Source: Bacteroidota bacterium (GTDB lineage: Bacteria > Bacteroidota > Bacteroidia > 2-12-FULL-35-15). Taken from it: a stretch of 64,000 bases of DNA. The stretch is taken from positions 1 to 64,000 of the forward strand of contig CANIQT010000010.1 of the NCBI GenBank assembly GCA_947469885.1. Reading direction: 5' to 3'. Position numbers and translations under genes: made by a program. This document shows, piece after piece, positions 1 to 64,000 of this stretch (position 1 is its first letter; every line of letters starts with the position of its first letter). The notes beneath the pieces are model-generated. The model saw only the letters and a list, made by a program, of their open reading frames with translations. It was not told the origin of the DNA and ran no database searches.

Positions 1-33
1 ATCAATGGGACATCATTCCGATAGCCCATTGAT
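1..33 (+). terminator. Hairpin followed by T-rich tract
   Basis: A 9-bp inverted repeat (ATCAATGGG at 1-9, CCCATTGAT at 25-33) is followed directly by ATTTTTAG. It resembles an intrinsic terminator for a gene ending left of the window. The stem is short and AT-rich, so this is tentative. Confidence 0.35.
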
Positions 34-189
34 ATTTTTAGAGTTCCAGTATGCCTTAAAAAACTCACACAAATAATTTCCATAAACAATGACAAATTTA
101 ACCAGTTTTAACTCTTAAAAAGTGTCAACCTATATCAGGACAAGACAAACGCACGTAACGAACATTTACGCAAAAACAAAACGACTACC

Positions 190-1155
190 TTGAAGAAACT
201 TTTGACAATATTACTTTTACTGACTTGCGGAATTTGTTGTGGACAAACTAACCTTGTTCCAAATGGAAGTTTTGAAACATATACTAATTGTCCTACAAAC
301 TATAGTCAATTACCAGTTCCTCCTTGGTATTCAGGAACAGCAGGTACACCTGATTATTATAATTCTTGTGCAGGTTCGGGAAACGGAACAATTGGGGTAC
401 CACAGAATTCATTTGGTTATCAAAACGCTTCTACTGGAAATGCTTATGTAGGAATATATACATTTGCTGTTTGGGGAACAGATACAATTGAAGCAAAAGA
501 ATACTTACAAATACAACTTACAGATACTTTAATTGCACAAAAAACATACTGCGTTAGTTTTTTTGTAAATCTTACAAATCCATCTCCACTTTTCTTTCCC
601 AATAATTGGTTTGCCATAACAGAAATTGGAATGTTAATTTCTAATGATTCAGTTTACTTAAATGGCGCATTAACATTGCCCTATATCCCTCAAATACAAT
701 CTCCCGCTGGCTTATATTTAAATGATACAACAAACTGGACAGAGATTTCTGGACAATATATTGCTCAAGGTGGAGAAAAATATATTACAATTGGAAATTT
801 TAACTTGCATTCAGATACAATGCGTATACTAACCTACAATACTCCTTCATTATCGTCATATTATTTTATTGATAATGTGAGCATAGTAGATTGTACTAAT
901 GAAGGTATAACAAACAACAACGAAATAAAAATAAATCTTTTTCCAAATCCCATTTTTGACAAATTAAATATTCAAGCAAACAATTACGAACCAACAGAAA
1001 TAATTCTTTACGACCTTTCATCAAGAAAACTTTTACAACAAGCATTTACAAACACAGCAACAATAAACACAGAAAAACTTGCAAAAGGAATGTATCTTTA
1101 CGAAGTGCGAAACAGAAACGGAATTATTAAGAACGGAAAAGTAATTAAACAATAG
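190..1155 (+). CDS. Secreted protein with type IX (type A) C-terminal sorting domain
   Basis: A 321-residue protein starting at TTG. It has a signal peptide (residues 1-19, hydrophobic LLTILLLLTCGICC then GQ). A beta-rich domain of about 200 residues follows, opening NLVPNGSFE, the jelly-roll-like 'NGSFE' start common in Bacteroidetes surface proteins. The last 75 residues (NLFPNPIFDKLNI, GMYLYEVRN, GKVIKQ) are a classic Por secretion/type A sorting domain that directs export through the outer membrane and attachment to the cell surface. The ligand of the N-terminal domain is unknown. No partner gene is adjacent; the next gene lies 690 bp downstream. Confidence 0.82.
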   Translation: MKKLLTILLLLTCGICCGQTNLVPNGSFETYTNCPTNYSQLPVPPWYSGTAGTPDYYNSCAGSGNGTIGVPQNSFGYQNASTGNAYVGIYTFAVWGTDTIEAKEYLQIQLTDTLIAQKTYCVSFFVNLTNPSPLFFPNNWFAITEIGMLISNDSVYLNGALTLPYIPQIQSPAGLYLNDTTNWTEISGQYIAQGGEKYITIGNFNLHSDTMRILTYNTPSLSSYYFIDNVSIVDCTNEGITNNNEIKINLFPNPIFDKLNIQANNYEPTEIILYDLSSRKLLQQAFTNTATINTEKLAKGMYLYEVRNRNGIIKNGKVIKQ

Positions 1156-1401
1156 CGCTTGAAACACGCGACACGAAAAGAAAGCACTACTGATAACATA
1201 AGATTTATGAACTTAGCGCAGCGATATCATGAACACAAATAAAAGAAAACAAAAGTGAGTAAATAAAAAAAAGGGGGGGCGACCTGACAGTATGAAGTTT
1301 CAAGCATTTAATTACGCTTGTCGCGGGGCGAAATGACATCCCCCGCTACGTCTTATTTAACAAGGCTTCCAGCCTTTTCCTAATTCGTAATTCCCTTTCA
1401 G

Positions 1402-1443
1402 CAACTTGCCATCAATCTAGGGCAACTTACCATCAATTTCCCA
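1402..1443. repeat. Two-copy degenerate 21-bp tandem repeat
   Basis: CAACTTGCCATCAAT starts at 1402 and CAACTTACCATCAAT at 1423, exactly 21 bp apart. The period matches the larger arrays elsewhere in the window. With only two copies, chance cannot be excluded. Confidence 0.4.
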
Positions 1444-1589
1444 CCATCAGAAAAACAAACCGCTTAGTTGGATATGCCTTTTCGGCATTTTTGCAACTCC
1501 TTTTCAGCTATTCTGTCCCAATTCCCAAAAATGGAACTCCGGGAACTATAATATTGAGGTTCTACAAGATTTCTTATGGGTAATAAATT

Positions 1590-1725
1590 TAAACACATAG
1601 GTACATAGGTTTAAACATAAAAAAACAAAAGTATTCATAGAAGCTTCGCTTTCACATAGCTTGGCTATGTGTATTCTTCGAAGAAGAACTATCTTGTTTC
1701 CTTTTTCTATGTACCTATGTGTTTA
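1590..1725. repeat. Long inverted repeat with nested hairpin
   Basis: The arms at 1590-1608 and 1707-1725 are perfect 19-bp reverse complements (TAAACACATAGGTACATAG and its complement). Inside lies a 7-bp hairpin, ACATAGC-TTG-GCTATGT (1654-1670). It belongs to the class of sentence-like intergenic palindromes common in this window. It may act as a terminator or a folded RNA, or may simply be a mobile palindrome. Confidence 0.55.
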
Positions 1726-1811
1726 AAATTTTTTCTGTTCCACAGGAAATATAGTAGAACTATTTTATTATTACCATAAATTCTACACCGCCCTTTATCT
1801 GTAAATTTTAT

Positions 1812-1819
1812 TAGTTTTG
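1812..1819 (+). promoter_or_regulatory. Bacteroidetes -7 promoter box for the glycan/CotH locus
   Basis: TAGTTTTG matches the Bacteroidetes -7 consensus TAnnTTTG and lies 25 bp before the ATG at 1845. No convincing -33 TTTG is visible at the usual distance. It is the best candidate start of transcription for the run of genes up to 14697. Confidence 0.5.
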
Positions 1820-1844
1820 CACTTTATAAATAAAAACAACCAAA

Positions 1845-2528
1845 ATGAACGAAATCAAAACATTTTTTATCGACAACCTTTCCGGTTTTTCGCCCAAAGC
1901 CATCCCTGGTTTTATATTTAGTTTTATTGTATGTGCAGTATTGTCGTTCGTTCTTGGCAAAGTTTATACAAAGTATGGCAACTCTTTATCCAACCGTAAA
2001 GCCTTTGCCCGCAATTTTATTATCCTTGCAATCACCACAATGTTTATTATTTCAGTTGTAAAATCCTCACTTGCTTTATCATTAGGTTTGGTGGGAGCTT
2101 TGTCCATTGTTCGTTTTCGTTCGGCAATTAAAGAGCCCGAAGAACTTACGTATTTGTTTCTTACTATCTCCATTGGTTTGGGCTGCGGGGCAGGACTGGC
2201 AGTGCTCACGGTTATTGCTTTTGTAGGTTTTGTTACCGTTATCTGGTTTTCCAACAAGTATAATAAATCTATCGAATCGCAAAATTTGTATTTAACCATT
2301 TCGAGCAACCAACCGGCAACTGTTAATTTAAAGGACATATTAGAAATGCTGAAAAAGCATTGCACCGGAATAAAATTGAAACGAACAGACGAAAATGCAG
2401 CAAGCATCGAAGCTTCCTTTTTTGTAGAGTTCGATAATTTTGAAAAGCTGGAAGCTGCAAAAGGAGCCATAAAAAACATACATCCCTCAGTTTCCATTTC
2501 ATTTATGGATAACACACGCGATTTTTAA
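1845..2528 (+). CDS. DUF4956 integral membrane protein
   Basis: A 227-residue protein with three or four membrane segments (about residues 20-40, 54-72, 74-92 and 103-130) and a soluble C-terminal tail of about 90 residues. The segment SLGLVGALSIVRFR followed by an acidic EPEEL and a glycine-rich helix is the signature of the DUF4956 family. The function is not established. In many bacteria the family sits next to VTC-type polyphosphate polymerase domains and CotH kinases, exactly the arrangement here (VTC 34 bp downstream, then CotH). I infer a membrane partner for that module. It is probably the first gene of the locus. Confidence 0.85.
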   Translation: MNEIKTFFIDNLSGFSPKAIPGFIFSFIVCAVLSFVLGKVYTKYGNSLSNRKAFARNFIILAITTMFIISVVKSSLALSLGLVGALSIVRFRSAIKEPEELTYLFLTISIGLGCGAGLAVLTVIAFVGFVTVIWFSNKYNKSIESQNLYLTISSNQPATVNLKDILEMLKKHCTGIKLKRTDENAASIEASFFVEFDNFEKLEAAKGAIKNIHPSVSISFMDNTRDF

Positions 2529-2562
2529 TTTGAAATCTGAAATCTGTAATTTGTAATTCATC

Positions 2563-3228
2563 ATGCGATACGAGCGTAAATTTATGATTACCGACTATTC
2601 TTTCAGAGATGTGGAGCAGGTATTAAAATTTCATCCTGCTTGTTTTTCGGAAGTGTATTACGAGCGAGTGGTAAACAATTTGTATTTCGATTCTCTTGAT
2701 TTTACAAACTATTACGACAATGTGGAAGGTTCACCCGAAAGGCAAAAGGTGCGCATTCGTTGGTATGGTAGTACATTTGGTGAAATTGAAAAACCTGTGT
2801 TGGAGTTTAAAATTAAAAGTGGATTGTTGGGAACAAAAGAATCGTACCAATTAAATTCCTTTAAATTAAATGCTGATTTTTCATTGTCAGAAATTAGTAA
2901 AATGCTGAATATTGAGGCATTGCCCAAACATATTAAAAACCAACTGGTGTCGTTAAAACCATCGTTACTCAACTCTTATACTCGCAAGTATTTTTTGTCG
3001 GCCGATAAAAACTACCGTGCCACTATTGACCATCGCATGACTTTTTATAGAGTAGGCATTCTTGGAAATACATTTGCAGCAAAATCGGTTGATTACAACT
3101 CCACAGTAATGGAAATAAAATACGAAGCGGCAATGGAAGCCGATGCGAAATTAGTTATTAATCACTTCCCCTTTTCCATCACCAAAAGCTCTAAATACCT
3201 GCAAGGACTGGAAAGAGTATTGAACTAA
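2563..3228 (+). CDS. VTC-domain polyphosphate polymerase-like protein
   Basis: A 221-residue cytoplasmic protein of the VTC/CYTH triphosphate-tunnel superfamily. Charged tunnel strands are visible in order: RYERKF at the N-terminus, NNLYFDS, KVRIRWYG (RxR), VLEFKIK (ExK), YRATIDHRM and MEIKYEA. It ends with SSKYLQGLER, typical of VTC domains. Eukaryotic Vtc4 makes polyphosphate from ATP with this fold; bacterial members are assumed but rarely shown to do so. The stop codon overlaps the next gene's ATG (at 3228), implying translational coupling with the CotH kinase. The 34-bp leader holds a small repeat of the AAATCTGAAATC type. Confidence 0.85.
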   Translation: MRYERKFMITDYSFRDVEQVLKFHPACFSEVYYERVVNNLYFDSLDFTNYYDNVEGSPERQKVRIRWYGSTFGEIEKPVLEFKIKSGLLGTKESYQLNSFKLNADFSLSEISKMLNIEALPKHIKNQLVSLKPSLLNSYTRKYFLSADKNYRATIDHRMTFYRVGILGNTFAAKSVDYNSTVMEIKYEAAMEADAKLVINHFPFSITKSSKYLQGLERVLN

Positions 3229-4997
3229 TGCAGCCAATTTTACAACCCAAAAAAAGCTCACCATTATCAATAAAATTGGTAATAGTGGGTGCGGGTGTTG
3301 TTGGAATTATTTCCCTTTTTTTTAGTGTAAAATATGCAGGCGAAAGCAAAAAAGAATACCCCGATTTGGTTTTTGATGCACAACTGAATGCTCCCGAAAC
3401 GGATGCCAAAGGTGGATTTTATACCGATGCCTTTGATTTGAAATTAATAACAAACAATTTTAACTGCAAAATTTATTATACACTCGATGGGTCAGAACCA
3501 TCATTAAAATCTAGTGTTTATAACAAGCCAATTATTATTATTAACAAAACAGAGGAATCAAATAATTTATCAAACATTCCAACATCACCGCGATGGAAAC
3601 CACCAGTTGGCAATGTTTTTAAAGGTACTGTTGTTCGTGCCATTGCTGTTACTGATGATAACAAAAAGAGTAAAGAATTTATTAGAACTTATTTTGTAGA
3701 TAAAAAAGGGGCCAAACGCTATAGTTTTCCGGTTGTTGCAATTACCATAAATCCGGATGATATGTTTGGCTATAAGAATGGAATATATGTGTTGGGAAAA
3801 AATTATGATGATAAAAGGGATTATTTAAAAAAGGAAATACCACTTGATTTGCCTTGGTGGAAATATCCCTCTAATTATTTGAAACGTGGAAACAATGCCG
3901 AACGACCTGTATTTGTTGAGTTTTTTGACAACAATACTCAGTCTGGTTTTGCATCTAATGCTGGCATTAGAATAAACGGTAATGCAACAAGGGGGTATGC
4001 TCAAAAGTCGTTGCGAATTAATTTTAGAAGCGAATATGGTTTGGATGCATTAAACTACAAACTCTTTCCGACCAGTGAAGTTACTTCGTATAAATCATTT
4101 ATTTTGCGAAACTCAGGAAACGATTGGGATAAAACCATGTTTAGAGATGCTTTTATGCAATCGCTAATGTGGGATTCTAAAATGGATACACAGAATAACC
4201 GCCCTGCAATTGTATTTATTAATGGAGAGTATTGGGGAATACATGCGCTTTGCGAGCGGTTTGATGAAAATTACATTTCCCAAAAATATAAAATCAGCAC
4301 CGATAGTATTATAATTTTAGAAATGTCGGGGAATGTGTATTACGGGAAAAAGCGCGATGGAAGTGATTTTAAAGAGTTGCTTGCTTTTATCAAAGCAAAT
4401 GATTTTAGTATTAACGAAAATTACGAAAAGGTAAAGAACCAAATGGATATAGATAACTTCATAGATTTTGTAATTACCAATGTTTATTACTGCAACAGCG
4501 ATTGGCCCAATAACAATGTAAAATTTTGGCGATACAAAACTAGTCCTAAGGGAGTTGATTCAGCAAAAAACAGAGATGGAAGATGGAGGTGGATGCTTTA
4601 CGATACTGATTATGGTTTTGGTTTTACCGGGGCCGATGCTTATCAAATGAATTTATTAAACAAAGCAAAAACTACCGGAAGCGTAGGAATTATTTTTTCG
4701 GGTTTGCTTCAAAGCAAATTATTTGAAACTAAATTTATTTTGGCATTTCAACAGAGACTAAACACTACTTATAACAAAGATAAAGTGATTCAAAAGATAA
4801 ATCAATTTGAAGCCATCTTTAGTCCTGAAATGGAAGAAAATATCAACAGATGGAGGGCAATGGGTTCGTATTCGAAATGGAAAGATAATGTAATTGGTTT
4901 AAGAGACTTTGCAACAAAACGCCCTGCAATTCAGGTGGAACAATTGAATAGCTTTTTTAAATTATCGGGAGCAAATAAAATTACTATTATTAAATAA
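3228..4997 (+). CDS. Membrane-anchored CotH-family kinase with chitobiase-C-like domain
   Basis: 589 residues. One N-terminal membrane anchor lies at about residues 15-34. A chitobiase/beta-hexosaminidase C-terminal-type beta domain follows at about 60-155 (YYTLDGSEPS and AIAVTDDNKKS are diagnostic). A CotH kinase domain fills about 200-560. Key CotH features are present: LRNSGNDWDKTMFRDAF, INGEYWGIHALCERFDENY (Glu343) and WMLYDTDYGFGF with the metal-binding Asp459/Asp461. CotH enzymes are atypical secreted protein Ser kinases (spore coat CotH). The topology predicts an extracytoplasmic active site. The first base overlaps the stop of the VTC gene. The substrate is unknown; the glycan machinery or a secreted protein is inferred. 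Confidence 0.85.
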   Translation: MQPILQPKKSSPLSIKLVIVGAGVVGIISLFFSVKYAGESKKEYPDLVFDAQLNAPETDAKGGFYTDAFDLKLITNNFNCKIYYTLDGSEPSLKSSVYNKPIIIINKTEESNNLSNIPTSPRWKPPVGNVFKGTVVRAIAVTDDNKKSKEFIRTYFVDKKGAKRYSFPVVAITINPDDMFGYKNGIYVLGKNYDDKRDYLKKEIPLDLPWWKYPSNYLKRGNNAERPVFVEFFDNNTQSGFASNAGIRINGNATRGYAQKSLRINFRSEYGLDALNYKLFPTSEVTSYKSFILRNSGNDWDKTMFRDAFMQSLMWDSKMDTQNNRPAIVFINGEYWGIHALCERFDENYISQKYKISTDSIIILEMSGNVYYGKKRDGSDFKELLAFIKANDFSINENYEKVKNQMDIDNFIDFVITNVYYCNSDWPNNNVKFWRYKTSPKGVDSAKNRDGRWRWMLYDTDYGFGFTGADAYQMNLLNKAKTTGSVGIIFSGLLQSKLFETKFILAFQQRLNTTYNKDKVIQKINQFEAIFSPEMEENINRWRAMGSYSKWKDNVIGLRDFATKRPAIQVEQLNSFFKLSGANKITIIK

Positions 4998-5018
4998 CCT
5001 GAAATTTCGATTTTACTG

Positions 5019-5026
5019 TATCTTTG
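5019..5026 (+). promoter_or_regulatory. Bacteroidetes -7 box upstream of O-antigen ligase
   Basis: TATCTTTG is a perfect TAnnTTTG match, 22 bp before the GTG at 5048 and within the 50-bp gap after the CotH gene. It suggests an internal promoter dividing the locus. No clear -33 element is seen. Confidence 0.5.
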
Positions 5027-5047
5027 AAAACAAAAAAATAATTACTT

Positions 5048-6370
5048 GTGTTAGAATATTACGTTAAAAACGTTCAGTTTTATATTATTTTAAGTGTCTG
5101 GTTGGTGGTGGGTATGTATGCTGGTCCGGCAATTTTTGTCGTTCTGCCATTTACATTATTTCTTATGCGCAACAAAGGAATGTGGGAAGAGTTGCTCATT
5201 GGCTTTTTTTTCATTCTTATTCTTTCCGACAGTTTAGTCCCCGCGCTTCATTTTGCCAAAAACATTAAGATTGTCTATTTGGTAGTGTTGGCAGGGTTTG
5301 TGGTTTTAGATTTTGAGGAATTTGCTCCTCTTAATAATCTATATAGAGTCTTTATACCGTTCTTTTTAATTGCCATTCTCTGTTTGTTTTTTTCGCCATC
5401 TCTTTTCATTGGTTTTCAAAAAACATTTTCCTATATCCTAATGGTGGTTCTAATTCCTACATTTATGAGCAAATTTTATAGGGATGGAAAAGAATTTGTT
5501 TTCAGAAGCATAATTTATTTTGGTGTAACCATTTTGCTTGCGGGTTTTGTCTTGTATTTTGTAAAACGAGATTATGCTTACATTGCTTTGATTCATAGAT
5601 TTACGGGTGTATTTGGAAACCCTAATGGTTTGGGATTGTTTGCATTTTTGCTGTTTACTTTATTTTTTACACTTAATGATATTTTTGAAGATTTGTTTTC
5701 GAACCGGCAAAAGATCTTCATCTATTCTGTTATTGTTTTTTCGGTTTTTTTATCTAATTCCCGTAATGCAATTTTAAGTGTTGTTATTCTAGTTGTTTTT
5801 GAAAAAATATTTAAAAAGTCTTCTTTTCTAGGATTCATTTTTTCTGTCATCTTATTTTTTATTAATATTTTAATTTCAGATTATATTCCTATTCTTATTA
5901 AGGAATTTGGATTGGAATCATTTTTCCGATTAAATACGTTACAGGAATTAAGTGGTCGGGCAATTGCTTGGCAATTTGCATGGGCTAAGATTCAAAACAA
6001 TTTTTTTATCGGTAGAGGATTTGGTTATGATGAGTTTACAATGAGAGCCAATTATCACTTACTTAGTAAATTGGGTACACAGGGAGGTGTCCACAGTTCC
6101 TATCTTTCTTTATGGATGGATTTTGGTTTGGTGGGTTTGCTCATTTATTTTCGATCCTTTTTCCTCGTGTTTATTCGTGCCATTAAACTTAACCGACTTG
6201 CATTTTCAATAATGTATGCTGTATTATTTTCAGCTGCTTTCGAAGGATTATTCATTGGTTCATTGAATCCTCAAATGATTATTTTATTAATGATTATTAC
6301 CCTTCTTAATGATTCGGATTTTTATGAAAGAGAACAGGAACTGCCTCAACTTGTGGTCGCAACAAAGTAA
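5048..6370 (+). CDS. O-antigen ligase / Wzy-type polysaccharide polymerase family membrane protein
   Basis: 440 residues starting at GTG. The protein is very hydrophobic, with about ten to twelve predicted membrane helices and a large periplasmic loop near residues 300-350. That loop carries the Wzy_C-type features GRGFGYDEF and GGVHSSYLSLWMDFG (loop His). Members either join O-antigen to lipid A-core or polymerise undecaprenyl-linked repeat units in the periplasm. With several sugar-modifying genes downstream, polymerisation or ligation of an exported glycan is the natural role. The exact acceptor cannot be read from sequence. It lies between the two CotH genes, 50 bp after the first and 24 bp before the second. 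Confidence 0.8.
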   Translation: MLEYYVKNVQFYIILSVWLVVGMYAGPAIFVVLPFTLFLMRNKGMWEELLIGFFFILILSDSLVPALHFAKNIKIVYLVVLAGFVVLDFEEFAPLNNLYRVFIPFFLIAILCLFFSPSLFIGFQKTFSYILMVVLIPTFMSKFYRDGKEFVFRSIIYFGVTILLAGFVLYFVKRDYAYIALIHRFTGVFGNPNGLGLFAFLLFTLFFTLNDIFEDLFSNRQKIFIYSVIVFSVFLSNSRNAILSVVILVVFEKIFKKSSFLGFIFSVILFFINILISDYIPILIKEFGLESFFRLNTLQELSGRAIAWQFAWAKIQNNFFIGRGFGYDEFTMRANYHLLSKLGTQGGVHSSYLSLWMDFGLVGLLIYFRSFFLVFIRAIKLNRLAFSIMYAVLFSAAFEGLFIGSLNPQMIILLMIITLLNDSDFYEREQELPQLVVATK

Positions 6371-6394
6371 TTTGTATTTATTTTAAATCATTCA

Positions 6395-8989
6395 ATGCAA
6401 ATAGAACAGCAGGAGATAAAAAGGAAAAGTAAAACAGGAATTAAAAAAAACAAAAATAGGTTTTGGTTTGTTTTTCTTTTAGTTGCTCTGACCGTGGTAT
6501 TTGTTGGAAATCGTTATGCTTCTAAAATTCTCCAAACCAAAGGGTATGGTGGTGTTTGGGATTTTGTAAAGATAATTTCTTCCAATTACTGGAGCGGAAT
6601 GGATGCTCACCCAGAAAAAATTTCTATCGAAATAAAAGACAAAGATTATAAATTTCTGGAAAAGAACAGAGAGAGGGCATTGGAACGAAATGTTATCATC
6701 AATAATATTGATGGAGATTATGTGCCGGCAACTTTGGAGTACAACGGAAAAAAAATGAAAGTTAAACTTCGTTTGAAAGGACACATGACTGACCATTTAC
6801 AGGATAACAAATGGTCGTTCAGAATAAAAATAAAGGATAAAGATTCGTTTATGGGGATGAAACGGTTTTCTATACAACATCCTGGTACCCGTGGTTATGT
6901 TTATGAATGGATTTACCATCAATTGATGAAACGTGAAGATATTATCGCTTTACGTTATAAATTTATTGATGTTACAGTTAATGGTCGAGATTGGGGAATT
7001 TATGCAGTAGAAGAAAATTTCAATAAAGAATTGATTGAAAATAACAATCGAATTAATGCTCCTATTATTCGTTTTAATCCTGATTTATATTGGGTGAACA
7101 GATACAGTATGATGAAACACCAGTCATCAGTTGATGAATTTGCTACTTACTATTCCGCTTACGAGGAATCTTACAGTGAAGATGCTGTGCTTGCTGATTC
7201 CACTCAAAGAAATTATTTTTTGAAAGCGATGGCATTGGTAGAAGGATTGCGAAATAAAAAACTTACAGTTGAGCAGGTGTTCGACATCGAACGAATGGCA
7301 AAATTTCATGCAATTATTGACTTGGTGGGAGGGGAGCACAGTATGGATTGGAGCGATATTAAATATTATTATAATCCTGTTTCGGGCAAACTGGAACCAA
7401 TAGCGTATGAAAGTTTTACCGATTTGCATGCGCGTGGAATCACAGGTAGTTACAGGTATGTTCAATTAGACAGTGCAATTGAAAATTTTGAAGATTGGCA
7501 TACTGCTATTTTTAGTAATCCTAAATTTTTTAATTTATATATTAAAGCATTAGAGCGGGTTTCAGAACCTTCCTATCTCAACAATTTTTTTAATTCTGAT
7601 CATTCTGAATTAATTGAAAACCTAAAAATTCTCAATAAGGAATTTCCTTACAAACGATTTGAGAAAGAAGGATATTACAGAAATCAAAACATGATTAAAA
7701 GGGTTTTGAATACACCTAAAGCTATTCATGCTTATTTTAATTGTGTTTCAAACAATACCATTCACTTGCAAATTGGGGAAATAGAATCCTTACCTGTAGA
7801 AATAAAATCGATGTCAATTGGGAATGTTAAAGCATATCCAGCTACAACTGTTATACTTCCTGCACAACAAAGGAATCAATATGTTAATTATAAAAACGTT
7901 GATTTTGTTATGCCACCAAATTTTAAATGGAGCGATTCGTTGAGTAATTCTCTGAAAGTTAATTATTCTATTCTTGGTTCCACAAAATTGATAGAAGCAG
8001 TTGTTTTCAGTTATCCTCATACTGATAACGAATTTATTACGGATGATTTAAAAAACAAAAAAGGAAATATCAATGATTTTTCTTTTTTACAAATTGACGA
8101 AGCGAATAAAACTATTTTTATTAAAAAGGGGAAGCAGGTGATAAGCTCCGATTTAATTATTCCTTCCGGCTATAAAGTATTTGCCAGTAGTGATGTTTCG
8201 TTAGATTTGAAAAATAATGCAAAAGTAATTTCCTATTCCACTTTTGTTTTTTCTGGGAATGAGGAGTCACAAATTGTTATCGAATCAAGCGATTCAACAT
8301 CTGAAGGTATAGAATTTATTAATGCACCTAAATCAAAATTTAATTATGTGACGTTTAAAAATTTCCCGAAAGTAAGAGATGAACAATGGGCTCGAACAGG
8401 TGCAATCACTTTTTATGAATCTCCTGTTGAGCTTAATTATTGTAGTTTCTATAATTGCAAAGCAGAGGATGCTATAAATTTAATTCGCTCTAACTTTGCT
8501 TTCAATTCATGTTTGTTTCATAAGATGCATGATGATGCTTTAGATGCAGATTTTTCGGAGGGAACTGTCACCAATTCAGTATTTGAAAAGTGCAACGAGA
8601 ATGCTTTAGATATTTCTATGTCGAAAATAAATATTAAATCTATTTATGTTAATGGTTCAAACAACAAAGCTTTCAATATAAAGGTAGGAGCTCAAATAAT
8701 AGGTGATGATGTGAGAATAAAAAATGCAAACATTGCTATCTCCGCTGAAGATGCCTCGAATATTGATTTAGAAAATGTAACAATTACAGCTTCTCAATAT
8801 GGGGTGGTTGCTTATAAAAATAAACCGGGAGGCGGACATCCAACCATCAAAATTAAAAAATTGGTTTTTTCTGATGTGAAGACAAAATATTTGAAAGAAA
8901 AAAAATCAACCATTATTATTGATGGAAAAGAAATTGAAGAAGAAGTAAGTGATGTTGAAAATATTATTAAAGGTGAAAAGAAAAAATAA
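6395..8989 (+). CDS. CotH-like protein fused to a right-handed beta-helix
   Basis: 864 residues. A basic N-terminus is followed by one membrane anchor at about residues 24-42. A CotH-like domain spans about 65-480: KVKLRLKGHMTDHL, MKRFSIQHPGTRGYVYEW, VNGRDWGIYAVEENF with Glu206/Glu207. The C-terminal 250 residues (about 610-850) are beta-helix repeats with NC/AF/DA turns such as YCSFYNCKAEDAINL and CNENALDISMS. At the place where the upstream CotH protein has YDTD, this one has YESFTD (Glu339, Asp343), so the metal site is altered. It may be a divergent kinase or a pseudokinase that binds glycan through its beta-helix. The 3' end overlaps the next gene by 41 bp. Confidence 0.8.
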   Translation: MQIEQQEIKRKSKTGIKKNKNRFWFVFLLVALTVVFVGNRYASKILQTKGYGGVWDFVKIISSNYWSGMDAHPEKISIEIKDKDYKFLEKNRERALERNVIINNIDGDYVPATLEYNGKKMKVKLRLKGHMTDHLQDNKWSFRIKIKDKDSFMGMKRFSIQHPGTRGYVYEWIYHQLMKREDIIALRYKFIDVTVNGRDWGIYAVEENFNKELIENNNRINAPIIRFNPDLYWVNRYSMMKHQSSVDEFATYYSAYEESYSEDAVLADSTQRNYFLKAMALVEGLRNKKLTVEQVFDIERMAKFHAIIDLVGGEHSMDWSDIKYYYNPVSGKLEPIAYESFTDLHARGITGSYRYVQLDSAIENFEDWHTAIFSNPKFFNLYIKALERVSEPSYLNNFFNSDHSELIENLKILNKEFPYKRFEKEGYYRNQNMIKRVLNTPKAIHAYFNCVSNNTIHLQIGEIESLPVEIKSMSIGNVKAYPATTVILPAQQRNQYVNYKNVDFVMPPNFKWSDSLSNSLKVNYSILGSTKLIEAVVFSYPHTDNEFITDDLKNKKGNINDFSFLQIDEANKTIFIKKGKQVISSDLIIPSGYKVFASSDVSLDLKNNAKVISYSTFVFSGNEESQIVIESSDSTSEGIEFINAPKSKFNYVTFKNFPKVRDEQWARTGAITFYESPVELNYCSFYNCKAEDAINLIRSNFAFNSCLFHKMHDDALDADFSEGTVTNSVFEKCNENALDISMSKINIKSIYVNGSNNKAFNIKVGAQIIGDDVRIKNANIAISAEDASNIDLENVTITASQYGVVAYKNKPGGGHPTIKIKKLVFSDVKTKYLKEKKSTIIIDGKEIEEEVSDVENIIKGEKKK

Positions 8990-10037
8990 AAATAGATTTA
9001 TTTTAATTTGTTTTGGATTAATGGTCCTGATGAATAACTTGTCTTCTCAAGTAACTTCTCCTTTCAATCATTTGGCTATTAAAGACTCGTTGAAAGATTA
9101 TTCTTTTGTTGTAAGTGGTCATTTTCATGGTGCTTCCACCAATGCTTCCACTTTTCCAGCTGCCACTTTGTTAGCAAATATTGATTCACTTAATGCTATT
9201 CAACCTTTGTTTTTGATGAGTTTGGGCGATATGTTTATTGATGTGAACGATACTTATATCAATCATTACAAAAATAATTTGTTCAATAAATTAAAAATAC
9301 CATTATTCAATGCCGTTGGAAACCATGATTTGACAGGCAATTTGTACGAAAACCTATACGGCAAAACTTTTTTTTGCTTTTCTCACCACTCAGAATTGTT
9401 TATTGTGCTTAATACAGAAGTGAATGATGGTAGCATAAAAAACGAACAACTAAAATTATTTTCAAATGCAATGGATACTGCTTTGGGTAGTGAAATAAAA
9501 AATGTTTTTATTTTCTCTCATCGTCCCATTTGGGCAGAAAGGATTAATAAATATAATAAGCTATTCAGCGATAACACACGAACAGCAATCGGGAGCAATA
9601 ATTTTACTGAGGACATAAAACCATTACTACAAAAAATTTCTAAAATCAAAAATGTGTTCTGGCTTTCGGGATCGATGGGTGGAATGGCACCTGCATCTTT
9701 TTTTTATGACAAAGAGGAAGAAACAAATGTAACGTTTATGCAGACTGCTATCCGTGATTTACCTAGAGATGCAATACTTCAAATAATCATAAATAATGGT
9801 GCTGTTTCAATGAAAGGTATATCACTAACAGGTCAACATTTGGAACCAATAGAAAATTACAATATTGATTACTGGAATAAAACAACTGCTCCCGAACAGT
9901 CTTTCAATTTTAGATTGCTTCCTTATTTAACCAAACAAATACTGATAAATTATGTGTTTTGGTTTGGTTTTTTCTTCTGCCTGATTTTAATCTTTAGCTT
10001 TACTTTTATCAGAAAAAGATGGAGAAGAAAAAAATAG
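8949..10037 (+). CDS. Membrane-anchored metallophosphoesterase-like protein
   Basis: Up to 362 residues. An N-terminal signal/anchor (about 17-33) is followed by a calcineurin-like fold with LGDMFID (93-94 GD), VGNHD (124-127) and FSHRP (His191). A C-terminal membrane helix (about 334-355) ends in RKRWRRKK. The usual first DxH motif is replaced by SGHFHG (56-61) and the last GHxH by SGSMGG (240-245), so the di-metal centre is incomplete or rearranged. Start is uncertain: ATG at 8949 or 8952, or GTG at 8973, which gives a more typical signal peptide. All overlap the upstream gene, indicating coupling. Between a CotH-like protein and a glycosyltransferase it could remove or transfer extracytoplasmic phosphate; that is inference. 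Confidence 0.7.
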   Translation: MMLKILLKVKRKNKNRFILICFGLMVLMNNLSSQVTSPFNHLAIKDSLKDYSFVVSGHFHGASTNASTFPAATLLANIDSLNAIQPLFLMSLGDMFIDVNDTYINHYKNNLFNKLKIPLFNAVGNHDLTGNLYENLYGKTFFCFSHHSELFIVLNTEVNDGSIKNEQLKLFSNAMDTALGSEIKNVFIFSHRPIWAERINKYNKLFSDNTRTAIGSNNFTEDIKPLLQKISKIKNVFWLSGSMGGMAPASFFYDKEEETNVTFMQTAIRDLPRDAILQIIINNGAVSMKGISLTGQHLEPIENYNIDYWNKTTAPEQSFNFRLLPYLTKQILINYVFWFGFFFCLILIFSFTFIRKRWRRKK

Positions 10038-11071
10038 TTTTTCTTTATACTGAGCCTGCAGGTTACTTTATTGCATGTTTAAATGAGTTGGTTACCAGAG
10101 AAATTATGGAGGTACATTTGGTCAGGTGGGCTGTAAATAAAGAAGCTCCCTTTCAATTCAAATTCCCTGATTCTGTTTTTTTGTACAACAGAAATTCCTA
10201 TAATTCTAATGAGTTAGAAGAATTAATACAAACAATTTCTCCTGATATTATTTGCTGTAGTGGCTGGATTGATAAGGAATACACCAAAATCTGCAAACTG
10301 TTCAGAAATAGAATTCCAGTAATAGTAATTATTGACAATCAATGGAAAGGGACATTGAAACAACGATTGGCTACTTTTTTAAGTCCGTTTACGGTTTTAA
10401 ATCACTACACACATGCTTTCATACCTGGTAGCTTACAGGCTGAGTTTGCTAAGCGATTGGGTTTTAAAAAAGAAAATATTTTGTCTGGATATTATACTGC
10501 TGATGTTGATTTGTTTCGGAAACAATATTTGCAAAACAAGGAAGCAAAGAAAAATAATTTCCCGAAAAGGTTTATTTTTACTGGTCGCTATTATGAGTTT
10601 AAAGGAATAAAAGATTTATGGCAGGCATTTACTGAATTGCAAAACGAGCAATCAAATGAATGGGAATTATGGTGCCTTGGTGTAGGTGACATTGAACCAA
10701 TTGTTCATCCGAAAATAAAGCATTTTGGTTTTGTGCAACCTGAGGAAATGGAAAAACACATTAGCCAAACTGGCGTATTTGTTTTGCCCAGCAGGTTCGA
10801 ACCTTGGGGAGTAGTCTTGCACGAGTTTGCTGCAGCAGGATTCCCTTTAGTGTGCAGCAACGAAACAGGAGCAAGAGTTGCTTTTGTGGAGGACGGAAAA
10901 AATGGATTTGTTTTTAATGCCGGAAATGTAATTGAATTGAAGCAGGTGTTAAAAAAAATTATGAAAATGAATGCTGAAGAACTTTTTAAGATGGGCGAAA
11001 TCAGTGCTAAAAAAGCATTGACAATAACTCCTAAGAAATGGACAGATACAATTTTAAGTGTGTTGAAATAA
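10019..11071 (+). CDS. GT4-family glycosyltransferase
   Basis: A 350-residue GT-B fold cytoplasmic enzyme. The C-terminal donor domain shows FTGRYYEFKGIKDL, LWCLGVGD and the EX7E motif FEPWGVVLHEFAAAG, characteristic of GT4 retaining glycosyltransferases. It probably adds a sugar from a nucleotide donor to a lipid-linked intermediate of the glycan made by this locus; donor and acceptor are not predictable. It overlaps the phosphoesterase gene by 19 bp and its stop directly abuts the TTG start of the deacetylase, so the genes are clearly co-transcribed. Confidence 0.82.
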   Translation: MEKKKIVFLYTEPAGYFIACLNELVTREIMEVHLVRWAVNKEAPFQFKFPDSVFLYNRNSYNSNELEELIQTISPDIICCSGWIDKEYTKICKLFRNRIPVIVIIDNQWKGTLKQRLATFLSPFTVLNHYTHAFIPGSLQAEFAKRLGFKKENILSGYYTADVDLFRKQYLQNKEAKKNNFPKRFIFTGRYYEFKGIKDLWQAFTELQNEQSNEWELWCLGVGDIEPIVHPKIKHFGFVQPEEMEKHISQTGVFVLPSRFEPWGVVLHEFAAAGFPLVCSNETGARVAFVEDGKNGFVFNAGNVIELKQVLKKIMKMNAEELFKMGEISAKKALTITPKKWTDTILSVLK

Positions 11072-11971
11072 TTGAAAGTGGAAAACTCAATCTCTATAAA
11101 ATATACAGATTCTTACAAAGAAGTAAAGGCACTACAACCTTTTGCCATTCGCTCTTTGCTTCGAAATATGGCATTATCGGGCTTATCATTAAAAAATGGA
11201 ATAGCAGGAATTGAAAAATATTTATTGAAGCCCAGAGTTCAGTTTTTATACATACATCACATATTTAAAGATGAATTGCAAAATTTCGAAAACCTACTTT
11301 CTACTTTAAGTAAACATCATACTTTTCTTTCTTACAGCGATGCTGTAAATAAAATTTTGACAGGAACCGTGGATAAGCCTTATATATCCATCAGTTCGGA
11401 TGATGGTTTTAAAAGCAACTTGCTTGCTATGGAAGCACTAAGGAAATACAATGCAAGTGCCTGTTTTTTTATCAATCCTGGTTTGATTGGTGAAACCGAT
11501 TTTAGTGTGATAAAAAAACATTGTAAAGAAAAATTAAATTTTCCTCCGGTTGAATTTTTATCTTGGAAAGACGTGGAAACTTTACAAAATGCAGGTCATG
11601 AAATTGGTTCACATACCATGAATCATATTGATATTGCTAAATCAACTCATACAGAAATAGACGAAGACATGCGTCAAACTTTTGAAATATTGAAAATTAA
11701 ATGTGGTGGTGTTGCTCATTTTGCTTTTCCTTACGGCAGATTTTTTAATTTTAATGAGATAGGTAGAAAAGCAGTATTCGATGCAGGTTTCACTTCCTGT
11801 GCTACTGCCGAAAGAGGTTGTCATATTAAGCAGGATACTGTTTTACTTCCTGAAAAATTTTGTATTCGAAGGGATCATGTGGTGTTGGATTGGAACATGA
11901 ATCATATTTTATATTTCATTGCCAACAATTCAAAAAAAGCAAATGTGTCAACTAATTTATTTCCTTATTAA
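11072..11971 (+). CDS. Polysaccharide deacetylase (NodB/CE4 family)
   Basis: 299 residues with a TTG start immediately after the previous stop (GTG two codons later is an alternative). NodB signatures are present: SISSDDGF with Asp110/Asp111, the metal motif SHTMNH (His181, His185), and FAFPYGRF. The family removes N- or O-acetyl groups from sugars using a divalent metal. No signal peptide is apparent, so it may act on cytoplasmic intermediates. It sits directly before a formyltransferase, which suggests that an N-acetyl is removed and the free amine then formylated. This coupling is inferred from gene order, not shown. Confidence 0.8.
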   Translation: MKVENSISIKYTDSYKEVKALQPFAIRSLLRNMALSGLSLKNGIAGIEKYLLKPRVQFLYIHHIFKDELQNFENLLSTLSKHHTFLSYSDAVNKILTGTVDKPYISISSDDGFKSNLLAMEALRKYNASACFFINPGLIGETDFSVIKKHCKEKLNFPPVEFLSWKDVETLQNAGHEIGSHTMNHIDIAKSTHTEIDEDMRQTFEILKIKCGGVAHFAFPYGRFFNFNEIGRKAVFDAGFTSCATAERGCHIKQDTVLLPEKFCIRRDHVVLDWNMNHILYFIANNSKKANVSTNLFPY

Positions 11972-11974
11972 GCA

Positions 11975-12763
11975 ATGAAAGTGGTTATCCTCACCAGCTC
12001 TATGAATGGTACACTTGCTCATCATTTGCCATTTTTATTGAAAAGTAAATCAATAGAAATAAAGATGGTGGTGGTGAGTGAAGGATTGGTTGCAAATAAA
12101 AACAAGCTATATAAAAAAAAGCTAAAAAAAATACTGAGCATCGGTGTTTTAGGTGCGATAAACGGAATACGGATGCGGAAATGGTTTGATGAAGATATTA
12201 AACAACATACCACCTTTATTGATTTGAAAGCAGTCTGTGTTGCTAATGGCATCTCTCTAAAATCAACTCCTTCGATTAATTGCAAAGAAACGGAAAACTG
12301 TTTTCGCGAAGCAAATGCTGATATTGGTTTGAGTTTGGGCAATGGATATATTGCAAAACGAATATTTTCTATTCCGTCATTTGGTATGTTGAACATTCAT
12401 CACGAAGTGCTGCCTGATTATCAGAATGCACAAAGCGTTATTTGGCAATTGTACAATGGCTCTACTACTACTGGTTTTACGATTCATAAAATTGATGAGC
12501 ATATTGATACCGGTGCAATTTTGTATCAAGAAAAAATTAATATTGAAATTAAAAACACGCTCGGAGAAACCGTTTCGGCTACTATTGCTAAATTGTATGA
12601 TGCTTCGGCAAAAGCATTAGTTAATGTACTTGAAAATTTTGCTCAATATAATTCTGTTGCAAAACTACAAGGTAATGGTGTTTCGTACACCACTCCTAGT
12701 ATATGGAAGTTTATAAAAATGAATAATCAATTCAAAAAAATAAAAAGGAACAACTCAAAATAG
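11975..12763 (+). CDS. Formyltransferase family protein (methionyl-tRNA/sugar formyltransferase-like)
   Basis: 262 residues, shorter than Fmt (about 315). The formyltransferase core is visible: LSLGNGYIAKRIF, MLNIHHEVLPDY with catalytic Asn140 and His142, and FTIHKIDEHIDTG with Asp178. These are the Asn-His-Asp residues used with N10-formyltetrahydrofolate. The N-terminal half is unlike housekeeping Fmt, and the setting among glycan genes favours a sugar N-formyltransferase. It starts 3 bp after the deacetylase. A small hairpin (12749-12770, AACAACTC/GAGTTGTT) straddles its end before asnB. Confidence 0.75.
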   Translation: MKVVILTSSMNGTLAHHLPFLLKSKSIEIKMVVVSEGLVANKNKLYKKKLKKILSIGVLGAINGIRMRKWFDEDIKQHTTFIDLKAVCVANGISLKSTPSINCKETENCFREANADIGLSLGNGYIAKRIFSIPSFGMLNIHHEVLPDYQNAQSVIWQLYNGSTTTGFTIHKIDEHIDTGAILYQEKINIEIKNTLGETVSATIAKLYDASAKALVNVLENFAQYNSVAKLQGNGVSYTTPSIWKFIKMNNQFKKIKRNNSK

Positions 12764-12780
12764 AGTTGTTGATTTAAGGC

Positions 12781-14697
12781 ATGTGTGGAATTAACGGTAT
12801 TCTTGGTTTAGCGGATAAAAGCATTGCTGCAAAAAAAATTGCAGCAATGAATTTTGCTTTGCGCCATCGCGGACCAAATGATGAAGGAACTTTTGTGGAT
12901 GATAAAATTGCATTGGGTCACCGAAGGCTTTCTATTATTGACCTTTCGGCTGCCGGACATCAACCCATGACCTCGTATGACGGGCGTTATCAAATTGTGT
13001 ATAATGGAGAGTTGTATAATTTCAAAGAGTTGAAATTTGAATTGCAGCGTGTGGTTTCAGGCTCAGGACAACAAGCTTATTTATTTCAAACCAATACCGA
13101 TACCGAAGTAATTATTGCATCTTATGTTAGATGGGGGGCTGATTGTGTGAACCACTTTAACGGTATGTTTGCTTTTGCAATTTGGGATACAGAAACTAAA
13201 GAATTATTTATTGCCAGAGACCGACTGGGCATAAAGCCTTTGTATTACTGCTATACCGAAGGTGTGTTTGCGTTCTCTTCCGAAATGCGTGCATTGCTTT
13301 CGAGCGAATTGCTGCCTAAAAAAATAGATAATAATAGCCTGATTGATTACCTCCGTTATCAAACAGTGCATGCACCCAACACAATTGTGAAAGGATTGAA
13401 GATGTTGATGCCCGGTCATTTTATTGAAATGAAAAATGGTGAACTCCGGATAAAAAATTACTGGAGTGTTTCCAAAAATAATTCGGAACTGGCAAAAGGA
13501 AAAACATATACTGAAGTTTGCAAAGATGTAAACGCACTGTTGACAAAGGCTGTGGAAAGGCGTTTGATTGCTGACGTTCCGTTTGGTGCTTTTCTTTCGG
13601 GTGGAATTGATTCGAGTGCCATTGTGGGGTTGATGAGTAAAGTATCAACCGAAAAAGTGAAAACATTTTCGGTGACATTTGACGAAAGTGAATTTTCGGA
13701 AGCAAAGTATGCTCAACTAATTGCTAAAAAATTTAATACCGACCATCACGAAATTGTTTTGAAACCCGCTGATTTTATAGAGCAATTGCCTTATGCATTA
13801 AAAGCAATGGACCACCCCAGCGGTGACGGACCAAATACGTACATTGTATCGAAAGCTACTAAAGAAGCTGGGATTACTATGGCTCTTTCTGGTTTGGGTG
13901 GTGACGAATTGTTTGCCGGGTATGATGTGTTTAAACGTGCATTGGAATTAAATAGAAAAAATTGGCTCAACGCGCTGCCTTTGTTTTTGCGTAGAGCAGG
14001 AGGGAACCTCTTATCATCAACCAATAAAACCATGGCTACCGAAAAAATTGCGGAGCTATTGAAACAAAACAAAATAAATTTTAATTCGTTCTATCCAATA
14101 TCACGGCAGGTGTTGATGGATAATCAAATTCTGCAGATAGTGAATAGCGAACAGCGAATAGCGAATAGGGGAGAGTTGCCTGCTAATAGAGTATCCGAAA
14201 TTATTAAAGAATTCCAAATTTCAGATTTCAAATTTCAAATTTCAGAAACTTCCTGTGCTGAAATTTCAACGTACATGCAAAACGTTTTGCTGGGCGATGC
14301 CGACCAAATGAGCATGGCGCATGCGCTGGAAGTGCGTGTGCCTTTTATTGATTATACGTTGGTGGAATATGTGATGGGAGTACCCGATAAATTTAAAAAT
14401 CCAACAACCCCTAAAAAATTACTGGTTGATAGTTTAGGCGATTTGTTGCCTCCCGAAATTGTGAACCGCCCTAAGATGGGTTTCACTTTCCCTTGGAAAC
14501 AATGGATGAAAAACGAATTGAAATCGTTTTGCGAAAGTAAAATTCATTCGCTTGCCCAGCGAAATTTGTTTAACGAGCAAGGTGTTTTAAAATTGTGGAA
14601 AGCTTTTCTTCAAGATAATCCCCGCGTTACTTGGTCGCGAATATGGCATTTGGTGGTGCTTGAAAACTGGTTGCAGGAGAATGGAGTAGAGGATTAG
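12781..14697 (+). CDS. asnB: Asparagine synthetase (glutamine-hydrolysing)-like amidotransferase
   Basis: 638 residues. Met-Cys2-Gly starts the class II glutaminase domain (MCGINGILG, LRHRGPND, LGHRRLSIIDLS, YNGELYN). The synthetase domain carries the PP-loop LSGGIDSS (from about 272), SGLGGDELFAGYD and ADQMSMAHALEVRVPF. Standalone copies make asparagine; copies in exopolysaccharide loci are thought to amidate sugar carboxylates, which fits here as the last gene of the locus. Residues about 454-494 are an insertion encoded by AT-rich simple repeats (NSEQRIANRG, then FQISDFKFQIS), absent from normal family members, between the C-terminal helices. Codon frame is kept. Function is probably retained because the insert sits in a loop, but this is untested. 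Confidence 0.83.
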   Translation: MCGINGILGLADKSIAAKKIAAMNFALRHRGPNDEGTFVDDKIALGHRRLSIIDLSAAGHQPMTSYDGRYQIVYNGELYNFKELKFELQRVVSGSGQQAYLFQTNTDTEVIIASYVRWGADCVNHFNGMFAFAIWDTETKELFIARDRLGIKPLYYCYTEGVFAFSSEMRALLSSELLPKKIDNNSLIDYLRYQTVHAPNTIVKGLKMLMPGHFIEMKNGELRIKNYWSVSKNNSELAKGKTYTEVCKDVNALLTKAVERRLIADVPFGAFLSGGIDSSAIVGLMSKVSTEKVKTFSVTFDESEFSEAKYAQLIAKKFNTDHHEIVLKPADFIEQLPYALKAMDHPSGDGPNTYIVSKATKEAGITMALSGLGGDELFAGYDVFKRALELNRKNWLNALPLFLRRAGGNLLSSTNKTMATEKIAELLKQNKINFNSFYPISRQVLMDNQILQIVNSEQRIANRGELPANRVSEIIKEFQISDFKFQISETSCAEISTYMQNVLLGDADQMSMAHALEVRVPFIDYTLVEYVMGVPDKFKNPTTPKKLLVDSLGDLLPPEIVNRPKMGFTFPWKQWMKNELKSFCESKIHSLAQRNLFNEQGVLKLWKAFLQDNPRVTWSRIWHLVVLENWLQENGVED

Positions 14698-14709
14698 TTC
14701 ATTGTTATT

Positions 14710-15333
14710 CTATTCCATCAGCTCTGCTTTCAATTCCACTTCCGGTTTTTTAAAATCGTCCACCTCGCTGCCCGATAGCCATTTTTCCTCGTTTTCGGGT
14801 GTAAGTATCACAGGCATTCTTTTTTTAGTATTGTGTATTTCACTCATTAGTTCGTTGGCTTGCGTGGTAACAATGGTATAGGTTTTCAAGATTTCTCCTG
14901 TTTGCTTATCCACCCATTCGCTCCATATACCAGCCATAGCAAAGGCTTCGTGGTTAGGCAAAGTAATGTGATATTTTTCTTTCTGTTTGCCTTTAGCATC
15001 CATCCATTTCCATTCGTAAAAACCATCCACCAGCACCAGACACCTTTTTTTTACTGCGTTTCGAAACGATGGCAATTCTTTTATGGTTTCTATTTTTGCG
15101 TTCAATAGGTTTTTTCTAAATGTTCTGTCTTTTGCCCATGCAGGCATCAATCCCCAACTTAACAACGAAATTACTTCGGGCTTATCATTCGTAATTACAG
15201 GGTTTTCGGGAAAAGCGAATCCAATATTATAAAGCGATAATTTTAGTTTTAATTTTAAATCGCGCTCTGCCATTCGTTTAAAACGCTTTTCCAAATCTTC
15301 TTGTGATTTTTGAATAGAGGTGGTATAGCACAT
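14710..15333 (-). CDS. SRAP-family protein (abasic-site processing; YedK/HMCES-like)
   Basis: 207 residues when started at ATG 15333. That start is chosen because the catalytic Cys must be residue 2 (MCYTT) and because a -7 promoter box lies just upstream, inside the longer reading frame. SRAP residues are all present: Cys2, Asn78 (LLNAKIET), Glu107 (VDGFYEW) and His167 (SEIHNTKKRMPVIL). The family crosslinks covalently to abasic sites in single-stranded DNA to shield them. The gene is monocistronic, convergent with asnB (12-bp gap) and divergent from the gene at 15661. Confidence 0.88.
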   Translation of the reverse strand: MCYTTSIQKSQEDLEKRFKRMAERDLKLKLKLSLYNIGFAFPENPVITNDKPEVISLLSWGLMPAWAKDRTFRKNLLNAKIETIKELPSFRNAVKKRCLVLVDGFYEWKWMDAKGKQKEKYHITLPNHEAFAMAGIWSEWVDKQTGEILKTYTIVTTQANELMSEIHNTKKRMPVILTPENEEKWLSGSEVDDFKKPEVELKAELME

Positions 15334-15356
15334 TGGTTTTATTTTTTTATTCGACA

Positions 15357-15364
15357 CAAAAATA
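15357..15364 (-). promoter_or_regulatory. Bacteroidetes -7 box for the SRAP gene
   Basis: On the minus strand this reads TATTTTTG, a perfect TAnnTTTG, 23 bp before the ATG at 15333. It supports the short start with Cys2 and argues against initiation at 15369. Confidence 0.5.
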
Positions 15365-15367
15365 AAC

Positions 15368-15443
15368 AAAAAAACTCCCGCCCTTTTTCAAGAGCGGGAG
15401 TTTTTTGGGGAGTTGTTGGTGAAAACACCAACAACGGCTTTAA
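15368..15443. repeat. 76-bp repeat, copy 1 (hairpin pair)
   Basis: Identical over 76 bp to 17009-17084. It contains two hairpins: a GC stem CTCCCGC/GCGGGAG extended by A6/T6 (15369-15406) and the perfect palindrome GTTGTTGGTG-AAAA-CACCAACAAC (15412-15435). A degenerate third copy of the second hairpin occurs at 36536-36563. Copies 1 and 2 bracket the 15661-16974 gene. Confidence 0.85.
15369..15406. terminator. Bidirectional intrinsic terminator-like hairpin (copy 1)
   Basis: A6-CTCCCGC, a 12-nt loop, then GCGGGAG-T6: a symmetric terminator form. At this site it lies upstream of both neighbouring genes, so it would terminate read-through or act as an attenuator rather than end either gene. 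Confidence 0.5.
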
Positions 15444-15660
15444 ATGGTAAATGGTATGCAAAAATTTTATCCCATAAGTGATAAAATAAATTTGAACGAA
15501 CGAAGAAAAAAAGTGAAACTAGATGAAATGAATATTTCTGAAACGGACGATACGGCTGAATATTAGTTCTAAGTTTAAAAATCAAAAGTTAGTTGCCTGT
15601 TTTGTTTTACATTATTTTTCTTATTATTGTTTTCTGAAATAATACATTTTTAAGAATAAC

Positions 15661-16974
15661 ATGAATAACAACCAAACCGATTTATGTAAAACAATTATCA
15701 GAAATGATATCGTTTTTGATATAATAAGAGTATCGGGTAATAGTGATACGCTTTCTATGAAGTATAGCAACTATTATTTGGCAGGAATATTTACCATTGA
15801 TTATATATTAAATTACTTCACAAACTGGAATGAGGTAAAAGCTATAGCAACAGATTATAAAGTAAGGCAACTAAAACATCTGCTGGATGAGGGCGCAGAG
15901 CCTGTTCATTCCATTGAAGGAATAAAAAAAAAAAGGAAAAAAAATTATTTTTATAATGGTTTGTTTTTAAGAAAACATATTGACAAAAGTTTTGGAACAT
16001 GGAAACCATTGCTATGGAGGAAGGATTATGATTATTCTGAATTTACGAAAACTCAGATATTAGCTGATATAAACAGGGTTTCGAAATTAATTGGTAGTAA
16101 GATGGTACTAAGGTATAAATATCTTGCTATTGGAAAATTTAATTTAAAAGAAATTGAATCCGCTTTTACCAGTTGGACAAAAGCAGAAAAATTAGCTGAC
16201 GTAAAAACTTTGGCAATACACATCTCTAAGGAAGATATTATTGCTGACCTGATTTCTGTTTCTACTAGAATCGGGACTAAATACATTATAATAGATGATT
16301 ATAAAAAACATGGAAAATATAGCTATTCCATAACATATTATAGATTTGGTTCGTGGAAAAATGCTGTGATTGCAGCGGGACTTGAATTTAAAGAGGTAAT
16401 TACCAAAAGCGATTTACTAAAAGATTTAAAAAAAGTGGCGGACTATCTGAAAGTAAAAAACTTAACTAAGAGTGATTATTTATTACACGGAAAATATAAA
16501 ATGTATCATTATAAATTGGCTTTTGGAACATGGAATAAAGCCCTGATATCAATGAAATTGAAACCAATTCACCCTACTCCTGAACACCTGTTATTAGCCG
16601 ATTTGAAAAGAGTTGCAAAGATGGTAAGCCCTCAACTATTAACTTCTAATAATTATACCAAACTGGGAAATTTCTGTCCCAGTACAATGGTGTATAGATT
16701 TGGAAGCTGGTCAAAAGCTATGAGCAAAGCGGAATTGGAAATGAACCAAATAAACACCAATCGGATGATGAACTCTACTGACGATGAACTATTGGATGAT
16801 TTAAAAAGTGTAGCTGCATTAGTAGGAATAAATAAATTCAGTTTGAGAATTTATTCAGAAAATGGAAAATTTTCTTTTACCCTATTTTACAAACGATTTG
16901 GAAGCTGGAATGCAGCAGTTTTAAAAGCAGGGCTCCCGGTTAAAAAAAGAGGAGGAATTAAATCGGGAGATTAA
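15661..16974 (+). CDS. Homing-endonuclease-associated repeat protein (no nuclease domain)
   Basis: 437 residues built almost wholly of about 70-residue repeats with the consensus LxxDLxxVA...G...Y...GKYS..tyyrRFGSWnkAl..AGL. Clear copies end at FTSWTKAEKLA, FGSWKNAVIAAGL, FGTWNKALISMKL, FGSWSKAMSKAEL and FGSWNAAVLKAGL, plus one or two worn N-terminal copies (FTNWNEVKAIA, FGTWKPLL). This matches the short 'homing endonuclease associated repeat', a presumed DNA-contacting helix module. No HNH, GIY-YIG or LAGLIDADG motif is visible. It is flanked on both sides by identical 76-bp repeats. It may be a DNA-binding regulator or a relic of a mobile nuclease; function is unproven. Confidence 0.7.
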   Translation: MNNNQTDLCKTIIRNDIVFDIIRVSGNSDTLSMKYSNYYLAGIFTIDYILNYFTNWNEVKAIATDYKVRQLKHLLDEGAEPVHSIEGIKKKRKKNYFYNGLFLRKHIDKSFGTWKPLLWRKDYDYSEFTKTQILADINRVSKLIGSKMVLRYKYLAIGKFNLKEIESAFTSWTKAEKLADVKTLAIHISKEDIIADLISVSTRIGTKYIIIDDYKKHGKYSYSITYYRFGSWKNAVIAAGLEFKEVITKSDLLKDLKKVADYLKVKNLTKSDYLLHGKYKMYHYKLAFGTWNKALISMKLKPIHPTPEHLLLADLKRVAKMVSPQLLTSNNYTKLGNFCPSTMVYRFGSWSKAMSKAELEMNQINTNRMMNSTDDELLDDLKSVAALVGINKFSLRIYSENGKFSFTLFYKRFGSWNAAVLKAGLPVKKRGGIKSGD

Positions 16975-17008
16975 TTCCTCCGAATTCGCTTTGCGCAAGT
17001 TTGGAGCA

Positions 17009-17084
17009 AAAAAAACTCCCGCCCTTTTTCAAGAGCGGGAGTTTTTTGGGGAGTTGTTGGTGAAAACACCAACAACGGCTTTAA
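17009..17084. repeat. 76-bp repeat, copy 2
   Basis: Perfect copy of 15368-15443 in the same orientation, 1641 bp away. It starts 34 bp after the stop of the repeat-protein gene and ends 29 bp before the stop of the leftward gene at 17114. Confidence 0.85.
17010..17047. terminator. Bidirectional intrinsic terminator between convergent genes
   Basis: A-run, CTCCCGC, loop, GCGGGAG, T6. It sits between the convergent stops at 16974 (plus) and 17114 (minus), an ideal place for a two-way terminator. Confidence 0.7.
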
Positions 17085-17113
17085 GTTTTTAATTCCTAAT
17101 TCTTAATTCCTAA

Positions 17114-18049
17114 TTATAGCGTTACTCGTTCCACCACAAAGCTAATGGTGATGCCTGCTGCACTGGTGATGTTTAAATATTTTTTTACACCAGGAGTATA
17201 TCCCAACACACCTGCAGAGTAAATTTTTGGAGCACTTTGGTCAACCGGTTTTCCGGTTAATGCAGTTATCGGAGTATTGTCGGCATCAGCAAAACCAACA
17301 TACACAGTGCCTTCGCCCGATACAGTAGTTTTATAATTTGTTTCGTTTGATGCAGTGTTATCAAAACAATTTTGAGTTTGCTCTGGTGTAATTTCGTTAC
17401 CTACTTTCGATTCGGACTCAGCAAATGCAGCATTAATCATCCCTTGGTCAAAATAAACATCTGCTTTAGCTTCGTCACCAATAAATTGAAGAGCAATGGT
17501 AAGCAGGTTAATTGTTAATTGTCGGCAAACACCGGCTCTGGTATTTATAATATCGTTTCGCTCGCCTGCCACAGCACCAAAAGCAATGTGTTGCGCCTCA
17601 CGTGCATCTTTATAAGCCTGAAAAGTATCGTTATATTCGGTTACAAAGCCAGCATCAAAATCGGCTGCATGCAAAGCCAACACTTCTTTGTAAGCCGCAG
17701 CATCTGTTTCTAACGTAGGCAGGTCGTCTTCCGAAAATTTAGTTACTCCTTGAGGATAAAACTGCTCATAAATTTCGGAACCATCTCCATATTTATAGCT
17801 AATCAACCCTGCATTTTTGCTGATTAAAGTTGTTAATGCAACGTGTGCTTTGTCCATTGCAATGGTTTTTCCTTCTTGCAAACGTTGTTTTAATGCTTCA
17901 GCATCCAAATCACCAAAATAACTGGTATAAGCTGCCGTGATGTTTGTAAGGATGGTAGTAAAAACCCCGCCCGGATTGTTGGTTGTTAATCGGGCAATGT
18001 GGTCGGCAGTAAAGTCTTTTAATAACTGTCGGCTGATGTTTTTATTCAT
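17114..18049 (-). CDS. Protein of unknown function
   Basis: 311 residues from the preferred ATG at 18049 (MNKNISRQLLKDF); an in-frame ATG at 18085 would add 12 residues rich in Phe and Ile. No signal peptide or membrane helix is obvious with the short start. The middle is alpha-helical and rich in Ala, Asp and Glu (residues about 20-215). The last 60 residues look beta-rich with small residues (GEGTVYVGFADADNT, SAAGITISFVVERV), perhaps a carbohydrate-binding or capping domain. It resembles no family I can name. It shares the terminator at 17010-17047 with its convergent neighbour. I assign no function. Confidence 0.6.
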   Translation of the reverse strand: MNKNISRQLLKDFTADHIARLTTNNPGGVFTTILTNITAAYTSYFGDLDAEALKQRLQEGKTIAMDKAHVALTTLISKNAGLISYKYGDGSEIYEQFYPQGVTKFSEDDLPTLETDAAAYKEVLALHAADFDAGFVTEYNDTFQAYKDAREAQHIAFGAVAGERNDIINTRAGVCRQLTINLLTIALQFIGDEAKADVYFDQGMINAAFAESESKVGNEITPEQTQNCFDNTASNETNYKTTVSGEGTVYVGFADADNTPITALTGKPVDQSAPKIYSAGVLGYTPGVKKYLNITSAAGITISFVVERVTL

Positions 18050-18085
18050 AAATAGAATAATGAAGTACTTGAAAAGTTGTGTCAT

Positions 18086-18541
18086 GTGTTTTTGGATTTG
18101 TTGTTAATTAATTGATATTTAGTTTATTGTTTAATTTATTTTAATTCTTCTATGTTTAAAAATGTTTCTCTTTTTCGGGAACTCGATTCCGACTGTTCGG
18201 AATTGTATTCACTTTTTCGGGAACTCGATTCCGACTGTTCGGAATGGCATTCACTTTTTCGGGAACTCGATTCCGACTGTTCGGAATTGTATTCACTTTT
18301 TCGAGAACTCAATTCTGACTGTTCGGAATGGCATTCACTTTTTCGGGAACTGAATTCCGACTGTTCGGAATGGCATTCACTTTTTCGGGAAACCTTTTTT
18401 CAAAACATATTAGAACGACTTAAATTTGCTGGCGCAAAGAAAGAAAGATTTTTGAGGCAATTTTTAGGAATTTTTGTACCCTGTTCTAAAACTGTGTTTC
18501 AATAAACAAAGGCGAAACAGGCCAAATGGGTGGGTACAAAT
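18086..18541. other. Gene-free stretch dominated by a 42-bp tandem array
   Basis: No convincing gene. Frames across the array stay open in more than one phase only because the period is a multiple of three. To the right of the array, about 18391-18541 is plain AT-rich sequence ending near the stop of the leftward gene at 18542. Confidence 0.6.
18171..18390. repeat. 42-bp tandem repeat array (5 copies plus 10 bp)
   Basis: Copies begin at 18171, 18213, 18255, 18297 and 18339, each opening TTTTTCGGGAACT or a close variant; a sixth, 10-bp copy ends at 18390. Each unit carries the inverted repeat ATTCCGA-CTGT-TCGGAAT. Copy 4 has ATTCTGA, which preserves pairing as a G-U in RNA. Units differ at only a few positions (TTGTATTCAC versus TGGCATTCAC). 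There are no unique spacers, so it is not CRISPR. Confidence 0.9.
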
Positions 18542-18979
18542 CTAAAAGTTTTCGATAATAAAATTTGCCTGAAACAATGAATTTACTCCCAATTTGTAGA
18601 AAATACTCTTTATTATCACCTCCAATCGTTGGGCAGTAATGTTTCTTTCTTTAGCCAGATTTTCTTCTTTTACTTCGTTCCAAAATAGTAACATTATATC
18701 CGTTTCCACATTGTCCAACTGCAAATAGCTACACCTACAAATATAATTGACCATAAAATTTTGTTTCGAAAACATTGAAAGCTGGGGATTGACATATTTA
18801 TTGATTTCAACAACCATAGCTTTTCCGCTATCTATTTCAGATTTTATTCGTTTTACTTCCGAAAGCTGATGAATTACTTTTTGGCGAACCAATTTTCCGG
18901 TTTTGTTTTTTTTTGAATGACCCCACGAAATTTTACCATTCGAGTTGATGGTACTTATTTTATAAGAAAAATTTGGCAT
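18542..18979 (-). CDS. Small protein of unknown function, possible HTH-like C-terminus
   Basis: 145 residues, no signal peptide. The N-terminal 40 residues are basic (KKNKTGKLVRQK). The C-terminal 40 residues (LAKERNITAQRLEVIIKSI then FYKLGVNSLFQA) faintly recall a LuxR/GerE helix-turn-helix, in which 'KLGV' near the end of the recognition helix is typical. The match is weak and could be chance. It is a solitary gene between the 42-bp array and the broken cyclase. No function assigned. Confidence 0.5.
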   Translation of the reverse strand: MPNFSYKISTINSNGKISWGHSKKNKTGKLVRQKVIHQLSEVKRIKSEIDSGKAMVVEINKYVNPQLSMFSKQNFMVNYICRCSYLQLDNVETDIMLLFWNEVKEENLAKERNITAQRLEVIIKSIFYKLGVNSLFQANFIIENF

Positions 18980-19130
18980 TGTTTAAGGAGTTAAATTTTG
19001 CTAGGGTAAATTTAAAACGAAATTATTTTTTCAAAACAAAAAATTGAAACGTTTTATTAAATAATGAATGTTGAAAAAGGTAAGCTATGTAAGCTCAATG
19101 AAAAATCACATTGAAATGTAATTTCTATGA

Positions 19131-20043
19131 TTTAAACATCCGTACTGGTACGGATATACCTTTAAAGTAAAAGCTCAGGGACCAAACGGGATTTGGTGTG
19201 AACCTGTAATATATATATTTAAAGTATTACCTCCTTGGTACCGAACATGGTTGGCATACCTTTTATATTTTATACTTTCCATCAGCATTTTATATATAAC
19301 CTACAGATGGAGGACCAATACACTTAGAAGGGATAAGGAAAAGTTGGAAGAAACTGTGGTGATACGAACTTCGGAACTCGTTGCTGAAAAAGAAAGAAGT
19401 AGAAAGGGAAAAAAAACGAAGCGATGATTTGCTTTTAAACATTCTGCCATCTGAGGTGGCCGAAGAATTGAAAGATACTGGAACTTCCAAAGCAAAAAGT
19501 TTTACTTAAGCAACGGTTATGTTTACTGATTTTAAAGGTTTCACTCATATAAGTGAGAATATGACTCCGGAGCAGTTAGTGGAAGAAATACATACTTGTT
19601 TTAAAGCCTTTGATGACATTATCCACAAGTATGGAATAGAAAAGATAAAGACAATTGGAGATTCCTACATGTGTGCCGGAGGATTGCCGGTTGCCAGTAA
19701 AACCCATGCCGAAGACACTGTAAAAGCTGCTATTGAAATTCGTGACTTCATGGATAATCATAACAAAGAAAAATTGAGTAAAGGAGAACTTCCATTTGAA
19801 ATAAGAATAGGAATTAACACAGGCCCTGTGGTAGCAGGAATAGTAGGTATACGAAAATTTGCTTACGATATATGGGGCGATACCGTTAATACAGCCAGCC
19901 GTATGGAAAGCAGTGGAGAAGCAGGGAAAGTAAATATCTCCGGCAGTACGTATGAATTGGTAAAGGATAAATTTACTTGTTCTTATCGTGGAAAGATTGA
20001 GACTAAGAATAAGGGGGAAATTGATATGTATTTTGTTTCTTAG
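19131..20043 (+). pseudogene. Adenylate/guanylate cyclase, disrupted (frameshift plus stop)
   Basis: In the first frame 19131-19424 encodes the end of a Y_Y_Y-type sensor domain (YTFKVKAQGPNGIW), PPWYRTW, a membrane helix and the start of a coiled coil. It is interrupted near the poly-A at 19404-19416 and runs into TGA at 19425. The continuation in the next frame (DDLLLNILPSEVAEELK) hits TAA at 19507-19509, where family members have a sense codon. The class III cyclase domain then runs intact from ATG 19519: FTDFKGFT (metal Asp), EKIKTIGDSY, DIWGDTVNTASRME. The Lys/Asp pair points to ATP as substrate. The parent was probably a two-component-propeller or TPR receptor cyclase. Translation of the free catalytic domain from 19519 (174 residues) cannot be excluded. 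Confidence 0.8.
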
Positions 20044-20056
20044 GAATTTCGAAAAA

Positions 20057-20998
20057 TTAGTCTTTATAAATTCCTATAAATAATTCTTCCTGCGATTTCA
20101 AACTGGCACGATACATTCCTTCTGAATTAAAAGGAAGTTCGATATTGCCTTTAGCGTCTAAAGCTATCAAGCCACCTTCACCACCAAAGGTTACCAATTT
20201 TTTGTTTACCACAAAATCGCAGGCTTGTTTCAGCGTAAGCCCTTTGTATTCCATCAAACACGAAATATCGTAAGCCACCACGGCACGAATAAAATATTCT
20301 CCATGCCCTGTGCAAGAGATTGCACAAGTGTTGTTGTTAGCATACGTTCCCGCACCAATCATGGGGCTATCGCCCACACGTCCAAATTTTTTATTGGTCA
20401 TACCTCCAGTTGATGTTCCTGCGGCAAGGTTTCCATGAACATCCAATGCAACACAACCCACAGTGCCTGTTTTATCTTTGCCCGAAATTTTTGTTTCTGT
20501 ATGGTCAAGAATAATGCTGTCGGTTTCTTTGGCTTGCAACAATTGGTCGTATCGTTGCTGAACAAAAAAGTATTCGTCAGGTGCAAACTCCAGTTTCATT
20601 TTTTCTGCAAATTCCATTGCACCTAAGCCTGATAAAAACACATGTTCTGATTGTTGCATCACTGTTTTTGCCAACGTAATCGGATTCTTAATATTTTTTA
20701 CTCCTGTCACAGCACCCGCCATCAGTGTGTTTCCTTCCATGATGCTGGCATCCATTTCATTTTTCCCTTCGTTGGTAAATACAGCACCTCGGCCTGCATT
20801 AAACAACGGATTGTTTTCCAAACTGATGATTGCAGCTTCCACAGCATCCAACGAAGTTCCACCTGATGATAATATTTTTTCTCCTGCACCAAGGGCATCT
20901 TTCAAACCATTTTTATAACTCATTTCTTTTTCGGCTGTCATCGAACTCCTGAGAATAGTACCTGCTCCACCGTGAATTGCTATTGCGAATTTTTCCAT
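20057..20998 (-). CDS. iaaA: Isoaspartyl peptidase / L-asparaginase (Ntn hydrolase)
   Basis: 313 residues of the plant-type asparaginase family. Landmarks: AIHGGAG at the N-terminus, GGTSLDAVEAA, NPLFNAGRGAVFT and the autocleavage/nucleophile Thr179 in GTVGCVALD, followed by GTSTGGMTNKKFGRVGDSP and GAGTYA. The precursor self-cleaves before Thr179 and then hydrolyses beta-aspartyl dipeptides and asparagine. No signal peptide is seen, so it is cytoplasmic. It is convergent with the cyclase pseudogene (13-bp gap) and divergent from the Nudix gene. Confidence 0.9.
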   Translation of the reverse strand: MEKFAIAIHGGAGTILRSSMTAEKEMSYKNGLKDALGAGEKILSSGGTSLDAVEAAIISLENNPLFNAGRGAVFTNEGKNEMDASIMEGNTLMAGAVTGVKNIKNPITLAKTVMQQSEHVFLSGLGAMEFAEKMKLEFAPDEYFFVQQRYDQLLQAKETDSIILDHTETKISGKDKTGTVGCVALDVHGNLAAGTSTGGMTNKKFGRVGDSPMIGAGTYANNNTCAISCTGHGEYFIRAVVAYDISCLMEYKGLTLKQACDFVVNKKLVTFGGEGGLIALDAKGNIELPFNSEGMYRASLKSQEELFIGIYKD

Positions 20999-21070
20999 AT
21001 TGTTAAATTTCTAAATTGTTTTATTGTTATCGAATATTGTCATTTATCCATTTTCAATTATCAATTATTA

Positions 21071-21099
21071 TTTGTGCAAATCTATTCTTTTTATCTTCG
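21071..21099 (+). promoter_or_regulatory. Bacteroidetes promoter for the Nudix gene
   Basis: -33 TTTG (21071-21074), a 17-bp spacer and a -7 box TATCTTCG (one mismatch to TAnnTTTG, 21092-21099), with the ATG at 21116. Confidence 0.5.
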
Positions 21100-21115
21100 C
21101 AAAAAATATTAAACA

Positions 21116-21679
21116 ATGGAAGTTAACGAAAATAAAAATCCCTGGACCACCTTAAAATCAGAAAAAGTTTATGACTCACCATGGATAGGACTCACAAAAC
21201 ATGATGTATTGAACCCAAACGGAAACCCAGGTACTTACTCCGTTGTTCATTTTAAAAACTTAGCAATTGGAATTTTACCATTGGATAAAGATTATAACAC
21301 ATGGATTGTGGGACAGTATCGTTACCCGATAAATCAATATTCGTGGGAAATACCGGAAGGAGGAGGAAAAAGGGACGTTGAGCCAATCGAATCAGCAAAG
21401 AGGGAATTGCTTGAAGAAACAGGAATTACAGCAGGCAAATGGACTAAAGTACAGGAGATGTATTTAAGTAATTCGGCAAGTGATGAATATTGTATTCTAT
21501 ACATTGCCCAGGATTTAACCTTTGGAAAAGCCCAGCCTGAAGACGAAGAAGAACTGGTTTGCAAAAAAATTCATTTTGATGAATTATACAGGTTAGTGGA
21601 AACAGGTGAGATAACAGATAGTTTAACAGTAGCAATAGTTTTGAAAGTAAAAATAATGATGATGGAACGGAAAATATAG
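21116..21679 (+). CDS. Nudix hydrolase, ADP-ribose pyrophosphatase-like
   Basis: 187 residues. The Nudix box is GGGKRDVEPIESAKRELLEE then TGI (from about residue 81), preceded by WEIPEG. The RELLEE core that binds metal is intact, while the first Glu of the strict consensus is shifted by one (VE instead of E). The N-terminal beta-sheet and WIVGQYRYP are typical of ADP-sugar pyrophosphatases, which split ADP-ribose to AMP and ribose-5-phosphate. It is a single gene; a 15-bp perfect inverted repeat separates it from the convergent acyltransferase. Confidence 0.85.
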   Translation: MEVNENKNPWTTLKSEKVYDSPWIGLTKHDVLNPNGNPGTYSVVHFKNLAIGILPLDKDYNTWIVGQYRYPINQYSWEIPEGGGKRDVEPIESAKRELLEETGITAGKWTKVQEMYLSNSASDEYCILYIAQDLTFGKAQPEDEEELVCKKIHFDELYRLVETGEITDSLTVAIVLKVKIMMMERKI

Positions 21680-21695
21680 TTCACTTGTCATTAGC

Positions 21696-21743
21696 CATTA
21701 GTCATTGGTTCTTGCTTCCTGACTAATAAACCAATGACTAATG
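21696..21743. terminator. Inverted repeat between convergent genes
   Basis: CATTAGTCATTGGTT (21696-21710) and its exact reverse complement (21729-21743) form a 15-bp stem with an 18-nt loop between the stops at 21679 and 21753. The sequence belongs to the sentence-like repeat class ('GTCATTAGTCATTGG') also seen at 62465-62485. It probably functions as a terminator for both sides. Confidence 0.5.
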
Positions 21744-21752
21744 ACCAATGTA

Positions 21753-22655
21753 CTAACCCTGTTCTTTCCAGAACGCATAATAATTAAACCATTGCTCAGG
21801 ATAGCGATACACCATCTTTTCGAACTCAGTAATGTACTTTCCTAACAACTCCTTAACTGCAGCATTGGTTTGTTCTTCGGTGCGGGTTCGTTTTACTTCA
21901 ATAGGGTCGGTGGCAAAAAAGTGATAATGGGTACTTGTTTCTTTTACTGCAAAGACAACAGAAAGAGGTACACCAAATTTTGCAGCCATTATAAATGGTC
22001 CTGCAGGAAAGGTAGCAGTTTTGCCGAGAAAAGTAGCTTCTGTTGTAATTGCATTTTCACGGAAACGGTCACCGTGCATCACTACCAGTTCGTTATTACT
22101 AAAAGCATTGTGCAGTTCAATTAAATGTCCCATTTCCCCATCTTTAATAGCAATAATTTTCACGTTCTTTTTTATCTCTACTTCCTGCATATACTCTTTT
22201 AGTTTTTCTCTTTCGTTTTCATACATTAAAATATTAAAGGTAGTATCCAATCGATTTAATAACTGCCCCGCAATTTCCCAGTTGCCAATGTGAGCACTAA
22301 TCAAAATTCCACCTTTGCCCATTTCTGCCATCTTATCCAAATTTTTTCCTCCTTCGTGGTCAATGGTAAATTTTGTTTTAACTCCGGCAAGCAATGCCAC
22401 TTTATCCAAAATAGTTTGCCCGAAAATGTAGTAGTTTTTGTAGATTTTCAAATAAGCAGTAGTTCGCTTATATTTTAAAACATTATGAAAAAAGAAGTAA
22501 ATATTTTTGTTTGATTTGTGCGCAAACAGGAAATAATAAAGGGCTACAAACCTTAGTACAATGTACGCCAGCTTAAGCCCTAAATGATTTAAAATAAAAA
22601 AAAATATTTTATGTCCTAATATAGTTCCCTTCGACTTTCCTTCCCACTTGGACAT
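21753..22655 (-). CDS. LpxL/HtrB-type acyltransferase
   Basis: 300 residues with a hydrophobic N-terminal segment (about 16-46) anchoring it to the inner membrane. The acyltransferase motif AHIGNWE (His122, Glu127) and MHGDRFRENA are diagnostic. Lipid A late acyltransferases use this fold. In aryl-polyene/flexirubin clusters a homologue is thought to attach the polyene to a lipid, which fits the ACP, ketosynthase, FabG and ammonia-lyase genes immediately upstream. The gene is 73 bp after the ACP gene, and that gap contains sentence-like repeats (AATAGTTAATAGTGAATAG). It could still be the housekeeping lipid A enzyme; context favours the pigment role. Confidence 0.8.
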   Translation of the reverse strand: MSKWEGKSKGTILGHKIFFFILNHLGLKLAYIVLRFVALYYFLFAHKSNKNIYFFFHNVLKYKRTTAYLKIYKNYYIFGQTILDKVALLAGVKTKFTIDHEGGKNLDKMAEMGKGGILISAHIGNWEIAGQLLNRLDTTFNILMYENEREKLKEYMQEVEIKKNVKIIAIKDGEMGHLIELHNAFSNNELVVMHGDRFRENAITTEATFLGKTATFPAGPFIMAAKFGVPLSVVFAVKETSTHYHFFATDPIEVKRTRTEEQTNAAVKELLGKYITEFEKMVYRYPEQWFNYYAFWKEQG

Positions 22656-22728
22656 TTTTCAGCGAATAGTTAATAGTGAATAGTTATTTGTAGAATACAG
22701 TTCTCTATTGCCAATTGCCTGTTGACTA

Positions 22729-22998
22729 TTAACTCTCAGGAACAGCAGTCTTTTTCTCTTCTACTTTGCGATTTACATAATCGTAGAAATCTTGAAAAGT
22801 ATGGATGTTAATGAAATCTTCGGCAACCACTTTAAAACCAAAATTACTTTCCATAATCACCACTAAATCCACATAATCAAGACTATCCAGTTCCAATGTT
22901 TCGCGAAGATTAGCATCCGGTACAATCTTTTCGGCATCCACTTCAAATTCTTCAACTAAAAACCCATTAATTCTCTCTATAATTTCTTCGTGTGTCAT
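22729..22998 (-). CDS. Acyl carrier protein
   Basis: 89 residues, acidic, with the 4'-phosphopantetheine attachment motif ELDSLDYVDL (Ser39). The D-S-L core and helix II are standard. As a cluster-specific ACP it would carry the growing polyene or its aryl starter. It lies 19 bp downstream of the ketosynthase gene in the same orientation. Confidence 0.9.
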   Translation of the reverse strand: MTHEEIIERINGFLVEEFEVDAEKIVPDANLRETLELDSLDYVDLVVIMESNFGFKVVAEDFINIHTFQDFYDYVNRKVEEKKTAVPES

Positions 22999-23017
22999 TT
23001 TGGTTGTTAATTTATTA

Positions 23018-24241
23018 TTACTTAATTTTTTTTATTATTAAAGATGAATTTGTTCCTCCAAATCCAAAAGAGTTGGACAAAAATACATCAATATTCTTTT
23101 CGGTGGTCTTTGTAACGATATTTAATTTTGAAGATGCGTCATCACCTTCTTCAAAGTTTATATTAGGTGCAATAAAATTATTTTGCATCATAAGGGTGGA
23201 ATATACAATTTCGCTTGCGCCTGCCATCCAGCATTCGTGTCCAGTCATTGATTTGGTTGAACTTACCATCGTTTTACATCCACCAAATACAGCATCTATA
23301 GCTTGAGCTTCGGCATAATCTCCACCAGGAGTAGAAGTGGCATGTGCGTTTATATAATCCACATCAGCTGCTTTTAAATTTGCATCATTCAATGCCATAT
23401 TTAATGAACGAATTTGTCCATCTACACTTGAATTGGAAATATGTTCACCGTTGGACGAAAAGCCATAACCAATTACTTCTGCCAATATGGGTGCACCACG
23501 TTCCATAGCTGATTCGTAACTTTCGAGAATTAACGTAGCTGCTCCACCACTTGGAATCAAACCATCTCTATTTTTATCAAATGGACGAGAAGCTTTCATG
23601 GGTTCATCTTCTCTTATTGAAAATGCACTTAATCCATCAAAGCTACCAAAAGCAAAGGGATTTACCTCTTGTGCTCCTCCACAAATAATATGTTTTTGCA
23701 ATCCCCATTTTATCATTAAATAACCTAAGCCTAAGGCATGAGAACCACTTGCACAAGCGGCACTAATTGTAAAATTAATTCCTTTGAGTTTAAATATCGT
23801 AGAAAGGTTCATGGTTACGGTACAATTCATCGATTGAAATATAGAGCCGGAGCCTAACAAGGTGGTATCTTTTTTCAAACGGATGGTATCGATTGCTTCG
23901 CTCACCGCTTTTGCCGAACTGTCGTTTCCATAAAGAATACCAACTTCGTTTTTTTCAACCCAATCAATTTCCATTTTGGCATTTTTCATAGCCTCTAAAG
24001 TAGCCATATAGGCATATTCGGCTTCTTCCGAAAGACCTATTCTTGCTCTCCGGTCCAAAATTCCTTTTAATTGTGGTTTTTCAACAATTCCAGTTAAACC
24101 GGAACGATAACCCCATAACTTTCGTTCAGGATCCATTCCAATACCTGATTTGCCGGTATATAAAGAGTTCTTTACTTCGTCCAAGTTGGTTCCCAGACAG
24201 CTCCAAATACCCAAACCTGTTATCACTACTCTATTGTTCAT
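23018..24241 (-). CDS. Beta-ketoacyl-ACP synthase (KAS II/FabF-like)
   Basis: 407 residues, thiolase fold. The catalytic triad is visible: Cys163 in SAACASGSHALG, His300 in INAHATSTPGGD, and Lys330/His335 in STKSMTGHECW. The C-terminus ends in SFGFGGTNSSL as usual. It performs decarboxylative Claisen condensation on ACP. The sequence differs from housekeeping FabF around residues 35-75, and its neighbours (ammonia lyase, FabG, ACP, acyltransferase) suggest the chain-elongating ketosynthase of an aryl-polyene or flexirubin pathway. A perfect -7 box precedes it at 24267-24274. Confidence 0.88.
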   Translation of the reverse strand: MNNRVVITGLGIWSCLGTNLDEVKNSLYTGKSGIGMDPERKLWGYRSGLTGIVEKPQLKGILDRRARIGLSEEAEYAYMATLEAMKNAKMEIDWVEKNEVGILYGNDSSAKAVSEAIDTIRLKKDTTLLGSGSIFQSMNCTVTMNLSTIFKLKGINFTISAACASGSHALGLGYLMIKWGLQKHIICGGAQEVNPFAFGSFDGLSAFSIREDEPMKASRPFDKNRDGLIPSGGAATLILESYESAMERGAPILAEVIGYGFSSNGEHISNSSVDGQIRSLNMALNDANLKAADVDYINAHATSTPGGDYAEAQAIDAVFGGCKTMVSSTKSMTGHECWMAGASEIVYSTLMMQNNFIAPNINFEEGDDASSKLNIVTKTTEKNIDVFLSNSFGFGGTNSSLIIKKIK

Positions 24242-24266
24242 TTATGCTTTTTAATAAAAAGGAGGG

Positions 24267-24274
24267 CAAAGATA
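24267..24274 (-). promoter_or_regulatory. Bacteroidetes -7 box for the KAS-ACP-acyltransferase operon
   Basis: The minus strand reads TATCTTTG, a perfect TAnnTTTG, 25 bp before the ATG at 24241. It lies in the 165-bp gap that separates this group from the ammonia lyase-FabG pair. Confidence 0.55.
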
Positions 24275-24406
24275 AAATTTTTTTTTTAAGTAAGGTTGCC
24301 TGATTTTTAAGGATTTTACAAAATCAGTGATGCTACGGATACAATTCAATGTATAAATTAGTAAAAAATGTATAAATCAATAAAATAAGAAAAGAGAGAA
24401 ATTTGA

Positions 24407-25135
24407 TTAGCTATACAAGCCGCCGTTTACCGAAATCACTTGTCCGGTAACGTAAGATGATTTTTCGGAAGCTAAGAAACCAACCACTTCAGCCACTTCT
24501 TCTGAAGTTCCAAATCGAGCCATTGGAATTAATTGTTTGAAATCCTTCTCATTGAAATCCTCTGTCATTTCTGTTTTAATAAAGCCTGGAGCAACTGCAT
24601 TTACAGTTATTCCCCTTCTTCCAACTTCTTGCGATAATGCTTTGGTAGCACCTATAACTCCTGCTTTGGAAGCAGAATAGTTGGTTTGTCCCGGCAAACC
24701 TTTTAATCCGCTTAATGAAACTACGTTTACCACACGACCATATTTCTTTACCAACATCCCTTTAATAATTAAGCGGGTAACATTGAAAAAACCTCCCAGA
24801 TTAACTCCTAAAACAGAGTTCCATTCATCGTTGCTCATCCACATTAGCAATTGATCTTTACGAATTCCGGCATTGTTCACAAGTACTTCAATATATTTAT
24901 CCGGATTTTTATCGAGCCAAACACCTATCGAGGCTTCCACTTCAGCTTGGTCAGCCACGTTGAATTTCATTACCTCACCGTCACTTCCTTTTTCACGAAC
25001 AGATGCGAGAGTGTTTTCAGCCTCTTCTTTTTTGGACGTGTAATTAATAATTACATAATATCCCATTTCTGCTAGTTTCACACATATTGCGCGACCGATA
25101 CCTCTTGAACCTCCTGTTACTAATGCGTATTTCAT
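24407..25135 (-). CDS. fabG: 3-oxoacyl-ACP reductase (FabG-like SDR)
   Basis: 242 residues. Rossmann motif GGSRGIG (8-14), NNAG (87-90), and the catalytic Ser/Tyr153/Lys157 set in NYSASKAG. It reduces 3-ketoacyl-ACP with NADPH. It starts 5 bp after the ammonia-lyase stop and is surely co-transcribed with it. Probably the dedicated ketoreductase of the polyene pathway; a housekeeping fatty-acid role is possible. A dedicated dehydratase is not visible in this window. Confidence 0.85.
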   Translation of the reverse strand: MKYALVTGGSRGIGRAICVKLAEMGYYVIINYTSKKEEAENTLASVREKGSDGEVMKFNVADQAEVEASIGVWLDKNPDKYIEVLVNNAGIRKDQLLMWMSNDEWNSVLGVNLGGFFNVTRLIIKGMLVKKYGRVVNVVSLSGLKGLPGQTNYSASKAGVIGATKALSQEVGRRGITVNAVAPGFIKTEMTEDFNEKDFKQLIPMARFGTSEEVAEVVGFLASEKSSYVTGQVISVNGGLYS

Positions 25136-25140
25136 TTTTT

Positions 25141-26682
25141 TTATATTATGTTTGGATTATTTTCCTGCAAATAAATTTTAATTTTTTCTAAATCTTTATA
25201 CAAAATACTATCTGCTTCAAATCGTGCTTTTAATCCACGAATTTGCTTGTAAATAATTTGGGATTGGGTAGATAGTTTACTTTCAAATTTTAAAGCATCC
25301 ACCGCCTGAACAACACTTAATAGTTCAATTGCCAATACCTGATAAGCATTTTCAATTACTTTACTACAAATTAAGGCTGCATTGGTTCCCATACTTACAA
25401 TATCCTGATTATCGTTATTGTTTGGGATGCTGTGAATATACATGGGGTTGGATAACATTTGATTTTCGGCAGTGGTAGAAGTAGCCGTAAATTGTGCCGC
25501 TTGCATTCCAAGGTTTAAACCAAGGACACCAAGATTTACAAATGGTGGAAGCTTCCCGTTCAATTTGTCATTCATCAAAAAGTTAAGTTGCCGCTCAGCC
25601 AGCATGGTTAATTTAGTGATTGCAATTTTCAGTTTATCCATCTCCAACGCCACATAGTCGCCATGAAAATTGCCACCATGAAACACATTATTATTTTCTT
25701 TATCAATAATCGGGTTATCGTTCACACTGTTCACTTCGTTTTGCAAAACAGTTTGAGTATAAGTCACAGTATCCCATACAGGACCTAATATCTGTGGAAC
25801 ACAGCGAATGGAATAATATTCCTGAACTTTATCCTGAAACACTTCAACGGCTGTCATTTTTGCATTAAAGAGATGGTCTTCGCGTTTGCGAATCAGTTTA
25901 CTGTCCTTCATAGCGTTATCCATTGCATGTGCAACAGAACGTTGCCCGATATGAGGTTTTACTTTATGTAATTCTTTTGAAAAATGGTCACTGTAAGATT
26001 CTACTAACTCAATAATCATCATTGAAGCCGAAACGCTCCAGTTAACAAGTTGTTTGGAGTGAGAAAGATTAACCATTGAAATGCCAGTCATAATGCTGGT
26101 TCCGTTTATCAATGCCAGTCCTTCCCTTAATCTCACTGTAATGGGAGCCAATCCCAATTCCTTGTAAACATCAACCGTTGGTCGAAGTTCGCCTTTGAAT
26201 GTTACTTCTCCTTCACCAATTAAATTTAAAGCAAGATGTGCTAACTGCACTAAATCACCACTTGCGCCAACTCCTCCATGCTCAAATATTTGGGGATAAA
26301 CGTCTTTATTAATTAAGTCCTTTAATAAAATAACTACTTCAGGATGAATGCCCGAAAACCCTTGCATCAATGAACTCAAGCGGCATATCATTGTTGATTT
26401 TACATCTTTATCCGAAAGTCTTTTTCCTGCTCCCGCACAATGGCTGCGAATAAGATTGTATTGCAAATCCAATTGGTTTTCGTTCGATATTTTATACTGA
26501 GCCATTGGCCCAAAACCTGTGTTAATACCGTAAATCAGTTTATCTTTCGAAAATTCTTTTAGGAACTCATGGCTCTCACTCACTTTATTAAGTGCTGCTT
26601 CATCCAGTTCAATCTTTTCGCCCTCATAGATAATCTTATTAAAATCTTCCAGCTTTAATTCTTTTGCTCCTATGTATATCAT
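25141..26682 (-). CDS. Aromatic amino acid ammonia-lyase (tyrosine ammonia-lyase-like)
   Basis: 513 residues, full length for the HAL/PAL/TAL family. The MIO-forming Ala140-Ser141-Gly142 lies in GGVGASGDLVQLAHLAL. Tyr51 in YGINTGFGP, NGTSIMTG, SIPNNNDNQDIVSMG and the conserved NENPI-like stretch (NSVNDNPIIDKEN) are present. The overall sequence is much closer to Flavobacterium-type tyrosine ammonia-lyases than to histidinases, as far as memory allows. TAL makes 4-coumarate, the aryl starter of flexirubins and aryl polyenes. It is first in a leftward operon with fabG; a textbook Bacteroidetes promoter precedes it. No other histidine-degradation gene is nearby, which argues against HutH. Confidence 0.85.
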   Translation of the reverse strand: MIYIGAKELKLEDFNKIIYEGEKIELDEAALNKVSESHEFLKEFSKDKLIYGINTGFGPMAQYKISNENQLDLQYNLIRSHCAGAGKRLSDKDVKSTMICRLSSLMQGFSGIHPEVVILLKDLINKDVYPQIFEHGGVGASGDLVQLAHLALNLIGEGEVTFKGELRPTVDVYKELGLAPITVRLREGLALINGTSIMTGISMVNLSHSKQLVNWSVSASMMIIELVESYSDHFSKELHKVKPHIGQRSVAHAMDNAMKDSKLIRKREDHLFNAKMTAVEVFQDKVQEYYSIRCVPQILGPVWDTVTYTQTVLQNEVNSVNDNPIIDKENNNVFHGGNFHGDYVALEMDKLKIAITKLTMLAERQLNFLMNDKLNGKLPPFVNLGVLGLNLGMQAAQFTATSTTAENQMLSNPMYIHSIPNNNDNQDIVSMGTNAALICSKVIENAYQVLAIELLSVVQAVDALKFESKLSTQSQIIYKQIRGLKARFEADSILYKDLEKIKIYLQENNPNII

Positions 26683-26721
26683 TTCTGTTTCTTTTTACTT
26701 TGCCTTTTTTGAAAAGGAGCG

Positions 26722-26752
26722 CAAAAATAAGTCTTTATTGCATATATCCAAA
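26722..26752 (-). promoter_or_regulatory. Bacteroidetes promoter for the ammonia-lyase operon
   Basis: On the minus strand: -33 TTTG (26752-26749), a 19-bp spacer and -7 TATTTTTG (26729-26722), with the ATG at 26682. It is the cleanest promoter in the window. Confidence 0.65.
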
Positions 26753-26797
26753 GTTTTGTTTTGTATAAAGCAGTAATGATATAAGTCAACTTTTCAA

Positions 26798-26825
26798 TTT
26801 GCTTCAATTATTTCAATTATTTTTG
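26798..26825 (+). promoter_or_regulatory. Bacteroidetes promoter for the CrtI-like gene
   Basis: -33 TTTG (26798-26801), a 16-bp spacer and -7 TATTTTTG (26818-26825), with the ATG at 26842. It is divergent from, and less than 50 bp away from, the ammonia-lyase promoter, so shared control is likely. Confidence 0.6.
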
Positions 26826-26841
26826 GCAATGAAAAATAAAG

Positions 26842-28320
26842 ATGACAAACGAAAACAATAAAACTTGTGCAATAATTGGTTCCGGCATTGCCGGGATAGC
26901 CGCTGCTATTCGCATGCGAAATAAGGGATATGATGTTACCGTATTTGAAACAAACAGTTTTGCAGGCGGCAAATTATCGCAGGAAAGTAATAAGGGTTAT
27001 CGTTTCGATTTTGGTCCTTCGGTGTTCACCATGCCTCATTATGTAGATGATTTGTTTTTATTGTCCGGCAAAAATCCCCGCGATTATTTTAATTACATCC
27101 ATCTAAATCCTGTTTATAGGTATTTTTTTGAAGATGGAACAGTTCTCGATTCGTATCATGGCAAAAAAGAATATGCTCGCCAAATGGCTGAAAAGACAAA
27201 GGATTCGGAAGAAACTATTTTGAAATACCTTGACCATACAGAGGAAGTATATCATTTAACGGAAGAAGTATTTTTGCATAATTCGTTGCACAAATTCAAA
27301 AACTATTTTACCAAAGCAATGCTAAAAGGAATTTTAAACTTTGGAAAGATTGGTGCATTTGAAACGATGAACGAAGCCAATCAAAAGGCTTTTACAGATA
27401 AAAAGCTTACTCAGATATTTAATCGGTATGCTACTTATAATGGTTCGAGCCCCTATTTGGCAACTGCCACACTCAATGTTATTCCTCATCTCGAAATTAT
27501 GGAAGGGGCTTATTATCCCATTGGTGGAATTTATAGCATCACTCAATCGCTTGTTCTGCTTGCTAAAGATATAGGTGTTATTTTTAAATTTTCTTCGCCT
27601 GTAAGGCAAATAATTGTTGAGAATAAAAAAGCAATAGGTATAAAAACAGATTCGAATAAGTATCATTTCGATAAAATAATTTGCAATTCGGATGTGTATA
27701 ACACTTACAAAAATCTGATGCCTAACGAAGCCAAACCTGATAAAACATTATCACAACCTAAATCTTCATCAGCGGTAATTTTTTATTGGGGAATAAAACA
27801 CGATTTCAAACAATTGGGATTGCACAATATTTTGTTTAGTGATAATTATGAGGAAGAATTTAATTGCATCACCGAAAAAAAATCTATTTATCACGACCCG
27901 ACCATTTACATCAACATTACATCCAAACACGCACCAACGGATGCTCCTGCAGGTTGCGAAAATTGGTTTACGATGATTAATGTTCCAAATAATTCGGGGC
28001 AGGATTGGGATAAACTGGTGGAAGAGGCGAGAGAGAATATGATAAAAAAAATATCGAGAATTTTGAAAACAGATGTTCGCCCTTTAATTGAATGTGAAAT
28101 GATACTTGACCCTCGTTTGGTAGAACAACGAACTTCCAGCGCATTTGGTGCTATTTATGGAAACGCTTCCAATAATAAGTTTGCTGCTTTTATGCGCCAT
28201 CCAAATTTCTCCAAGAAAATAAATAACCTTTATTTCTGCGGTGGCAGTGTGCATCCCGGACCAAGTATCCCACTGTGTTTGCTTTCTGCTAAGATAACAA
28301 CGGAATTAATCAAAGAGTAA
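26842..28320 (+). CDS. CrtI/CrtD-type FAD-dependent desaturase-like oxidoreductase
   Basis: 492 residues of the phytoene desaturase family. N-terminal dinucleotide motif IGSGIAGIAAAIRM, GGKLSQE, FDFGPSVFTMP, and the C-terminal FAD-contact segment FCGGSVHPGPSIPLCLLSAK. Relatives desaturate or isomerise carotenoids; others act in polyene pigment loci. No phytoene synthase or lycopene cyclase gene is present in this window, and the gene is divergent from the TAL operon with back-to-back promoters, so a role in the aryl-polyene pigment or a linked carotenoid is inferred. The substrate cannot be read from the sequence. Confidence 0.82.
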   Translation: MTNENNKTCAIIGSGIAGIAAAIRMRNKGYDVTVFETNSFAGGKLSQESNKGYRFDFGPSVFTMPHYVDDLFLLSGKNPRDYFNYIHLNPVYRYFFEDGTVLDSYHGKKEYARQMAEKTKDSEETILKYLDHTEEVYHLTEEVFLHNSLHKFKNYFTKAMLKGILNFGKIGAFETMNEANQKAFTDKKLTQIFNRYATYNGSSPYLATATLNVIPHLEIMEGAYYPIGGIYSITQSLVLLAKDIGVIFKFSSPVRQIIVENKKAIGIKTDSNKYHFDKIICNSDVYNTYKNLMPNEAKPDKTLSQPKSSSAVIFYWGIKHDFKQLGLHNILFSDNYEEEFNCITEKKSIYHDPTIYINITSKHAPTDAPAGCENWFTMINVPNNSGQDWDKLVEEARENMIKKISRILKTDVRPLIECEMILDPRLVEQRTSSAFGAIYGNASNNKFAAFMRHPNFSKKINNLYFCGGSVHPGPSIPLCLLSAKITTELIKE

Positions 28321-28326
28321 ACTCTT

Positions 28327-29949
28327 CTAATTTCCAACAAACACTTTATATGACGTTGTTTCTTTTGCTGATTTAACAACCACAAAATAAACAGAAGTAA
28401 CATTTAATTTGGCTACATTAATCGGGTTCAGATTATTTTGAGAAATAATTAAACGTCCTGAATAATCATATACTTCTACTGAGTTAATATCTCTTTCAAA
28501 TCCTTCAAGAATTATTTCATCAGAAGAAGAATTAAAATACACTTTTCCGTTTGCCTTGTTTTTATTTTCCACAATGCTGAGATGTGAAATAGTACACGAA
28601 TCAACAATATGAGCACAGATAACGGAATCGGTCCAGATAAGATTTGCAGAAATAGTAGAGTTAATCAAACTTCCTCCACTTGCTACTACAAAGTTTGGCG
28701 TTCTAAACTGGAATGGAGGATATTCCATTACCGTCTGACTCAGTAAATCAGTTTGATTACATCCACTATCATAGCTATTATCCGTGCGGATAATAATGGG
28801 TTTAAAAGTAGAGGAAGAATAATTGGTTGTAAATCCGGAAAGCAAAATACCTACACCATCAGCGGGTTTGGTAATGTACGGATAGTGAGAACCACCATTG
28901 TTATAAGACCTGACCATATTCATATTGCCTGACAGATCTGTTTTTAATACCACATGTTTGTTGGGGACAAAACCAACAGTGGGATATGACATTGTTGCAA
29001 CCGCCACCACAAATCCATTTCCAACTTCCATTATGGAACTGGCATTTTCGCTACCATCCGGATTATTGCCATGATAGGTGCGGGACCAGACAGTATCTCC
29101 ATTTGTGTTGGTTTTGATAATAAATTCATCACAATAACTTTGATAACTTGCTTTCATAATGGTGGTTGAACCAGTAATTGCATATCCTCCACCTGCCGCC
29201 TCTATTATTCCATATCCGCAACTGTATTGATTGGTATCTCCGTAAGCCCTCAAATAATTTACCATCCCTGATTCATCCATCTTTAACAAAAAAGAATAAA
29301 ATGTTCCTTGTTCAATATATCTTCCTGTTGCAATCAGGCTACTGTCGTGGGTTTCGTAAATATCAAAAGCCTGGTCTGTATTTGCAGCTGTGCCGATAGC
29401 CCTTCCCCATTGATACACACCGTTCGAATCTATTTTGGCAATGTACACATCTGTATAAGCTGAGCCTGCATCCTGCCCGAACGAACTGGTATGACCTGCA
29501 AGTACAATATCTCCTGAGCGGGTTTCAATAACGCTATTCACCACATCATCACCACTCCCCTGCATTATTTTTTGCCAGATGGTATTTCCGTTATTATCTG
29601 TTTTGACAATTAAAATATTATACGAACCAAACGAACCAATACTTGCTGCCAAACAAAATCCGCCATGTGCGAGATGTATAGCCCGTTGTGAAATGTTTCC
29701 AACTGTGCTGCTGTTGTTATAACTCTTGCTCCAGATAACAGTTCCTTCGCAATTGGTGCGGCTCATAAATACTTTATCAGTGCCGTTTGTTACTATTCCT
29801 GTAAAAATATATCCACCGTCCTGCAACTGGTAAGAGCCGAAACATTCAGCGCTTCCTCCTACAGGAGAATATAATTTCTGAAAAGTATTTTGTGCATTAA
29901 TTATTGGCACTGAAAGGAATAATAAAATAAGTGTAATTGATTTTTTCAT
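28327..29949 (-). CDS. Secreted beta-propeller-like protein with type A sorting domain
   Basis: 540 residues. Signal peptide 1-19 (SITLILLFLSVPIINA/Q). Six or so blades of the type 'D.GGYI.TG....G..D..l.KtD.nG...W.ktyG' follow (for example RSGDIVLAGHTSSFGQ, GGGYAITGSTT). The last 75 residues (VYFNSSSDEIILEGF, VEVYDYSGRLI, VYFVVVKSA, YKVFVGN) are a type IX sorting domain. The protein is likely exposed on the surface; the ligand is unknown. It is convergent with the CrtI-like gene (6-bp gap). Confidence 0.82.
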   Translation of the reverse strand: MKKSITLILLFLSVPIINAQNTFQKLYSPVGGSAECFGSYQLQDGGYIFTGIVTNGTDKVFMSRTNCEGTVIWSKSYNNSSTVGNISQRAIHLAHGGFCLAASIGSFGSYNILIVKTDNNGNTIWQKIMQGSGDDVVNSVIETRSGDIVLAGHTSSFGQDAGSAYTDVYIAKIDSNGVYQWGRAIGTAANTDQAFDIYETHDSSLIATGRYIEQGTFYSFLLKMDESGMVNYLRAYGDTNQYSCGYGIIEAAGGGYAITGSTTIMKASYQSYCDEFIIKTNTNGDTVWSRTYHGNNPDGSENASSIMEVGNGFVVAVATMSYPTVGFVPNKHVVLKTDLSGNMNMVRSYNNGGSHYPYITKPADGVGILLSGFTTNYSSSTFKPIIIRTDNSYDSGCNQTDLLSQTVMEYPPFQFRTPNFVVASGGSLINSTISANLIWTDSVICAHIVDSCTISHLSIVENKNKANGKVYFNSSSDEIILEGFERDINSVEVYDYSGRLIISQNNLNPINVAKLNVTSVYFVVVKSAKETTSYKVFVGN

Positions 29950-29972
29950 TGCGGGCAGTTTTAATGTTAATG

Positions 29973-29980
29973 CAAAAATA
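29973..29980 (-). promoter_or_regulatory. Bacteroidetes -7 box
   Basis: The minus strand reads TATTTTTG, 23 bp before the ATG at 29949 of the sorting-domain protein. Confidence 0.5.
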
Positions 29981-30012
29981 AATAAAGTTTGATTAAGAAA
30001 ACGACTTCATTG

Positions 30013-31497
30013 TTATTTCGATTTATGACTGATAAACTTTTTCTCCACCAAAAAATCATACATCACCGAATGTTCGAATTCTATTTTGCCAGCGGTGGTG
30101 TATTGGTAACGCTGTCTTAATAATTCTTTCTGTAATTCAATTTCAATTTCTTTTTTATAAACCGTTGTCAACGATTTTTTTCTTGCATCAATTTCATTTT
30201 TCAACTCTTTGATTGATGAATACTGTTGAAGTTGCGAAAGGGTTGATTCTTCTGGCAATTTAACAGTTGAAATTGTTGACAGATAAAACGAAACAAAATC
30301 GTTGTATGTGTTTTTATCAATGGTGGACGATTCGTTTTTTGCTGTGCTTCGTTGTTTGATGCAGTAATTGGTTATCACACTTGAATTAATAATGGCAAGT
30401 AAATGAGGAGGAATGCTGTCGGATGTTTTTGCAACAATTTGTGGTTCCACTCCTTTATCTCCAATAAAATTACCAGAAGGAGTATAATAGCGTGCTTTTG
30501 TGATATATAAACTGGAACCATTTTTTAAAAAATGTGTTCCCTGCACAAATCCTTTTCCATACGTTCTGTCGCCAATGATGATGGCTCTGCCTTGGTCTTT
30601 CAGGCATCCTGCAAATATTTCGCCTGAAGAAATTGTTTTTCTATCAGTGAGCACTACTATAGGCATGGTAGTGTTGGTGGGCTGTTCAAGGGTTAGGTTC
30701 GAATAATTTTGTGTCGAGTCTTTCAGTTTTATATGGCAAACTAGCGAATTGATTGGTAAAAATGCACTCAGAGCTGTTGCCGTTTCTTCCACCGAGCCAC
30801 CGATATTTCCTCTCAGGTCGAGGATTAATTTTTTCATGCCCATTGCACTTAGTTCCGAAAAGGCATATTTAAGTGCGCTTGCCGAGCCAAATAAAAAATG
30901 ATTGACTTTAATATAACCCGTGCTGTCATGCTCTATAAAATAAATGGGTACTGCCTTATCCACTACTTTTTTGCGAACCATGCCTACTTTAAATGTGCCT
31001 GAATAGGGGCGTTTGATGGTAATGTGCAAACTGTCTCCTTCTTTTCCTTTCAAATATTTCACCACTGTATCCAGTGGTTGTTTTACCATGTTTTTCCAAT
31101 TTATTTTCATTATCAAATCTCCTGTTCGCAGCCCTGCAGCCATTGCCGGCATATCGTTATACGGATAAGTAATAACCACACCGCTGTCGGTTTTTATAAC
31201 TCCGCTTCCAATTCCGGCATATAATATTCCCTGCCAGTCGTTTTTCCGTTTAATGGTTTCTTCCACATCGTAGTATTTCGAATATCTATCCAACTCGGCA
31301 AGGGTCTTGTTCATGGTGCGTTTCATGAGGTCGGGCAGGTGCACGGTGTCCACAAAATAAGTGTCCATGAGTCCGTAAAATTCGGTGAACAGTTCGAGTT
31401 GTTGTTCGCGCAATTGCTGGCGCGACTGTACCACAACAAATGCTGATGCGGTTATTGAAATTATAACAAGGGTGATTTTTAGTAATTTTTTGTTCAT
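30013..31497 (-). CDS. S41 family C-terminal processing peptidase
   Basis: 494 residues from ATG 31497. The longer frame to 31572 would overlap the upstream gene and lacks a signal, whereas MNKKLLKITLVIISITASAF is a good signal/anchor. A PDZ domain (about 95-175: GIGSGVIKTDSGVVIT, LRTGDLIMKIN) precedes the S41 core with GGSVEETA and the Ser290-Lys315 dyad in TISSGEIFAG and DRTYGKGFVQ, 25 residues apart as in Prc/CtpA. It cleaves C-terminal tails of periplasmic or secreted proteins. It is downstream of the TPR-phosphatase gene by 61 bp, which contains a GC-rich sentence-like repeat. Confidence 0.88.
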   Translation of the reverse strand: MNKKLLKITLVIISITASAFVVVQSRQQLREQQLELFTEFYGLMDTYFVDTVHLPDLMKRTMNKTLAELDRYSKYYDVEETIKRKNDWQGILYAGIGSGVIKTDSGVVITYPYNDMPAMAAGLRTGDLIMKINWKNMVKQPLDTVVKYLKGKEGDSLHITIKRPYSGTFKVGMVRKKVVDKAVPIYFIEHDSTGYIKVNHFLFGSASALKYAFSELSAMGMKKLILDLRGNIGGSVEETATALSAFLPINSLVCHIKLKDSTQNYSNLTLEQPTNTTMPIVVLTDRKTISSGEIFAGCLKDQGRAIIIGDRTYGKGFVQGTHFLKNGSSLYITKARYYTPSGNFIGDKGVEPQIVAKTSDSIPPHLLAIINSSVITNYCIKQRSTAKNESSTIDKNTYNDFVSFYLSTISTVKLPEESTLSQLQQYSSIKELKNEIDARKKSLTTVYKKEIEIELQKELLRQRYQYTTAGKIEFEHSVMYDFLVEKKFISHKSK

Positions 31498-31558
31498 TTG
31501 TAATTTATAATTCATAATTAATCTGGCAGGAGCAAGCGGGCAGGGGCAATCCCCGCAC

Positions 31559-33892
31559 CTATATCCGAACACCCATTACCAGAATATCATCTATCTGCTC
31601 TACTTGTTTGCGGTAATTGGTAATAAATGTATCCAACGCTATGCCTTGTTCTTGCATGGTTTTGTTCTGAATGGATAAAATCAGCTCTTTAAATTTTTTA
31701 CGTGTTAATTTTTTTTCTCCACTCTCTCCTCCAAACTGGTCGGCATAGCCATCGGTGAACAAATAAAACGAATCGCCTTGATTTAACTCAAAGGTATGAT
31801 TGGTAAATGGAAAACTATTTTCGTTTTTGCCAATGGGTTGTTTGTCGGCTTTGGTTTCTTCAAGCCTCACCCCCGACCCCTCTCCAAAGGAGAGGGGAGT
31901 CTTGCGCACTATCCATAGCGCATTGTTCGCTCCGGCATATTGTAGTTGGAAGCTCCCAGCTCCCTCTCCTTTGGAGAGGGTAGGGGTGAGGCATACCATC
32001 GAAATATCCATTCCATCCTGAATATTATCTTCCGATTTCGAAAAATTTTCTACTACTATATCTTCTGTTTTATCCAATATATCAGATGGTTTTGTTAATC
32101 CAAACTCACGTACTGCTCTGTTGAGTGCATTGTGACATACCACCGAAACCATTGCCCCCGGCACACCATGACCGGTGCAATCGCAGGCAGCAAGTAAAAT
32201 GATTTCAGATTTCAGATTTGAAATTTCAGATTGTTGCTCAGAATTTGAAATTTGAAATTTGGAATTTAGTTCTTCCATCCAATAAAAATCTCCTGCCACA
32301 ATATCTTTGGGTTTGTAAACAATGAACGATTCAGGGAAATGTTGTTTGATGAGTCGGGTAGGGGGGAGGATGGCGGATTGAATGCGCAGGGCGTATTCGA
32401 TGGATTTGGTGATTTCCTTGTTTTTATCTTCCACCAGTTCTTTTTGTTTGGTGATGATTAAATTGTCTTTTTGTTTTCTGCGGTAACTTCTGAAACTAAC
32501 TCCTGCCAACACTATCATCAAGGCGAAGCCGCCAAACAATGAATTACGAAGGTTTTTCTGGCGTTGAATTTCTTCGCGTGCCAACACATCTTTTTTTTCC
32601 TGCTCGGCTTTGGCAATGGTTTCTTTTTGTTTGTATTCGTAATTTAGTTTTAATTCGGTGAGTTTATTTTTGGTTTCATCGTTGTAAATAGAATCGTTCA
32701 TGGCGTGATACATGGTTTGATAATCAAACGCATCTTTGTAGTTTCCTGTCTTGGAATTAATGTCTAACAGGTTGCTGTAAGCATCTTTTATCAAATCTTT
32801 AGAGCCTATTTCCTGTGCCAGTGCCAGTGCTTTGTTGGCATTTATTATTGCATCTTTATAATTGCCCTGCAATTTGTTTACAGTTGCCATGTAATTGTAA
32901 CATTGCGAAGCCCCCCGTTTGTCGCCTATTTCCAAACGGATGATTAACGAAAAATTTAAATTTAATTTTGCAGCAGCATAATCGCCCGATTTGGAAAACA
33001 CTTTACCCATGCTGAAATAAGAAGATGAAATCCCATTTTTGTCACCTGTTTCTTTGTAAGAAATTAAACTTTTGGAATAATTTTTAAGTGCATCTTCATA
33101 ATTGCCTTGTTCAAAATATATTCCTCCAATTGCACTATTACAAAGAGATGTTCCTGTTTTATCATTTACCTGCTCATATATTTTTAAAGCACTGGTGAAG
33201 TTGGATAATGCATCTTTCAGTTTTTTCTGAACCATAAAAATGTTACCTATATTAAAATATGAATCGGCAATGCCAAATTTATCCCCAGTTTTTTCCATGT
33301 ATTCCAGTGATTTCAAAAGATTGTCGTAAGCATCTGAATAATTACTTTGTTTAAAATAAATACTTCCTAAGTTGGAATACTGATTGGCAATGCTACTTTG
33401 GTCGTTTGTTTCGGTATATATTTTCAATGCTTGGTGATATTGGGTGATGGCATTCGGGTAATCGCCTTGGTAATTATAAATGTTGCCAATGTTGCCATGG
33501 CCCGATGCTATTCCTTTTTTATCGTTGATAAGTTCCGAAATTTTTAATGCTTTAACATAAAAAGTGAGTGCAATAGGGTAATTGCCTTTGTCTTCATTAA
33601 TAACACCCATGCTGGTATAAGCCCACGCCATTCCTTTTTTATAATCTATTTTTTGGGAAACATCCAAACATTTTTGTGCATTTTGCATTGCTTTTGCAGG
33701 GTTGTTGCCCCAGTACATTCCGCTTATTTTGTTGTAGAGTTTGGCAATAGTTGTATCGGTTGTTGAGCCTGTCGAAGTAAGTTTTTTTATTTCGTTTTCT
33801 AAACTATCTATTTTATGCTGATTTTGGGAAAAACAAGGCAATAGCGAATAGGCAATAGCAAATAGGAAAAAGAGAACAATTGTTTTTTTCAT
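31559..33892 (-). CDS. TPR-repeat SpoIIE/PP2C-type serine phosphatase
   Basis: 777 residues from ATG 33892, which has a signal peptide and a -7 box just upstream. About nine TPRs (about 50-430; GNIYNYQGDYPNAITQY type) are followed by a membrane helix (SLFGGFALMIVLAGVSF), a coiled coil, then the SpoIIE domain: IVAGDFYWMEE, AACDCTGHGVPGAMVS and SFYLFTDGYADQFGG. The TPR half is periplasmic and the phosphatase cytoplasmic, typical of Bacteroidetes partner-switch receptors. Two in-frame repeat insertions interrupt the phosphatase domain: 32206-32275 (FQISNSEQQSEISNLKSEI) and 31863-31995 (LTPTLSKGEGAG ... TPLSFGEGSGVRL). The signal peptide itself is built from a tandem repeat found just upstream in inverted orientation. 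Confidence 0.85.
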   Translation of the reverse strand: MKKTIVLFFLFAIAYSLLPCFSQNQHKIDSLENEIKKLTSTGSTTDTTIAKLYNKISGMYWGNNPAKAMQNAQKCLDVSQKIDYKKGMAWAYTSMGVINEDKGNYPIALTFYVKALKISELINDKKGIASGHGNIGNIYNYQGDYPNAITQYHQALKIYTETNDQSSIANQYSNLGSIYFKQSNYSDAYDNLLKSLEYMEKTGDKFGIADSYFNIGNIFMVQKKLKDALSNFTSALKIYEQVNDKTGTSLCNSAIGGIYFEQGNYEDALKNYSKSLISYKETGDKNGISSSYFSMGKVFSKSGDYAAAKLNLNFSLIIRLEIGDKRGASQCYNYMATVNKLQGNYKDAIINANKALALAQEIGSKDLIKDAYSNLLDINSKTGNYKDAFDYQTMYHAMNDSIYNDETKNKLTELKLNYEYKQKETIAKAEQEKKDVLAREEIQRQKNLRNSLFGGFALMIVLAGVSFRSYRRKQKDNLIITKQKELVEDKNKEITKSIEYALRIQSAILPPTRLIKQHFPESFIVYKPKDIVAGDFYWMEELNSKFQISNSEQQSEISNLKSEIILLAACDCTGHGVPGAMVSVVCHNALNRAVREFGLTKPSDILDKTEDIVVENFSKSEDNIQDGMDISMVCLTPTLSKGEGAGSFQLQYAGANNALWIVRKTPLSFGEGSGVRLEETKADKQPIGKNENSFPFTNHTFELNQGDSFYLFTDGYADQFGGESGEKKLTRKKFKELILSIQNKTMQEQGIALDTFITNYRKQVEQIDDILVMGVRI
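31863..31995. repeat. Palindromic GC-rich repeat inserted in a coding region
   Basis: CTCTCCAAAGGAGAGGGG (31880-31897) and CCCTCTCCTTTGGAGAGGG (31961-31979) are two imperfect palindromes in an arrangement that reads LTPTLSKGEGAG and TPLSFGEGSGVRL in the host frame. Translations of this kind ('SPLERVGVR', 'PTLSKGEG') recur as low-complexity inserts in Bacteroidetes genomes. Confidence 0.65.
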
Positions 33893-33916
33893 AAACTGAA
33901 AAGGGCTTTTAGGCAA

Positions 33917-33924
33917 CAAATGTA
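33917..33924 (-). promoter_or_regulatory. Bacteroidetes -7 box for the TPR-phosphatase gene
   Basis: The minus strand reads TACATTTG, 24 bp before the ATG at 33892. It lies inside the upstream extension of the frame, which supports the shorter start. Confidence 0.5.
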
Positions 33925-33965
33925 GAAAAATAGTTGGTTGATAGTCCAAAGTTAAAAAGTCCAAA

Positions 33966-33997
33966 GTCCAAAGTTAACATTGTAACTTTGGACTTTT
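33966..33997 (-). terminator. Hairpin terminator after the 801-residue protein gene
   Basis: GTCCAAAGTTA (33966-33976) pairs with TAACTTTGGAC (33983-33993) around a 6-nt loop, flanked by T runs on both sides. It lies about 80 bp past the stop at 34077. Confidence 0.5.
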
Positions 33998-34004
33998 GAC
34001 TGTT

Positions 34005-34073
34005 GCCTATTCGCTATTGCCTATTGCCTATTCGCTATTGCCTATTGCCTATTCACTATTGCCTATTGCCTAT
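34005..34073. repeat. 21-bp tandem array (3.3 copies)
   Basis: The unit GCCTATTCGCTATTGCCTAT plus T starts at 34005, 34026 and 34047, with a 6-bp remainder, ending next to the stop codon at 34077. A related 29-bp copy in the opposite orientation (33837-33865) encodes the hydrophobic core of the neighbouring phosphatase signal peptide. Confidence 0.8.
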
Positions 34074-34076
34074 AAG

Positions 34077-36482
34077 CTAATGACTAATCACCAACTTTTT
34101 ATTCACCCTATTTTTGTTTGCATCTGTTATCTCCACAAAATAAATTCCATCTTCAAAATGAGAAACGTCAATTGTTGATTGTTGATTGTTGATTGTTGAT
34201 TGGTGAATAATTTCGCCTAAAACATTATATATCCTAATTTCACTAACTTGTAACTTTGAACTTGAAACTTTGAACTCATTTGTTGCCGGATTAGGAGTAA
34301 TGGTTATTTCCTGGTTATTGTTGTGGTGTGCAGGCACGTTTACCGAAAAATTGCAAAGCTGCACATAATCAGAATCAACACAATAATTCAAAAGATTAAA
34401 AAGAGTATCGAGCGAAGTAATGGAAATGTCGTAGGATAAATCTCGTCCCAATCCCGGCATGTCCACCATTACCGTGTAATCGCCCGGAGGGAGATTGTCG
34501 AAGGCATACATACCATTAACATCGGTAGGAGTGGTAGCCATAGCTCCACCGCCCGGGTTGTGGCGTATTCGTATAGTTGCATCAGGCACCGGGTCTCCTT
34601 GTGCTTCTATGTCACGGTTCATGCTGCCGTTATATACACCCGAAGCACCAATGCCGTAGTAGTCGGTTTTGGTAACATATCCGTTTACTTTACCCGGAGC
34701 TCCCACCACAAGGCTATCGTGCATCATGTTGATGGTTACCGAATCGTTGGCATTGCAAGTGTGTGCCCAGGTAATTACTTCGTCCCACAGGTATTTATTA
34801 TCGTTGTAAGTAGGGATGAGGTTAGGGTAAAGCAGGGTGTCGGCTTTTGCGATGACACAATAATTAAGGTTGAGCACCCCTGCAAAATGTGCAATGTTGG
34901 TTCCCATCAAATGTACCGAATCTAATCTTTTTAGTTTGCCATAATCCAGCGAGCCATACGCTCCTTTTCTGGCATATAAATACACCCAGCCATTATTTAC
35001 AGGAGTGGTGCCATCCATAACGGTGGCATAAATATCGGTGGGGGTAGTTTGCCATTTGGTAATAAAATAATCGGAGGTTAAGCCTGATGCATCATGGTTA
35101 TTTATATTGGCAGAGTTGATGTAAACCGTAGTAGTATCAAAACTTCCGGCAATTACAATGTTCCCATCAATATCGCCCGAAATAGCAGTGGGGTGGGTGT
35201 GTCCAACCGAAAAATCTTTGGCGTTAAGTGGTGTTCCATTGTCTTTGTATTTTAATAATAAAAATGCCCTGTGACCTGCCGAAACATTTATCCCTGAATT
35301 AGCTCCGAAAGCAAAATTAAAATCACTGGAATGCGTACCCCATACATACACATATCCGCATTGGTCCACACTGAGTGCGTATGCATATTCATTTCTGTTG
35401 GAACCTACTGACTGAGCCCAGCCAATGCTTCCATCAGCATGATATTTGAGCGTAAAAATATCGTAATCGTTGGCAATGCTATTGTTGTTTAACGGTCCAA
35501 ACGAGCCACCATCGCCTGTAAGGGTGGCGCTGTTGTAATATCCGGTAAGGTACACATCACCATTTTGGTCCACCACTATGTCGGTAGCTCTGTTGGTGCC
35601 GGTGCTGTTAGTGCCAGCTCCGTGTGCCCATTGAAAAGTTCCTGCATTATCGAAAGCAGCAATGTAAAAATTTTCGTTACCGATGTTATTGATAGTGGTA
35701 GTACCAAAAGTAATTGACGGGCTTAGGATACTACCTGTTACGTAAACATTGCCAGCCCAATCAACTGCAATTGCTTTGGCATAATCGTCCATAAAATTGC
35801 CTGCACCAAAAGCCCAAATGGCTACTCCGGTGGTATCGTATCGGGCATAAAAAATATCGCTTCCTGCTCCATTATTATTTATTATGGGTGTAGAGCCGAG
35901 CTGAAGAGATGGACTGGTGTAATTTCCGGCAATATACAGATTATCCGAGCCATCAATGGCAATGTCGGTAGCCATCTCATCTCCTATGCCTCCTTCGCGT
36001 TTTGCCCATATCAGGTTGCCATCGTGACTGTATTTTGCAATAAAAATATCGTAAGTAGTGCCTGATACATCGGCATTGTTCAAAGTAAATGAATCGAATA
36101 TCAAACTAACACTTGTAAAATATCCGACAATGTATAAATCGCCCATGTCGTCTTTCACTATGGCCGAAACCGTATCGTGCCCTGTGCCGTTAATAGGAGC
36201 TTTGGCCCATAACATATTGCCCTGTGGTGCGTAAGCGGCTACAAATATGTTGGACTCTCCATTGTTGGCAAGGGTGGGTAATCCGGTGTAGGGTTGAAAG
36301 CTGGGCGAGGTAAAAACACCAGTTACAAACACTGTTTCGCCACCCATTCCGGCTATTCCTTTTATGGTTTCGCTTCCGTTTCCATCGCCCCCAACAATGG
36401 GTTGATAAAAGTTTTGAGAATAGGCATTAATGCTGATGATGCTTAGCAAGGCTATGCAAAGAAGTTGTAGGTTTTTTTTCAT
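34077..36482 (-). CDS. Large secreted SBBP-type propeller protein with type A sorting domain
   Basis: 801 residues. Signal peptide 1-22 (LLCIALLSIISINAYS/Q). About ten SBBP-like blades (ATDIAIDGSDNLYIAGNYTS, AKAIAVDWAGNVYVTGS) run to about residue 470. A carboxypeptidase-regulatory/SdrD-like beta sandwich follows at about 620-700 (PDATIRIRHNPGG, GMYAFDNLPPGDYTVMVDMP). The type IX sorting domain fills the last 75 residues (EITITPNPATNEFKVSSSK, EDGIYFVEITDANKN). Inside that sorting domain HQSTINNQQSTIDVS is encoded by a TTGATTGTTGATTG simple repeat. Surface-exposed; ligand unknown. Confidence 0.84.
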   Translation of the reverse strand: MKKNLQLLCIALLSIISINAYSQNFYQPIVGGDGNGSETIKGIAGMGGETVFVTGVFTSPSFQPYTGLPTLANNGESNIFVAAYAPQGNMLWAKAPINGTGHDTVSAIVKDDMGDLYIVGYFTSVSLIFDSFTLNNADVSGTTYDIFIAKYSHDGNLIWAKREGGIGDEMATDIAIDGSDNLYIAGNYTSPSLQLGSTPIINNNGAGSDIFYARYDTTGVAIWAFGAGNFMDDYAKAIAVDWAGNVYVTGSILSPSITFGTTTINNIGNENFYIAAFDNAGTFQWAHGAGTNSTGTNRATDIVVDQNGDVYLTGYYNSATLTGDGGSFGPLNNNSIANDYDIFTLKYHADGSIGWAQSVGSNRNEYAYALSVDQCGYVYVWGTHSSDFNFAFGANSGINVSAGHRAFLLLKYKDNGTPLNAKDFSVGHTHPTAISGDIDGNIVIAGSFDTTTVYINSANINNHDASGLTSDYFITKWQTTPTDIYATVMDGTTPVNNGWVYLYARKGAYGSLDYGKLKRLDSVHLMGTNIAHFAGVLNLNYCVIAKADTLLYPNLIPTYNDNKYLWDEVITWAHTCNANDSVTINMMHDSLVVGAPGKVNGYVTKTDYYGIGASGVYNGSMNRDIEAQGDPVPDATIRIRHNPGGGAMATTPTDVNGMYAFDNLPPGDYTVMVDMPGLGRDLSYDISITSLDTLFNLLNYCVDSDYVQLCNFSVNVPAHHNNNQEITITPNPATNEFKVSSSKLQVSEIRIYNVLGEIIHQSTINNQQSTIDVSHFEDGIYFVEITDANKNRVNKKLVISH

Positions 36483-36510
36483 AACGATTTATTTTTGGGG
36501 TTTGATGCAG

Positions 36511-36518
36511 CAAATGTA
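36511..36518 (-). promoter_or_regulatory. Bacteroidetes -7 box
   Basis: The minus strand reads TACATTTG, a perfect consensus, 28 bp before the ATG at 36482. Confidence 0.5.
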
Positions 36519-36535
36519 AGGAAAAATAATTGTTT

Positions 36536-36563
36536 ATTGTTGATGAAAACACCAACAACGGCT
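36536..36563. repeat. Partial copy of the GTTGTTGGTG palindrome
   Basis: ATTGTTGATG-AAAA-CACCAACAAC followed by GGCT. This matches the right half of the 76-bp repeats at 15368 and 17009, with two substitutions in the left arm. The GC terminator half is missing. Confidence 0.65.
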
Positions 36564-36780
36564 GAAGACGAACAACGGCAAAAAAGCTCGACATTTCATT
36601 TAAAAAAAATCTGCTGTCAAAAATTTATTTAAATAGCGTTTGTGTTTTATCAATAGTTACTATGTACGCAGTTATTCAAAAGCCAATTTAGCATATTACT
36701 CCTTCATTTACCTTTGTTGCGCGAAAAGAAAATTCATGGAATAACACATAAAAAGGCGAAAAGTACCTGTTTTAGCAACG

Positions 36781-37045
36781 CATCGACACGAGACGCAAAA
36801 CAACTCCAATGGTTTCAGAAATCGTTCCGATGGTTTCACAAATCAACTCCGATGACATGTAAAACAACTCCGATGGTTTCACAAATCACTCCAATGGTTT
36901 CGCAAAACAACTCCGATGACATGTAAAACAACACCGATGGTTTCACAAATCACTCCGATGATTTTTAAAACCACTCCGATGGTTTTGCATGTCAACTGCG
37001 ATGATATGTAAAAGCACTCCGATGGTTTTGCGTCTCATGTCGATG
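36781..37045. repeat. 21-22-bp tandem array framed by terminal inverted repeats
   Basis: About eleven units of roughly CAACTCCGATGGTTTCACAA occur at successive spacings of 21 or 22 bp (mean about 21.3). Two unit types, GATGGTTT and GATGACATGTAAAA, are interspersed. The outer ends are inverted copies of each other: 36781-36801 and 37025-37045 match at 20 of 21 positions. No unique spacers and no coding potential. Confidence 0.85.
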
Positions 37046-37329
37046 AGATGCCAAAGTAAGGGGAAATGCTCAAAATGAGTAAGAATAAGAGCTAAAGAGT
37101 AATAAATAAATAGAAATCAAACAGATATATTTATGCGTGGTTAATGACCAAAACCCCTAAAAGAGCAAAAAAGAAAGAAATGCAGCAACAGGTTTTGAAT
37201 TCCTAAGCACCATCCAAAGAACCTATCATTTATTTTATATCGGACCTAAAGGATTGTAACGTAAAGCGGGAAGGCTGGTTGGGCGAAGTGGTAATATGTC
37301 TGCCCAAATAATTTTTAGTTTCAAGTCAA

Positions 37330-37392
37330 AAAGTCCAAAGTCCAAAGTTACACTGCTAACTTTGGACTTTGGACTTTCTGACTTTGGACTTT
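37330..37392 (-). terminator. Long-stem hairpin terminator after the 1735-residue gene
   Basis: Arms 37330-37350 and 37357-37377 are perfect 21-bp complements built of AAGTCC repeats, with a 6-nt loop. On the minus strand they lie just downstream of the stop at 37393. The same building block forms the hairpin at 33966-33997. Confidence 0.6.
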
Positions 37393-40300
37393 TTATTTTT
37401 TTTCTGTCAATGGGTTTTGTTTCAGCGTAGCTTGTATTGCTTTTACTTCTGCCCGCAGTTGTTCTATGCTTTCGGTTTGGGAGGTGTTGGTTTTGGTTAA
37501 TGTGTCAATGGTTTTTTGTTGTTCTTTCAAAGCCTCTACCAACACAGGGGTTAAGCGAGAATAGTCAATGGATTTAAAACCTTTTTCGTCAGTAAATACC
37601 ATTTGAGGAAATATTTTTTCGAGGTCCTGAGCTATCAACCCAATTTGCAAACTATCTGTAAATCCTTTGTCAGGAAACTCGTTGGTGCGGAAGTTATAGG
37701 TTACGCCTTGTAGTTTCATCACATTGCTCAAGGCATTTGTTAATGGTAAAATATTTTTTTTGTATCTCCTGTCGGATGAGCACGAAATGGCTTGACTGGC
37801 ATTGATAACGCCCGAAGCATTGATAGTACCAATAACTTTTAAATTGCCGCATACTTCTAATTTGGCCGATGGGGCAGTGGTACCAATGCCTACATTGCCA
37901 GCAGCGTTGATTGACATTTGAACTGCATTGCTTGTGCCAAGGTTTAAATTACCTGGTTGTACATTTATAATGTGTGCTGCATCAGGTCCGTGATAACCAC
38001 TTGCAGGTGTTGCCGCACCACTCTTTCCGATAATTAATCCCCATGTACCAACACGCTCATCACCAATGTTAACAGTGTTTTTAAAAGAAGAAGAGGAACT
38101 TGTATTGTAAATTTGTACAACATCACCTGTACCGCCTCCCGTACCTTCAATATCCATTTTTGCAGCAGGGGTGGTGGTTCCAATGCCAACATTTACAGCA
38201 TCGGCACCTGTGCCTCCAAGAACCATTGAGCTGTTGGCACCAACAATAGCATTATATCCAATTGCAATTGATTTTGAATAATCACCATTTGCACCGGCAC
38301 TTTTACCTAAAAAGGTATTGTAGTTTCCAGCATCGATACCTGCACCAGTGTTGGCACCAATCATAGTGTTATTACCTCCGGTGGTTGTACTGCTTCCGGC
38401 ATTATTTCCAAAAAAACTATTGTTCGAACCTGATATGTTGTTGCCTCCTGATAATTGACCAACATAGGTATTTTGACCACCGCTAACATTTCCAGCACCT
38501 GAAACAAGCCCAATAAAAACGTTCGAAGTTCCGTTAACATTCGAAACACCACTTTCTCTGCCTATGAACACATTGTAACTTCCAGTAGTATTGCTATAAC
38601 CGCTTCGTAAACCAATAAATGAATTTTGCCTGCCAGTAGTATTATTGTAGCCTGCATTAAATCCCATAAAAACATTTTCGGCACCAAAACCAGCTGCAGT
38701 GCCAACATTAGAATATCCTGCACCGTTACCCATAAAAATATTATTATAACCTAGGGTATTAGAATAACCTGCACTGTCTCCCATAAATAAATTTTGATAA
38801 CCAGATATATTATTATAGCCACTTACATTGCCAAAAAATAAATTATGACTTCCACTTAAATTATTCCAACCACTAGTATTACCAATAAATACATTATCAG
38901 TTCCCGATTGATTTTTAAAACCAGCCTCTGTACCTAATGCCACATTGTTTTGCTGGTTAGTATTTATATTGTTTCCATTGAGCGCATGATACCCTACTGC
39001 CACATTATCAGTTCCTGCAATGTTACTTTGTAGCGCGCCCAAACCAATGGCCGTATTTCGGTGACCTGTGTTGTGAAACAATGTTTGAACACCAATAGCT
39101 GTATTATTGTCTCCTGTGTTTGAATAGAGGGATTGATAACCGTAAGCGGTATTGCTACCTCCTGTAACGTTTGTTTTTAAAGATTGGTATCCACCTGCTG
39201 TATTGTTAGTACCACCAACGTTAGCCATTAATGCCTGATAACCCAATGCAGAATTACTTCCACCCACTGTGTTTGCCGCAAGCGCATCTTTACCAATGCC
39301 GGTGTTTTGGCCTCCGGTGGTATTGGCAGTAAGCGCATTGGTACCATTGGCGGTATTGTCGGCTCCGGTGGTGTTTGCATCCAGCGAAGCGGTACCTGTT
39401 GCGGTGTTATTAGCTCCGGTTGTATTTGCATAAAGTGCGCCTTGTCCGTTAGCAGTGTTGTTGGTTCCGGTAGTATTGCTATAAAGTGCTTGCATGCCGC
39501 TGGCAGTATTTTGTGCTCCTGTAGTGTTGCTCCAAAGCGATTGATAGCCTATTGCCGTATTCAGGTTGCCGGTATTTGCAGAAGCAGTAGCAGAACCCCG
39601 CAATGCTTCATAACCAACAGCTACATTGGAACTGGTATATGGCGTTGCAGTGTTGTTAGCATACTGCATAGCGCGCGTACCGATGGCAGTAGCATTGGAA
39701 CCGGCAACACTGCTGGTAAGTGCATTTGTTCCAAATGCTACATTCCCGCTTGCGGTTGTGCTAACTGTAAGTGCGCTTGTACCCATAACAGTATTATCCG
39801 AACCTGTTGTGTTTGCTGCAAGCGATGCAGCTCCGGCTGTAGTATTATTTCCTCCTGTAATATTGGCATAAAGTGCTCCCTGTCCAAATGCTGCATTATT
39901 AGTACCGGATGTATTCAGATACATTGCCGATTGACCGAAGGCTGCATTGCCTATACCGGAAGTGTTTGAGGCAAGTGCAAAATGACCCATGGCAGCATTC
40001 GAAAATCCGCTGGTATTTAAAGCAAGTGCCTGATAACCCAATGCAGTATTATTAACTCCCGCATTTACATTCAGTGCCTGATAACCTAATGCTGTGCTGA
40101 ATAGCGAAGCATAATCCACATATCCCGCTTTCTGATTATTTACTTTTATCATTAAAGGCTGACCATCGGTAGTACCAATAAAATTAGTACCTACAGTAGT
40201 ACCTGCATTTCCGGTTAACGACCAGTCGGTGGAAGCAGCAGCAGCATTTGCACTCACCGCTCTCCATGCAGCATTTACATACACAAAGCCCATCGTAGTT

Positions 40301-42600
40301 GCTGTTGGAATAGCAGTACTAGCAAAGGTTACACTTTGTGCATCCAGGTTGGTAATCCATAAATATTGTCCTTCAATGGCAGTGGCACCGTAAGTAAAAG
40401 CCCCGTTGGCAGTGCCGGAGCCATTGTCGGTAATTTTTACCTGAGTGGTGGCAGCTGCACCGGTGGTAAATGCAGCAGTATTTGCAGCAACACTAACTGT
40501 GGAAGCCGCATAAGCCGCATCAGTTAAAATAGAACCACCGGCAACGTGTAATTTTTGGGTTGGAACAGTTAAACCAATACCAACTTTCACAGCATTGGCA
40601 CCCGTTCCGCCAAGCACCAACATATTGCTTCCACCCACAATGGCATTACTTCCAACAGCAGTAGCATTCGAAAAATTGTTGGCACTGGCATCCGAAAATG
40701 CACCAAGATACAAATTGTTAGAACCTGTGTTGTTAGTGTTTCCGGAGCTGTAACCAAGGGCAGTGCTGTAGTTACCTGTCAAATTATTTTGCAACGCACT
40801 TGCACCCATAGAGGTGTTGGCTCCGCCAGAAGTATTGCTAAACATAGCCATGGCACCTACAGCGGTATTGCTACCTCCAAATGTGTTTTGAAAAAGAGAA
40901 GATTGGCCAATAGCAACCATACTGCTGCCGGAAGTATTGGAAAAAGCCGCCTGATACCCCATCACCGTGTTGAGTGTACCGGTGCTTACATTCAACGCCT
41001 GATAGCCTATGTAGGTGTTGGCATTGGTGTTCAGATAATCTATGTATCCTGCTTTCTGACTGTTTACTTTAATCATAAAAGGTTGTGCGTCTGTTGTGCC
41101 AATGAAGTTGGTTCCCACCGTTGTACCTGCATTGCCGAGCAACGACCAGGCATTGTTGGTAGGCACACTGCCCCAAACACCTGTTCCCAGCAATACTTGA
41201 GATGCAGTGCCGGCAGTAAGCGGCAGTAAGGTTCCGTTGGCATCAGCTTGTACCATTCTAACTCCTGTTCCTGCCAATGAAGAAGCACGAATGTTACCCA
41301 CCACATGCAGTGCTTCGGCAGGCGCATTGGTACCAATACCCACACCACCGCTGTTGTTGTTAAATATGTTTACTCCATTTACAGTCCACACACTGTTTAT
41401 CACAATGCCCGACAAACTTAACCCTGTACCCACCGAAAAGAAAGACGAAGGCGATACCCAACTTGCATTTCCGGTAGCATTGCTTTGTAATACATACCCA
41501 AGCGTTGCACCATTGGTCATTTGAAAGTTAGTGGTTTTTGTACTTCCCGAAACATCCAAAGTGGCAGCAGGTGCAGAAGTACCAATACCTACATTACCAT
41601 TGTATAAAATTCTCATCCGCTCAGTAAGAGTGGTGCTTGCATCAGGTGTATTCAAAAAAGCAATATCGGTAGGCAAATCTCCCGCACCACCTGCAGCACC
41701 ACGAAGAATAGATATTTGTGCCTGAGCAGTAGTTTGATGATTATCACCAAAATCAATACGGTTCATCACCACTCCCGAGCCACCTAGACTGGTGGTTTGC
41801 CGAAACATCATGGTAGCAGGAGTAGCACCTGCTGCGGTATTTCTTATTTCCAAATCAGCTGCATTGATAGCAGAAGGAGCGGTGTTGATGCCCACTTTGC
41901 CATTAAACAAACCTGCTAAATCTCCACTTGCACCATACACACCAAAGGTGACATTGCTGGAGTTGTGATACCCCAAAAATCCGCTCGAAGAGGTGTAAGC
42001 CCCGTTAGTTGCATTTCCTCCCACCCCATAATAACTACTGCCAACAGCAGCCGAAGTGATGGAGCCGACAATCGCATTTTTGCTTCCGGTGGTACTTGTT
42101 ACATTTAACATATCGAGTATTGAGGCCACCGCAGTGTTTATCCCCACTCCGCCTGTGGAGTTCACTCGCATTCGTTCACTGTTATTGGTTTTAATTACCC
42201 AGTCAGCCGCATTTACACTTCCAATCCATTCGCTTGGAGTAGCCGGAAGAGTGCCGGTTAAAGTGTTTCCGGCTGTTGCCCAGCCAGAGGAAGAAGAGGT
42301 AAGATAGCTCCATGCAGGAGTAGTGGTGATGCTGGTGTTGTAATAAAATCCTTGTACGCCATCGGTTTGATACACCACCAAACCCTGTGCTGCTGAAGGC
42401 AGCGGGTTCATGGCTGTTTTTTCGGCAGCAGTTACTCTTGGTATCAACAACCCTAGTTTTGTTGAAAATGCCGACACATCTATATCCAACATTGCGGACA
42501 TGTTGGGTGCCGCACCGGTACTGTTTATTCCAATGTTTTGAGATGTTGCGGATAAAGCAAAAATCAAACAAAAGAAAATAAGAAGGTAGCTTTTTATCAT
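37393..42600 (-). CDS. Giant repeat surface protein with S74 intramolecular chaperone (tail-fibre type)
   Basis: 1735 residues. Signal peptide 1-20. The first third holds beta-strand segments resembling phage tail-fibre text (GKVGINTAPS, NVGIGTSAPAATLDVSG). Two blocks of about 17-residue repeats (NTTGxNNTAxGxxALxx) fill roughly residues 525-650 and 880-1480, suggesting a long beta-solenoid or YadA-head-like trimer. The C-terminal 130 residues are a peptidase S74 chaperone: SSDRRYKKNI (Ser-Lys dyad), IGLIAQDLEKIFPQMV, DYSRLTPVLVEALKE and a final coiled coil, which trimerises the fibre and then cuts itself off. No type IX sorting domain is present. Its ATG overlaps the upstream stop by 4 bp (ATGA). 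Confidence 0.85.
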   Translation of the reverse strand: MIKSYLLIFFCLIFALSATSQNIGINSTGAAPNMSAMLDIDVSAFSTKLGLLIPRVTAAEKTAMNPLPSAAQGLVVYQTDGVQGFYYNTSITTTPAWSYLTSSSSGWATAGNTLTGTLPATPSEWIGSVNAADWVIKTNNSERMRVNSTGGVGINTAVASILDMLNVTSTTGSKNAIVGSITSAAVGSSYYGVGGNATNGAYTSSSGFLGYHNSSNVTFGVYGASGDLAGLFNGKVGINTAPSAINAADLEIRNTAAGATPATMMFRQTTSLGGSGVVMNRIDFGDNHQTTAQAQISILRGAAGGAGDLPTDIAFLNTPDASTTLTERMRILYNGNVGIGTSAPAATLDVSGSTKTTNFQMTNGATLGYVLQSNATGNASWVSPSSFFSVGTGLSLSGIVINSVWTVNGVNIFNNNSGGVGIGTNAPAEALHVVGNIRASSLAGTGVRMVQADANGTLLPLTAGTASQVLLGTGVWGSVPTNNAWSLLGNAGTTVGTNFIGTTDAQPFMIKVNSQKAGYIDYLNTNANTYIGYQALNVSTGTLNTVMGYQAAFSNTSGSSMVAIGQSSLFQNTFGGSNTAVGAMAMFSNTSGGANTSMGASALQNNLTGNYSTALGYSSGNTNNTGSNNLYLGAFSDASANNFSNATAVGSNAIVGGSNMLVLGGTGANAVKVGIGLTVPTQKLHVAGGSILTDAAYAASTVSVAANTAAFTTGAAATTQVKITDNGSGTANGAFTYGATAIEGQYLWITNLDAQSVTFASTAIPTATTMGFVYVNAAWRAVSANAAAASTDWSLTGNAGTTVGTNFIGTTDGQPLMIKVNNQKAGYVDYASLFSTALGYQALNVNAGVNNTALGYQALALNTSGFSNAAMGHFALASNTSGIGNAAFGQSAMYLNTSGTNNAAFGQGALYANITGGNNTTAGAASLAANTTGSDNTVMGTSALTVSTTASGNVAFGTNALTSSVAGSNATAIGTRAMQYANNTATPYTSSNVAVGYEALRGSATASANTGNLNTAIGYQSLWSNTTGAQNTASGMQALYSNTTGTNNTANGQGALYANTTGANNTATGTASLDANTTGADNTANGTNALTANTTGGQNTGIGKDALAANTVGGSNSALGYQALMANVGGTNNTAGGYQSLKTNVTGGSNTAYGYQSLYSNTGDNNTAIGVQTLFHNTGHRNTAIGLGALQSNIAGTDNVAVGYHALNGNNINTNQQNNVALGTEAGFKNQSGTDNVFIGNTSGWNNLSGSHNLFFGNVSGYNNISGYQNLFMGDSAGYSNTLGYNNIFMGNGAGYSNVGTAAGFGAENVFMGFNAGYNNTTGRQNSFIGLRSGYSNTTGSYNVFIGRESGVSNVNGTSNVFIGLVSGAGNVSGGQNTYVGQLSGGNNISGSNNSFFGNNAGSSTTTGGNNTMIGANTGAGIDAGNYNTFLGKSAGANGDYSKSIAIGYNAIVGANSSMVLGGTGADAVNVGIGTTTPAAKMDIEGTGGGTGDVVQIYNTSSSSSFKNTVNIGDERVGTWGLIIGKSGAATPASGYHGPDAAHIINVQPGNLNLGTSNAVQMSINAAGNVGIGTTAPSAKLEVCGNLKVIGTINASGVINASQAISCSSDRRYKKNILPLTNALSNVMKLQGVTYNFRTNEFPDKGFTDSLQIGLIAQDLEKIFPQMVFTDEKGFKSIDYSRLTPVLVEALKEQQKTIDTLTKTNTSQTESIEQLRAEVKAIQATLKQNPLTEKK

Positions 42601-43883
42601 CTTGCTATTGCTATTTTTTGATTGTAATTAGTAGTAATGCTGTAGGCATTTAAAATATATATATCGTTGGCTAATTCAGCAATTGGAATGGTGGTCATTG
42701 TTTCTCCTTTGTTGGCGGTGTATTGCCCTGCAATTATTTGTCTGCCTTGCACATCGTACAACGTATAAATTACATCTTCTTCCGCTTCGAAATGAGAAAA
42801 CAAATTCAATGAATTGTTGTAATAAAATGCGGAAATGCTATTGCCTGCTGAGTTGCAGGGTTGGTTCGAAATGATGGCACTTAGTTCCGAACTACCATCA
42901 TTGTCGTTTGTTTTTAACCGATAATACACTTCTGCAGTTTCTGTTTCTGAATACAAATAATTGTAATTCGTGTTAGTACTAGTGTTTGCTGGCATTGCCA
43001 CATAAATGGTGGTCCATGTATTCAAATCCATACTTTTTTGCAATTCAATGTTCATTACATTGGTTTCTGTAGCATCTGTCCAACGGATGTGAGTTTTCAA
43101 ATTTTCGCAACTGGCAGTAAAGCTAATCAATTCAATAGGTAGAGGAGAAATAGTAGCCGATAGAATGTAAGGAGTAGTGGTAGCAAGTCCATTTGGTGTA
43201 AGTGTAATGCCTGTAACAGTGGCTGTGCCTGTGGTTACTCCTGGTCCTGTTCCTGTGCCAGGCACCACCCATTCTTGCAACGGAATATCCCATTGCTGCC
43301 CAACAAAAGGACCTGTTGGAAAAAGAGTCGTGTTCTCAGCACCTCTGTAAGTAAAGTCTCCAGTGGCCGTTACGTTGTTGTTGGTAATTATTTGCCACCA
43401 ACGGTCGATCACCGAATTGGTTTCATTTGCTCCAGCAAGTCCAGTCATGCCAGCCACTGCATTTGCCCAAGTAGTATTGTTGGCAGGAGTTCCCCAAGTA
43501 GATATGATGATGGGTGAAGAATTATCAACATGACCAGCACCCACACCCACCGAGCCTTTATAAACTGTAACCGGCAAATAATCGGTATTGCTATAACCAA
43601 ACGGAAAAACATAAGTGGCAGCAGAGGTGACATCGTTGGTAATCCAATTCACAAAATTTCCTTCCTGCTCCGAAATAATATGACCACTATTTCGTTGAAT
43701 GGCAGCAGTGGTTCCTTTGTTAACAACCAAGTAAATTGGATTAGCCCAAGTGCCGTTTTTAATATTTATGAATCCTCCATTTAAAACAAGTGCATTGTTT
43801 TGCCCATAAATACAAGGGTTACCAAGTATTACGAATAAAAACGCAACGATAATTTTAATGACGAACCTGTTAATGGTACACAT
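42597..43883 (-). CDS. Secreted protein with type A sorting domain, coupled to the giant fibre gene
   Basis: 428 residues with a signal peptide (IIVAFLFVILGNPCIYGQ). The body is beta-rich with Trp-rich patches (RWWQIITNNNV) and an ELISFTASCENLKTHIRWTDA segment, the fibronectin-like strand pair common just before sorting domains. The C-terminus (SLNLFSHFEAEEDVIYTLYD, QGRQIIAG, NDIYILNAYS) is a type A sorting domain. The stop overlaps the start of the 1735-residue gene, so the two are translated together; it may anchor or cap the fibre on the surface (inference). The upstream sequence has only a poor -7 match. Confidence 0.78.
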   Translation of the reverse strand: MCTINRFVIKIIVAFLFVILGNPCIYGQNNALVLNGGFINIKNGTWANPIYLVVNKGTTAAIQRNSGHIISEQEGNFVNWITNDVTSAATYVFPFGYSNTDYLPVTVYKGSVGVGAGHVDNSSPIIISTWGTPANNTTWANAVAGMTGLAGANETNSVIDRWWQIITNNNVTATGDFTYRGAENTTLFPTGPFVGQQWDIPLQEWVVPGTGTGPGVTTGTATVTGITLTPNGLATTTPYILSATISPLPIELISFTASCENLKTHIRWTDATETNVMNIELQKSMDLNTWTTIYVAMPANTSTNTNYNYLYSETETAEVYYRLKTNDNDGSSELSAIISNQPCNSAGNSISAFYYNNSLNLFSHFEAEEDVIYTLYDVQGRQIIAGQYTANKGETMTTIPIAELANDIYILNAYSITTNYNQKIAIAR

Positions 43884-43975
43884 TACTCCCTAAATTAGAC
43901 GGCTAAAGTAGTCTATTTTGAGTTAAAAACCAATTAATCAGAATGGGTATTTTTAGGGAAGATGAATCAGTGATG

Positions 43976-44350
43976 TTAGATTTGTTTTTTGCCTTCCACA
44001 AAATACATATCTACTTCTCCTTTGTTTTTTGCAGTTACTTTTCCTCTGTGAATACAATTAAAATCATTTTTTACTAATTCGTAAGTTGTACCGGAGATAT
44101 TTATTTTTCCATGAACACTTGTTTGTTCCATACGGGCTGCGGTGTTCACGGTATCTCCCCAAATATCGTAAGCAAACTTTTTTACTCCCACAATTACTGC
44201 AACAACAATCGTAAGTTTCCGAGCATTTTTAGCCGAAAAAAAAGGATCTTTCAACGAAATATATCTGCTTTGAATGTTAAAAGCATCTTTATATTTGCCT
44301 AATCCTTCGGCAGCTTTGTAAGAAACAAAGTAAGCATCAAAGAGCCACCG
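43976..44350 (-). pseudogene. TPR-adenylate cyclase remnant with internal deletion
   Basis: Reading leftward after a TAA at 44353-44351: LFDAYFVSYKAAEGLGKYKD is the last TPR of a receptor cyclase. It is fused directly, after DPFFSAKNARKLT, to the C-terminal end of a class III cyclase domain (FAYDIWGDTVNTAARME, then GTTYELVK and NKGEVDMYFV). The linker, membrane helix and the first half of the catalytic domain with its metal motif are missing. It is thus a deletion derivative and cannot be an active cyclase. It resembles the other broken cyclase at 19131-20043 (same DIWGDTVNTA core). Confidence 0.75.
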
Positions 44351-44396
44351 TTAGTTGATGAAATAAATGGAGTTTCTTTATACTGATTATTATTAA

Positions 44397-44404
44397 TACT
44401 TTTG
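44397..44404 (+). promoter_or_regulatory. Bacteroidetes -7 box close to a start codon
   Basis: TACTTTTG matches TAnnTTTG and ends only 5 bp before the ATG at 44410, implying a leaderless or nearly leaderless transcript. Confidence 0.45.
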
Positions 44405-44409
44405 TTCGC

Positions 44410-45432
44410 ATGATACTAAAAAACATTTTTACCATCGGATGCTTGCTTTCAGCTATTATGTTTGCATCGTGCAACAACGAGCAAAAACAAAATGAAACAA
44501 AAACACAGGACACAACTTCTGTAAAAACCCCCGCTCAATTGAGCGAATTAAATACCCAGTTGCTTGCCAATCCAAACAGTGGAACTCTTTTAAACAAACG
44601 TGCCAATTATTATTTAAACAAAAATAATTTTAACGAAGCAATGCAGGATATTACCAAAGCCATAAGTATTGACTCTTCTCAATCCGATTATTTTCTTACC
44701 CTTTCCAATGTCTATTTTATGACCAACCAAACCGGCAATTCAAAATCGGCATTGGAAAAAAGCATCAAACTGGATGACAAAAATGTGGAGGCTATATTAA
44801 AATTGGCAGAGTTGTATTTATATGTTAAGAAAAACGATAAGTCAATTGATTACATTAATATGGCTTTGAAAATAGATAAATATAACGCGAAAGCCTATTT
44901 TATGAAAGGAATGAATTTTAAAGAAAAACACGATACCGCAAGAGCCATATCAAGTATGCAGACGGCTGTGGAGCAGGACCAGACTTATTATAACGCTTAC
45001 ATTCAACTTGGACTATTATGTGCAGCTCAACACAATCCACTTGCTTCGCAATATTATAAAAATGCCATTAAAATTAACCCAAAAAGTACCGAAGCCTGGT
45101 ACGATTTGGGCAAATATGAACAGGACGAAGGCTATTGGAACAAAGCACTAGAGGCATATAATGAATTGCTTAAAGTGGATGGCAGATATAAATATGCACA
45201 TTACAATATGGGAGTTATTTATTTTATGGGATTGAAAAAGAATGAAGAAGCCATCGGGCAATTTACCGAAGCAATTACAATTGAACCTAAATATGTGGAG
45301 GCGTATTATGCAAGAGGAGTGGTTTATAAGGAAATGAAAAACAGAAAAAAAGCAGTGGAGGATTTTAATGCCTGCATGGCTATAACTCCCGAATACGAGC
45401 CTGCTGTTGTAGCCTTAAGGGAAATGAAATAG
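44410..45432 (+). CDS. TPR-repeat lipoprotein
   Basis: 340 residues. The signal peptide ends in a lipobox with Cys21 (SAIMFASC). About seven tetratricopeptide repeats (residues 50-335; AYFMKGMNFKEKHDTARAIS, AWYDLGKYEQDEGYWNKALE, AYYARGVVYKEMKNRKKAVE) follow. Such proteins are scaffolds on the periplasmic face of a membrane; the partner is unknown. It is a single gene with a possible leaderless promoter and a hairpin terminator 15-40 bp after the stop. Confidence 0.85.
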   Translation: MILKNIFTIGCLLSAIMFASCNNEQKQNETKTQDTTSVKTPAQLSELNTQLLANPNSGTLLNKRANYYLNKNNFNEAMQDITKAISIDSSQSDYFLTLSNVYFMTNQTGNSKSALEKSIKLDDKNVEAILKLAELYLYVKKNDKSIDYINMALKIDKYNAKAYFMKGMNFKEKHDTARAISSMQTAVEQDQTYYNAYIQLGLLCAAQHNPLASQYYKNAIKINPKSTEAWYDLGKYEQDEGYWNKALEAYNELLKVDGRYKYAHYNMGVIYFMGLKKNEEAIGQFTEAITIEPKYVEAYYARGVVYKEMKNRKKAVEDFNACMAITPEYEPAVVALREMK

Positions 45433-45443
45433 GGCGGAAAACA

Positions 45444-45475
45444 AAAAGGGTTCCACATTGCTGCGAAACCCTTTA
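45444..45475. terminator. Hairpin terminator after the TPR lipoprotein
   Basis: AAAGGGTT and AACCCTTT form the stem around a loop of about 14 nt, with A/T-rich flanks in both directions. Confidence 0.5.
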
Positions 45476-45614
45476 AGTCAATAACCAAATCTAAACCTAC
45501 TTTCAATAAATTTAGAGTACAAATGTAATTTTCGTAATAACATTGTAAAATACTTTGCGATATAAGTTAAAAACTTTGCGTTAAACTAAAAATTTAAAAC
45601 CTCCTAACTTTAAT

Positions 45615-46580
45615 TTATTTTTCTGAATAGTCGTTCAAAACATCTGTGAGGCTCTGTTCGATGGTGTAAGACGACTGCCAACCAGTGTCTTTCTTTATCT
45701 TTTCGTTGCTTCCAATAATAATTTTATTGTCATTAGGTCTCACCAAACTAACATCAGAATGATGAGTTACTTTTATTTTTAAAATGGAAGCCATTATCTG
45801 AATTGCCTGGTTCAGGGATGTTCCTTTGCCGGTACATATATTATAAAGCTGTCCTTTAATTCCTTTTTTAAACAGCAAATAATAAGCATGAACCACATCT
45901 CTAACATCAACAAAATCGCGAATAATGGAAGTGTCTCCGGTGGTTAGCTCTTTTACCTCCGAATTGTTTTTGCTCAAAGCTATCAACTGCTTTGCAAACG
46001 ATGGTATCACAAAAATATCTTTCTGAAAACGGCCAATGTGGTTGAACGACCGGGTCATTACTATATCCATTCCGTAACTCTCTACATACACTTTTGATAA
46101 CATTTCCTGCGAAACACGAGCCACACCATAAGGACTCACTGGTTGGAGATTATGTTCTTCTTTTAATGGTAAATCATCGGCACTCACATTTCCATATTCT
46201 TCTGACGACCCAATAGAAAGTATCCTGCAATTAATATTGAGCAAACGAATAGTTTCAATTAAGTTGAGAAAAATAGTAGTGTTGTTAGTAAAACTTTCTA
46301 CGGGTTTTTTCCAACTCATTGCCACACTGCTATTGGATGCCAAATGCAGCACATGGTTTGGTTTGAATTCCGAAATTATTTTTTCGACTTCCGTTTTATT
46401 TAATAAATCTGTTTTCTGAAAGTTACAGCTTACAAATTTGAAATTTAAAAAATCGAAATCAGCCTGATTAATATCAATACCCAACACATCTGAAGAAATT
46501 TTATTCTCTTCCAGATAAATCAAAAAATGCCTGCTCACAAAGCCGGAAAAACCGGTGATTAAATATTTTTCGTTACTCAT
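45615..46580 (-). CDS. NAD-dependent epimerase/dehydratase (GDP-mannose 4,6-dehydratase-like SDR)
   Basis: 321 residues from ATG 46580, chosen because the -7 box lies at 46598-46605, inside the longer frame to 46610. Extended SDR: cofactor loop TGFSGFVS (9-16), LHLASNSSVAMSW, SIGSSEEYG and SPYGVARVSQE. The normally invariant YxxxK is YGVAR (Tyr151, Arg155). TRSFNHIG (GDP-sugar group) points to GDP-mannose dehydratases or GDP-6-deoxymannose reductases. It probably supplies a deoxysugar nucleotide for the glycosyltransferases encoded divergently at 46704-49105. Confidence 0.82.
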   Translation of the reverse strand: MSNEKYLITGFSGFVSRHFLIYLEENKISSDVLGIDINQADFDFLNFKFVSCNFQKTDLLNKTEVEKIISEFKPNHVLHLASNSSVAMSWKKPVESFTNNTTIFLNLIETIRLLNINCRILSIGSSEEYGNVSADDLPLKEEHNLQPVSPYGVARVSQEMLSKVYVESYGMDIVMTRSFNHIGRFQKDIFVIPSFAKQLIALSKNNSEVKELTTGDTSIIRDFVDVRDVVHAYYLLFKKGIKGQLYNICTGKGTSLNQAIQIMASILKIKVTHHSDVSLVRPNDNKIIIGSNEKIKKDTGWQSSYTIEQSLTDVLNDYSEK

Positions 46581-46597
46581 AGTGGTGTTTGGGTGGG

Positions 46598-46605
46598 CAA
46601 AAGTA
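46598..46605 (-). promoter_or_regulatory. Bacteroidetes -7 box for the SDR gene
   Basis: The minus strand reads TACTTTTG, 17 bp before the ATG at 46580. It supports the shorter start. Confidence 0.5.
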
Positions 46606-46660
46606 AACATTATTTTGAATGTTGTTTGTTATAACGCCACCAAGGGCTAAACAATATTGT

Positions 46661-46668
46661 TATATTTG
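46661..46668 (+). promoter_or_regulatory. Bacteroidetes -7 box for the glycosyltransferase operon
   Basis: TATATTTG is a perfect consensus, 35 bp before the ATG at 46704. It is divergent from the SDR promoter about 55 bp away. Confidence 0.5.
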
Positions 46669-46703
46669 CAAGGATTGATTTTTAATATTGAGATGACCTT
46701 GAA

Positions 46704-47936
46704 ATGAAGATTTTACAGATATGCAGTAAAATGCCTTTTCCGCCTAAAGACGGTGGAAGTATAGCCATGAACATATTAACGGAGGGTTTAATTAAATGCG
46801 GGAACCAAGTAAAAGTATTGGCTGTAAATACTCCTAAACATTTTATTAAGGAAGAAAATATTGACAGGGATTACCGCAAAAAAACTGCATTTCAATCGGT
46901 GTTTATTAATACTTCGGTGAAACCATTGGATGCGTTCCTGAATTTATTTTCAAACAAATCGTATAATATTATTCGTTTTTATACTACTGAATTTGAAAAG
47001 GAACTAATAAAAATTCTTACTGCCGAAAAATTTGATGTGGTGCATCTGGAAACCCTTTGGGTAGCTCCTTATTTGGATGCCATCCGAAAACACTCGAACG
47101 CAAAAATAGTGTTGCGGTCGCAAAATGTGGAGTATGTCATTTGGGAACGATTGGCAGAAGCTACCACTAATCAGCTAAAGAAATGGTATTTAAAATTGCT
47201 TTCCAAACGATTGAAAGAGTATGAGCTTTCCATGCTGAATAAATACGATGGCATTGCAACCATTACCGATATTGACGCATCAGCTTTTCTAAAACTTGGG
47301 TGCTTAATTCCTATAATTAATATTCCATTTGGAATTGATGTTTCCAGATACCAAGAAGATAAATCGAATACCGAATTTCCTTCGGTGTTTCACATCGGTG
47401 CCATGGACTGGATGGCAAATGTGGATGGTATTAAATGGTTTTTGGAAAATGTGTGGAAACAAATTCCTGCTATTTTTCCGAATGTAAATTTATACCTTGC
47501 CGGACGAAACATGCCTGACTGGCTAACACAATTGAAAATGAAAAATGTGGTGGTGTTGGGCGAAGTAGAAGATTCGCATAAATTCATCAATTCAAAATCA
47601 ATCATGATGGTTCCGCTTACTTCGGGTGGTGGTATGCGAGTAAAAATTATTGAAGGCATGGCATTGGGCAAGACTATTGTTTCTACAAGCATTGGTGCCG
47701 AAGGAATAGAATACGAAAACGGAAAAAATATGCTGATTGCCAATACAGAAAATGAATTTGTGACAGCACTTACAAAATGTTTGGGAGATAAAACTTTTTC
47801 GGACAACGTGGCACACCATGCACGAATACTGGCAGAAACTAAATATGATAATTTTATTATCTGCAAAAAATTAACAGAGTTTTATCGACAACTGACATCC
47901 AACATCCAACAACCAACAACTAACAACCAAACTTGA
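46704..47936 (+). CDS. GT4-family glycosyltransferase
   Basis: 410 residues, GT-B fold. N-terminal SKMPFPPKDGGSIAMNILTEG is the acceptor-domain glycine loop. The donor domain has FGIDVSRY, GAMDWMANVDGIKWF, LYLAGRNMPDW and PLTSGGGMRVKIIEGMALGK with the retaining-GT Glu. The last 20 residues (SNIQQPTTNNQT) come from a CCAACATCCAACAACC simple repeat that has extended the reading frame. Its TGA stop overlaps the TTG start of the next gene by 4 bp. It probably assembles a surface glycan with its neighbour. Confidence 0.82.
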   Translation: MKILQICSKMPFPPKDGGSIAMNILTEGLIKCGNQVKVLAVNTPKHFIKEENIDRDYRKKTAFQSVFINTSVKPLDAFLNLFSNKSYNIIRFYTTEFEKELIKILTAEKFDVVHLETLWVAPYLDAIRKHSNAKIVLRSQNVEYVIWERLAEATTNQLKKWYLKLLSKRLKEYELSMLNKYDGIATITDIDASAFLKLGCLIPIINIPFGIDVSRYQEDKSNTEFPSVFHIGAMDWMANVDGIKWFLENVWKQIPAIFPNVNLYLAGRNMPDWLTQLKMKNVVVLGEVEDSHKFINSKSIMMVPLTSGGGMRVKIIEGMALGKTIVSTSIGAEGIEYENGKNMLIANTENEFVTALTKCLGDKTFSDNVAHHARILAETKYDNFIICKKLTEFYRQLTSNIQQPTTNNQT

Positions 47937-49105
47937 AACTCCTAGTCATTTTATCCCGCGTTCCGTATCCTTTAGAAAAAGGAGACAAACTTCGTGCGTT
48001 TAATCAAATCAAAGAATTGTCGAAAAAAAATCAGATTGTTTTGCTAGCCCTCAACGATTCGAAATTAGATGCACGTGCACTGGATGAACTGAAAAAATAT
48101 TGCGTAGGTATTGCTATTGTTCCTTTTTCAAAACTCACTATTTTCTTTAATCTTGTCCGTGCTTTGTTTAGCTCCAAACCATTGCAGGTAGGTTACTTTT
48201 ATTTTAGCAAAGCACAGCAAAAAGTGGATGAAATAATTAAAAAACATCAGCCCGACCATATTTATTGCCAGTTGATTCGCACTGCCGAATATGTAAAAAA
48301 ATACCCCAACATACCCAAAACACTCGACTATATGGATGTGTTTTCGAAGGGAATTGAACGCAGAAAAACAACCGACAAGTTTTATATGAAACCTTTTTTG
48401 GCTATGGAATACCGAAGACTTTTGAAATATGAACACGATGTGTTTTCTTTTTTTACCAACAAAACTATTATTTCGGAACAAGACAAAAATCTGATTCCTC
48501 ATCCCGATAAAAATAAAATTGTGGTTATTCCAAATGGTGTGGATACAGAGTATTTTAAGTCTATTCCGTTTGATAAAGAATTTGAATTGCTATTTAATGG
48601 CAACATGAACTACCCGCCAAACGTGGAAAGTGTGGAGTATTTAGTAAATAAAATAATGCCCTTAGTATGGAGCAAATTGCCTGCAACTCGATTATTAATT
48701 TCGGGTGCATCGCCTAGCAAAAAGGTAATAGCTCTGAAATCGGAAAGAGTGGAAGTGAGTGGGTGGGTTGACGATATCAGATATAATTTTGCTATTTCGA
48801 AAGTACTGGTGGCACCTATGCAAATTAGTATTGGCTTGCAAAACAAACTGCTTGAAGCAATGTCAATGCAGATGCCTTGCGTGACTTCCACCCTTGCCAA
48901 CAACGCCATAGGAGCCAAACACGATAACCAAATAATGGTGGCTGATACTCCCGAGCAATATGCTGTAGCCATTATCGAACTATTGCAAAATCAAACAAAA
49001 GCAAAACAAATTGCTTACAACGGTTATCGTTTTGTTATTAGTAATTTTAACTGGCAAGCAAGCACTGCAAAGCTCGAAAGCCTAATGAAATTGCCCCGCA
49101 AATGA
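47933..49105 (+). CDS. GT4-family glycosyltransferase (second of pair)
   Basis: 390 residues starting at TTG within the overlap TTGA. N-terminal LSRVPYPLEKGDKLRAFNQI is typical of the sugar-transferase/PEP-CTERM-linked GT4 branch. The donor domain shows IPNGVDTEYF, LFNGNMNYPPNVESVEYLV, GWVDDIRYNFAISKVLVAPM and GLQNKLLEAMSMQMP. No exosortase is seen in the window. It overlaps the following amidotransferase gene by 4 bp (ATGA), so 46704-50165 is one transcription unit. Confidence 0.82.
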   Translation: MKLLVILSRVPYPLEKGDKLRAFNQIKELSKKNQIVLLALNDSKLDARALDELKKYCVGIAIVPFSKLTIFFNLVRALFSSKPLQVGYFYFSKAQQKVDEIIKKHQPDHIYCQLIRTAEYVKKYPNIPKTLDYMDVFSKGIERRKTTDKFYMKPFLAMEYRRLLKYEHDVFSFFTNKTIISEQDKNLIPHPDKNKIVVIPNGVDTEYFKSIPFDKEFELLFNGNMNYPPNVESVEYLVNKIMPLVWSKLPATRLLISGASPSKKVIALKSERVEVSGWVDDIRYNFAISKVLVAPMQISIGLQNKLLEAMSMQMPCVTSTLANNAIGAKHDNQIMVADTPEQYAVAIIELLQNQTKAKQIAYNGYRFVISNFNWQASTAKLESLMKLPRK

Positions 49106-49668
49106 AAATTCTATTGCTCGATAATTACGATAGTTTTACTTACAATTTGGTGCATTACATAGAGCAGGTATGCGACCAAACGGTAGATGTATATAGGAAC
49201 AATGAAATTGAAATAACGGATATAGAGCCTTACGATAAGATAATGCTTTCGCCTGGTGCAGGGCTACCCAAAGATGCTGGCATTATGCCCCAAATGATAA
49301 AAACATTTTACAAAACAAAAAGTATTTTCGGAGTATGCCTCGGACAACAAGCAATTGCAGAGACTTTTGGAGGCTCATTAATTAATCTGAACCAAGTGTT
49401 TCATGGTGTGGCTAGTCCAATTACTATTGTTGCGGATGATTATTTGTTTAAGAATATCCCCAAAAAATTTAATGTAGGGCGGTATCATTCGTGGGTGGTG
49501 GACAAAAATAATTTGCCCAAAGAATTAGAAATTACTGCTGTTGATGAATTTGGTAATTGTATGGCTTTACGCCACAAACAGTACGATATAAATGGAGTGC
49601 AGTTTCATCTCGAAAGTATTTTATCGGAGTATGGGTTAGAGATAATTAGAAATTGGGTAAATAATTAG
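49102..49668 (+). CDS. Class I glutamine amidotransferase (PabA/TrpG type)
   Basis: 188 residues, the normal size for anthranilate/aminodeoxychorismate synthase component II. DNYDSFTYNLVHYIEQ at the start, nucleophile Cys79 in GVCLGQQAIAETFGG, GRYHSWVV, and His169/Glu171 in QFHLESILSEYG (FHLES replaces the usual FHPES). It releases ammonia from glutamine for chorismate amination. No component I gene is in the window, so the partner must be elsewhere. The link to glycosyltransferases by overlap is unusual and may be incidental operon structure. Confidence 0.85.
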   Translation: MKILLLDNYDSFTYNLVHYIEQVCDQTVDVYRNNEIEITDIEPYDKIMLSPGAGLPKDAGIMPQMIKTFYKTKSIFGVCLGQQAIAETFGGSLINLNQVFHGVASPITIVADDYLFKNIPKKFNVGRYHSWVVDKNNLPKELEITAVDEFGNCMALRHKQYDINGVQFHLESILSEYGLEIIRNWVNN

Positions 49669-49670
49669 GA

Positions 49671-50165
49671 ATGGAACTAAGATTTATAAAAGCAACAGAA
49701 AACGACATCCCAATAATAACTTATTTGGCAGATGTAATCTGGAAAAAACATTACCCAGCTATTATAACCATAGAGCAAATTGAGTACATGCTCACCCAAA
49801 TGTATTCGCCTGATGCCCTTTTAAAACAAATGAAGGAAGGGCACCAATTTACATTGGCTTACTTGGATGATGCCCCGGTGGGTTACATTTCGATACATAC
49901 CAAAGACGATAAAAATTATTTTATTAATAAATTTTATGTGCTCGTAAACCAGCATCGTCAGGGCATAGGCTCACAGTTGTTCCACCATGTGTTAAACCAA
50001 ATTCCCCAAGCCCAAACCATAGAACTGGCAGTAAACCGGATGAATTACAAAGCCGTTAATTTTTATTTCAAACAAGGATTCACCATCAAAAATTCCTTCG
50101 ATTTACACATTGGGCAGGGGTTTTATATGAATGATTTTTTGATGATTAAAACGGTGGTTTTCTAA
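49671..50165 (+). CDS. GNAT family N-acetyltransferase
   Basis: 164 residues starting 2 bp after the amidotransferase stop. The acetyl-CoA pyrophosphate loop HRQGIGSQLFHHVL and the beta-strands TLAYLDDAPVGYISI and IELAVNRMNYKAVNFYFKQG are typical of GNAT. It resembles the RimI-like/spermidine-acetyltransferase branch in length. Substrate unknown; it could be a protein N-terminus, an amino sugar or a small molecule. It is the last gene of the unit; no terminator hairpin is evident. Confidence 0.82.
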   Translation: MELRFIKATENDIPIITYLADVIWKKHYPAIITIEQIEYMLTQMYSPDALLKQMKEGHQFTLAYLDDAPVGYISIHTKDDKNYFINKFYVLVNQHRQGIGSQLFHHVLNQIPQAQTIELAVNRMNYKAVNFYFKQGFTIKNSFDLHIGQGFYMNDFLMIKTVVF

Positions 50166-50297
50166 TAAATCGGGACCAGCTTTTTAAATACTTATATATA
50201 AGGTGTGATTTTCAACCCAACCAATTCGGTTTTTAGGATTTTTGTATCTACTGAAAATGATTTAGTTTGGTTGTCAAATAGTTACGGAGATATGAAA

Positions 50298-50474
50298 GTT
50301 ACTTTCACTCAAACGGCTGTTACTTTCGTTCAAACTGTTGTTACTTTTGTTCAAACGGCTGTTACTTTTGCTCAAGCGGCTGTTACTTTCATTCAAACGG
50401 CTGTTACTTTCATTCGAACAACTGTTACTTTTGTTCAAACTGCTGTTACTTTCATTCAAACGGCCGTTACTTTT
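50298..50474. repeat. 21-bp tandem repeat array (8.4 copies)
   Basis: The unit GTTACTTTCATTCAAACGGC plus T starts at 50298, 50319, 50340, 50361, 50382, 50403, 50424 and 50445, and a 9-bp remainder ends at 50474. GTTACTTT is invariant; variation lies in the right half. There are no spacers between units. Confidence 0.9.
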
Positions 50475-50547
50475 GAGTCTGTCCAATAATCTGTTGCAAT
50501 TTATTTTCAAATTTTCAAATCATCAAATTTTCAAATCTTTTTTCTCC

Positions 50548-50555
50548 TATCTTTG
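50548..50555 (+). promoter_or_regulatory. Bacteroidetes -7 box for guaA
   Basis: TATCTTTG is a perfect consensus and ends 5 bp before the ATG at 50561, so the transcript is predicted to be leaderless or nearly so. Confidence 0.5.
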
Positions 50556-50560
50556 CACCG

Positions 50561-52090
50561 ATGCAACAAACCATTTTAATCCTCGATTTCGGGTCGCAAT
50601 ACACCCAGCTTATCGCCCGAAGAGTTAGAGAACTCAATGTTTACTGCGAAATTCACCCTTACAATAAAATTCCTGAAATTACATCTAATATCAAAGGCGT
50701 AATCCTTTCGGGTAGTCCCTTTTCTGTCAGAGATGAACAAGCTCCTAATCCCGATTTGTCAGCTTTCAAAGGAAAATTACCCTTGCTTGGTATATGTTAT
50801 GGCGCGCAACTGATGGCACATAAATTTGGTGGCGAAGTGTTGCCTTCCAAACACAGAGAATACGGCAGAGCTCACCTTTCGTTTGTGAATAACGACAATG
50901 TGCTTTTTAAAAATATTTCAAACAATTCTCAGGTATGGATGAGCCATGCCGATACTATTACCAAAATACCGGAACATTTCGAAATCATTGCATCCACCAC
51001 CGATGTTAAGTTTGCAGGTTATCAACAAACGAGGGAACAAACATTTGGCATTCAATTTCATCCCGAAGTATATCATACCTCAGAAGGAAGTATTTTATTG
51101 AAAAACTTTGTAGTTACCATTTGTGGCTGCGACCAAAGCTGGACCCCTGACTCGTTTGTGGAAACTACTGTGGAAGAACTAAAACAAAAAATAGGCAACG
51201 ATAAAGTGGTGTTGGGATTGAGCGGAGGAGTAGATTCCTCAGTAGCAGCGGTGTTGTTGCACAAGGCCATTGGTAAAAACCTGTATTGCATATTTGTTGA
51301 TAATGGTTTGCTTCGCAAAGATGAATTTGAACAAGTGTTAGATTCGTATATGCACATGGGCTTAAATGTAAAGGGAGTAAATGCAAAAGATTTATTTTAT
51401 GCAGCATTGGCAGGCATTACCGACCCGGAAAAAAAACGCAAGGCAATTGGCAAAATATTTATTGATGTATTTGATACTGAATCGAAACACATTGAAGATG
51501 TGAAATGGCTGGCACAAGGCACCATTTATCCTGATGTGATTGAATCAATTTCTGTAAAAGGACCATCCGCTACTATCAAGAGTCACCACAATGTGGGTGG
51601 TTTGCCCGATTTTATGAAACTTAAAATTGTGGAGCCACTTAATACTTTATTTAAAGACGAAGTTCGAAGAGTTGGAAGAACTTTAAAAATAGATGATGCT
51701 ATTTTGAACCGTCATCCTTTCCCAGGTCCGGGATTAGCAATAAGAATTCTCGGAGATATTACTCCCGAAAAGGTACGCATATTGCAAGAAGTAGATGCTA
51801 TTTTTATCAATAATCTGAAGTCAGAAAATTTATATAAAGATGTGTGGCAGGCAGGAGCCATATTTTTACCTGTTCAATCGGTTGGTGTGATGGGTGATGA
51901 GCGAACGTATGAAAATGCAGTTGCCCTGCGTGCCGTAACCAGCACCGATGGCATGACAGCCGACTGGTGTCATTTGCCGTACGAATTTTTAGGAAAAGTA
52001 TCCAACGAAATAATAAATAAAGTAAAAGGTATTAACCGTGTGGTCTATGATATCAGCTCCAAACCACCTGCAACCATTGAGTGGGAATAA
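50561..52090 (+). CDS. guaA: GMP synthase (glutamine-hydrolysing)
   Basis: 509 residues, full length. The glutaminase domain has Cys79 in [15 protein letters not shown] and His167/Glu169 in FHPEVYHT. The ATP pyrophosphatase PP-loop is [11 protein letters not shown] (220-230). The dimerisation domain has [15 protein letters not shown] and ends with the usual KPPATIEWE. It aminates XMP to GMP in the cytoplasm, the last step of guanine nucleotide synthesis. It appears monocistronic or leads the run to cmk. A TTGATTGACGATTG simple repeat follows the stop. Confidence 0.95.
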
Positions 52091-52145
52091 AATAATCGTT
52101 GATTGACGATTGTTGATTGATGATTTGTAATTGTAGAATTTTAGA

Positions 52146-53978
52146 ATGAAAAATAAATTAAGAATAAATAAGTTGTTTGGCAATTGTCAATTATCCATTG
52201 TCAATTATACGTTATTATTTTTAATAATTACAAATGTCTCTTTGGCTCAAAAAAAAGGAAAAGAAAAAGAAATTGATAACGGTAAAAGCAAAAAAACAAT
52301 TGTTGAAGATGGAAAGAAATTTTATTTGCACACCGTTGACAAAAAACAAACCCTGTTTGCTATTGCCAAAATTTATAACCTTTCTGTAAATGATATTGTG
52401 CTCGAAAATCCTGATGCAATTGATGGAATAAAACCAGGGCAAGTATTAAAAGTTCCTTTCGAAAAACCAAAAACAAAAGAAACAGTTCGCAAACCAACCG
52501 AAGAAAAAACAAAGCCAACCGAAAAAGAAAAGGAAAAGAAGCCCGAAGTAATTGCTGATGATAATGCCAATTATATTTTAGATACAGTGGAAAAAGGGCA
52601 AACGCTTTATTCGTTTTCGAAACAATATGGTATTTCGGTAGATAAAATAAAAGAATTAAATCCAGAAACAGAAGAAGGGCTGAAAATAGGTCAGGTTCTT
52701 CGTTTTCCGAACGACAATAAAAAACCTGCAATTTCTAAAAAAGAAAAATCAAAAGAAAAGAGGGTGAAAGAAAAGGCGGAAAAAGAAGTGCCAACTGCTA
52801 ATAAAGTAGTAGTGCCTGAGCCCTTACCTCCCCTTACCATTAAGGATACCATTGTTACCGCTGTATTTACACCAGTTTTAAAAACCGAATACAACATCGC
52901 TTTCTTTTTGCCGTTTCATGCTGATGAAGCAAGTGAATTGGATGTAGAAAAATTAATAAAAGGAGAAGAACACTTACCAAGCAAAACAGATATCGCGTTA
53001 TCTTTTTTCGAAGGCTCCATGATTGCCATTGATTCGTTAAAAAAACAAAAACTAAATGCAAAAATTTTTGTGTACGATATTGATGATAAAGATTCGGTCG
53101 GCATCGAAAAAATATTGGCAAAGCCGGAACTATCTAAAATGGATTTAATGATTGGACCATTGTATGGAAGTGGTTTTATGCCTGTTTCTAAATTTGCCAA
53201 AGAGCATGGCATTCCTATTATTTCTCCTTTTATTCAAATGAATAAAATTTTATTTTCTAACCCTTACGTATGCAAAGTTATTCCATCCACCACCTTGCAA
53301 GTGGAGCGGATAGCGCATTTCGTGGTGGATTCGTTTAGCACTCAAAATATCATTTTGGTGGATAATGCCAAAACAAGAGAGTCTGCATTTTTAGGAGCAT
53401 TCAAATCTACCGCCAATGCAGGACTTATTGAAAAAGGGTTGCCCCCGGCAGATTCGGTGAAACAAGCAAAAGGACTGACAGGAGTAGAAGCAATGTTGCA
53501 AGAAAACAAAACCAATGTCGTAGTGCTTCCTTCGTTAGACCAAGCTTATGTTACTGAATTTGTGAGAGGGTTGAGAAGCAAACACGAAAAATATAAAATC
53601 GTTTTGTTTGGTTTACAAAACTGGACCAACTTCGATAATTTAGATTTTGAATACTTGAATGATTTGTCGCTTCATATTGCTTCAAATACTTACGTTGATT
53701 ATCAAAACCCTGCCACCGAAGAAGTCATCAGAACATATCGAATGAAATATAAAACAGAGCCTGATTTATATGCTTACGAAGGTTTTGACATCAGTTATTA
53801 TTTTTTATCGTCATTGAAAAAAAATGGAACCGGTTTTTTGAAAACCATTTCTGATAACAAATTTCAGGGAGTTGAAACTAATTTCAATTTTCAACAACAT
53901 CCTGAAGACAGTGGTTTCGAGAACAGATTTGTACATATTTTAAAATTTCAGGAGTACAAATTGGTTAGAGCAAATTAA
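52146..53978 (+). CDS. LysM-domain protein with periplasmic-binding-protein-like fold
   Basis: 610 residues. A signal peptide (about 1-35, ending VSLAQ) partly encoded by the simple repeat CAATTGTCAATTATCCATTG. Two LysM domains at 59-104 (HTVDKKQTLFAIAKIY, PGQVLKVPF) and 143-188 (DTVEKGQTLYSFSKQY, IGQVLRFP) bind peptidoglycan. They are separated by a Lys/Glu-rich linker. From about 243 a type I periplasmic-binding fold (YNIAFFLPF, MIGPLYGSGFMPVSKFAKEH, GIPIISPF) resembles LivJ/LpoA-like amino-acid receptor domains. It may act like LpoA as an envelope regulator of wall synthesis (inference). The same run continues with porQ. Confidence 0.82.
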   Translation: MKNKLRINKLFGNCQLSIVNYTLLFLIITNVSLAQKKGKEKEIDNGKSKKTIVEDGKKFYLHTVDKKQTLFAIAKIYNLSVNDIVLENPDAIDGIKPGQVLKVPFEKPKTKETVRKPTEEKTKPTEKEKEKKPEVIADDNANYILDTVEKGQTLYSFSKQYGISVDKIKELNPETEEGLKIGQVLRFPNDNKKPAISKKEKSKEKRVKEKAEKEVPTANKVVVPEPLPPLTIKDTIVTAVFTPVLKTEYNIAFFLPFHADEASELDVEKLIKGEEHLPSKTDIALSFFEGSMIAIDSLKKQKLNAKIFVYDIDDKDSVGIEKILAKPELSKMDLMIGPLYGSGFMPVSKFAKEHGIPIISPFIQMNKILFSNPYVCKVIPSTTLQVERIAHFVVDSFSTQNIILVDNAKTRESAFLGAFKSTANAGLIEKGLPPADSVKQAKGLTGVEAMLQENKTNVVVLPSLDQAYVTEFVRGLRSKHEKYKIVLFGLQNWTNFDNLDFEYLNDLSLHIASNTYVDYQNPATEEVIRTYRMKYKTEPDLYAYEGFDISYYFLSSLKKNGTGFLKTISDNKFQGVETNFNFQQHPEDSGFENRFVHILKFQEYKLVRAN

Positions 53979-54082
53979 TTTTGCAAGACAAGTCAAAATA
54001 TTTATTTTCATGTTTACACAATAAAAATCGATTTTCTTCGTTTACTAAGTGAATAATTTCACTTACTTTGTAAAACAAAACC

Positions 54083-55168
54083 ATGAAAAAATTAATAATT
54101 CTTCTGTTTTCAATCCTTTTGAGTGTTTCTTCCTTTGGTCAAACTGGCGGAAATAACACCTACGAATTTCTTAATCTTCCTATTTCGGCAAGAGTAACCG
54201 CCTTAGGGGGCAATCTTATTTCTACAAAAGATAACGATTTGAATGTGGCGCTTATTAATCCTTCTCTACTCACCGATTCGATGGATAGTAATGTGGCGTT
54301 GAGTTTTATTAATTATTTCGGTGGAATAAAATATGGGTATGTGGCCTATGCAAAGCATTTTAATAAATTAGGAAATTTTAGTGCTGGTATTAATTACTTG
54401 GATTATGGAAGAACACCCCGTACCGATGAAATTGGCATTGCAGATGGTTCGTTTGGAGCTACCGAAATGAGTTTGAATTTAGCTTATGCTCATCGGTTGC
54501 TCGATTCTAATCTTACCGTAGGAGCAACTTTAAAAACCATTTATTCACAAATGGATACTTACTTTTCGTGGGGCAGTGCGCTTGATATTGGTGCAACGTA
54601 TTTTCGCCCGAAATCTAATTTTGCGGTGGCTTATGTTATAAAAAATGTTGGAAGACAGTGGAGAAGTTATGTTCCCGGCAACAGAGAAAAACTGCCTTTC
54701 GAAATGCAAATTGGAATTTCAAAGAAACCATTACATGTTCCTATTCGATTATCTTTCATTTACGAAAATCTTGAAAAGTGGGATTTGACTTACGAAGACC
54801 CAGCAAATCCAACTCAGACAGTTGACCCATTAACTGGTGAAGCTATCAAACAAAATAAATACAAAGTGTTTGGTGATAAATTGATGCGCCATATAGTAAT
54901 AGGTGGTGAGTTCATCATTACTAAAAATTTATTTATCCGGGTAGGCTATAATTATCAACGTAGAAAAGAATTGAAGATTCCAGAAAAACGAGGAATGACA
55001 GGCTTTTCGTTTGGCTTTGGTTTTCGTGTTTACAAATTCCATTTTAGTTATGGACGTGCAGTGTATCACTTAGCAGGTGCTACCAATAATTTTTCAATCA
55101 GTTTTGATATTGATGGATTTTATTCTAAAAAAGCATCCTCTCCATCAGTAATTACTACAGCCCAATAA
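54083..55168 (+). CDS. porQ: Type IX secretion system protein PorQ
   Basis: 361 residues, signal peptide 1-19 (LIILLFSILLSVSSFG/Q). An outer-membrane beta-barrel of the PorQ/PorV-like group: NTYEFLNLPISARVTALGGN near the start, NPSLL, and alternating strands ending FHFSYGRAVYHLAGATNNFS. PorQ belongs to the type IX machinery (attachment-complex side) that exports and anchors the sorting-domain proteins encoded throughout this window. It is immediately followed by cmk (3-bp gap), an arrangement I recall as common in Bacteroidetes. Confidence 0.85.
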   Translation: MKKLIILLFSILLSVSSFGQTGGNNTYEFLNLPISARVTALGGNLISTKDNDLNVALINPSLLTDSMDSNVALSFINYFGGIKYGYVAYAKHFNKLGNFSAGINYLDYGRTPRTDEIGIADGSFGATEMSLNLAYAHRLLDSNLTVGATLKTIYSQMDTYFSWGSALDIGATYFRPKSNFAVAYVIKNVGRQWRSYVPGNREKLPFEMQIGISKKPLHVPIRLSFIYENLEKWDLTYEDPANPTQTVDPLTGEAIKQNKYKVFGDKLMRHIVIGGEFIITKNLFIRVGYNYQRRKELKIPEKRGMTGFSFGFGFRVYKFHFSYGRAVYHLAGATNNFSISFDIDGFYSKKASSPSVITTAQ

Positions 55169-55171
55169 AAA

Positions 55172-55867
55172 ATGTCAAAAATAATTATAGCAATAGACGG
55201 ATATTCTTCTTGCGGAAAAAGCACAGTAGCAAAGGCTTTGGCAGCTCATCTAGGTTATGCGTACGTTGATTCAGGCTCTATGTATCGTTGCATTACGCTT
55301 CATGCTTTGCGAAAGGGAGTAATTAAAGACCATAGTTTTATGGAGGATGAAATCATAAAACTATTGCCTGAAATTAATCTCCGTTTCAAATTTAATCCAA
55401 CTACAAAATCATCCGATACTTTTTTGAACGAAGAAAATGTGGAGCGCGAAATAAGACAAATGATAGTTTCAGAAAATGTAAGTAAAGTATCTGCCATACG
55501 CGAAGTGAGAGTAAAGATGATTGCTATTCAACGTGAATTAGGCAAAAGCAAAGGTATTGTGGTGGACGGTCGAGATATAGGAACCAATGTTTTTCCTGAT
55601 GCAGAACTTAAATTGTTTATGACTGCTGATACGGATGTTCGTGCCAAACGCAGGTACGATGAGTTGAAGGCTAAAGGACAGCACGTTTTACTTTTAGATG
55701 TAAAAACAAATTTAATTGACCGTGATTACCAGGATACCCACCGAAAAGAAAATCCGTTGGTGCAGGCAAAAGATGCTATAGTGCTTGATAATTCAGAGCT
55801 TACCCGCGAACAACAATTGGAATTTATTTTGAATTTGATTAAGGAATTAACTGTTTCCATCAATTAA
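55172..55867 (+). CDS. cmk: Cytidylate kinase
   Basis: 231 residues. P-loop GYSSCGKST (10-18), SGSMYRCITLHALRKG, VDGRDIGTNVFPDAELKLFM, RAKRRYDELKAKG and DRDYQDTHRKENPL are the CMP-kinase landmarks. It phosphorylates CMP and dCMP with ATP in the cytoplasm. It is translated with porQ, with only 3 bp between them. The AT-rich gap to 56037 carries a weak -7-like TACCTTAG near 55970. Confidence 0.93.
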   Translation: MSKIIIAIDGYSSCGKSTVAKALAAHLGYAYVDSGSMYRCITLHALRKGVIKDHSFMEDEIIKLLPEINLRFKFNPTTKSSDTFLNEENVEREIRQMIVSENVSKVSAIREVRVKMIAIQRELGKSKGIVVDGRDIGTNVFPDAELKLFMTADTDVRAKRRYDELKAKGQHVLLLDVKTNLIDRDYQDTHRKENPLVQAKDAIVLDNSELTREQQLEFILNLIKELTVSIN

Positions 55868-56036
55868 TTTACGTCTCTTTTACTATTCCCTAATTATTTT
55901 GTCTTCAAGTTGTTTGGTTTTTTCTTATAAAATTACCTTCTACTCTGCTGACTAGTAAAAACTTATTACTACCTTAGCGTAATTTTTTAATAGAAGAATT
56001 TAATAAAAACAACGCACTTATTTTAATAAATAAATT

Positions 56037-59000
56037 ATGCTAAGAAAACACAAAATTTTTTACTCCATAGTCATTGCCTTATTAATAGGAGGAAACTCCT
56101 TTGCTCAGAATTTATTAAACGGTGATTTTGAAATAAATTCCTGTGGTGGAACCGACCAGATTAATCTGATAAATTCTCAATTCGATGGATACATGCCCAA
56201 CACCTTTGCCTTTGGTACGTGGAGTGGAGGCGGTCCGGGAGGAGGAGATATGGATATTATTACCAGTGGTTCGTGGGGCGGAAGTTCCGGTGGGCAAAGT
56301 GGTTCATGGTATGTTGCCCTGACGGGTGGCGGTACGGATATGTTTGCCATGGAGTTATGTGCACCGTTGGTTGCGGGTACTACTTATACGTTAAGTTATT
56401 GGGATAGAAAAGATGCAAGTTATTATTCTGATTCTACTCAGATTGGTTTGTCCACTAATAATAGTTCGTTTGGTACAGTAATATATACTGCATCTGCAGC
56501 ACCTACTTCCAATGTGTGGGTTCAGCGTTCCTTTTCATTTGTAGCACCGGTTAACGGACTTTATATCACTGTTACTATGAATGGACTATTTTCAGGTAGT
56601 TCATGGTGTCATGTTGATAATTTTGTTTTAGGAGGAAGCAATAATAGTATAACCACTGGTGCAGTTCCCGGAAGTCCATTTTGTGCATGTAGTTCTATTA
56701 ATGTACCGTTTACAAGTACCGGAACTTTTACAGCCGGAAATATTTATTCGGTATTATTATCTGATGCAGCAGGTAATTTTGCAGGTGCCACAACAATAGG
56801 AACTTTGGCAAGTACAGCTAATGCAGGAACTATTGCTTGTAATCTTCCATGCAATTCGGTTACTGGTTCTGGTTATCAATTACAAGTGGTTAGTTCATCG
56901 CCTGCAAGTAATGCAGGGTGTAATCCGGTAGTCGTCACCATTAGTATTGATGCAGCACCAACGGTTACAGTAAATTCCCTAACTATTTGTCCCGGACAAA
57001 CTGCAAACTTAGTTGCTGGAGGTGCTACTTCCTATACATGGAGTGCAGGGGCAACATCTACAGGTGTCAATACAGCTGATGCATCACCAATTACTACTAC
57101 TACTTATACTGTTACCGGAACTACCGGAACTTGCTCCAATACTGCTGTTTCAACTGTTACTATTGGCGGCTCTTTAAATCCTGCTGTTAATTCACCAACC
57201 ATTTGTCCCGGAGCAATTGCAAATCTTGTTGCAACCGGAGCAACTTCTTACACTTGGAGTGCAGGGGCAACATCAACAGGGGTTAATACCGCTGATGCTA
57301 CTCCGGCAGTTACTACTACTTACACAGTAACAGGAACATCGGGTGGATGCACAGGTACGGCTGTGGCAACGGTAACCGTTGTAAATAATTTAACAGTGAC
57401 AGTAAATTCATCTACCATTTGTCCCGGACAAACTGTGAGTTTGGTGGCTGGTGGTGCCAATGCTTATTCATGGAGTGCAGGTGCTACTACTACTGGTACT
57501 AATACTGCTGATGTTTCTCCAATAGCTACTACTACCTACACTGTTACAGGAACTTCTGGAGCCTGCTCTGCTACTGCTGTTGCCACTGTTACTGTAAATA
57601 ATTCGATTGCTGTTGCTGTTAATTCACCAGCTATTTGTTCGGGACAAACTGCAAACCTTACTGCTTCTGGCGCTACAACCTATGCTTGGAGTGCAGGTGC
57701 TACTTCTACAGGAACAACTACCGCTACTGCAAGCCCAGTAGTTACCACTTCTTATACCGTTACAGGTACTTCAGGAACCTGCACTAATACCGCTGTTTCA
57801 ACAGTTACTGTAACCCCATCGCCTAATGTTGGTGTTAGTTCCGCCGCCATCTGTGTGGGCGATACGGCATTCTTAGCTTGCAACGGTGCCCAAACATTTG
57901 CATGGAGTGCTGGTCCTATTGTTACAGGAAACAATGCTGCTTATGCTTATCCAATAACTACCACCAGCTATACGGTTACAGGTACTACCAACGGATGCAC
58001 CAATACTGCTGTTTCTACGGTTACTGTAAACCCGAATCCTGTTATTACTGTAAATTCAGATACCATTTGTCAAGGGCAAACAACTACATTAACGGCAAGT
58101 GGAGCCACTTCTTATTTATGGAGTGGTGGTTTTTCAGGTAATCCGTTTACAGCAACTTTAAATTTTACAACATTTTATACCGTAACAGGAACACTCAACG
58201 GCTGCTCTACTCAATCATTTACAACCATTTATGTAAATCCGCCAGCAGTGGTTGCGGTAAATATTGATACCATTTGTCCCGGACAATCTGCTACATTAAC
58301 TGCTTCGGGATGTATGTTCTATTTGTGGAGTACGGGTGCAAATACGAGCTCAATTGTGGTTTCTCCTGGCATGACAACTACTTACACTGTTACCGGAAAC
58401 CCAACTGGATGCCCCGGAACAGCAACAACAACAGTTCAAGTACAAAATGTTTTCCCTTCTGTGCTTGTAAATTCAGATTCTATCTGTTACGGAAACTCAA
58501 CATTGCTAACAGCTACAGGGGCTAGTAACTATTTATGGTCGAATGGGGCAACAACTAATTCGATAACTGTTGCTCCTTTTACAACCACTTCTTACACTGT
58601 TACCACCACCAATCAATGCAACAATTCAGCAACCGCTACTTCTTTGGTGGCAGTAAAAGCAAAACCAATTGCTATGTTCTCAGCTCCTGATACTCTTGGC
58701 TGTATGCCTTTGTGTGTTCTTTTTAATGAAGCATCTACTGTTTCGTCAGGCACTATTGCTTCCTGGAACTGGAATTTTGGTGATGGGCAAATGGATGTGG
58801 TTCAAAATCCTGCTTTGCATTGTTATACTAATTCAGGAAGTTTTACTGTTAAACTTTATGTTACTGCATCAGATGGTTGCCGAGATACATTAATCAGAAA
58901 TAATTACATTGATGTTTATCCTTATCCTACTGCGGCATTCGATAACAATCCAACGGAAACTGATTTAGATAATTCTACCATTACTTTCTATAATCAATCA

Positions 59001-59453
59001 ACCGGACAAAGCACGTGGTATTGGGCTTTTGGAGATACAGCTAGTTCAACCATATTTTCTCCTTCTCATACTTATTATTTACCGGGAACGTATCCGGTGA
59101 TGCTTATTGTTTCTAATGCCGAAGGTTGCAGAGATACTGTAATTCATAACATCATCATCAACGATAATTTTGAGTTTTATGCACCCAACAGCATTACTCC
59201 AAACGAAGATGGCTACAATGATATTTTTCTTCCGGTTGGAACAGGTTGGGATTTGGATACTTATGAATTAATGATATTCGATCGTTGGGGAAATATGTGC
59301 TTTACCACCAAAGACCCTAAACTGGGCTGGGACGGAAGAGCAAACGGTGGTAGCGAATCTGCCGCATCGGATGTATTTGTTTTTAAAGTAGAATTAAAAG
59401 ACCTGAATGGTTCCTTACATAAATACATAGGTCATGTTACGCTTGTAAAATAA
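56037..59453 (+). CDS. Giant Ig/PKD-repeat surface protein with type B (CHU_C) sorting domain
   Basis: 1138 residues. Signal peptide 1-23. The N-terminal jelly-roll-like domain (LLNGDFEINS, to about 200) resembles a carbohydrate-binding module. After a linker come eight tandem Ig-like repeats of about 75 residues, each opening VNSxTICPGQTANL and containing YTWSAGATSTG and TTTYTVTGT. Two PKD domains follow (WNWNFGDG, WYWAFGDTASS), then the CHU_C/type B sorting domain (APNSITPNEDGYNDIF, LMIFDRWGNM, GWDGRANGG). Export is by the type IX system. The paralogue starts 33 bp downstream; both are likely one operon. The repeats are highly similar at the DNA level and so can recombine. Confidence 0.87.
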   Translation: MLRKHKIFYSIVIALLIGGNSFAQNLLNGDFEINSCGGTDQINLINSQFDGYMPNTFAFGTWSGGGPGGGDMDIITSGSWGGSSGGQSGSWYVALTGGGTDMFAMELCAPLVAGTTYTLSYWDRKDASYYSDSTQIGLSTNNSSFGTVIYTASAAPTSNVWVQRSFSFVAPVNGLYITVTMNGLFSGSSWCHVDNFVLGGSNNSITTGAVPGSPFCACSSINVPFTSTGTFTAGNIYSVLLSDAAGNFAGATTIGTLASTANAGTIACNLPCNSVTGSGYQLQVVSSSPASNAGCNPVVVTISIDAAPTVTVNSLTICPGQTANLVAGGATSYTWSAGATSTGVNTADASPITTTTYTVTGTTGTCSNTAVSTVTIGGSLNPAVNSPTICPGAIANLVATGATSYTWSAGATSTGVNTADATPAVTTTYTVTGTSGGCTGTAVATVTVVNNLTVTVNSSTICPGQTVSLVAGGANAYSWSAGATTTGTNTADVSPIATTTYTVTGTSGACSATAVATVTVNNSIAVAVNSPAICSGQTANLTASGATTYAWSAGATSTGTTTATASPVVTTSYTVTGTSGTCTNTAVSTVTVTPSPNVGVSSAAICVGDTAFLACNGAQTFAWSAGPIVTGNNAAYAYPITTTSYTVTGTTNGCTNTAVSTVTVNPNPVITVNSDTICQGQTTTLTASGATSYLWSGGFSGNPFTATLNFTTFYTVTGTLNGCSTQSFTTIYVNPPAVVAVNIDTICPGQSATLTASGCMFYLWSTGANTSSIVVSPGMTTTYTVTGNPTGCPGTATTTVQVQNVFPSVLVNSDSICYGNSTLLTATGASNYLWSNGATTNSITVAPFTTTSYTVTTTNQCNNSATATSLVAVKAKPIAMFSAPDTLGCMPLCVLFNEASTVSSGTIASWNWNFGDGQMDVVQNPALHCYTNSGSFTVKLYVTASDGCRDTLIRNNYIDVYPYPTAAFDNNPTETDLDNSTITFYNQSTGQSTWYWAFGDTASSTIFSPSHTYYLPGTYPVMLIVSNAEGCRDTVIHNIIINDNFEFYAPNSITPNEDGYNDIFLPVGTGWDLDTYELMIFDRWGNMCFTTKDPKLGWDGRANGGSESAASDVFVFKVELKDLNGSLHKYIGHVTLVK

Positions 59454-59486
59454 TTGAAGAACTAGTAATTTTCATTTTCTCGATTT

Positions 59487-62435
59487 ATGTTGAAACCATT
59501 TAGGATAGTACTTTCTTTCCTGTTTCTGTTTTTGTTGACAGAAAAAATCCATGCACAGGATTTTTTGAATGGTGATTTTGAAATAAATACTTCCAGTCCG
59601 TGCAATTACAATTTGGGTAATGCCGTGTTTGACGCTACTATGGCTAACGTGAATGCTTACGGAGGCGGTGGTGAATTAGATATTATGGGACCTTTCGGGG
59701 CATGTCCGTATGGCAACCCTCAAAATGGAAACTGGTTTGTGGGCCTTGCTTTTCCAAGTACCAGCGATGCTTTTACAATGACCTTGTGTTCTCCGTTAAT
59801 TGCAGGAACTACTTATACCATGGAGTTTTGGGACAAAGGCGATTCGCAGTACCCTCCTTCAATGCCTATTATCATTGGCGTTTCCACCTTGCCGGGAGTT
59901 TCGGGAACAACAGTTTATACCGGACCTGTGCCCACCATTGATGTGTGGACATTACGAAGTTTTACTTTTGTGGCACCTAACAATGGAATGTATATTAGTG
60001 TGGAAGCTGCAGGACCAACTCGCTGGACACATGTAGATAATTTTAAAATTATTAATAACTCCTCCAACACCGTTACCACAAGCCCTATTACCGGAAGTCC
60101 TTATTGTGCATGCAGTACTGTTAATGTATCGTTTACAAGTACCGGAACTTTTAATGCTGGAAATACTTACACTGCGCTGCTTTCGGATGCAAGTGGAAGT
60201 TTTGCTGGTGCTACCACCATTGGAACACTTGCCAGTACTGCCAATTCGGGAACCATTGTTTGTACTATTCCTTGCAATGCAGTGGCAGGTTCATCTTATC
60301 TGATACAAGTTACCAGTTCTAATCCTGGCACGATATGCAGCATTGGTTCTGCAAACATCACTATTGGTGCGGGTACTGGAGTGGCTGTTAATTCACCAAC
60401 CATCTGCCCTGGCGAAACGGCAACACTTATAGCCACTGGAGGTACTACCTATACTTGGAGTGCAGGAGTGACCAATGTTGGGGCTGATACTGCCAATGCG
60501 GCTCCATTGGTTACCACCACTTATACGGTTACCGGAACGGGTGCATCGTGCTTAGACACTGCTGTGGCTACTGTTACAGTGGTTGCCAATTTGAATATGT
60601 TGGTTAATTCTCCAACAATATGCGCAGGAGAAACAACTACATTGACTGCAAGTGGCGGTACTACTTACGCATGGAGTGCTGGGGTTACCAATGTGGGGGC
60701 GGATACGGCAAATGCCGCACCATTGATAACAACTACCTATACTGTTACCGGAACCACCGGAACATGCACAGGTACTGCTGCTGCAACGGTTACTGTAAAT
60801 CCACTGCCGGTGGTTACTGTTAATTCTCCAACTATTTGCTTAGGTCAAACGGCTAATTTATCTGCCGGAGGCGCAACTACCTACACTTGGAGTGCAGGTG
60901 CAACTGCCACCGGAGCGAATACAGCTGACGCAAGCCCAGCCACTACGACATCTTATACGGTAGTAGGAACAACCGGAACGTGTGTTGATTCGGCAGTTGC
61001 TACGGTTACTATTAGTGCTCCACCTACTATCACCGTAAATTCGGTAACAATATGTGCCGGACAAACGGCCAACCTTGTTGCCGGAGGCGGGACAACTTAT
61101 AGCTGGAGTGCAGGGGCTACATCAACAGGAGTGAATACAGCTAATGCTACGCCAATTGTTACTACTACTTACACGGTTACAGGAACAGTAAATGGTTGCA
61201 CCAATACTGCTGTAGCAACAGTTACGGTATCGGCTGGATTGTCTGTAACGGTTAATTCTCCTTCCATTTGCGAAGGACAAACTGCAAATTTATCTGCCGG
61301 AGGCGGAACAACTTATACATGGAGTGCAGGGGCAACATCTACAGGTGTTAATACGGCTGATGCAAGCCCAGCAACTACAACATCTTATACTGTTACGGGA
61401 ACCTCCGGAACATGTACAGGTACTGCTGTTTCAACGGTTACGGTAAATCCTATTCCGGTGATTACAGTTAATACGCCAAACATTTGCAACGGACAAACGG
61501 CTACCCTCACTGCTAATGGCGCTACCACTTACACCTGGAGTGCAGGGCTTACGCCTACAGGTGTGAACACTGCTACAACAGCACCAACCACTACTTCGTT
61601 TTACACCGTTACCGGAACCACTAACGGTTGCTCGGGCACTGTTTCGGCATCGGTTATTGTTCATGATTGTATTCCTCCCGTTGCTAATTTTTCGGGAACT
61701 CCTTTAACCATCTGCAATAGCGGCTGTGTCGATTTTATTGATTTGAGCACCGAAATTCCTTCCACCTGGAACTGGCAGTTTCCGGGCGGAGTGCCGGCTA
61801 CTGCAAGCGGGCAAGGTCCGTTTCATGTGTGTTACACGGCTGTTGGGCAATACACGGTTATACTTGCCGTGTCGAACAATGAAGGTTCGGATACGTTGAT
61901 TCGAACGAATTATGTAAACATTGTAAGCCCTGTTCAGGTTAATATTACTGGCGATTTGAGCATCAACGCTTGCGACCCTGCTTACCTTTTGGCTATGCCT
62001 CCGGGCAACACCTACTCGTGGGGACCAAACGCTTTCCTCTCGTGTAGCAATTGCGAGCAGGCTACTGTTACACCACCCGCCACCCAGCAGTATTATGTGG
62101 AATATACGGATGTGAACGGTTGTTACTCTACCGACACCGCCACTGTTACAGTTACTCCGCTTTATACTTATTTTATGCCTACAGGGTTTTCGCCCAATGG
62201 GGATGGGGTGAACGATAAATTAATAGTGCAAGGCAGAGGTATTGATTTTATTCAGCTCAACATTTTTGATAGAGTGGGCGAAAAAGTTTTTGAAACGGCT
62301 AACCTTGAACAAGGCTGGGATGGCTCGTTTCTGGGTGTGCCAATGAATAGTGGAACTTTTGTTTACACGCTGGAAGTTACATATTGCAATGGCGAAGTGG
62401 TGAGGGAGCATGGCAGTGTGATGATGGTACGGTGA
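59487..62435 (+). CDS. Paralogous Ig/PKD-repeat surface protein with type B sorting domain
   Basis: 982 residues with the same plan as its neighbour. Signal peptide (1-23, ending IHAQ), N-terminal DFLNGDFEINT jelly-roll domain, TSTGTFNAGNTYTALLSD linker domain, six Ig-like repeats (VNSPTICxGxTAxL), one PKD domain (WNWQFPGG), a Gly/Ser/Cys-rich segment (FLSCSNCEQATVTPPATQ) and a type B sorting domain (PTGFSPNGDGVNDKL, IFDRVGEKVF, GWDGSFLG). It differs in having two fewer repeats and one PKD fewer, so copy number has changed since duplication. Probably a paired surface adhesin or glycan binder. Confidence 0.87.
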   Translation: MLKPFRIVLSFLFLFLLTEKIHAQDFLNGDFEINTSSPCNYNLGNAVFDATMANVNAYGGGGELDIMGPFGACPYGNPQNGNWFVGLAFPSTSDAFTMTLCSPLIAGTTYTMEFWDKGDSQYPPSMPIIIGVSTLPGVSGTTVYTGPVPTIDVWTLRSFTFVAPNNGMYISVEAAGPTRWTHVDNFKIINNSSNTVTTSPITGSPYCACSTVNVSFTSTGTFNAGNTYTALLSDASGSFAGATTIGTLASTANSGTIVCTIPCNAVAGSSYLIQVTSSNPGTICSIGSANITIGAGTGVAVNSPTICPGETATLIATGGTTYTWSAGVTNVGADTANAAPLVTTTYTVTGTGASCLDTAVATVTVVANLNMLVNSPTICAGETTTLTASGGTTYAWSAGVTNVGADTANAAPLITTTYTVTGTTGTCTGTAAATVTVNPLPVVTVNSPTICLGQTANLSAGGATTYTWSAGATATGANTADASPATTTSYTVVGTTGTCVDSAVATVTISAPPTITVNSVTICAGQTANLVAGGGTTYSWSAGATSTGVNTANATPIVTTTYTVTGTVNGCTNTAVATVTVSAGLSVTVNSPSICEGQTANLSAGGGTTYTWSAGATSTGVNTADASPATTTSYTVTGTSGTCTGTAVSTVTVNPIPVITVNTPNICNGQTATLTANGATTYTWSAGLTPTGVNTATTAPTTTSFYTVTGTTNGCSGTVSASVIVHDCIPPVANFSGTPLTICNSGCVDFIDLSTEIPSTWNWQFPGGVPATASGQGPFHVCYTAVGQYTVILAVSNNEGSDTLIRTNYVNIVSPVQVNITGDLSINACDPAYLLAMPPGNTYSWGPNAFLSCSNCEQATVTPPATQQYYVEYTDVNGCYSTDTATVTVTPLYTYFMPTGFSPNGDGVNDKLIVQGRGIDFIQLNIFDRVGEKVFETANLEQGWDGSFLGVPMNSGTFVYTLEVTYCNGEVVREHGSVMMVR

Positions 62436-62545
62436 TTTAGTTGTTAGTTGTTGGTTGTTAGTTGTTGGTGCGGTAGTCATTAGTCATTGGTTACGAATTA
62501 CGAATAGATACGAATTTACAATTCTTACGCGCAAGTTATTTTAAA

Positions 62546-63181
62546 ATGAAACCCCTTCCTCTCCTTTTTCTTCTCTTGTGTATCTCTATATTTTTTTCGT
62601 GTAAAAAGAAAGAAGAAACTTTCGTGAGAGTGAGGCTTTATGATTCATACTCAAATAAAGGCATACCTAACAAGCGGATATTTCTGGAAGTTGAAGAAAG
62701 AATTAATCAAGTGGGAAGCCATCATTATTCCTATGATTCAATTGCCGCGAAAAATACTGACGCTAATGGTTATGTTGATTTTGGAAGATTTGATGCTCTT
62801 AAAAATAGTAAATATACATATTTTGTCGGGCAGATGAAAGGTGGTATTTTAAATGGGTCTGATTATATAGTAACGAAAGGGGAGGATAACTTTATTACAA
62901 TTAATGATCAAGTACCAAGTACTTTAACATTTAACTTTTTCCCTCCACCTCCTTATGGAACAGGCGATTCTTTGCGTATAGACTATTACAGATTAGATAA
63001 TATGAGTTGGCATGGAATAATCACAGATATAAGTTATTTGAGTGCAGGTAATCAGGATATAATAAAGTATGGTAATTACTATTTTAATATTGACAAATTC
63101 AAATCAGGAGTTTATACCAACACAAAAGACACTGTATTTTATAATGATGATTCAGCATATTTTTACAACGTAAACTGGTAA
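62546..63181 (+). CDS. Lipoprotein of unknown function
   Basis: 211 residues. A lipoprotein signal with lipobox Cys19 (FFSCKKKEE). A Cna-B/transthyretin-like beta domain follows (RVRLYDSYSNKGIPNKRIFL, ANGYVDFG), then PPPPYGTGDSLRIDYYRLD and a C-terminal FNIDKFKSGVYTNTKDTVFY. No known family beyond the general beta-sandwich. It is the intact member of a tandem pair: the next gene (8 bp away) shares the N- and C-termini. Function not assigned. Confidence 0.75.
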   Translation: MKPLPLLFLLLCISIFFSCKKKEETFVRVRLYDSYSNKGIPNKRIFLEVEERINQVGSHHYSYDSIAAKNTDANGYVDFGRFDALKNSKYTYFVGQMKGGILNGSDYIVTKGEDNFITINDQVPSTLTFNFFPPPPYGTGDSLRIDYYRLDNMSWHGIITDISYLSAGNQDIIKYGNYYFNIDKFKSGVYTNTKDTVFYNDDSAYFYNVNW

Positions 63182-63189
63182 ACTAAGAA

Positions 63190-63822
63190 ATGAAACCCCT
63201 TCCTCTCATTTTTCTTCTCTTATGTTGTTCATTAATTTTTTCGTGTAAAAAGAAAGGTGAAGATTGGACAGAAGTAAAAGGAACGATTTTCGATAATAAT
63301 ACTCAATTACCTATGCCTAATACAGATGTTTATTTGAATGAGGTAAAGAAAATAAAACATTTTGACATAGTAATGGGGATGTCGGAAAAATATGAAAGAA
63401 CTTTATTAAGACAAACAACTACTGATGTAAACGGATTTTTTGATTTAGGGGCATTTGAAACAAAACGGGATGATAATTATCAATATGATGTAAATGATAA
63501 TAAAAGTATAAATAAAGGAAGTAATAATAATGTATTTATTCAAGTTTTGGGTTGGATTCATAATAGGGTAAATTTTTTACCTCCACCACCATATAATACA
63601 GGAGATTCTTTGGTAGTTAATTTTACTTGTCGTGATTATCCCAGCAATAAACACTAAGTAACAAATGCTAATTATTTTAACTCTATTCAATACGGTTTTG
63701 GTGGTCCATCAGGTACATGGTATATAAATATTGATAAATTCAAATCTGGAGTTTATACCAACACTTTAGACACCGTTTTTTATACTAATGGAAATACCTA
63801 CCAATACAACGTAAACTGGTAA
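63190..63822 (+). pseudogene. Second copy of the lipoprotein, interrupted by an in-frame stop
   Basis: The frame opens with the same lipoprotein signal (MKPLPLIFLL ... FSCKKKGED, Cys19) and runs to TAA at 63655-63657 after PPPPYNTGDSLVVNFTC and RDYPSNKH. Beyond the stop the same frame continues without break as NANYFNSIQYGFGG, then WYINIDKFKSGVYTNTLDTVFY and YQYNVNW, ending at TAA 63820-63822. Restored, it would be 210 residues, practically the length of its 211-residue neighbour. A single nonsense change therefore truncates it; the 155-residue product may still be made but lacks the conserved C-terminus. Confidence 0.75.
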
Positions 63823-63855
63823 ACCAATTATTTAACCGTTATTTATTGGCATAAT

Positions 63856-63888
63856 ACCCCTGTCAGGGTTTAGAACCCTGACAGGGGT
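63856..63888. repeat. REP-like perfect palindrome
   Basis: ACCCCTGTCAGGGTT (63856-63870) and its exact reverse complement (63874-63888) are separated by TAG. The 15-bp GC-rich stem stands out from the AT-rich surroundings. It lies between the convergent ends of the lipoprotein pseudogene and the leftward partial gene and could work as a two-way terminator. The CCTGTCAGGGTT...AACCCTGACAGG type recurs in Bacteroidetes genomes as far as I recall. Confidence 0.75.
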
Positions 63889-63893
63889 AGAAC

Positions 63894-64000
63894 TTACGGT
63901 TGCTTGTCACACATCATAACCCCTTCAATCATCTCCAAAAAAAATTTAATTTGTGTTTTCTCACTTTTTTTCGGAAAAGAAATAACGACTTCTGAAATCC
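63894..64000 (-). CDS. C-terminal end of an unidentified leftward gene (partial)
   Basis: The minus strand is open from the window edge to TAA at 63896-63894. The 34 visible residues read ISEVVISFPKKSEKTQIKFF then LEMIEGVMMCDKQP. The composition is protein-like, but no motif is recognisable and the start lies outside the window. The real existence of the gene is uncertain. Confidence 0.35.
   Translation of the reverse strand, partial: ISEVVISFPKKSEKTQIKFFLEMIEGVMMCDKQP

Follow-up and report, generated by a model that had tools for sequence, protein, structure and literature searches.

A probable Wzy-type surface-glycan operon of Bacteroidota with VTC, DUF4956, and CotH genes: a possible extracytoplasmic phosphotransfer unit

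The window analyzed here is a stretch of 64,000 nucleotides from a contig of an uncultured Bacteroidota bacterium (CANIQT010000010.1). Ten genes were found on the plus strand at positions 1845–14697, in the order DUF4956, VTC, CotH, Wzy_C, CotH with a beta-helix, calcineurin-like ectoprotein, GT4, deacetylase, formyltransferase, and AsnB, with spacings between neighbors of 34, -1, 50, 24, -41, -19, 0, 3, and 17 bp (Table 1). An earlier note on this DNA had proposed a same-strand run of ten genes in a glycan locus; the open reading frame coordinates, with gaps of at most 50 bp, confirm the run, and the setting in a glycan operon is supported and very probable. For nine of the ten proteins, the domain named earlier scored above its Pfam gathering cut-off, and the sixth (8949..10037) had no Pfam match at E 0.1. 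The candidate promoter element upstream of the first gene is the sole match to TAnnTTTG on the plus strand within 1150–1850, this motif being the Bacteroidota -7 promoter consensus. A scan for sigma-70 style promoters gave no excess (53 sites vs 55.9 in shuffles), and an Rfam search of positions 1–20000 gave no match.

Table 1. Features of the operon and the evidence for each assignment.
Feature	Position	Strand	Evidence
Candidate Bacteroidota-type -7 promoter element, TAGTTTTG	1812..1819	+	25 bp upstream of the DUF4956 gene
DUF4956 membrane protein, helical membrane part and C-terminal ferredoxin-like/ACT-type domain	1845..2528	+	PF16316 67.8 bits, cut-off 30.6; model, fold search
VTC tunnel domain, predicted polyphosphate polymerase, without membrane segment	2563..3228	+	PF09359 100.9 bits, cut-off 23; Vtc4 structures matched by profile; hydropathy
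CotH kinase 1 (CotH1), predicted; N-terminal membrane anchor, catalytic residues kept	3228..4997	+	PF08757 168 bits; profile match to CotH structure 5jd9, E 2.6e-4; hydropathy
Wzy_C O-antigen polymerase/ligase-like membrane protein	5048..6370	+	PF04932 58.8 bits, cut-off 31.7; 13 hydrophobic segments
CotHb, membrane-anchored CotH domain, divergent metal site, C-terminal beta-helix	6395..8989	+	PF08757 38.4 bits; alignment n=19; PF13229 on homologues
Calcineurin/purple-acid-phosphatase-fold ectoprotein, degenerate metal site, hydrophobic segments at both ends	8949..10037	+	AlphaFold model, Foldseek, motifs, hydropathy
GT4 glycosyltransferase	10019..11071	+	PF00534/PF13692
Polysaccharide deacetylase, accessory	11072..11971	+	PF01522; present in 2/18 loci
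Formyltransferase, accessory	11975..12763	+	PF00551; present in 2/18 loci
AsnB-type amidotransferase	12781..14697	+	PF00733 286 bits; TIGR01536 above cut-off, TIGR03108 below; downstream of GT4 in 16/18 readable loci

The VTC protein consists of 221 amino acids, with VTC as the sole domain above its Pfam cut-off and no hydrophobic segment in a hydropathy scan. Its residues R2, K6, R64, R66, E184, K186, K208, and K211 were invariant in 25/25 aligned sequences and lay opposite like residues of Vtc4, including a candidate for K458, with the E184–K211 stretch aligned at only -0.3 bits; the roles of the Vtc4 tunnel residues follow the part of PMC4641920 used for this comparison. E4 of the acidic patch was retained, whereas a basic replacement would be expected of a polymerase-type tunnel. 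The protein looks like a polyphosphate polymerase, as the earlier assignment had it, with a weak match at the C-terminal catalytic Lys. It appears to keep catalytic residues and is probably active as an enzyme. Since it has candidate polymerase-type tunnel residues and no membrane segment, it would probably make polyphosphate from ATP in the cytosol. The eukaryotic VTC complex possesses an SPX domain and its own membrane domain. The window protein resembles Vtc4 of the yeast complex in its tunnel-domain family, basic residues, and candidate catalytic Lys, but it has neither an SPX domain nor a fused membrane domain, and its likely membrane partner is DUF4956. Fold searches with DUF4956 matched only the C-terminal ferredoxin-like/ACT-type domain; they were uninformative on the membrane part and gave no support for a channel. 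The Pfam similarity of DUF4956 to MgtC was faint and below the cut-off (E 0.072). It is possible, if somewhat doubtful, that DUF4956 moves phosphate or polyphosphate, and the outward movement put forward earlier stays at the level of inference.

CotH proteins had been described as atypical secreted kinases. D425 and D459 of CotH1 were invariant in 15/15 sequences and aligned to 5jd9 as equivalents of D228/D251, the catalytic Asp pair of CotH described in the consulted part of PMC7821199, the numbering being derived from the 23-residue spacing in 5jd9. CotH1, which appears to keep its catalytic residues, looks like a secreted kinase that is likely to be active. CotHb retained D318, but Glu (E339) replaced the metal-binding Asp at the D251 position in 19/19 sequences; both positions were placed by eye, and the CotHb profile search gave no PDB match. 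PF13229, which represents the beta-helix, is precomputed on many of the listed homologues of CotHb, and Pfam did not detect a beta-helix in the window copy. CotH1 shares the CotH domain with the Bacillus spore-coat kinase CotH and has equivalents of its two catalytic Asp residues. Unlike that protein, the window CotHs are membrane-anchored and belong to a glycan operon, and CotHb is without one catalytic Asp.

The AlphaFold model of the sixth protein (pLDDT 84.2) matched 1ute (E 1.3e-9) and 3ib7 (E 2.2e-9) in Foldseek, which corresponds to the purple-acid-phosphatase/calcineurin-like fold. Of the motifs of these phosphoesterases, the ectoprotein retains GD, GNHD, and the motif IV His, but motif I has His instead of Asp, and GHxH of motif V is lost (SGS in the close family). 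These changes were present in 24/24 aligned close relatives and in nearly all rows of a wider set, with the exception of the canonical L034. Thus, the phosphoesterase fold that had been claimed is right, whereas a role as an ordinary editing enzyme is not supported, because two metal-ligand motifs are changed in all aligned close relatives.

A simple scan found 13 hydrophobic segments in the Wzy_C protein, with overlaps between some of them; the protein may be either a polymerase or a ligase. The usual block in related loci was DUF4956-VTC-CotH-Wzy-CotHb-ectoprotein-GT4, to which AsnB was added in 16 of the 18 loci whose sequence could be read beyond GT4, namely the window and 17 fetched loci. 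Beyond GT4 the loci varied: an epimerase and an aminotransferase occurred in 11/18, including L166, with four other genes between them in L173; an aminotransferase alone was found in 1/18; and in 5/18 the probes detected neither these genes nor a deacetylase with a formyltransferase. The deacetylase and formyltransferase occurred together in only 2/18, the window and L166, and deacetylation/formylation was therefore rejected as the core of the pathway. An N-formylated glycan, as proposed previously, would accordingly be limited, among these loci, to the window genome and one relative. Genes for glycosyltransferases, acyltransferases, and pyruvyltransferases lay upstream in relatives. Exopolysaccharide loci of the XrtA/PEP-CTERM type contain Wzy_C, a deacetylase, GT4, and an AsnB-type amidotransferase. 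The window has these kinds of parts in common with them, but its AsnB (469 vs 816.9 bits) and deacetylase (16.1 vs 276.2 bits) both fall below the XrtA model cut-offs.

The gene order is not a chance arrangement, because further genomes of the lineage show it too. The block is conserved as a unit: the VTC subfamily was detected in 20/36 genomes of the order, and the ectoprotein in the same 20 (both at E 1e-40 or better); chance co-location was rejected on this exact match. Synteny beyond close relatives, whose absence the earlier note had named as refuting, gave a mixed picture when at most five candidates per genome were scored: the whole block was found in the genus-level group of the window genome, a single genome from a different family had it except for AsnB, and parts of it were found further away. 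The recurrent partnership of VTC, DUF4956, and CotH asserted earlier is borne out by neighbor counts from a six-frame scan of two sets of 80 and 40 VTC loci, which share one locus (L124 = L048). VTC adjoined DUF4956 in 77/80 and 40/40 loci and CotH in 65/80 and 15/40. Cultured carriers of the triad include Rufibacter immobilis (L054) and Adhaeribacter rhizoryzae (L037), and in Bacteroides thetaiotaomicron BT3498 and BT3499 encode DUF4956 and DUF2490 proteins. The distances of VTC and DUF4956 correlated at 0.94 across 80 loci with all three genes (uncorrected for ancestry). Among 198 genomes sampled from the phylum, all 37 with VTC also had CotH (81/198 overall) and DUF4956 (59/198 overall); VTC was absent from 44 of the 81 CotH genomes and from 22 of the 59 DUF4956 genomes. 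VTC loci of the same sample had a same-strand CotH (15), DUF2490 protein (13), or weakly HlyD-like protein (20) in 35/41 cases, these categories overlapping. Only the gross grouping was used from the VTC tree, whose bootstrap was unsettled and whose deep split joins long branches. Among the controls, Bacillus subtilis had CotH without VTC, and Bacteroides ihuae had VTC and DUF4956 with no CotH match.

Such data bear on the proposal that two unrelated gene sets are involved, a glycan operon and a housekeeping pair for phosphate storage that was inserted into it. VTC-DUF4956 does occur away from this glycan unit, as a second copy in the window genome (L013) and in another genus (g111). Nine genomes of g111 carry a CotH-Wzy-phosphoesterase unit that has neither VTC nor DUF4956 within the fetched stretches, and all nine have VTC elsewhere. 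The proposal is nevertheless disfavored because of the synteny, with the same gene order across genomes of the lineage, and it also conflicts with the matching presence and absence in the 36 genomes and with window-type VTC next to CotH in loci that bear the labels of 12 phyla; we consider it highly improbable. Many named loci are MAG contigs, so phylum labels may include binning errors. Outside the lineage, 143 neighbors (of 150 chosen from 51 loci) were scanned. Glycan families were a minority among the 25 families listed out of 163, the commonest including glycosyltransferases (6), epimerase (5), metallophosphoesterase (5), pyrophosphatase (4), and Wzy_C (3). The idea that the triad always lies in glycan loci was rejected on these mixed families.

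The combination, which the earlier note did not know as a described pathway, is not wholly undescribed. Pel operons of streptococci, clostridia, and bifidobacteria carry CotH, a polyphosphate polymerase, and DUF4956 as published accessory genes (PMC7112168; PMC12345266, both as excerpted), and the excerpt of PMC12345266 reports that no triad was found outside pel; here it lies outside pel. The Gram-positive modules (PMC7112168; SIR_1592-1594 in PMC12345266) likewise have the three families side by side, adjoining polysaccharide synthesis genes, and in the excerpted descriptions CotH is secreted and the SIR_1592 protein lies in the membrane and has an ACT domain inside the cell, like the window proteins. 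The window differs in its Bacteroidota host, in its polymer genes (Wzy_C, GT4, and AsnB, not pelDEADAFG), and in the additional second CotH with a beta-helix and phosphatase-fold ectoprotein. These data show that the triad occurs widely outside pel and that here it has become part of a Wzy-type glycan operon encoding two CotH proteins. According to the same excerpt of PMC12345266, deletion of the DUF4956-type gene or the CotH gene in S. intermedius altered Pel amount and aggregation, the two shifting Pel in opposite directions, and no effect on aggregation or Pel is reported there for deletion of the polyphosphate polymerase.

The opposite Pel effects are consistent with a regulatory role, in which VTC-DUF4956 would sense or adjust cytosolic phosphate or ATP. 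CotH would draw on ATP or some other donor to phosphorylate an assembly protein and so set the amount of a glycan that is itself unphosphorylated. Control of Pel through CotH phosphorylation has already been proposed (PMC7112168, in the part consulted), and the ACT-type domain and faint MgtC likeness of DUF4956 point the same way. A regulatory role leaves unexplained the frequent predicted extracytoplasmic partners of VTC-DUF4956 loci (35/41), and we consider it somewhat unlikely.

Our tentative preference, held at slightly less than even confidence, is for an operon that assembles a surface glycan and contains an extracytoplasmic phosphotransfer unit fed or regulated by VTC-DUF4956. The hydrophobic anchors of CotH1, CotHb, and the phosphatase-fold protein would fit domains outside the inner membrane. 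VTC and its near-constant membrane partner DUF4956 may pass either high-energy phosphate or a signal that depends on phosphate across that membrane, and CotH1, the likely active kinase, might phosphorylate an assembly protein, the glycan, or the acceptor of the glycan. Binding or scaffolding would be the main role of CotHb and of the degenerate phosphoesterase. Wzy_C would polymerize or transfer the glycan built by the glycosyltransferases and AsnB would probably amidate it. In favor of this phosphotransfer reading are the conserved block, the VTC-DUF4956 pairing, the frequent extracytoplasmic partners, the residues that VTC and CotH1 appear to keep, the glycan genes upstream in relatives, and the Pel changes after loss of the DUF4956-type or CotH gene in S. 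intermedius. Counting against it, the polymerase deletion in S. intermedius had no reported effect, the DUF4956 and CotH deletions shifted Pel in opposite directions, the CotH-Wzy-phosphoesterase unit of g111 stands without VTC and DUF4956, CotH and DUF4956 often occur without VTC, the two control genomes lack part of the triad, fold searches gave no support for a DUF4956 channel, and glycan families are a minority among the listed neighbors in other lineages.

The VTC tunnel residues would also suit a surface polymer: polyphosphate chains exported by VTC-DUF4956 could stay at the cell surface as an anionic co-polymer alongside the glycan, retained by the degenerate phosphatase-fold protein, by CotHb, or by the CotHb beta-helix. 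Binding would suit a degenerate ectophosphoesterase, and DUF2490 or HlyD-like partners accompany VTC-DUF4956 in other clades. Such a polymer leaves the active-looking CotH1 without a clear task, and we judge it improbable.

Within the preferred phosphotransfer reading, a bold and unlikely version makes polyphosphate the phosphodonor for CotH; the S. intermedius polymerase deletion, published without a reported effect in the excerpted text, counts against it. Decidedly unlikely in its full form is that VTC-DUF4956 is a polyphosphate export machine whose chain would be the donor outside the inner membrane for CotHs phosphorylating the growing surface glycan, the pair being coupled in other clades to an outer-membrane barrel or HlyD-like adaptor. 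If true, it would reveal the source from which secreted bacterial kinases draw phosphate; the ATP source for CotH in the spore coat is given as an unanswered question in the consulted part of PMC7821199. The conserved pairing of a predicted polyphosphate polymerase with a membrane protein, accompanied by extracytoplasmic partners, offers a concrete and cheap test.

The ten genes of the operon were read from the open frames of the window as a same-strand run with gaps of no more than 50 bp and overlaps of no more than 41 bp. Nine of the encoded proteins were supported by Pfam, namely DUF4956, VTC, CotH (CotH1), Wzy_C, a second CotH (CotHb, many of whose listed homologs carry a beta-helix), GT4, polysaccharide deacetylase, formyltransferase, and AsnB. 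No Pfam match was obtained for the sixth protein, called a phosphoesterase in the earlier note and here the ectoprotein. A protein with a T9SS tail is the upstream neighbor and a convergent gene lies downstream; the source genome is a 4.07 Mb draft, with the window at the start of contig C10. The operon is real and conserved, and it is a variant of an already known accessory module, new as a variant.

Features of the window and related sites in the source genome
Feature	Contig	Position	Strand	Remark
Ten-gene operon	C10	1845-14697	+	
Candidate promoter element, Bacteroidota-like	C10	25 bp upstream of first operon gene		one such element
MITE-like inverted repeat	C10	1588-1727		just upstream of operon; 22 bp arms; single arms at three further genome places
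MITE-like arm pair	C1	288321-288463		similar spacing
MITE-like arm pair	C8	91648-91785		similar spacing
HNH_repeat protein	C10	15661-16974		built of homing-endonuclease associated units
Beta-propeller-repeat protein	C10	34077-36482		T9SS C-terminal sorting tail
1735 aa protein	C10	37393-42600		Peptidase_S74 intramolecular chaperone domain near end; no other Pfam match at E 0.001
Second VTC-DUF4956 pair	C3 (locus L013)	7886-9954		followed by a DUF2490 protein

All 36 genomes examined from the order of the window belong to one genus. At E 1e-40 or better, the VTC subfamily and the ectoprotein were each found in 20 of them, the identical 20, and seven of the 16 genomes without the block are more than 95% complete; therefore, the block appears to have been gained or lost together. 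An alignment scan of named genomes gave 322 confirmed VTC loci, of which 80 were kept. DUF4956-VTC-CotH-Wzy occurred in this order in 16 of the 80, which are the same records as the loci from the order of the window. AsnB was present in 16 of the 18 loci readable beyond GT4 (the window and 17 others); of the other two, L162 ends at a contig end and L173 has none within the 6.6 kb examined. The genes preceding AsnB were an epimerase and an aminotransferase in 11 of the 18 loci (L166 included), a deacetylase and a formyltransferase in two (the window and L166), and an aminotransferase alone in one; in five, the probes used found neither of these sets. An MBOAT pair is inserted between Wzy and CotHb in three loci. 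The relatives carry additional GT2, GT4, acyltransferase, and pyruvyltransferase genes upstream of the block, none of which precedes it in the window.

The VTC neighborhoods were compared in a set of 80 loci picked for similarity to the window VTC and in an even draw of 40 from the phylum. DUF4956 lay within 4 kb of VTC on the same strand in 77/80 and 40/40 loci, respectively. By the same measure, CotH was found in 65/80 loci of the similarity-picked set, some of the 15 misses being due to loci ending at a contig end, but in only 15/40 of the phylum draw. Thus, the triad of VTC, DUF4956, and CotH is a feature of the VTC clade of the window more than of VTC overall. On a tree of 122 VTC sequences, with long deep branches and unsettled bootstrap, the window fell into a group of 82, whose loci are labeled with 12 phyla and have CotH adjacent in 67 cases. 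Distance correlations over the 80 loci, uncorrected for ancestry, were 0.94 for VTC/DUF4956 and 0.52 for VTC/CotH. Of 198 sampled genomes, 81 had CotH, 59 had DUF4956, and 37 had VTC; every one of the 37 VTC genomes also had CotH and DUF4956, 44 genomes had CotH without VTC, and 22 had DUF4956 without VTC (18 of these with CotH). Among the named controls, Bacteroides ihuae had VTC and DUF4956 with no CotH found, and Bacillus subtilis had CotH without VTC. Nine more CotH matches were seen on contigs C1, C2, C6, C7, C14, C21, and C33 of the source genome, one within an open frame of 1945 codons.

The ectoprotein was detected at E 1e-20 or better in 36 of 395 class-sample genomes, 26 of them outside the genus of the window; among the 20 of these examined for neighborhood, 15 had a same-strand CotH within about 4 kb. 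The seven-gene block from DUF4956 to GT4 occurs in a genome of family f66 (L137), with no AsnB in the stretch; a genome of family f47 (L138) has this block without Wzy and GT4. Genus g111 (nine genomes; GC 61–66% in four measured loci) carries CotH-Wzy-phosphoesterase, with CotHb detected in eight genomes and AsnB in six. In all nine, the stretches examined around this unit contained no VTC or DUF4956, and VTC lies elsewhere, adjoining DUF4956; thus, the CotH-bearing glycan unit is separable from VTC-DUF4956 as a neighbor. A degenerate phosphoesterase was seen near CotH-VTC-DUF4956-CotH in four Flavobacteria-like loci (L061, L089, L091, and L072), and inorganic pyrophosphatase had four members among the neighbors scanned across loci.

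The VTC profile matched Vtc4 structures (E 5.6e-6), with like residues aligned at the basic positions near the N-terminus. The metal Glu and catalytic Lys also fall opposite like residues, but in a second stretch that scored negligibly. VTC also keeps one Glu of the acidic patch whose residues are defined for tripolyphosphatases in a section of PMC4641920. CotH1 retained both catalytic Asp residues in alignment with Bacillus CotH, the D228Q and D251A forms of which are described as inactive in part of PMC7821199. All 19 CotHb sequences have Tyr-Glu-Ser at the Asp-Thr-Asp position of CotH1, and CotHb is therefore probably not a normal kinase. The predicted model of the ectoprotein has a purple-acid-phosphatase fold, in which the motif I Asp is replaced by His and GHxH by SGS; in the wider set, the last motif reads GD in most rows, and L034 is canonical. 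Judged from these residues, the site is altered and may serve binding or a different chemistry. Hydropathy indicated hydrophobic anchors on CotH1, CotHb, and the ectoprotein that fit domains outside the membrane, and none on VTC. The DUF4956 model comprises a helical membrane part and a ferredoxin-like domain (pLDDT 77.9, pTM 0.56).

A same-strand CotH (within 4 kb), DUF2490, or HlyD-like partner (both within 2.5 kb) accompanied VTC in 35 of 41 phylum-sample loci (CotH 15, DUF2490 13, HlyD-like 20; some loci with two), which is the chief ground for proposing that the product or its effect reaches past the inner membrane. Pfam upheld DUF2490 in 5/5 tested; the name HlyD-like is weak, since only one of three tested proteins passed the HlyD_3 cut-off and two had no HlyD_3 match. 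No CotH lies within 4 kb of the second VTC-DUF4956 pair of the source genome. According to a portion of PMC10434189, the iron stimulon of B. thetaiotaomicron includes a DUF4956-DUF2490 pair.

Neither the CotH-Wzy-CotH unit nor VTC-DUF4956 export was described among the listings of the open literature searched, a scope outside which most subscription papers and bioRxiv preprints fall. Passages of PMC7112168 place CotH, a poly-phosphate polymerase, DUF4956, and DUF4832 next to pel in streptococci and clostridia, with a variant in bifidobacteria, and a C. perfringens locus lists VTC, “tubulin/FtsZ,” and CotH in a run (PMC2879425, in part). According to excerpts of PMC12345266, whose authors state that the CotH/polymerase/SIR_1592 arrangement was not found outside pel, deletion in S. 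intermedius of SIR_1592 (a membrane protein with an ACT domain) gave more Pel and that of SIR_1594 (CotH) less Pel, and in sputum medium both deletions lowered aggregation by more than 50%. The mutant of SIR_1593 (polymerase) still aggregated, with no change reported for it. An outline mechanism of glycan assembly with extracytoplasmic phosphotransfer is moderately supported. Putative polyphosphate export, with polyphosphate as donor, is attractive, but the published SIR_1593 deletion speaks against its simple form.
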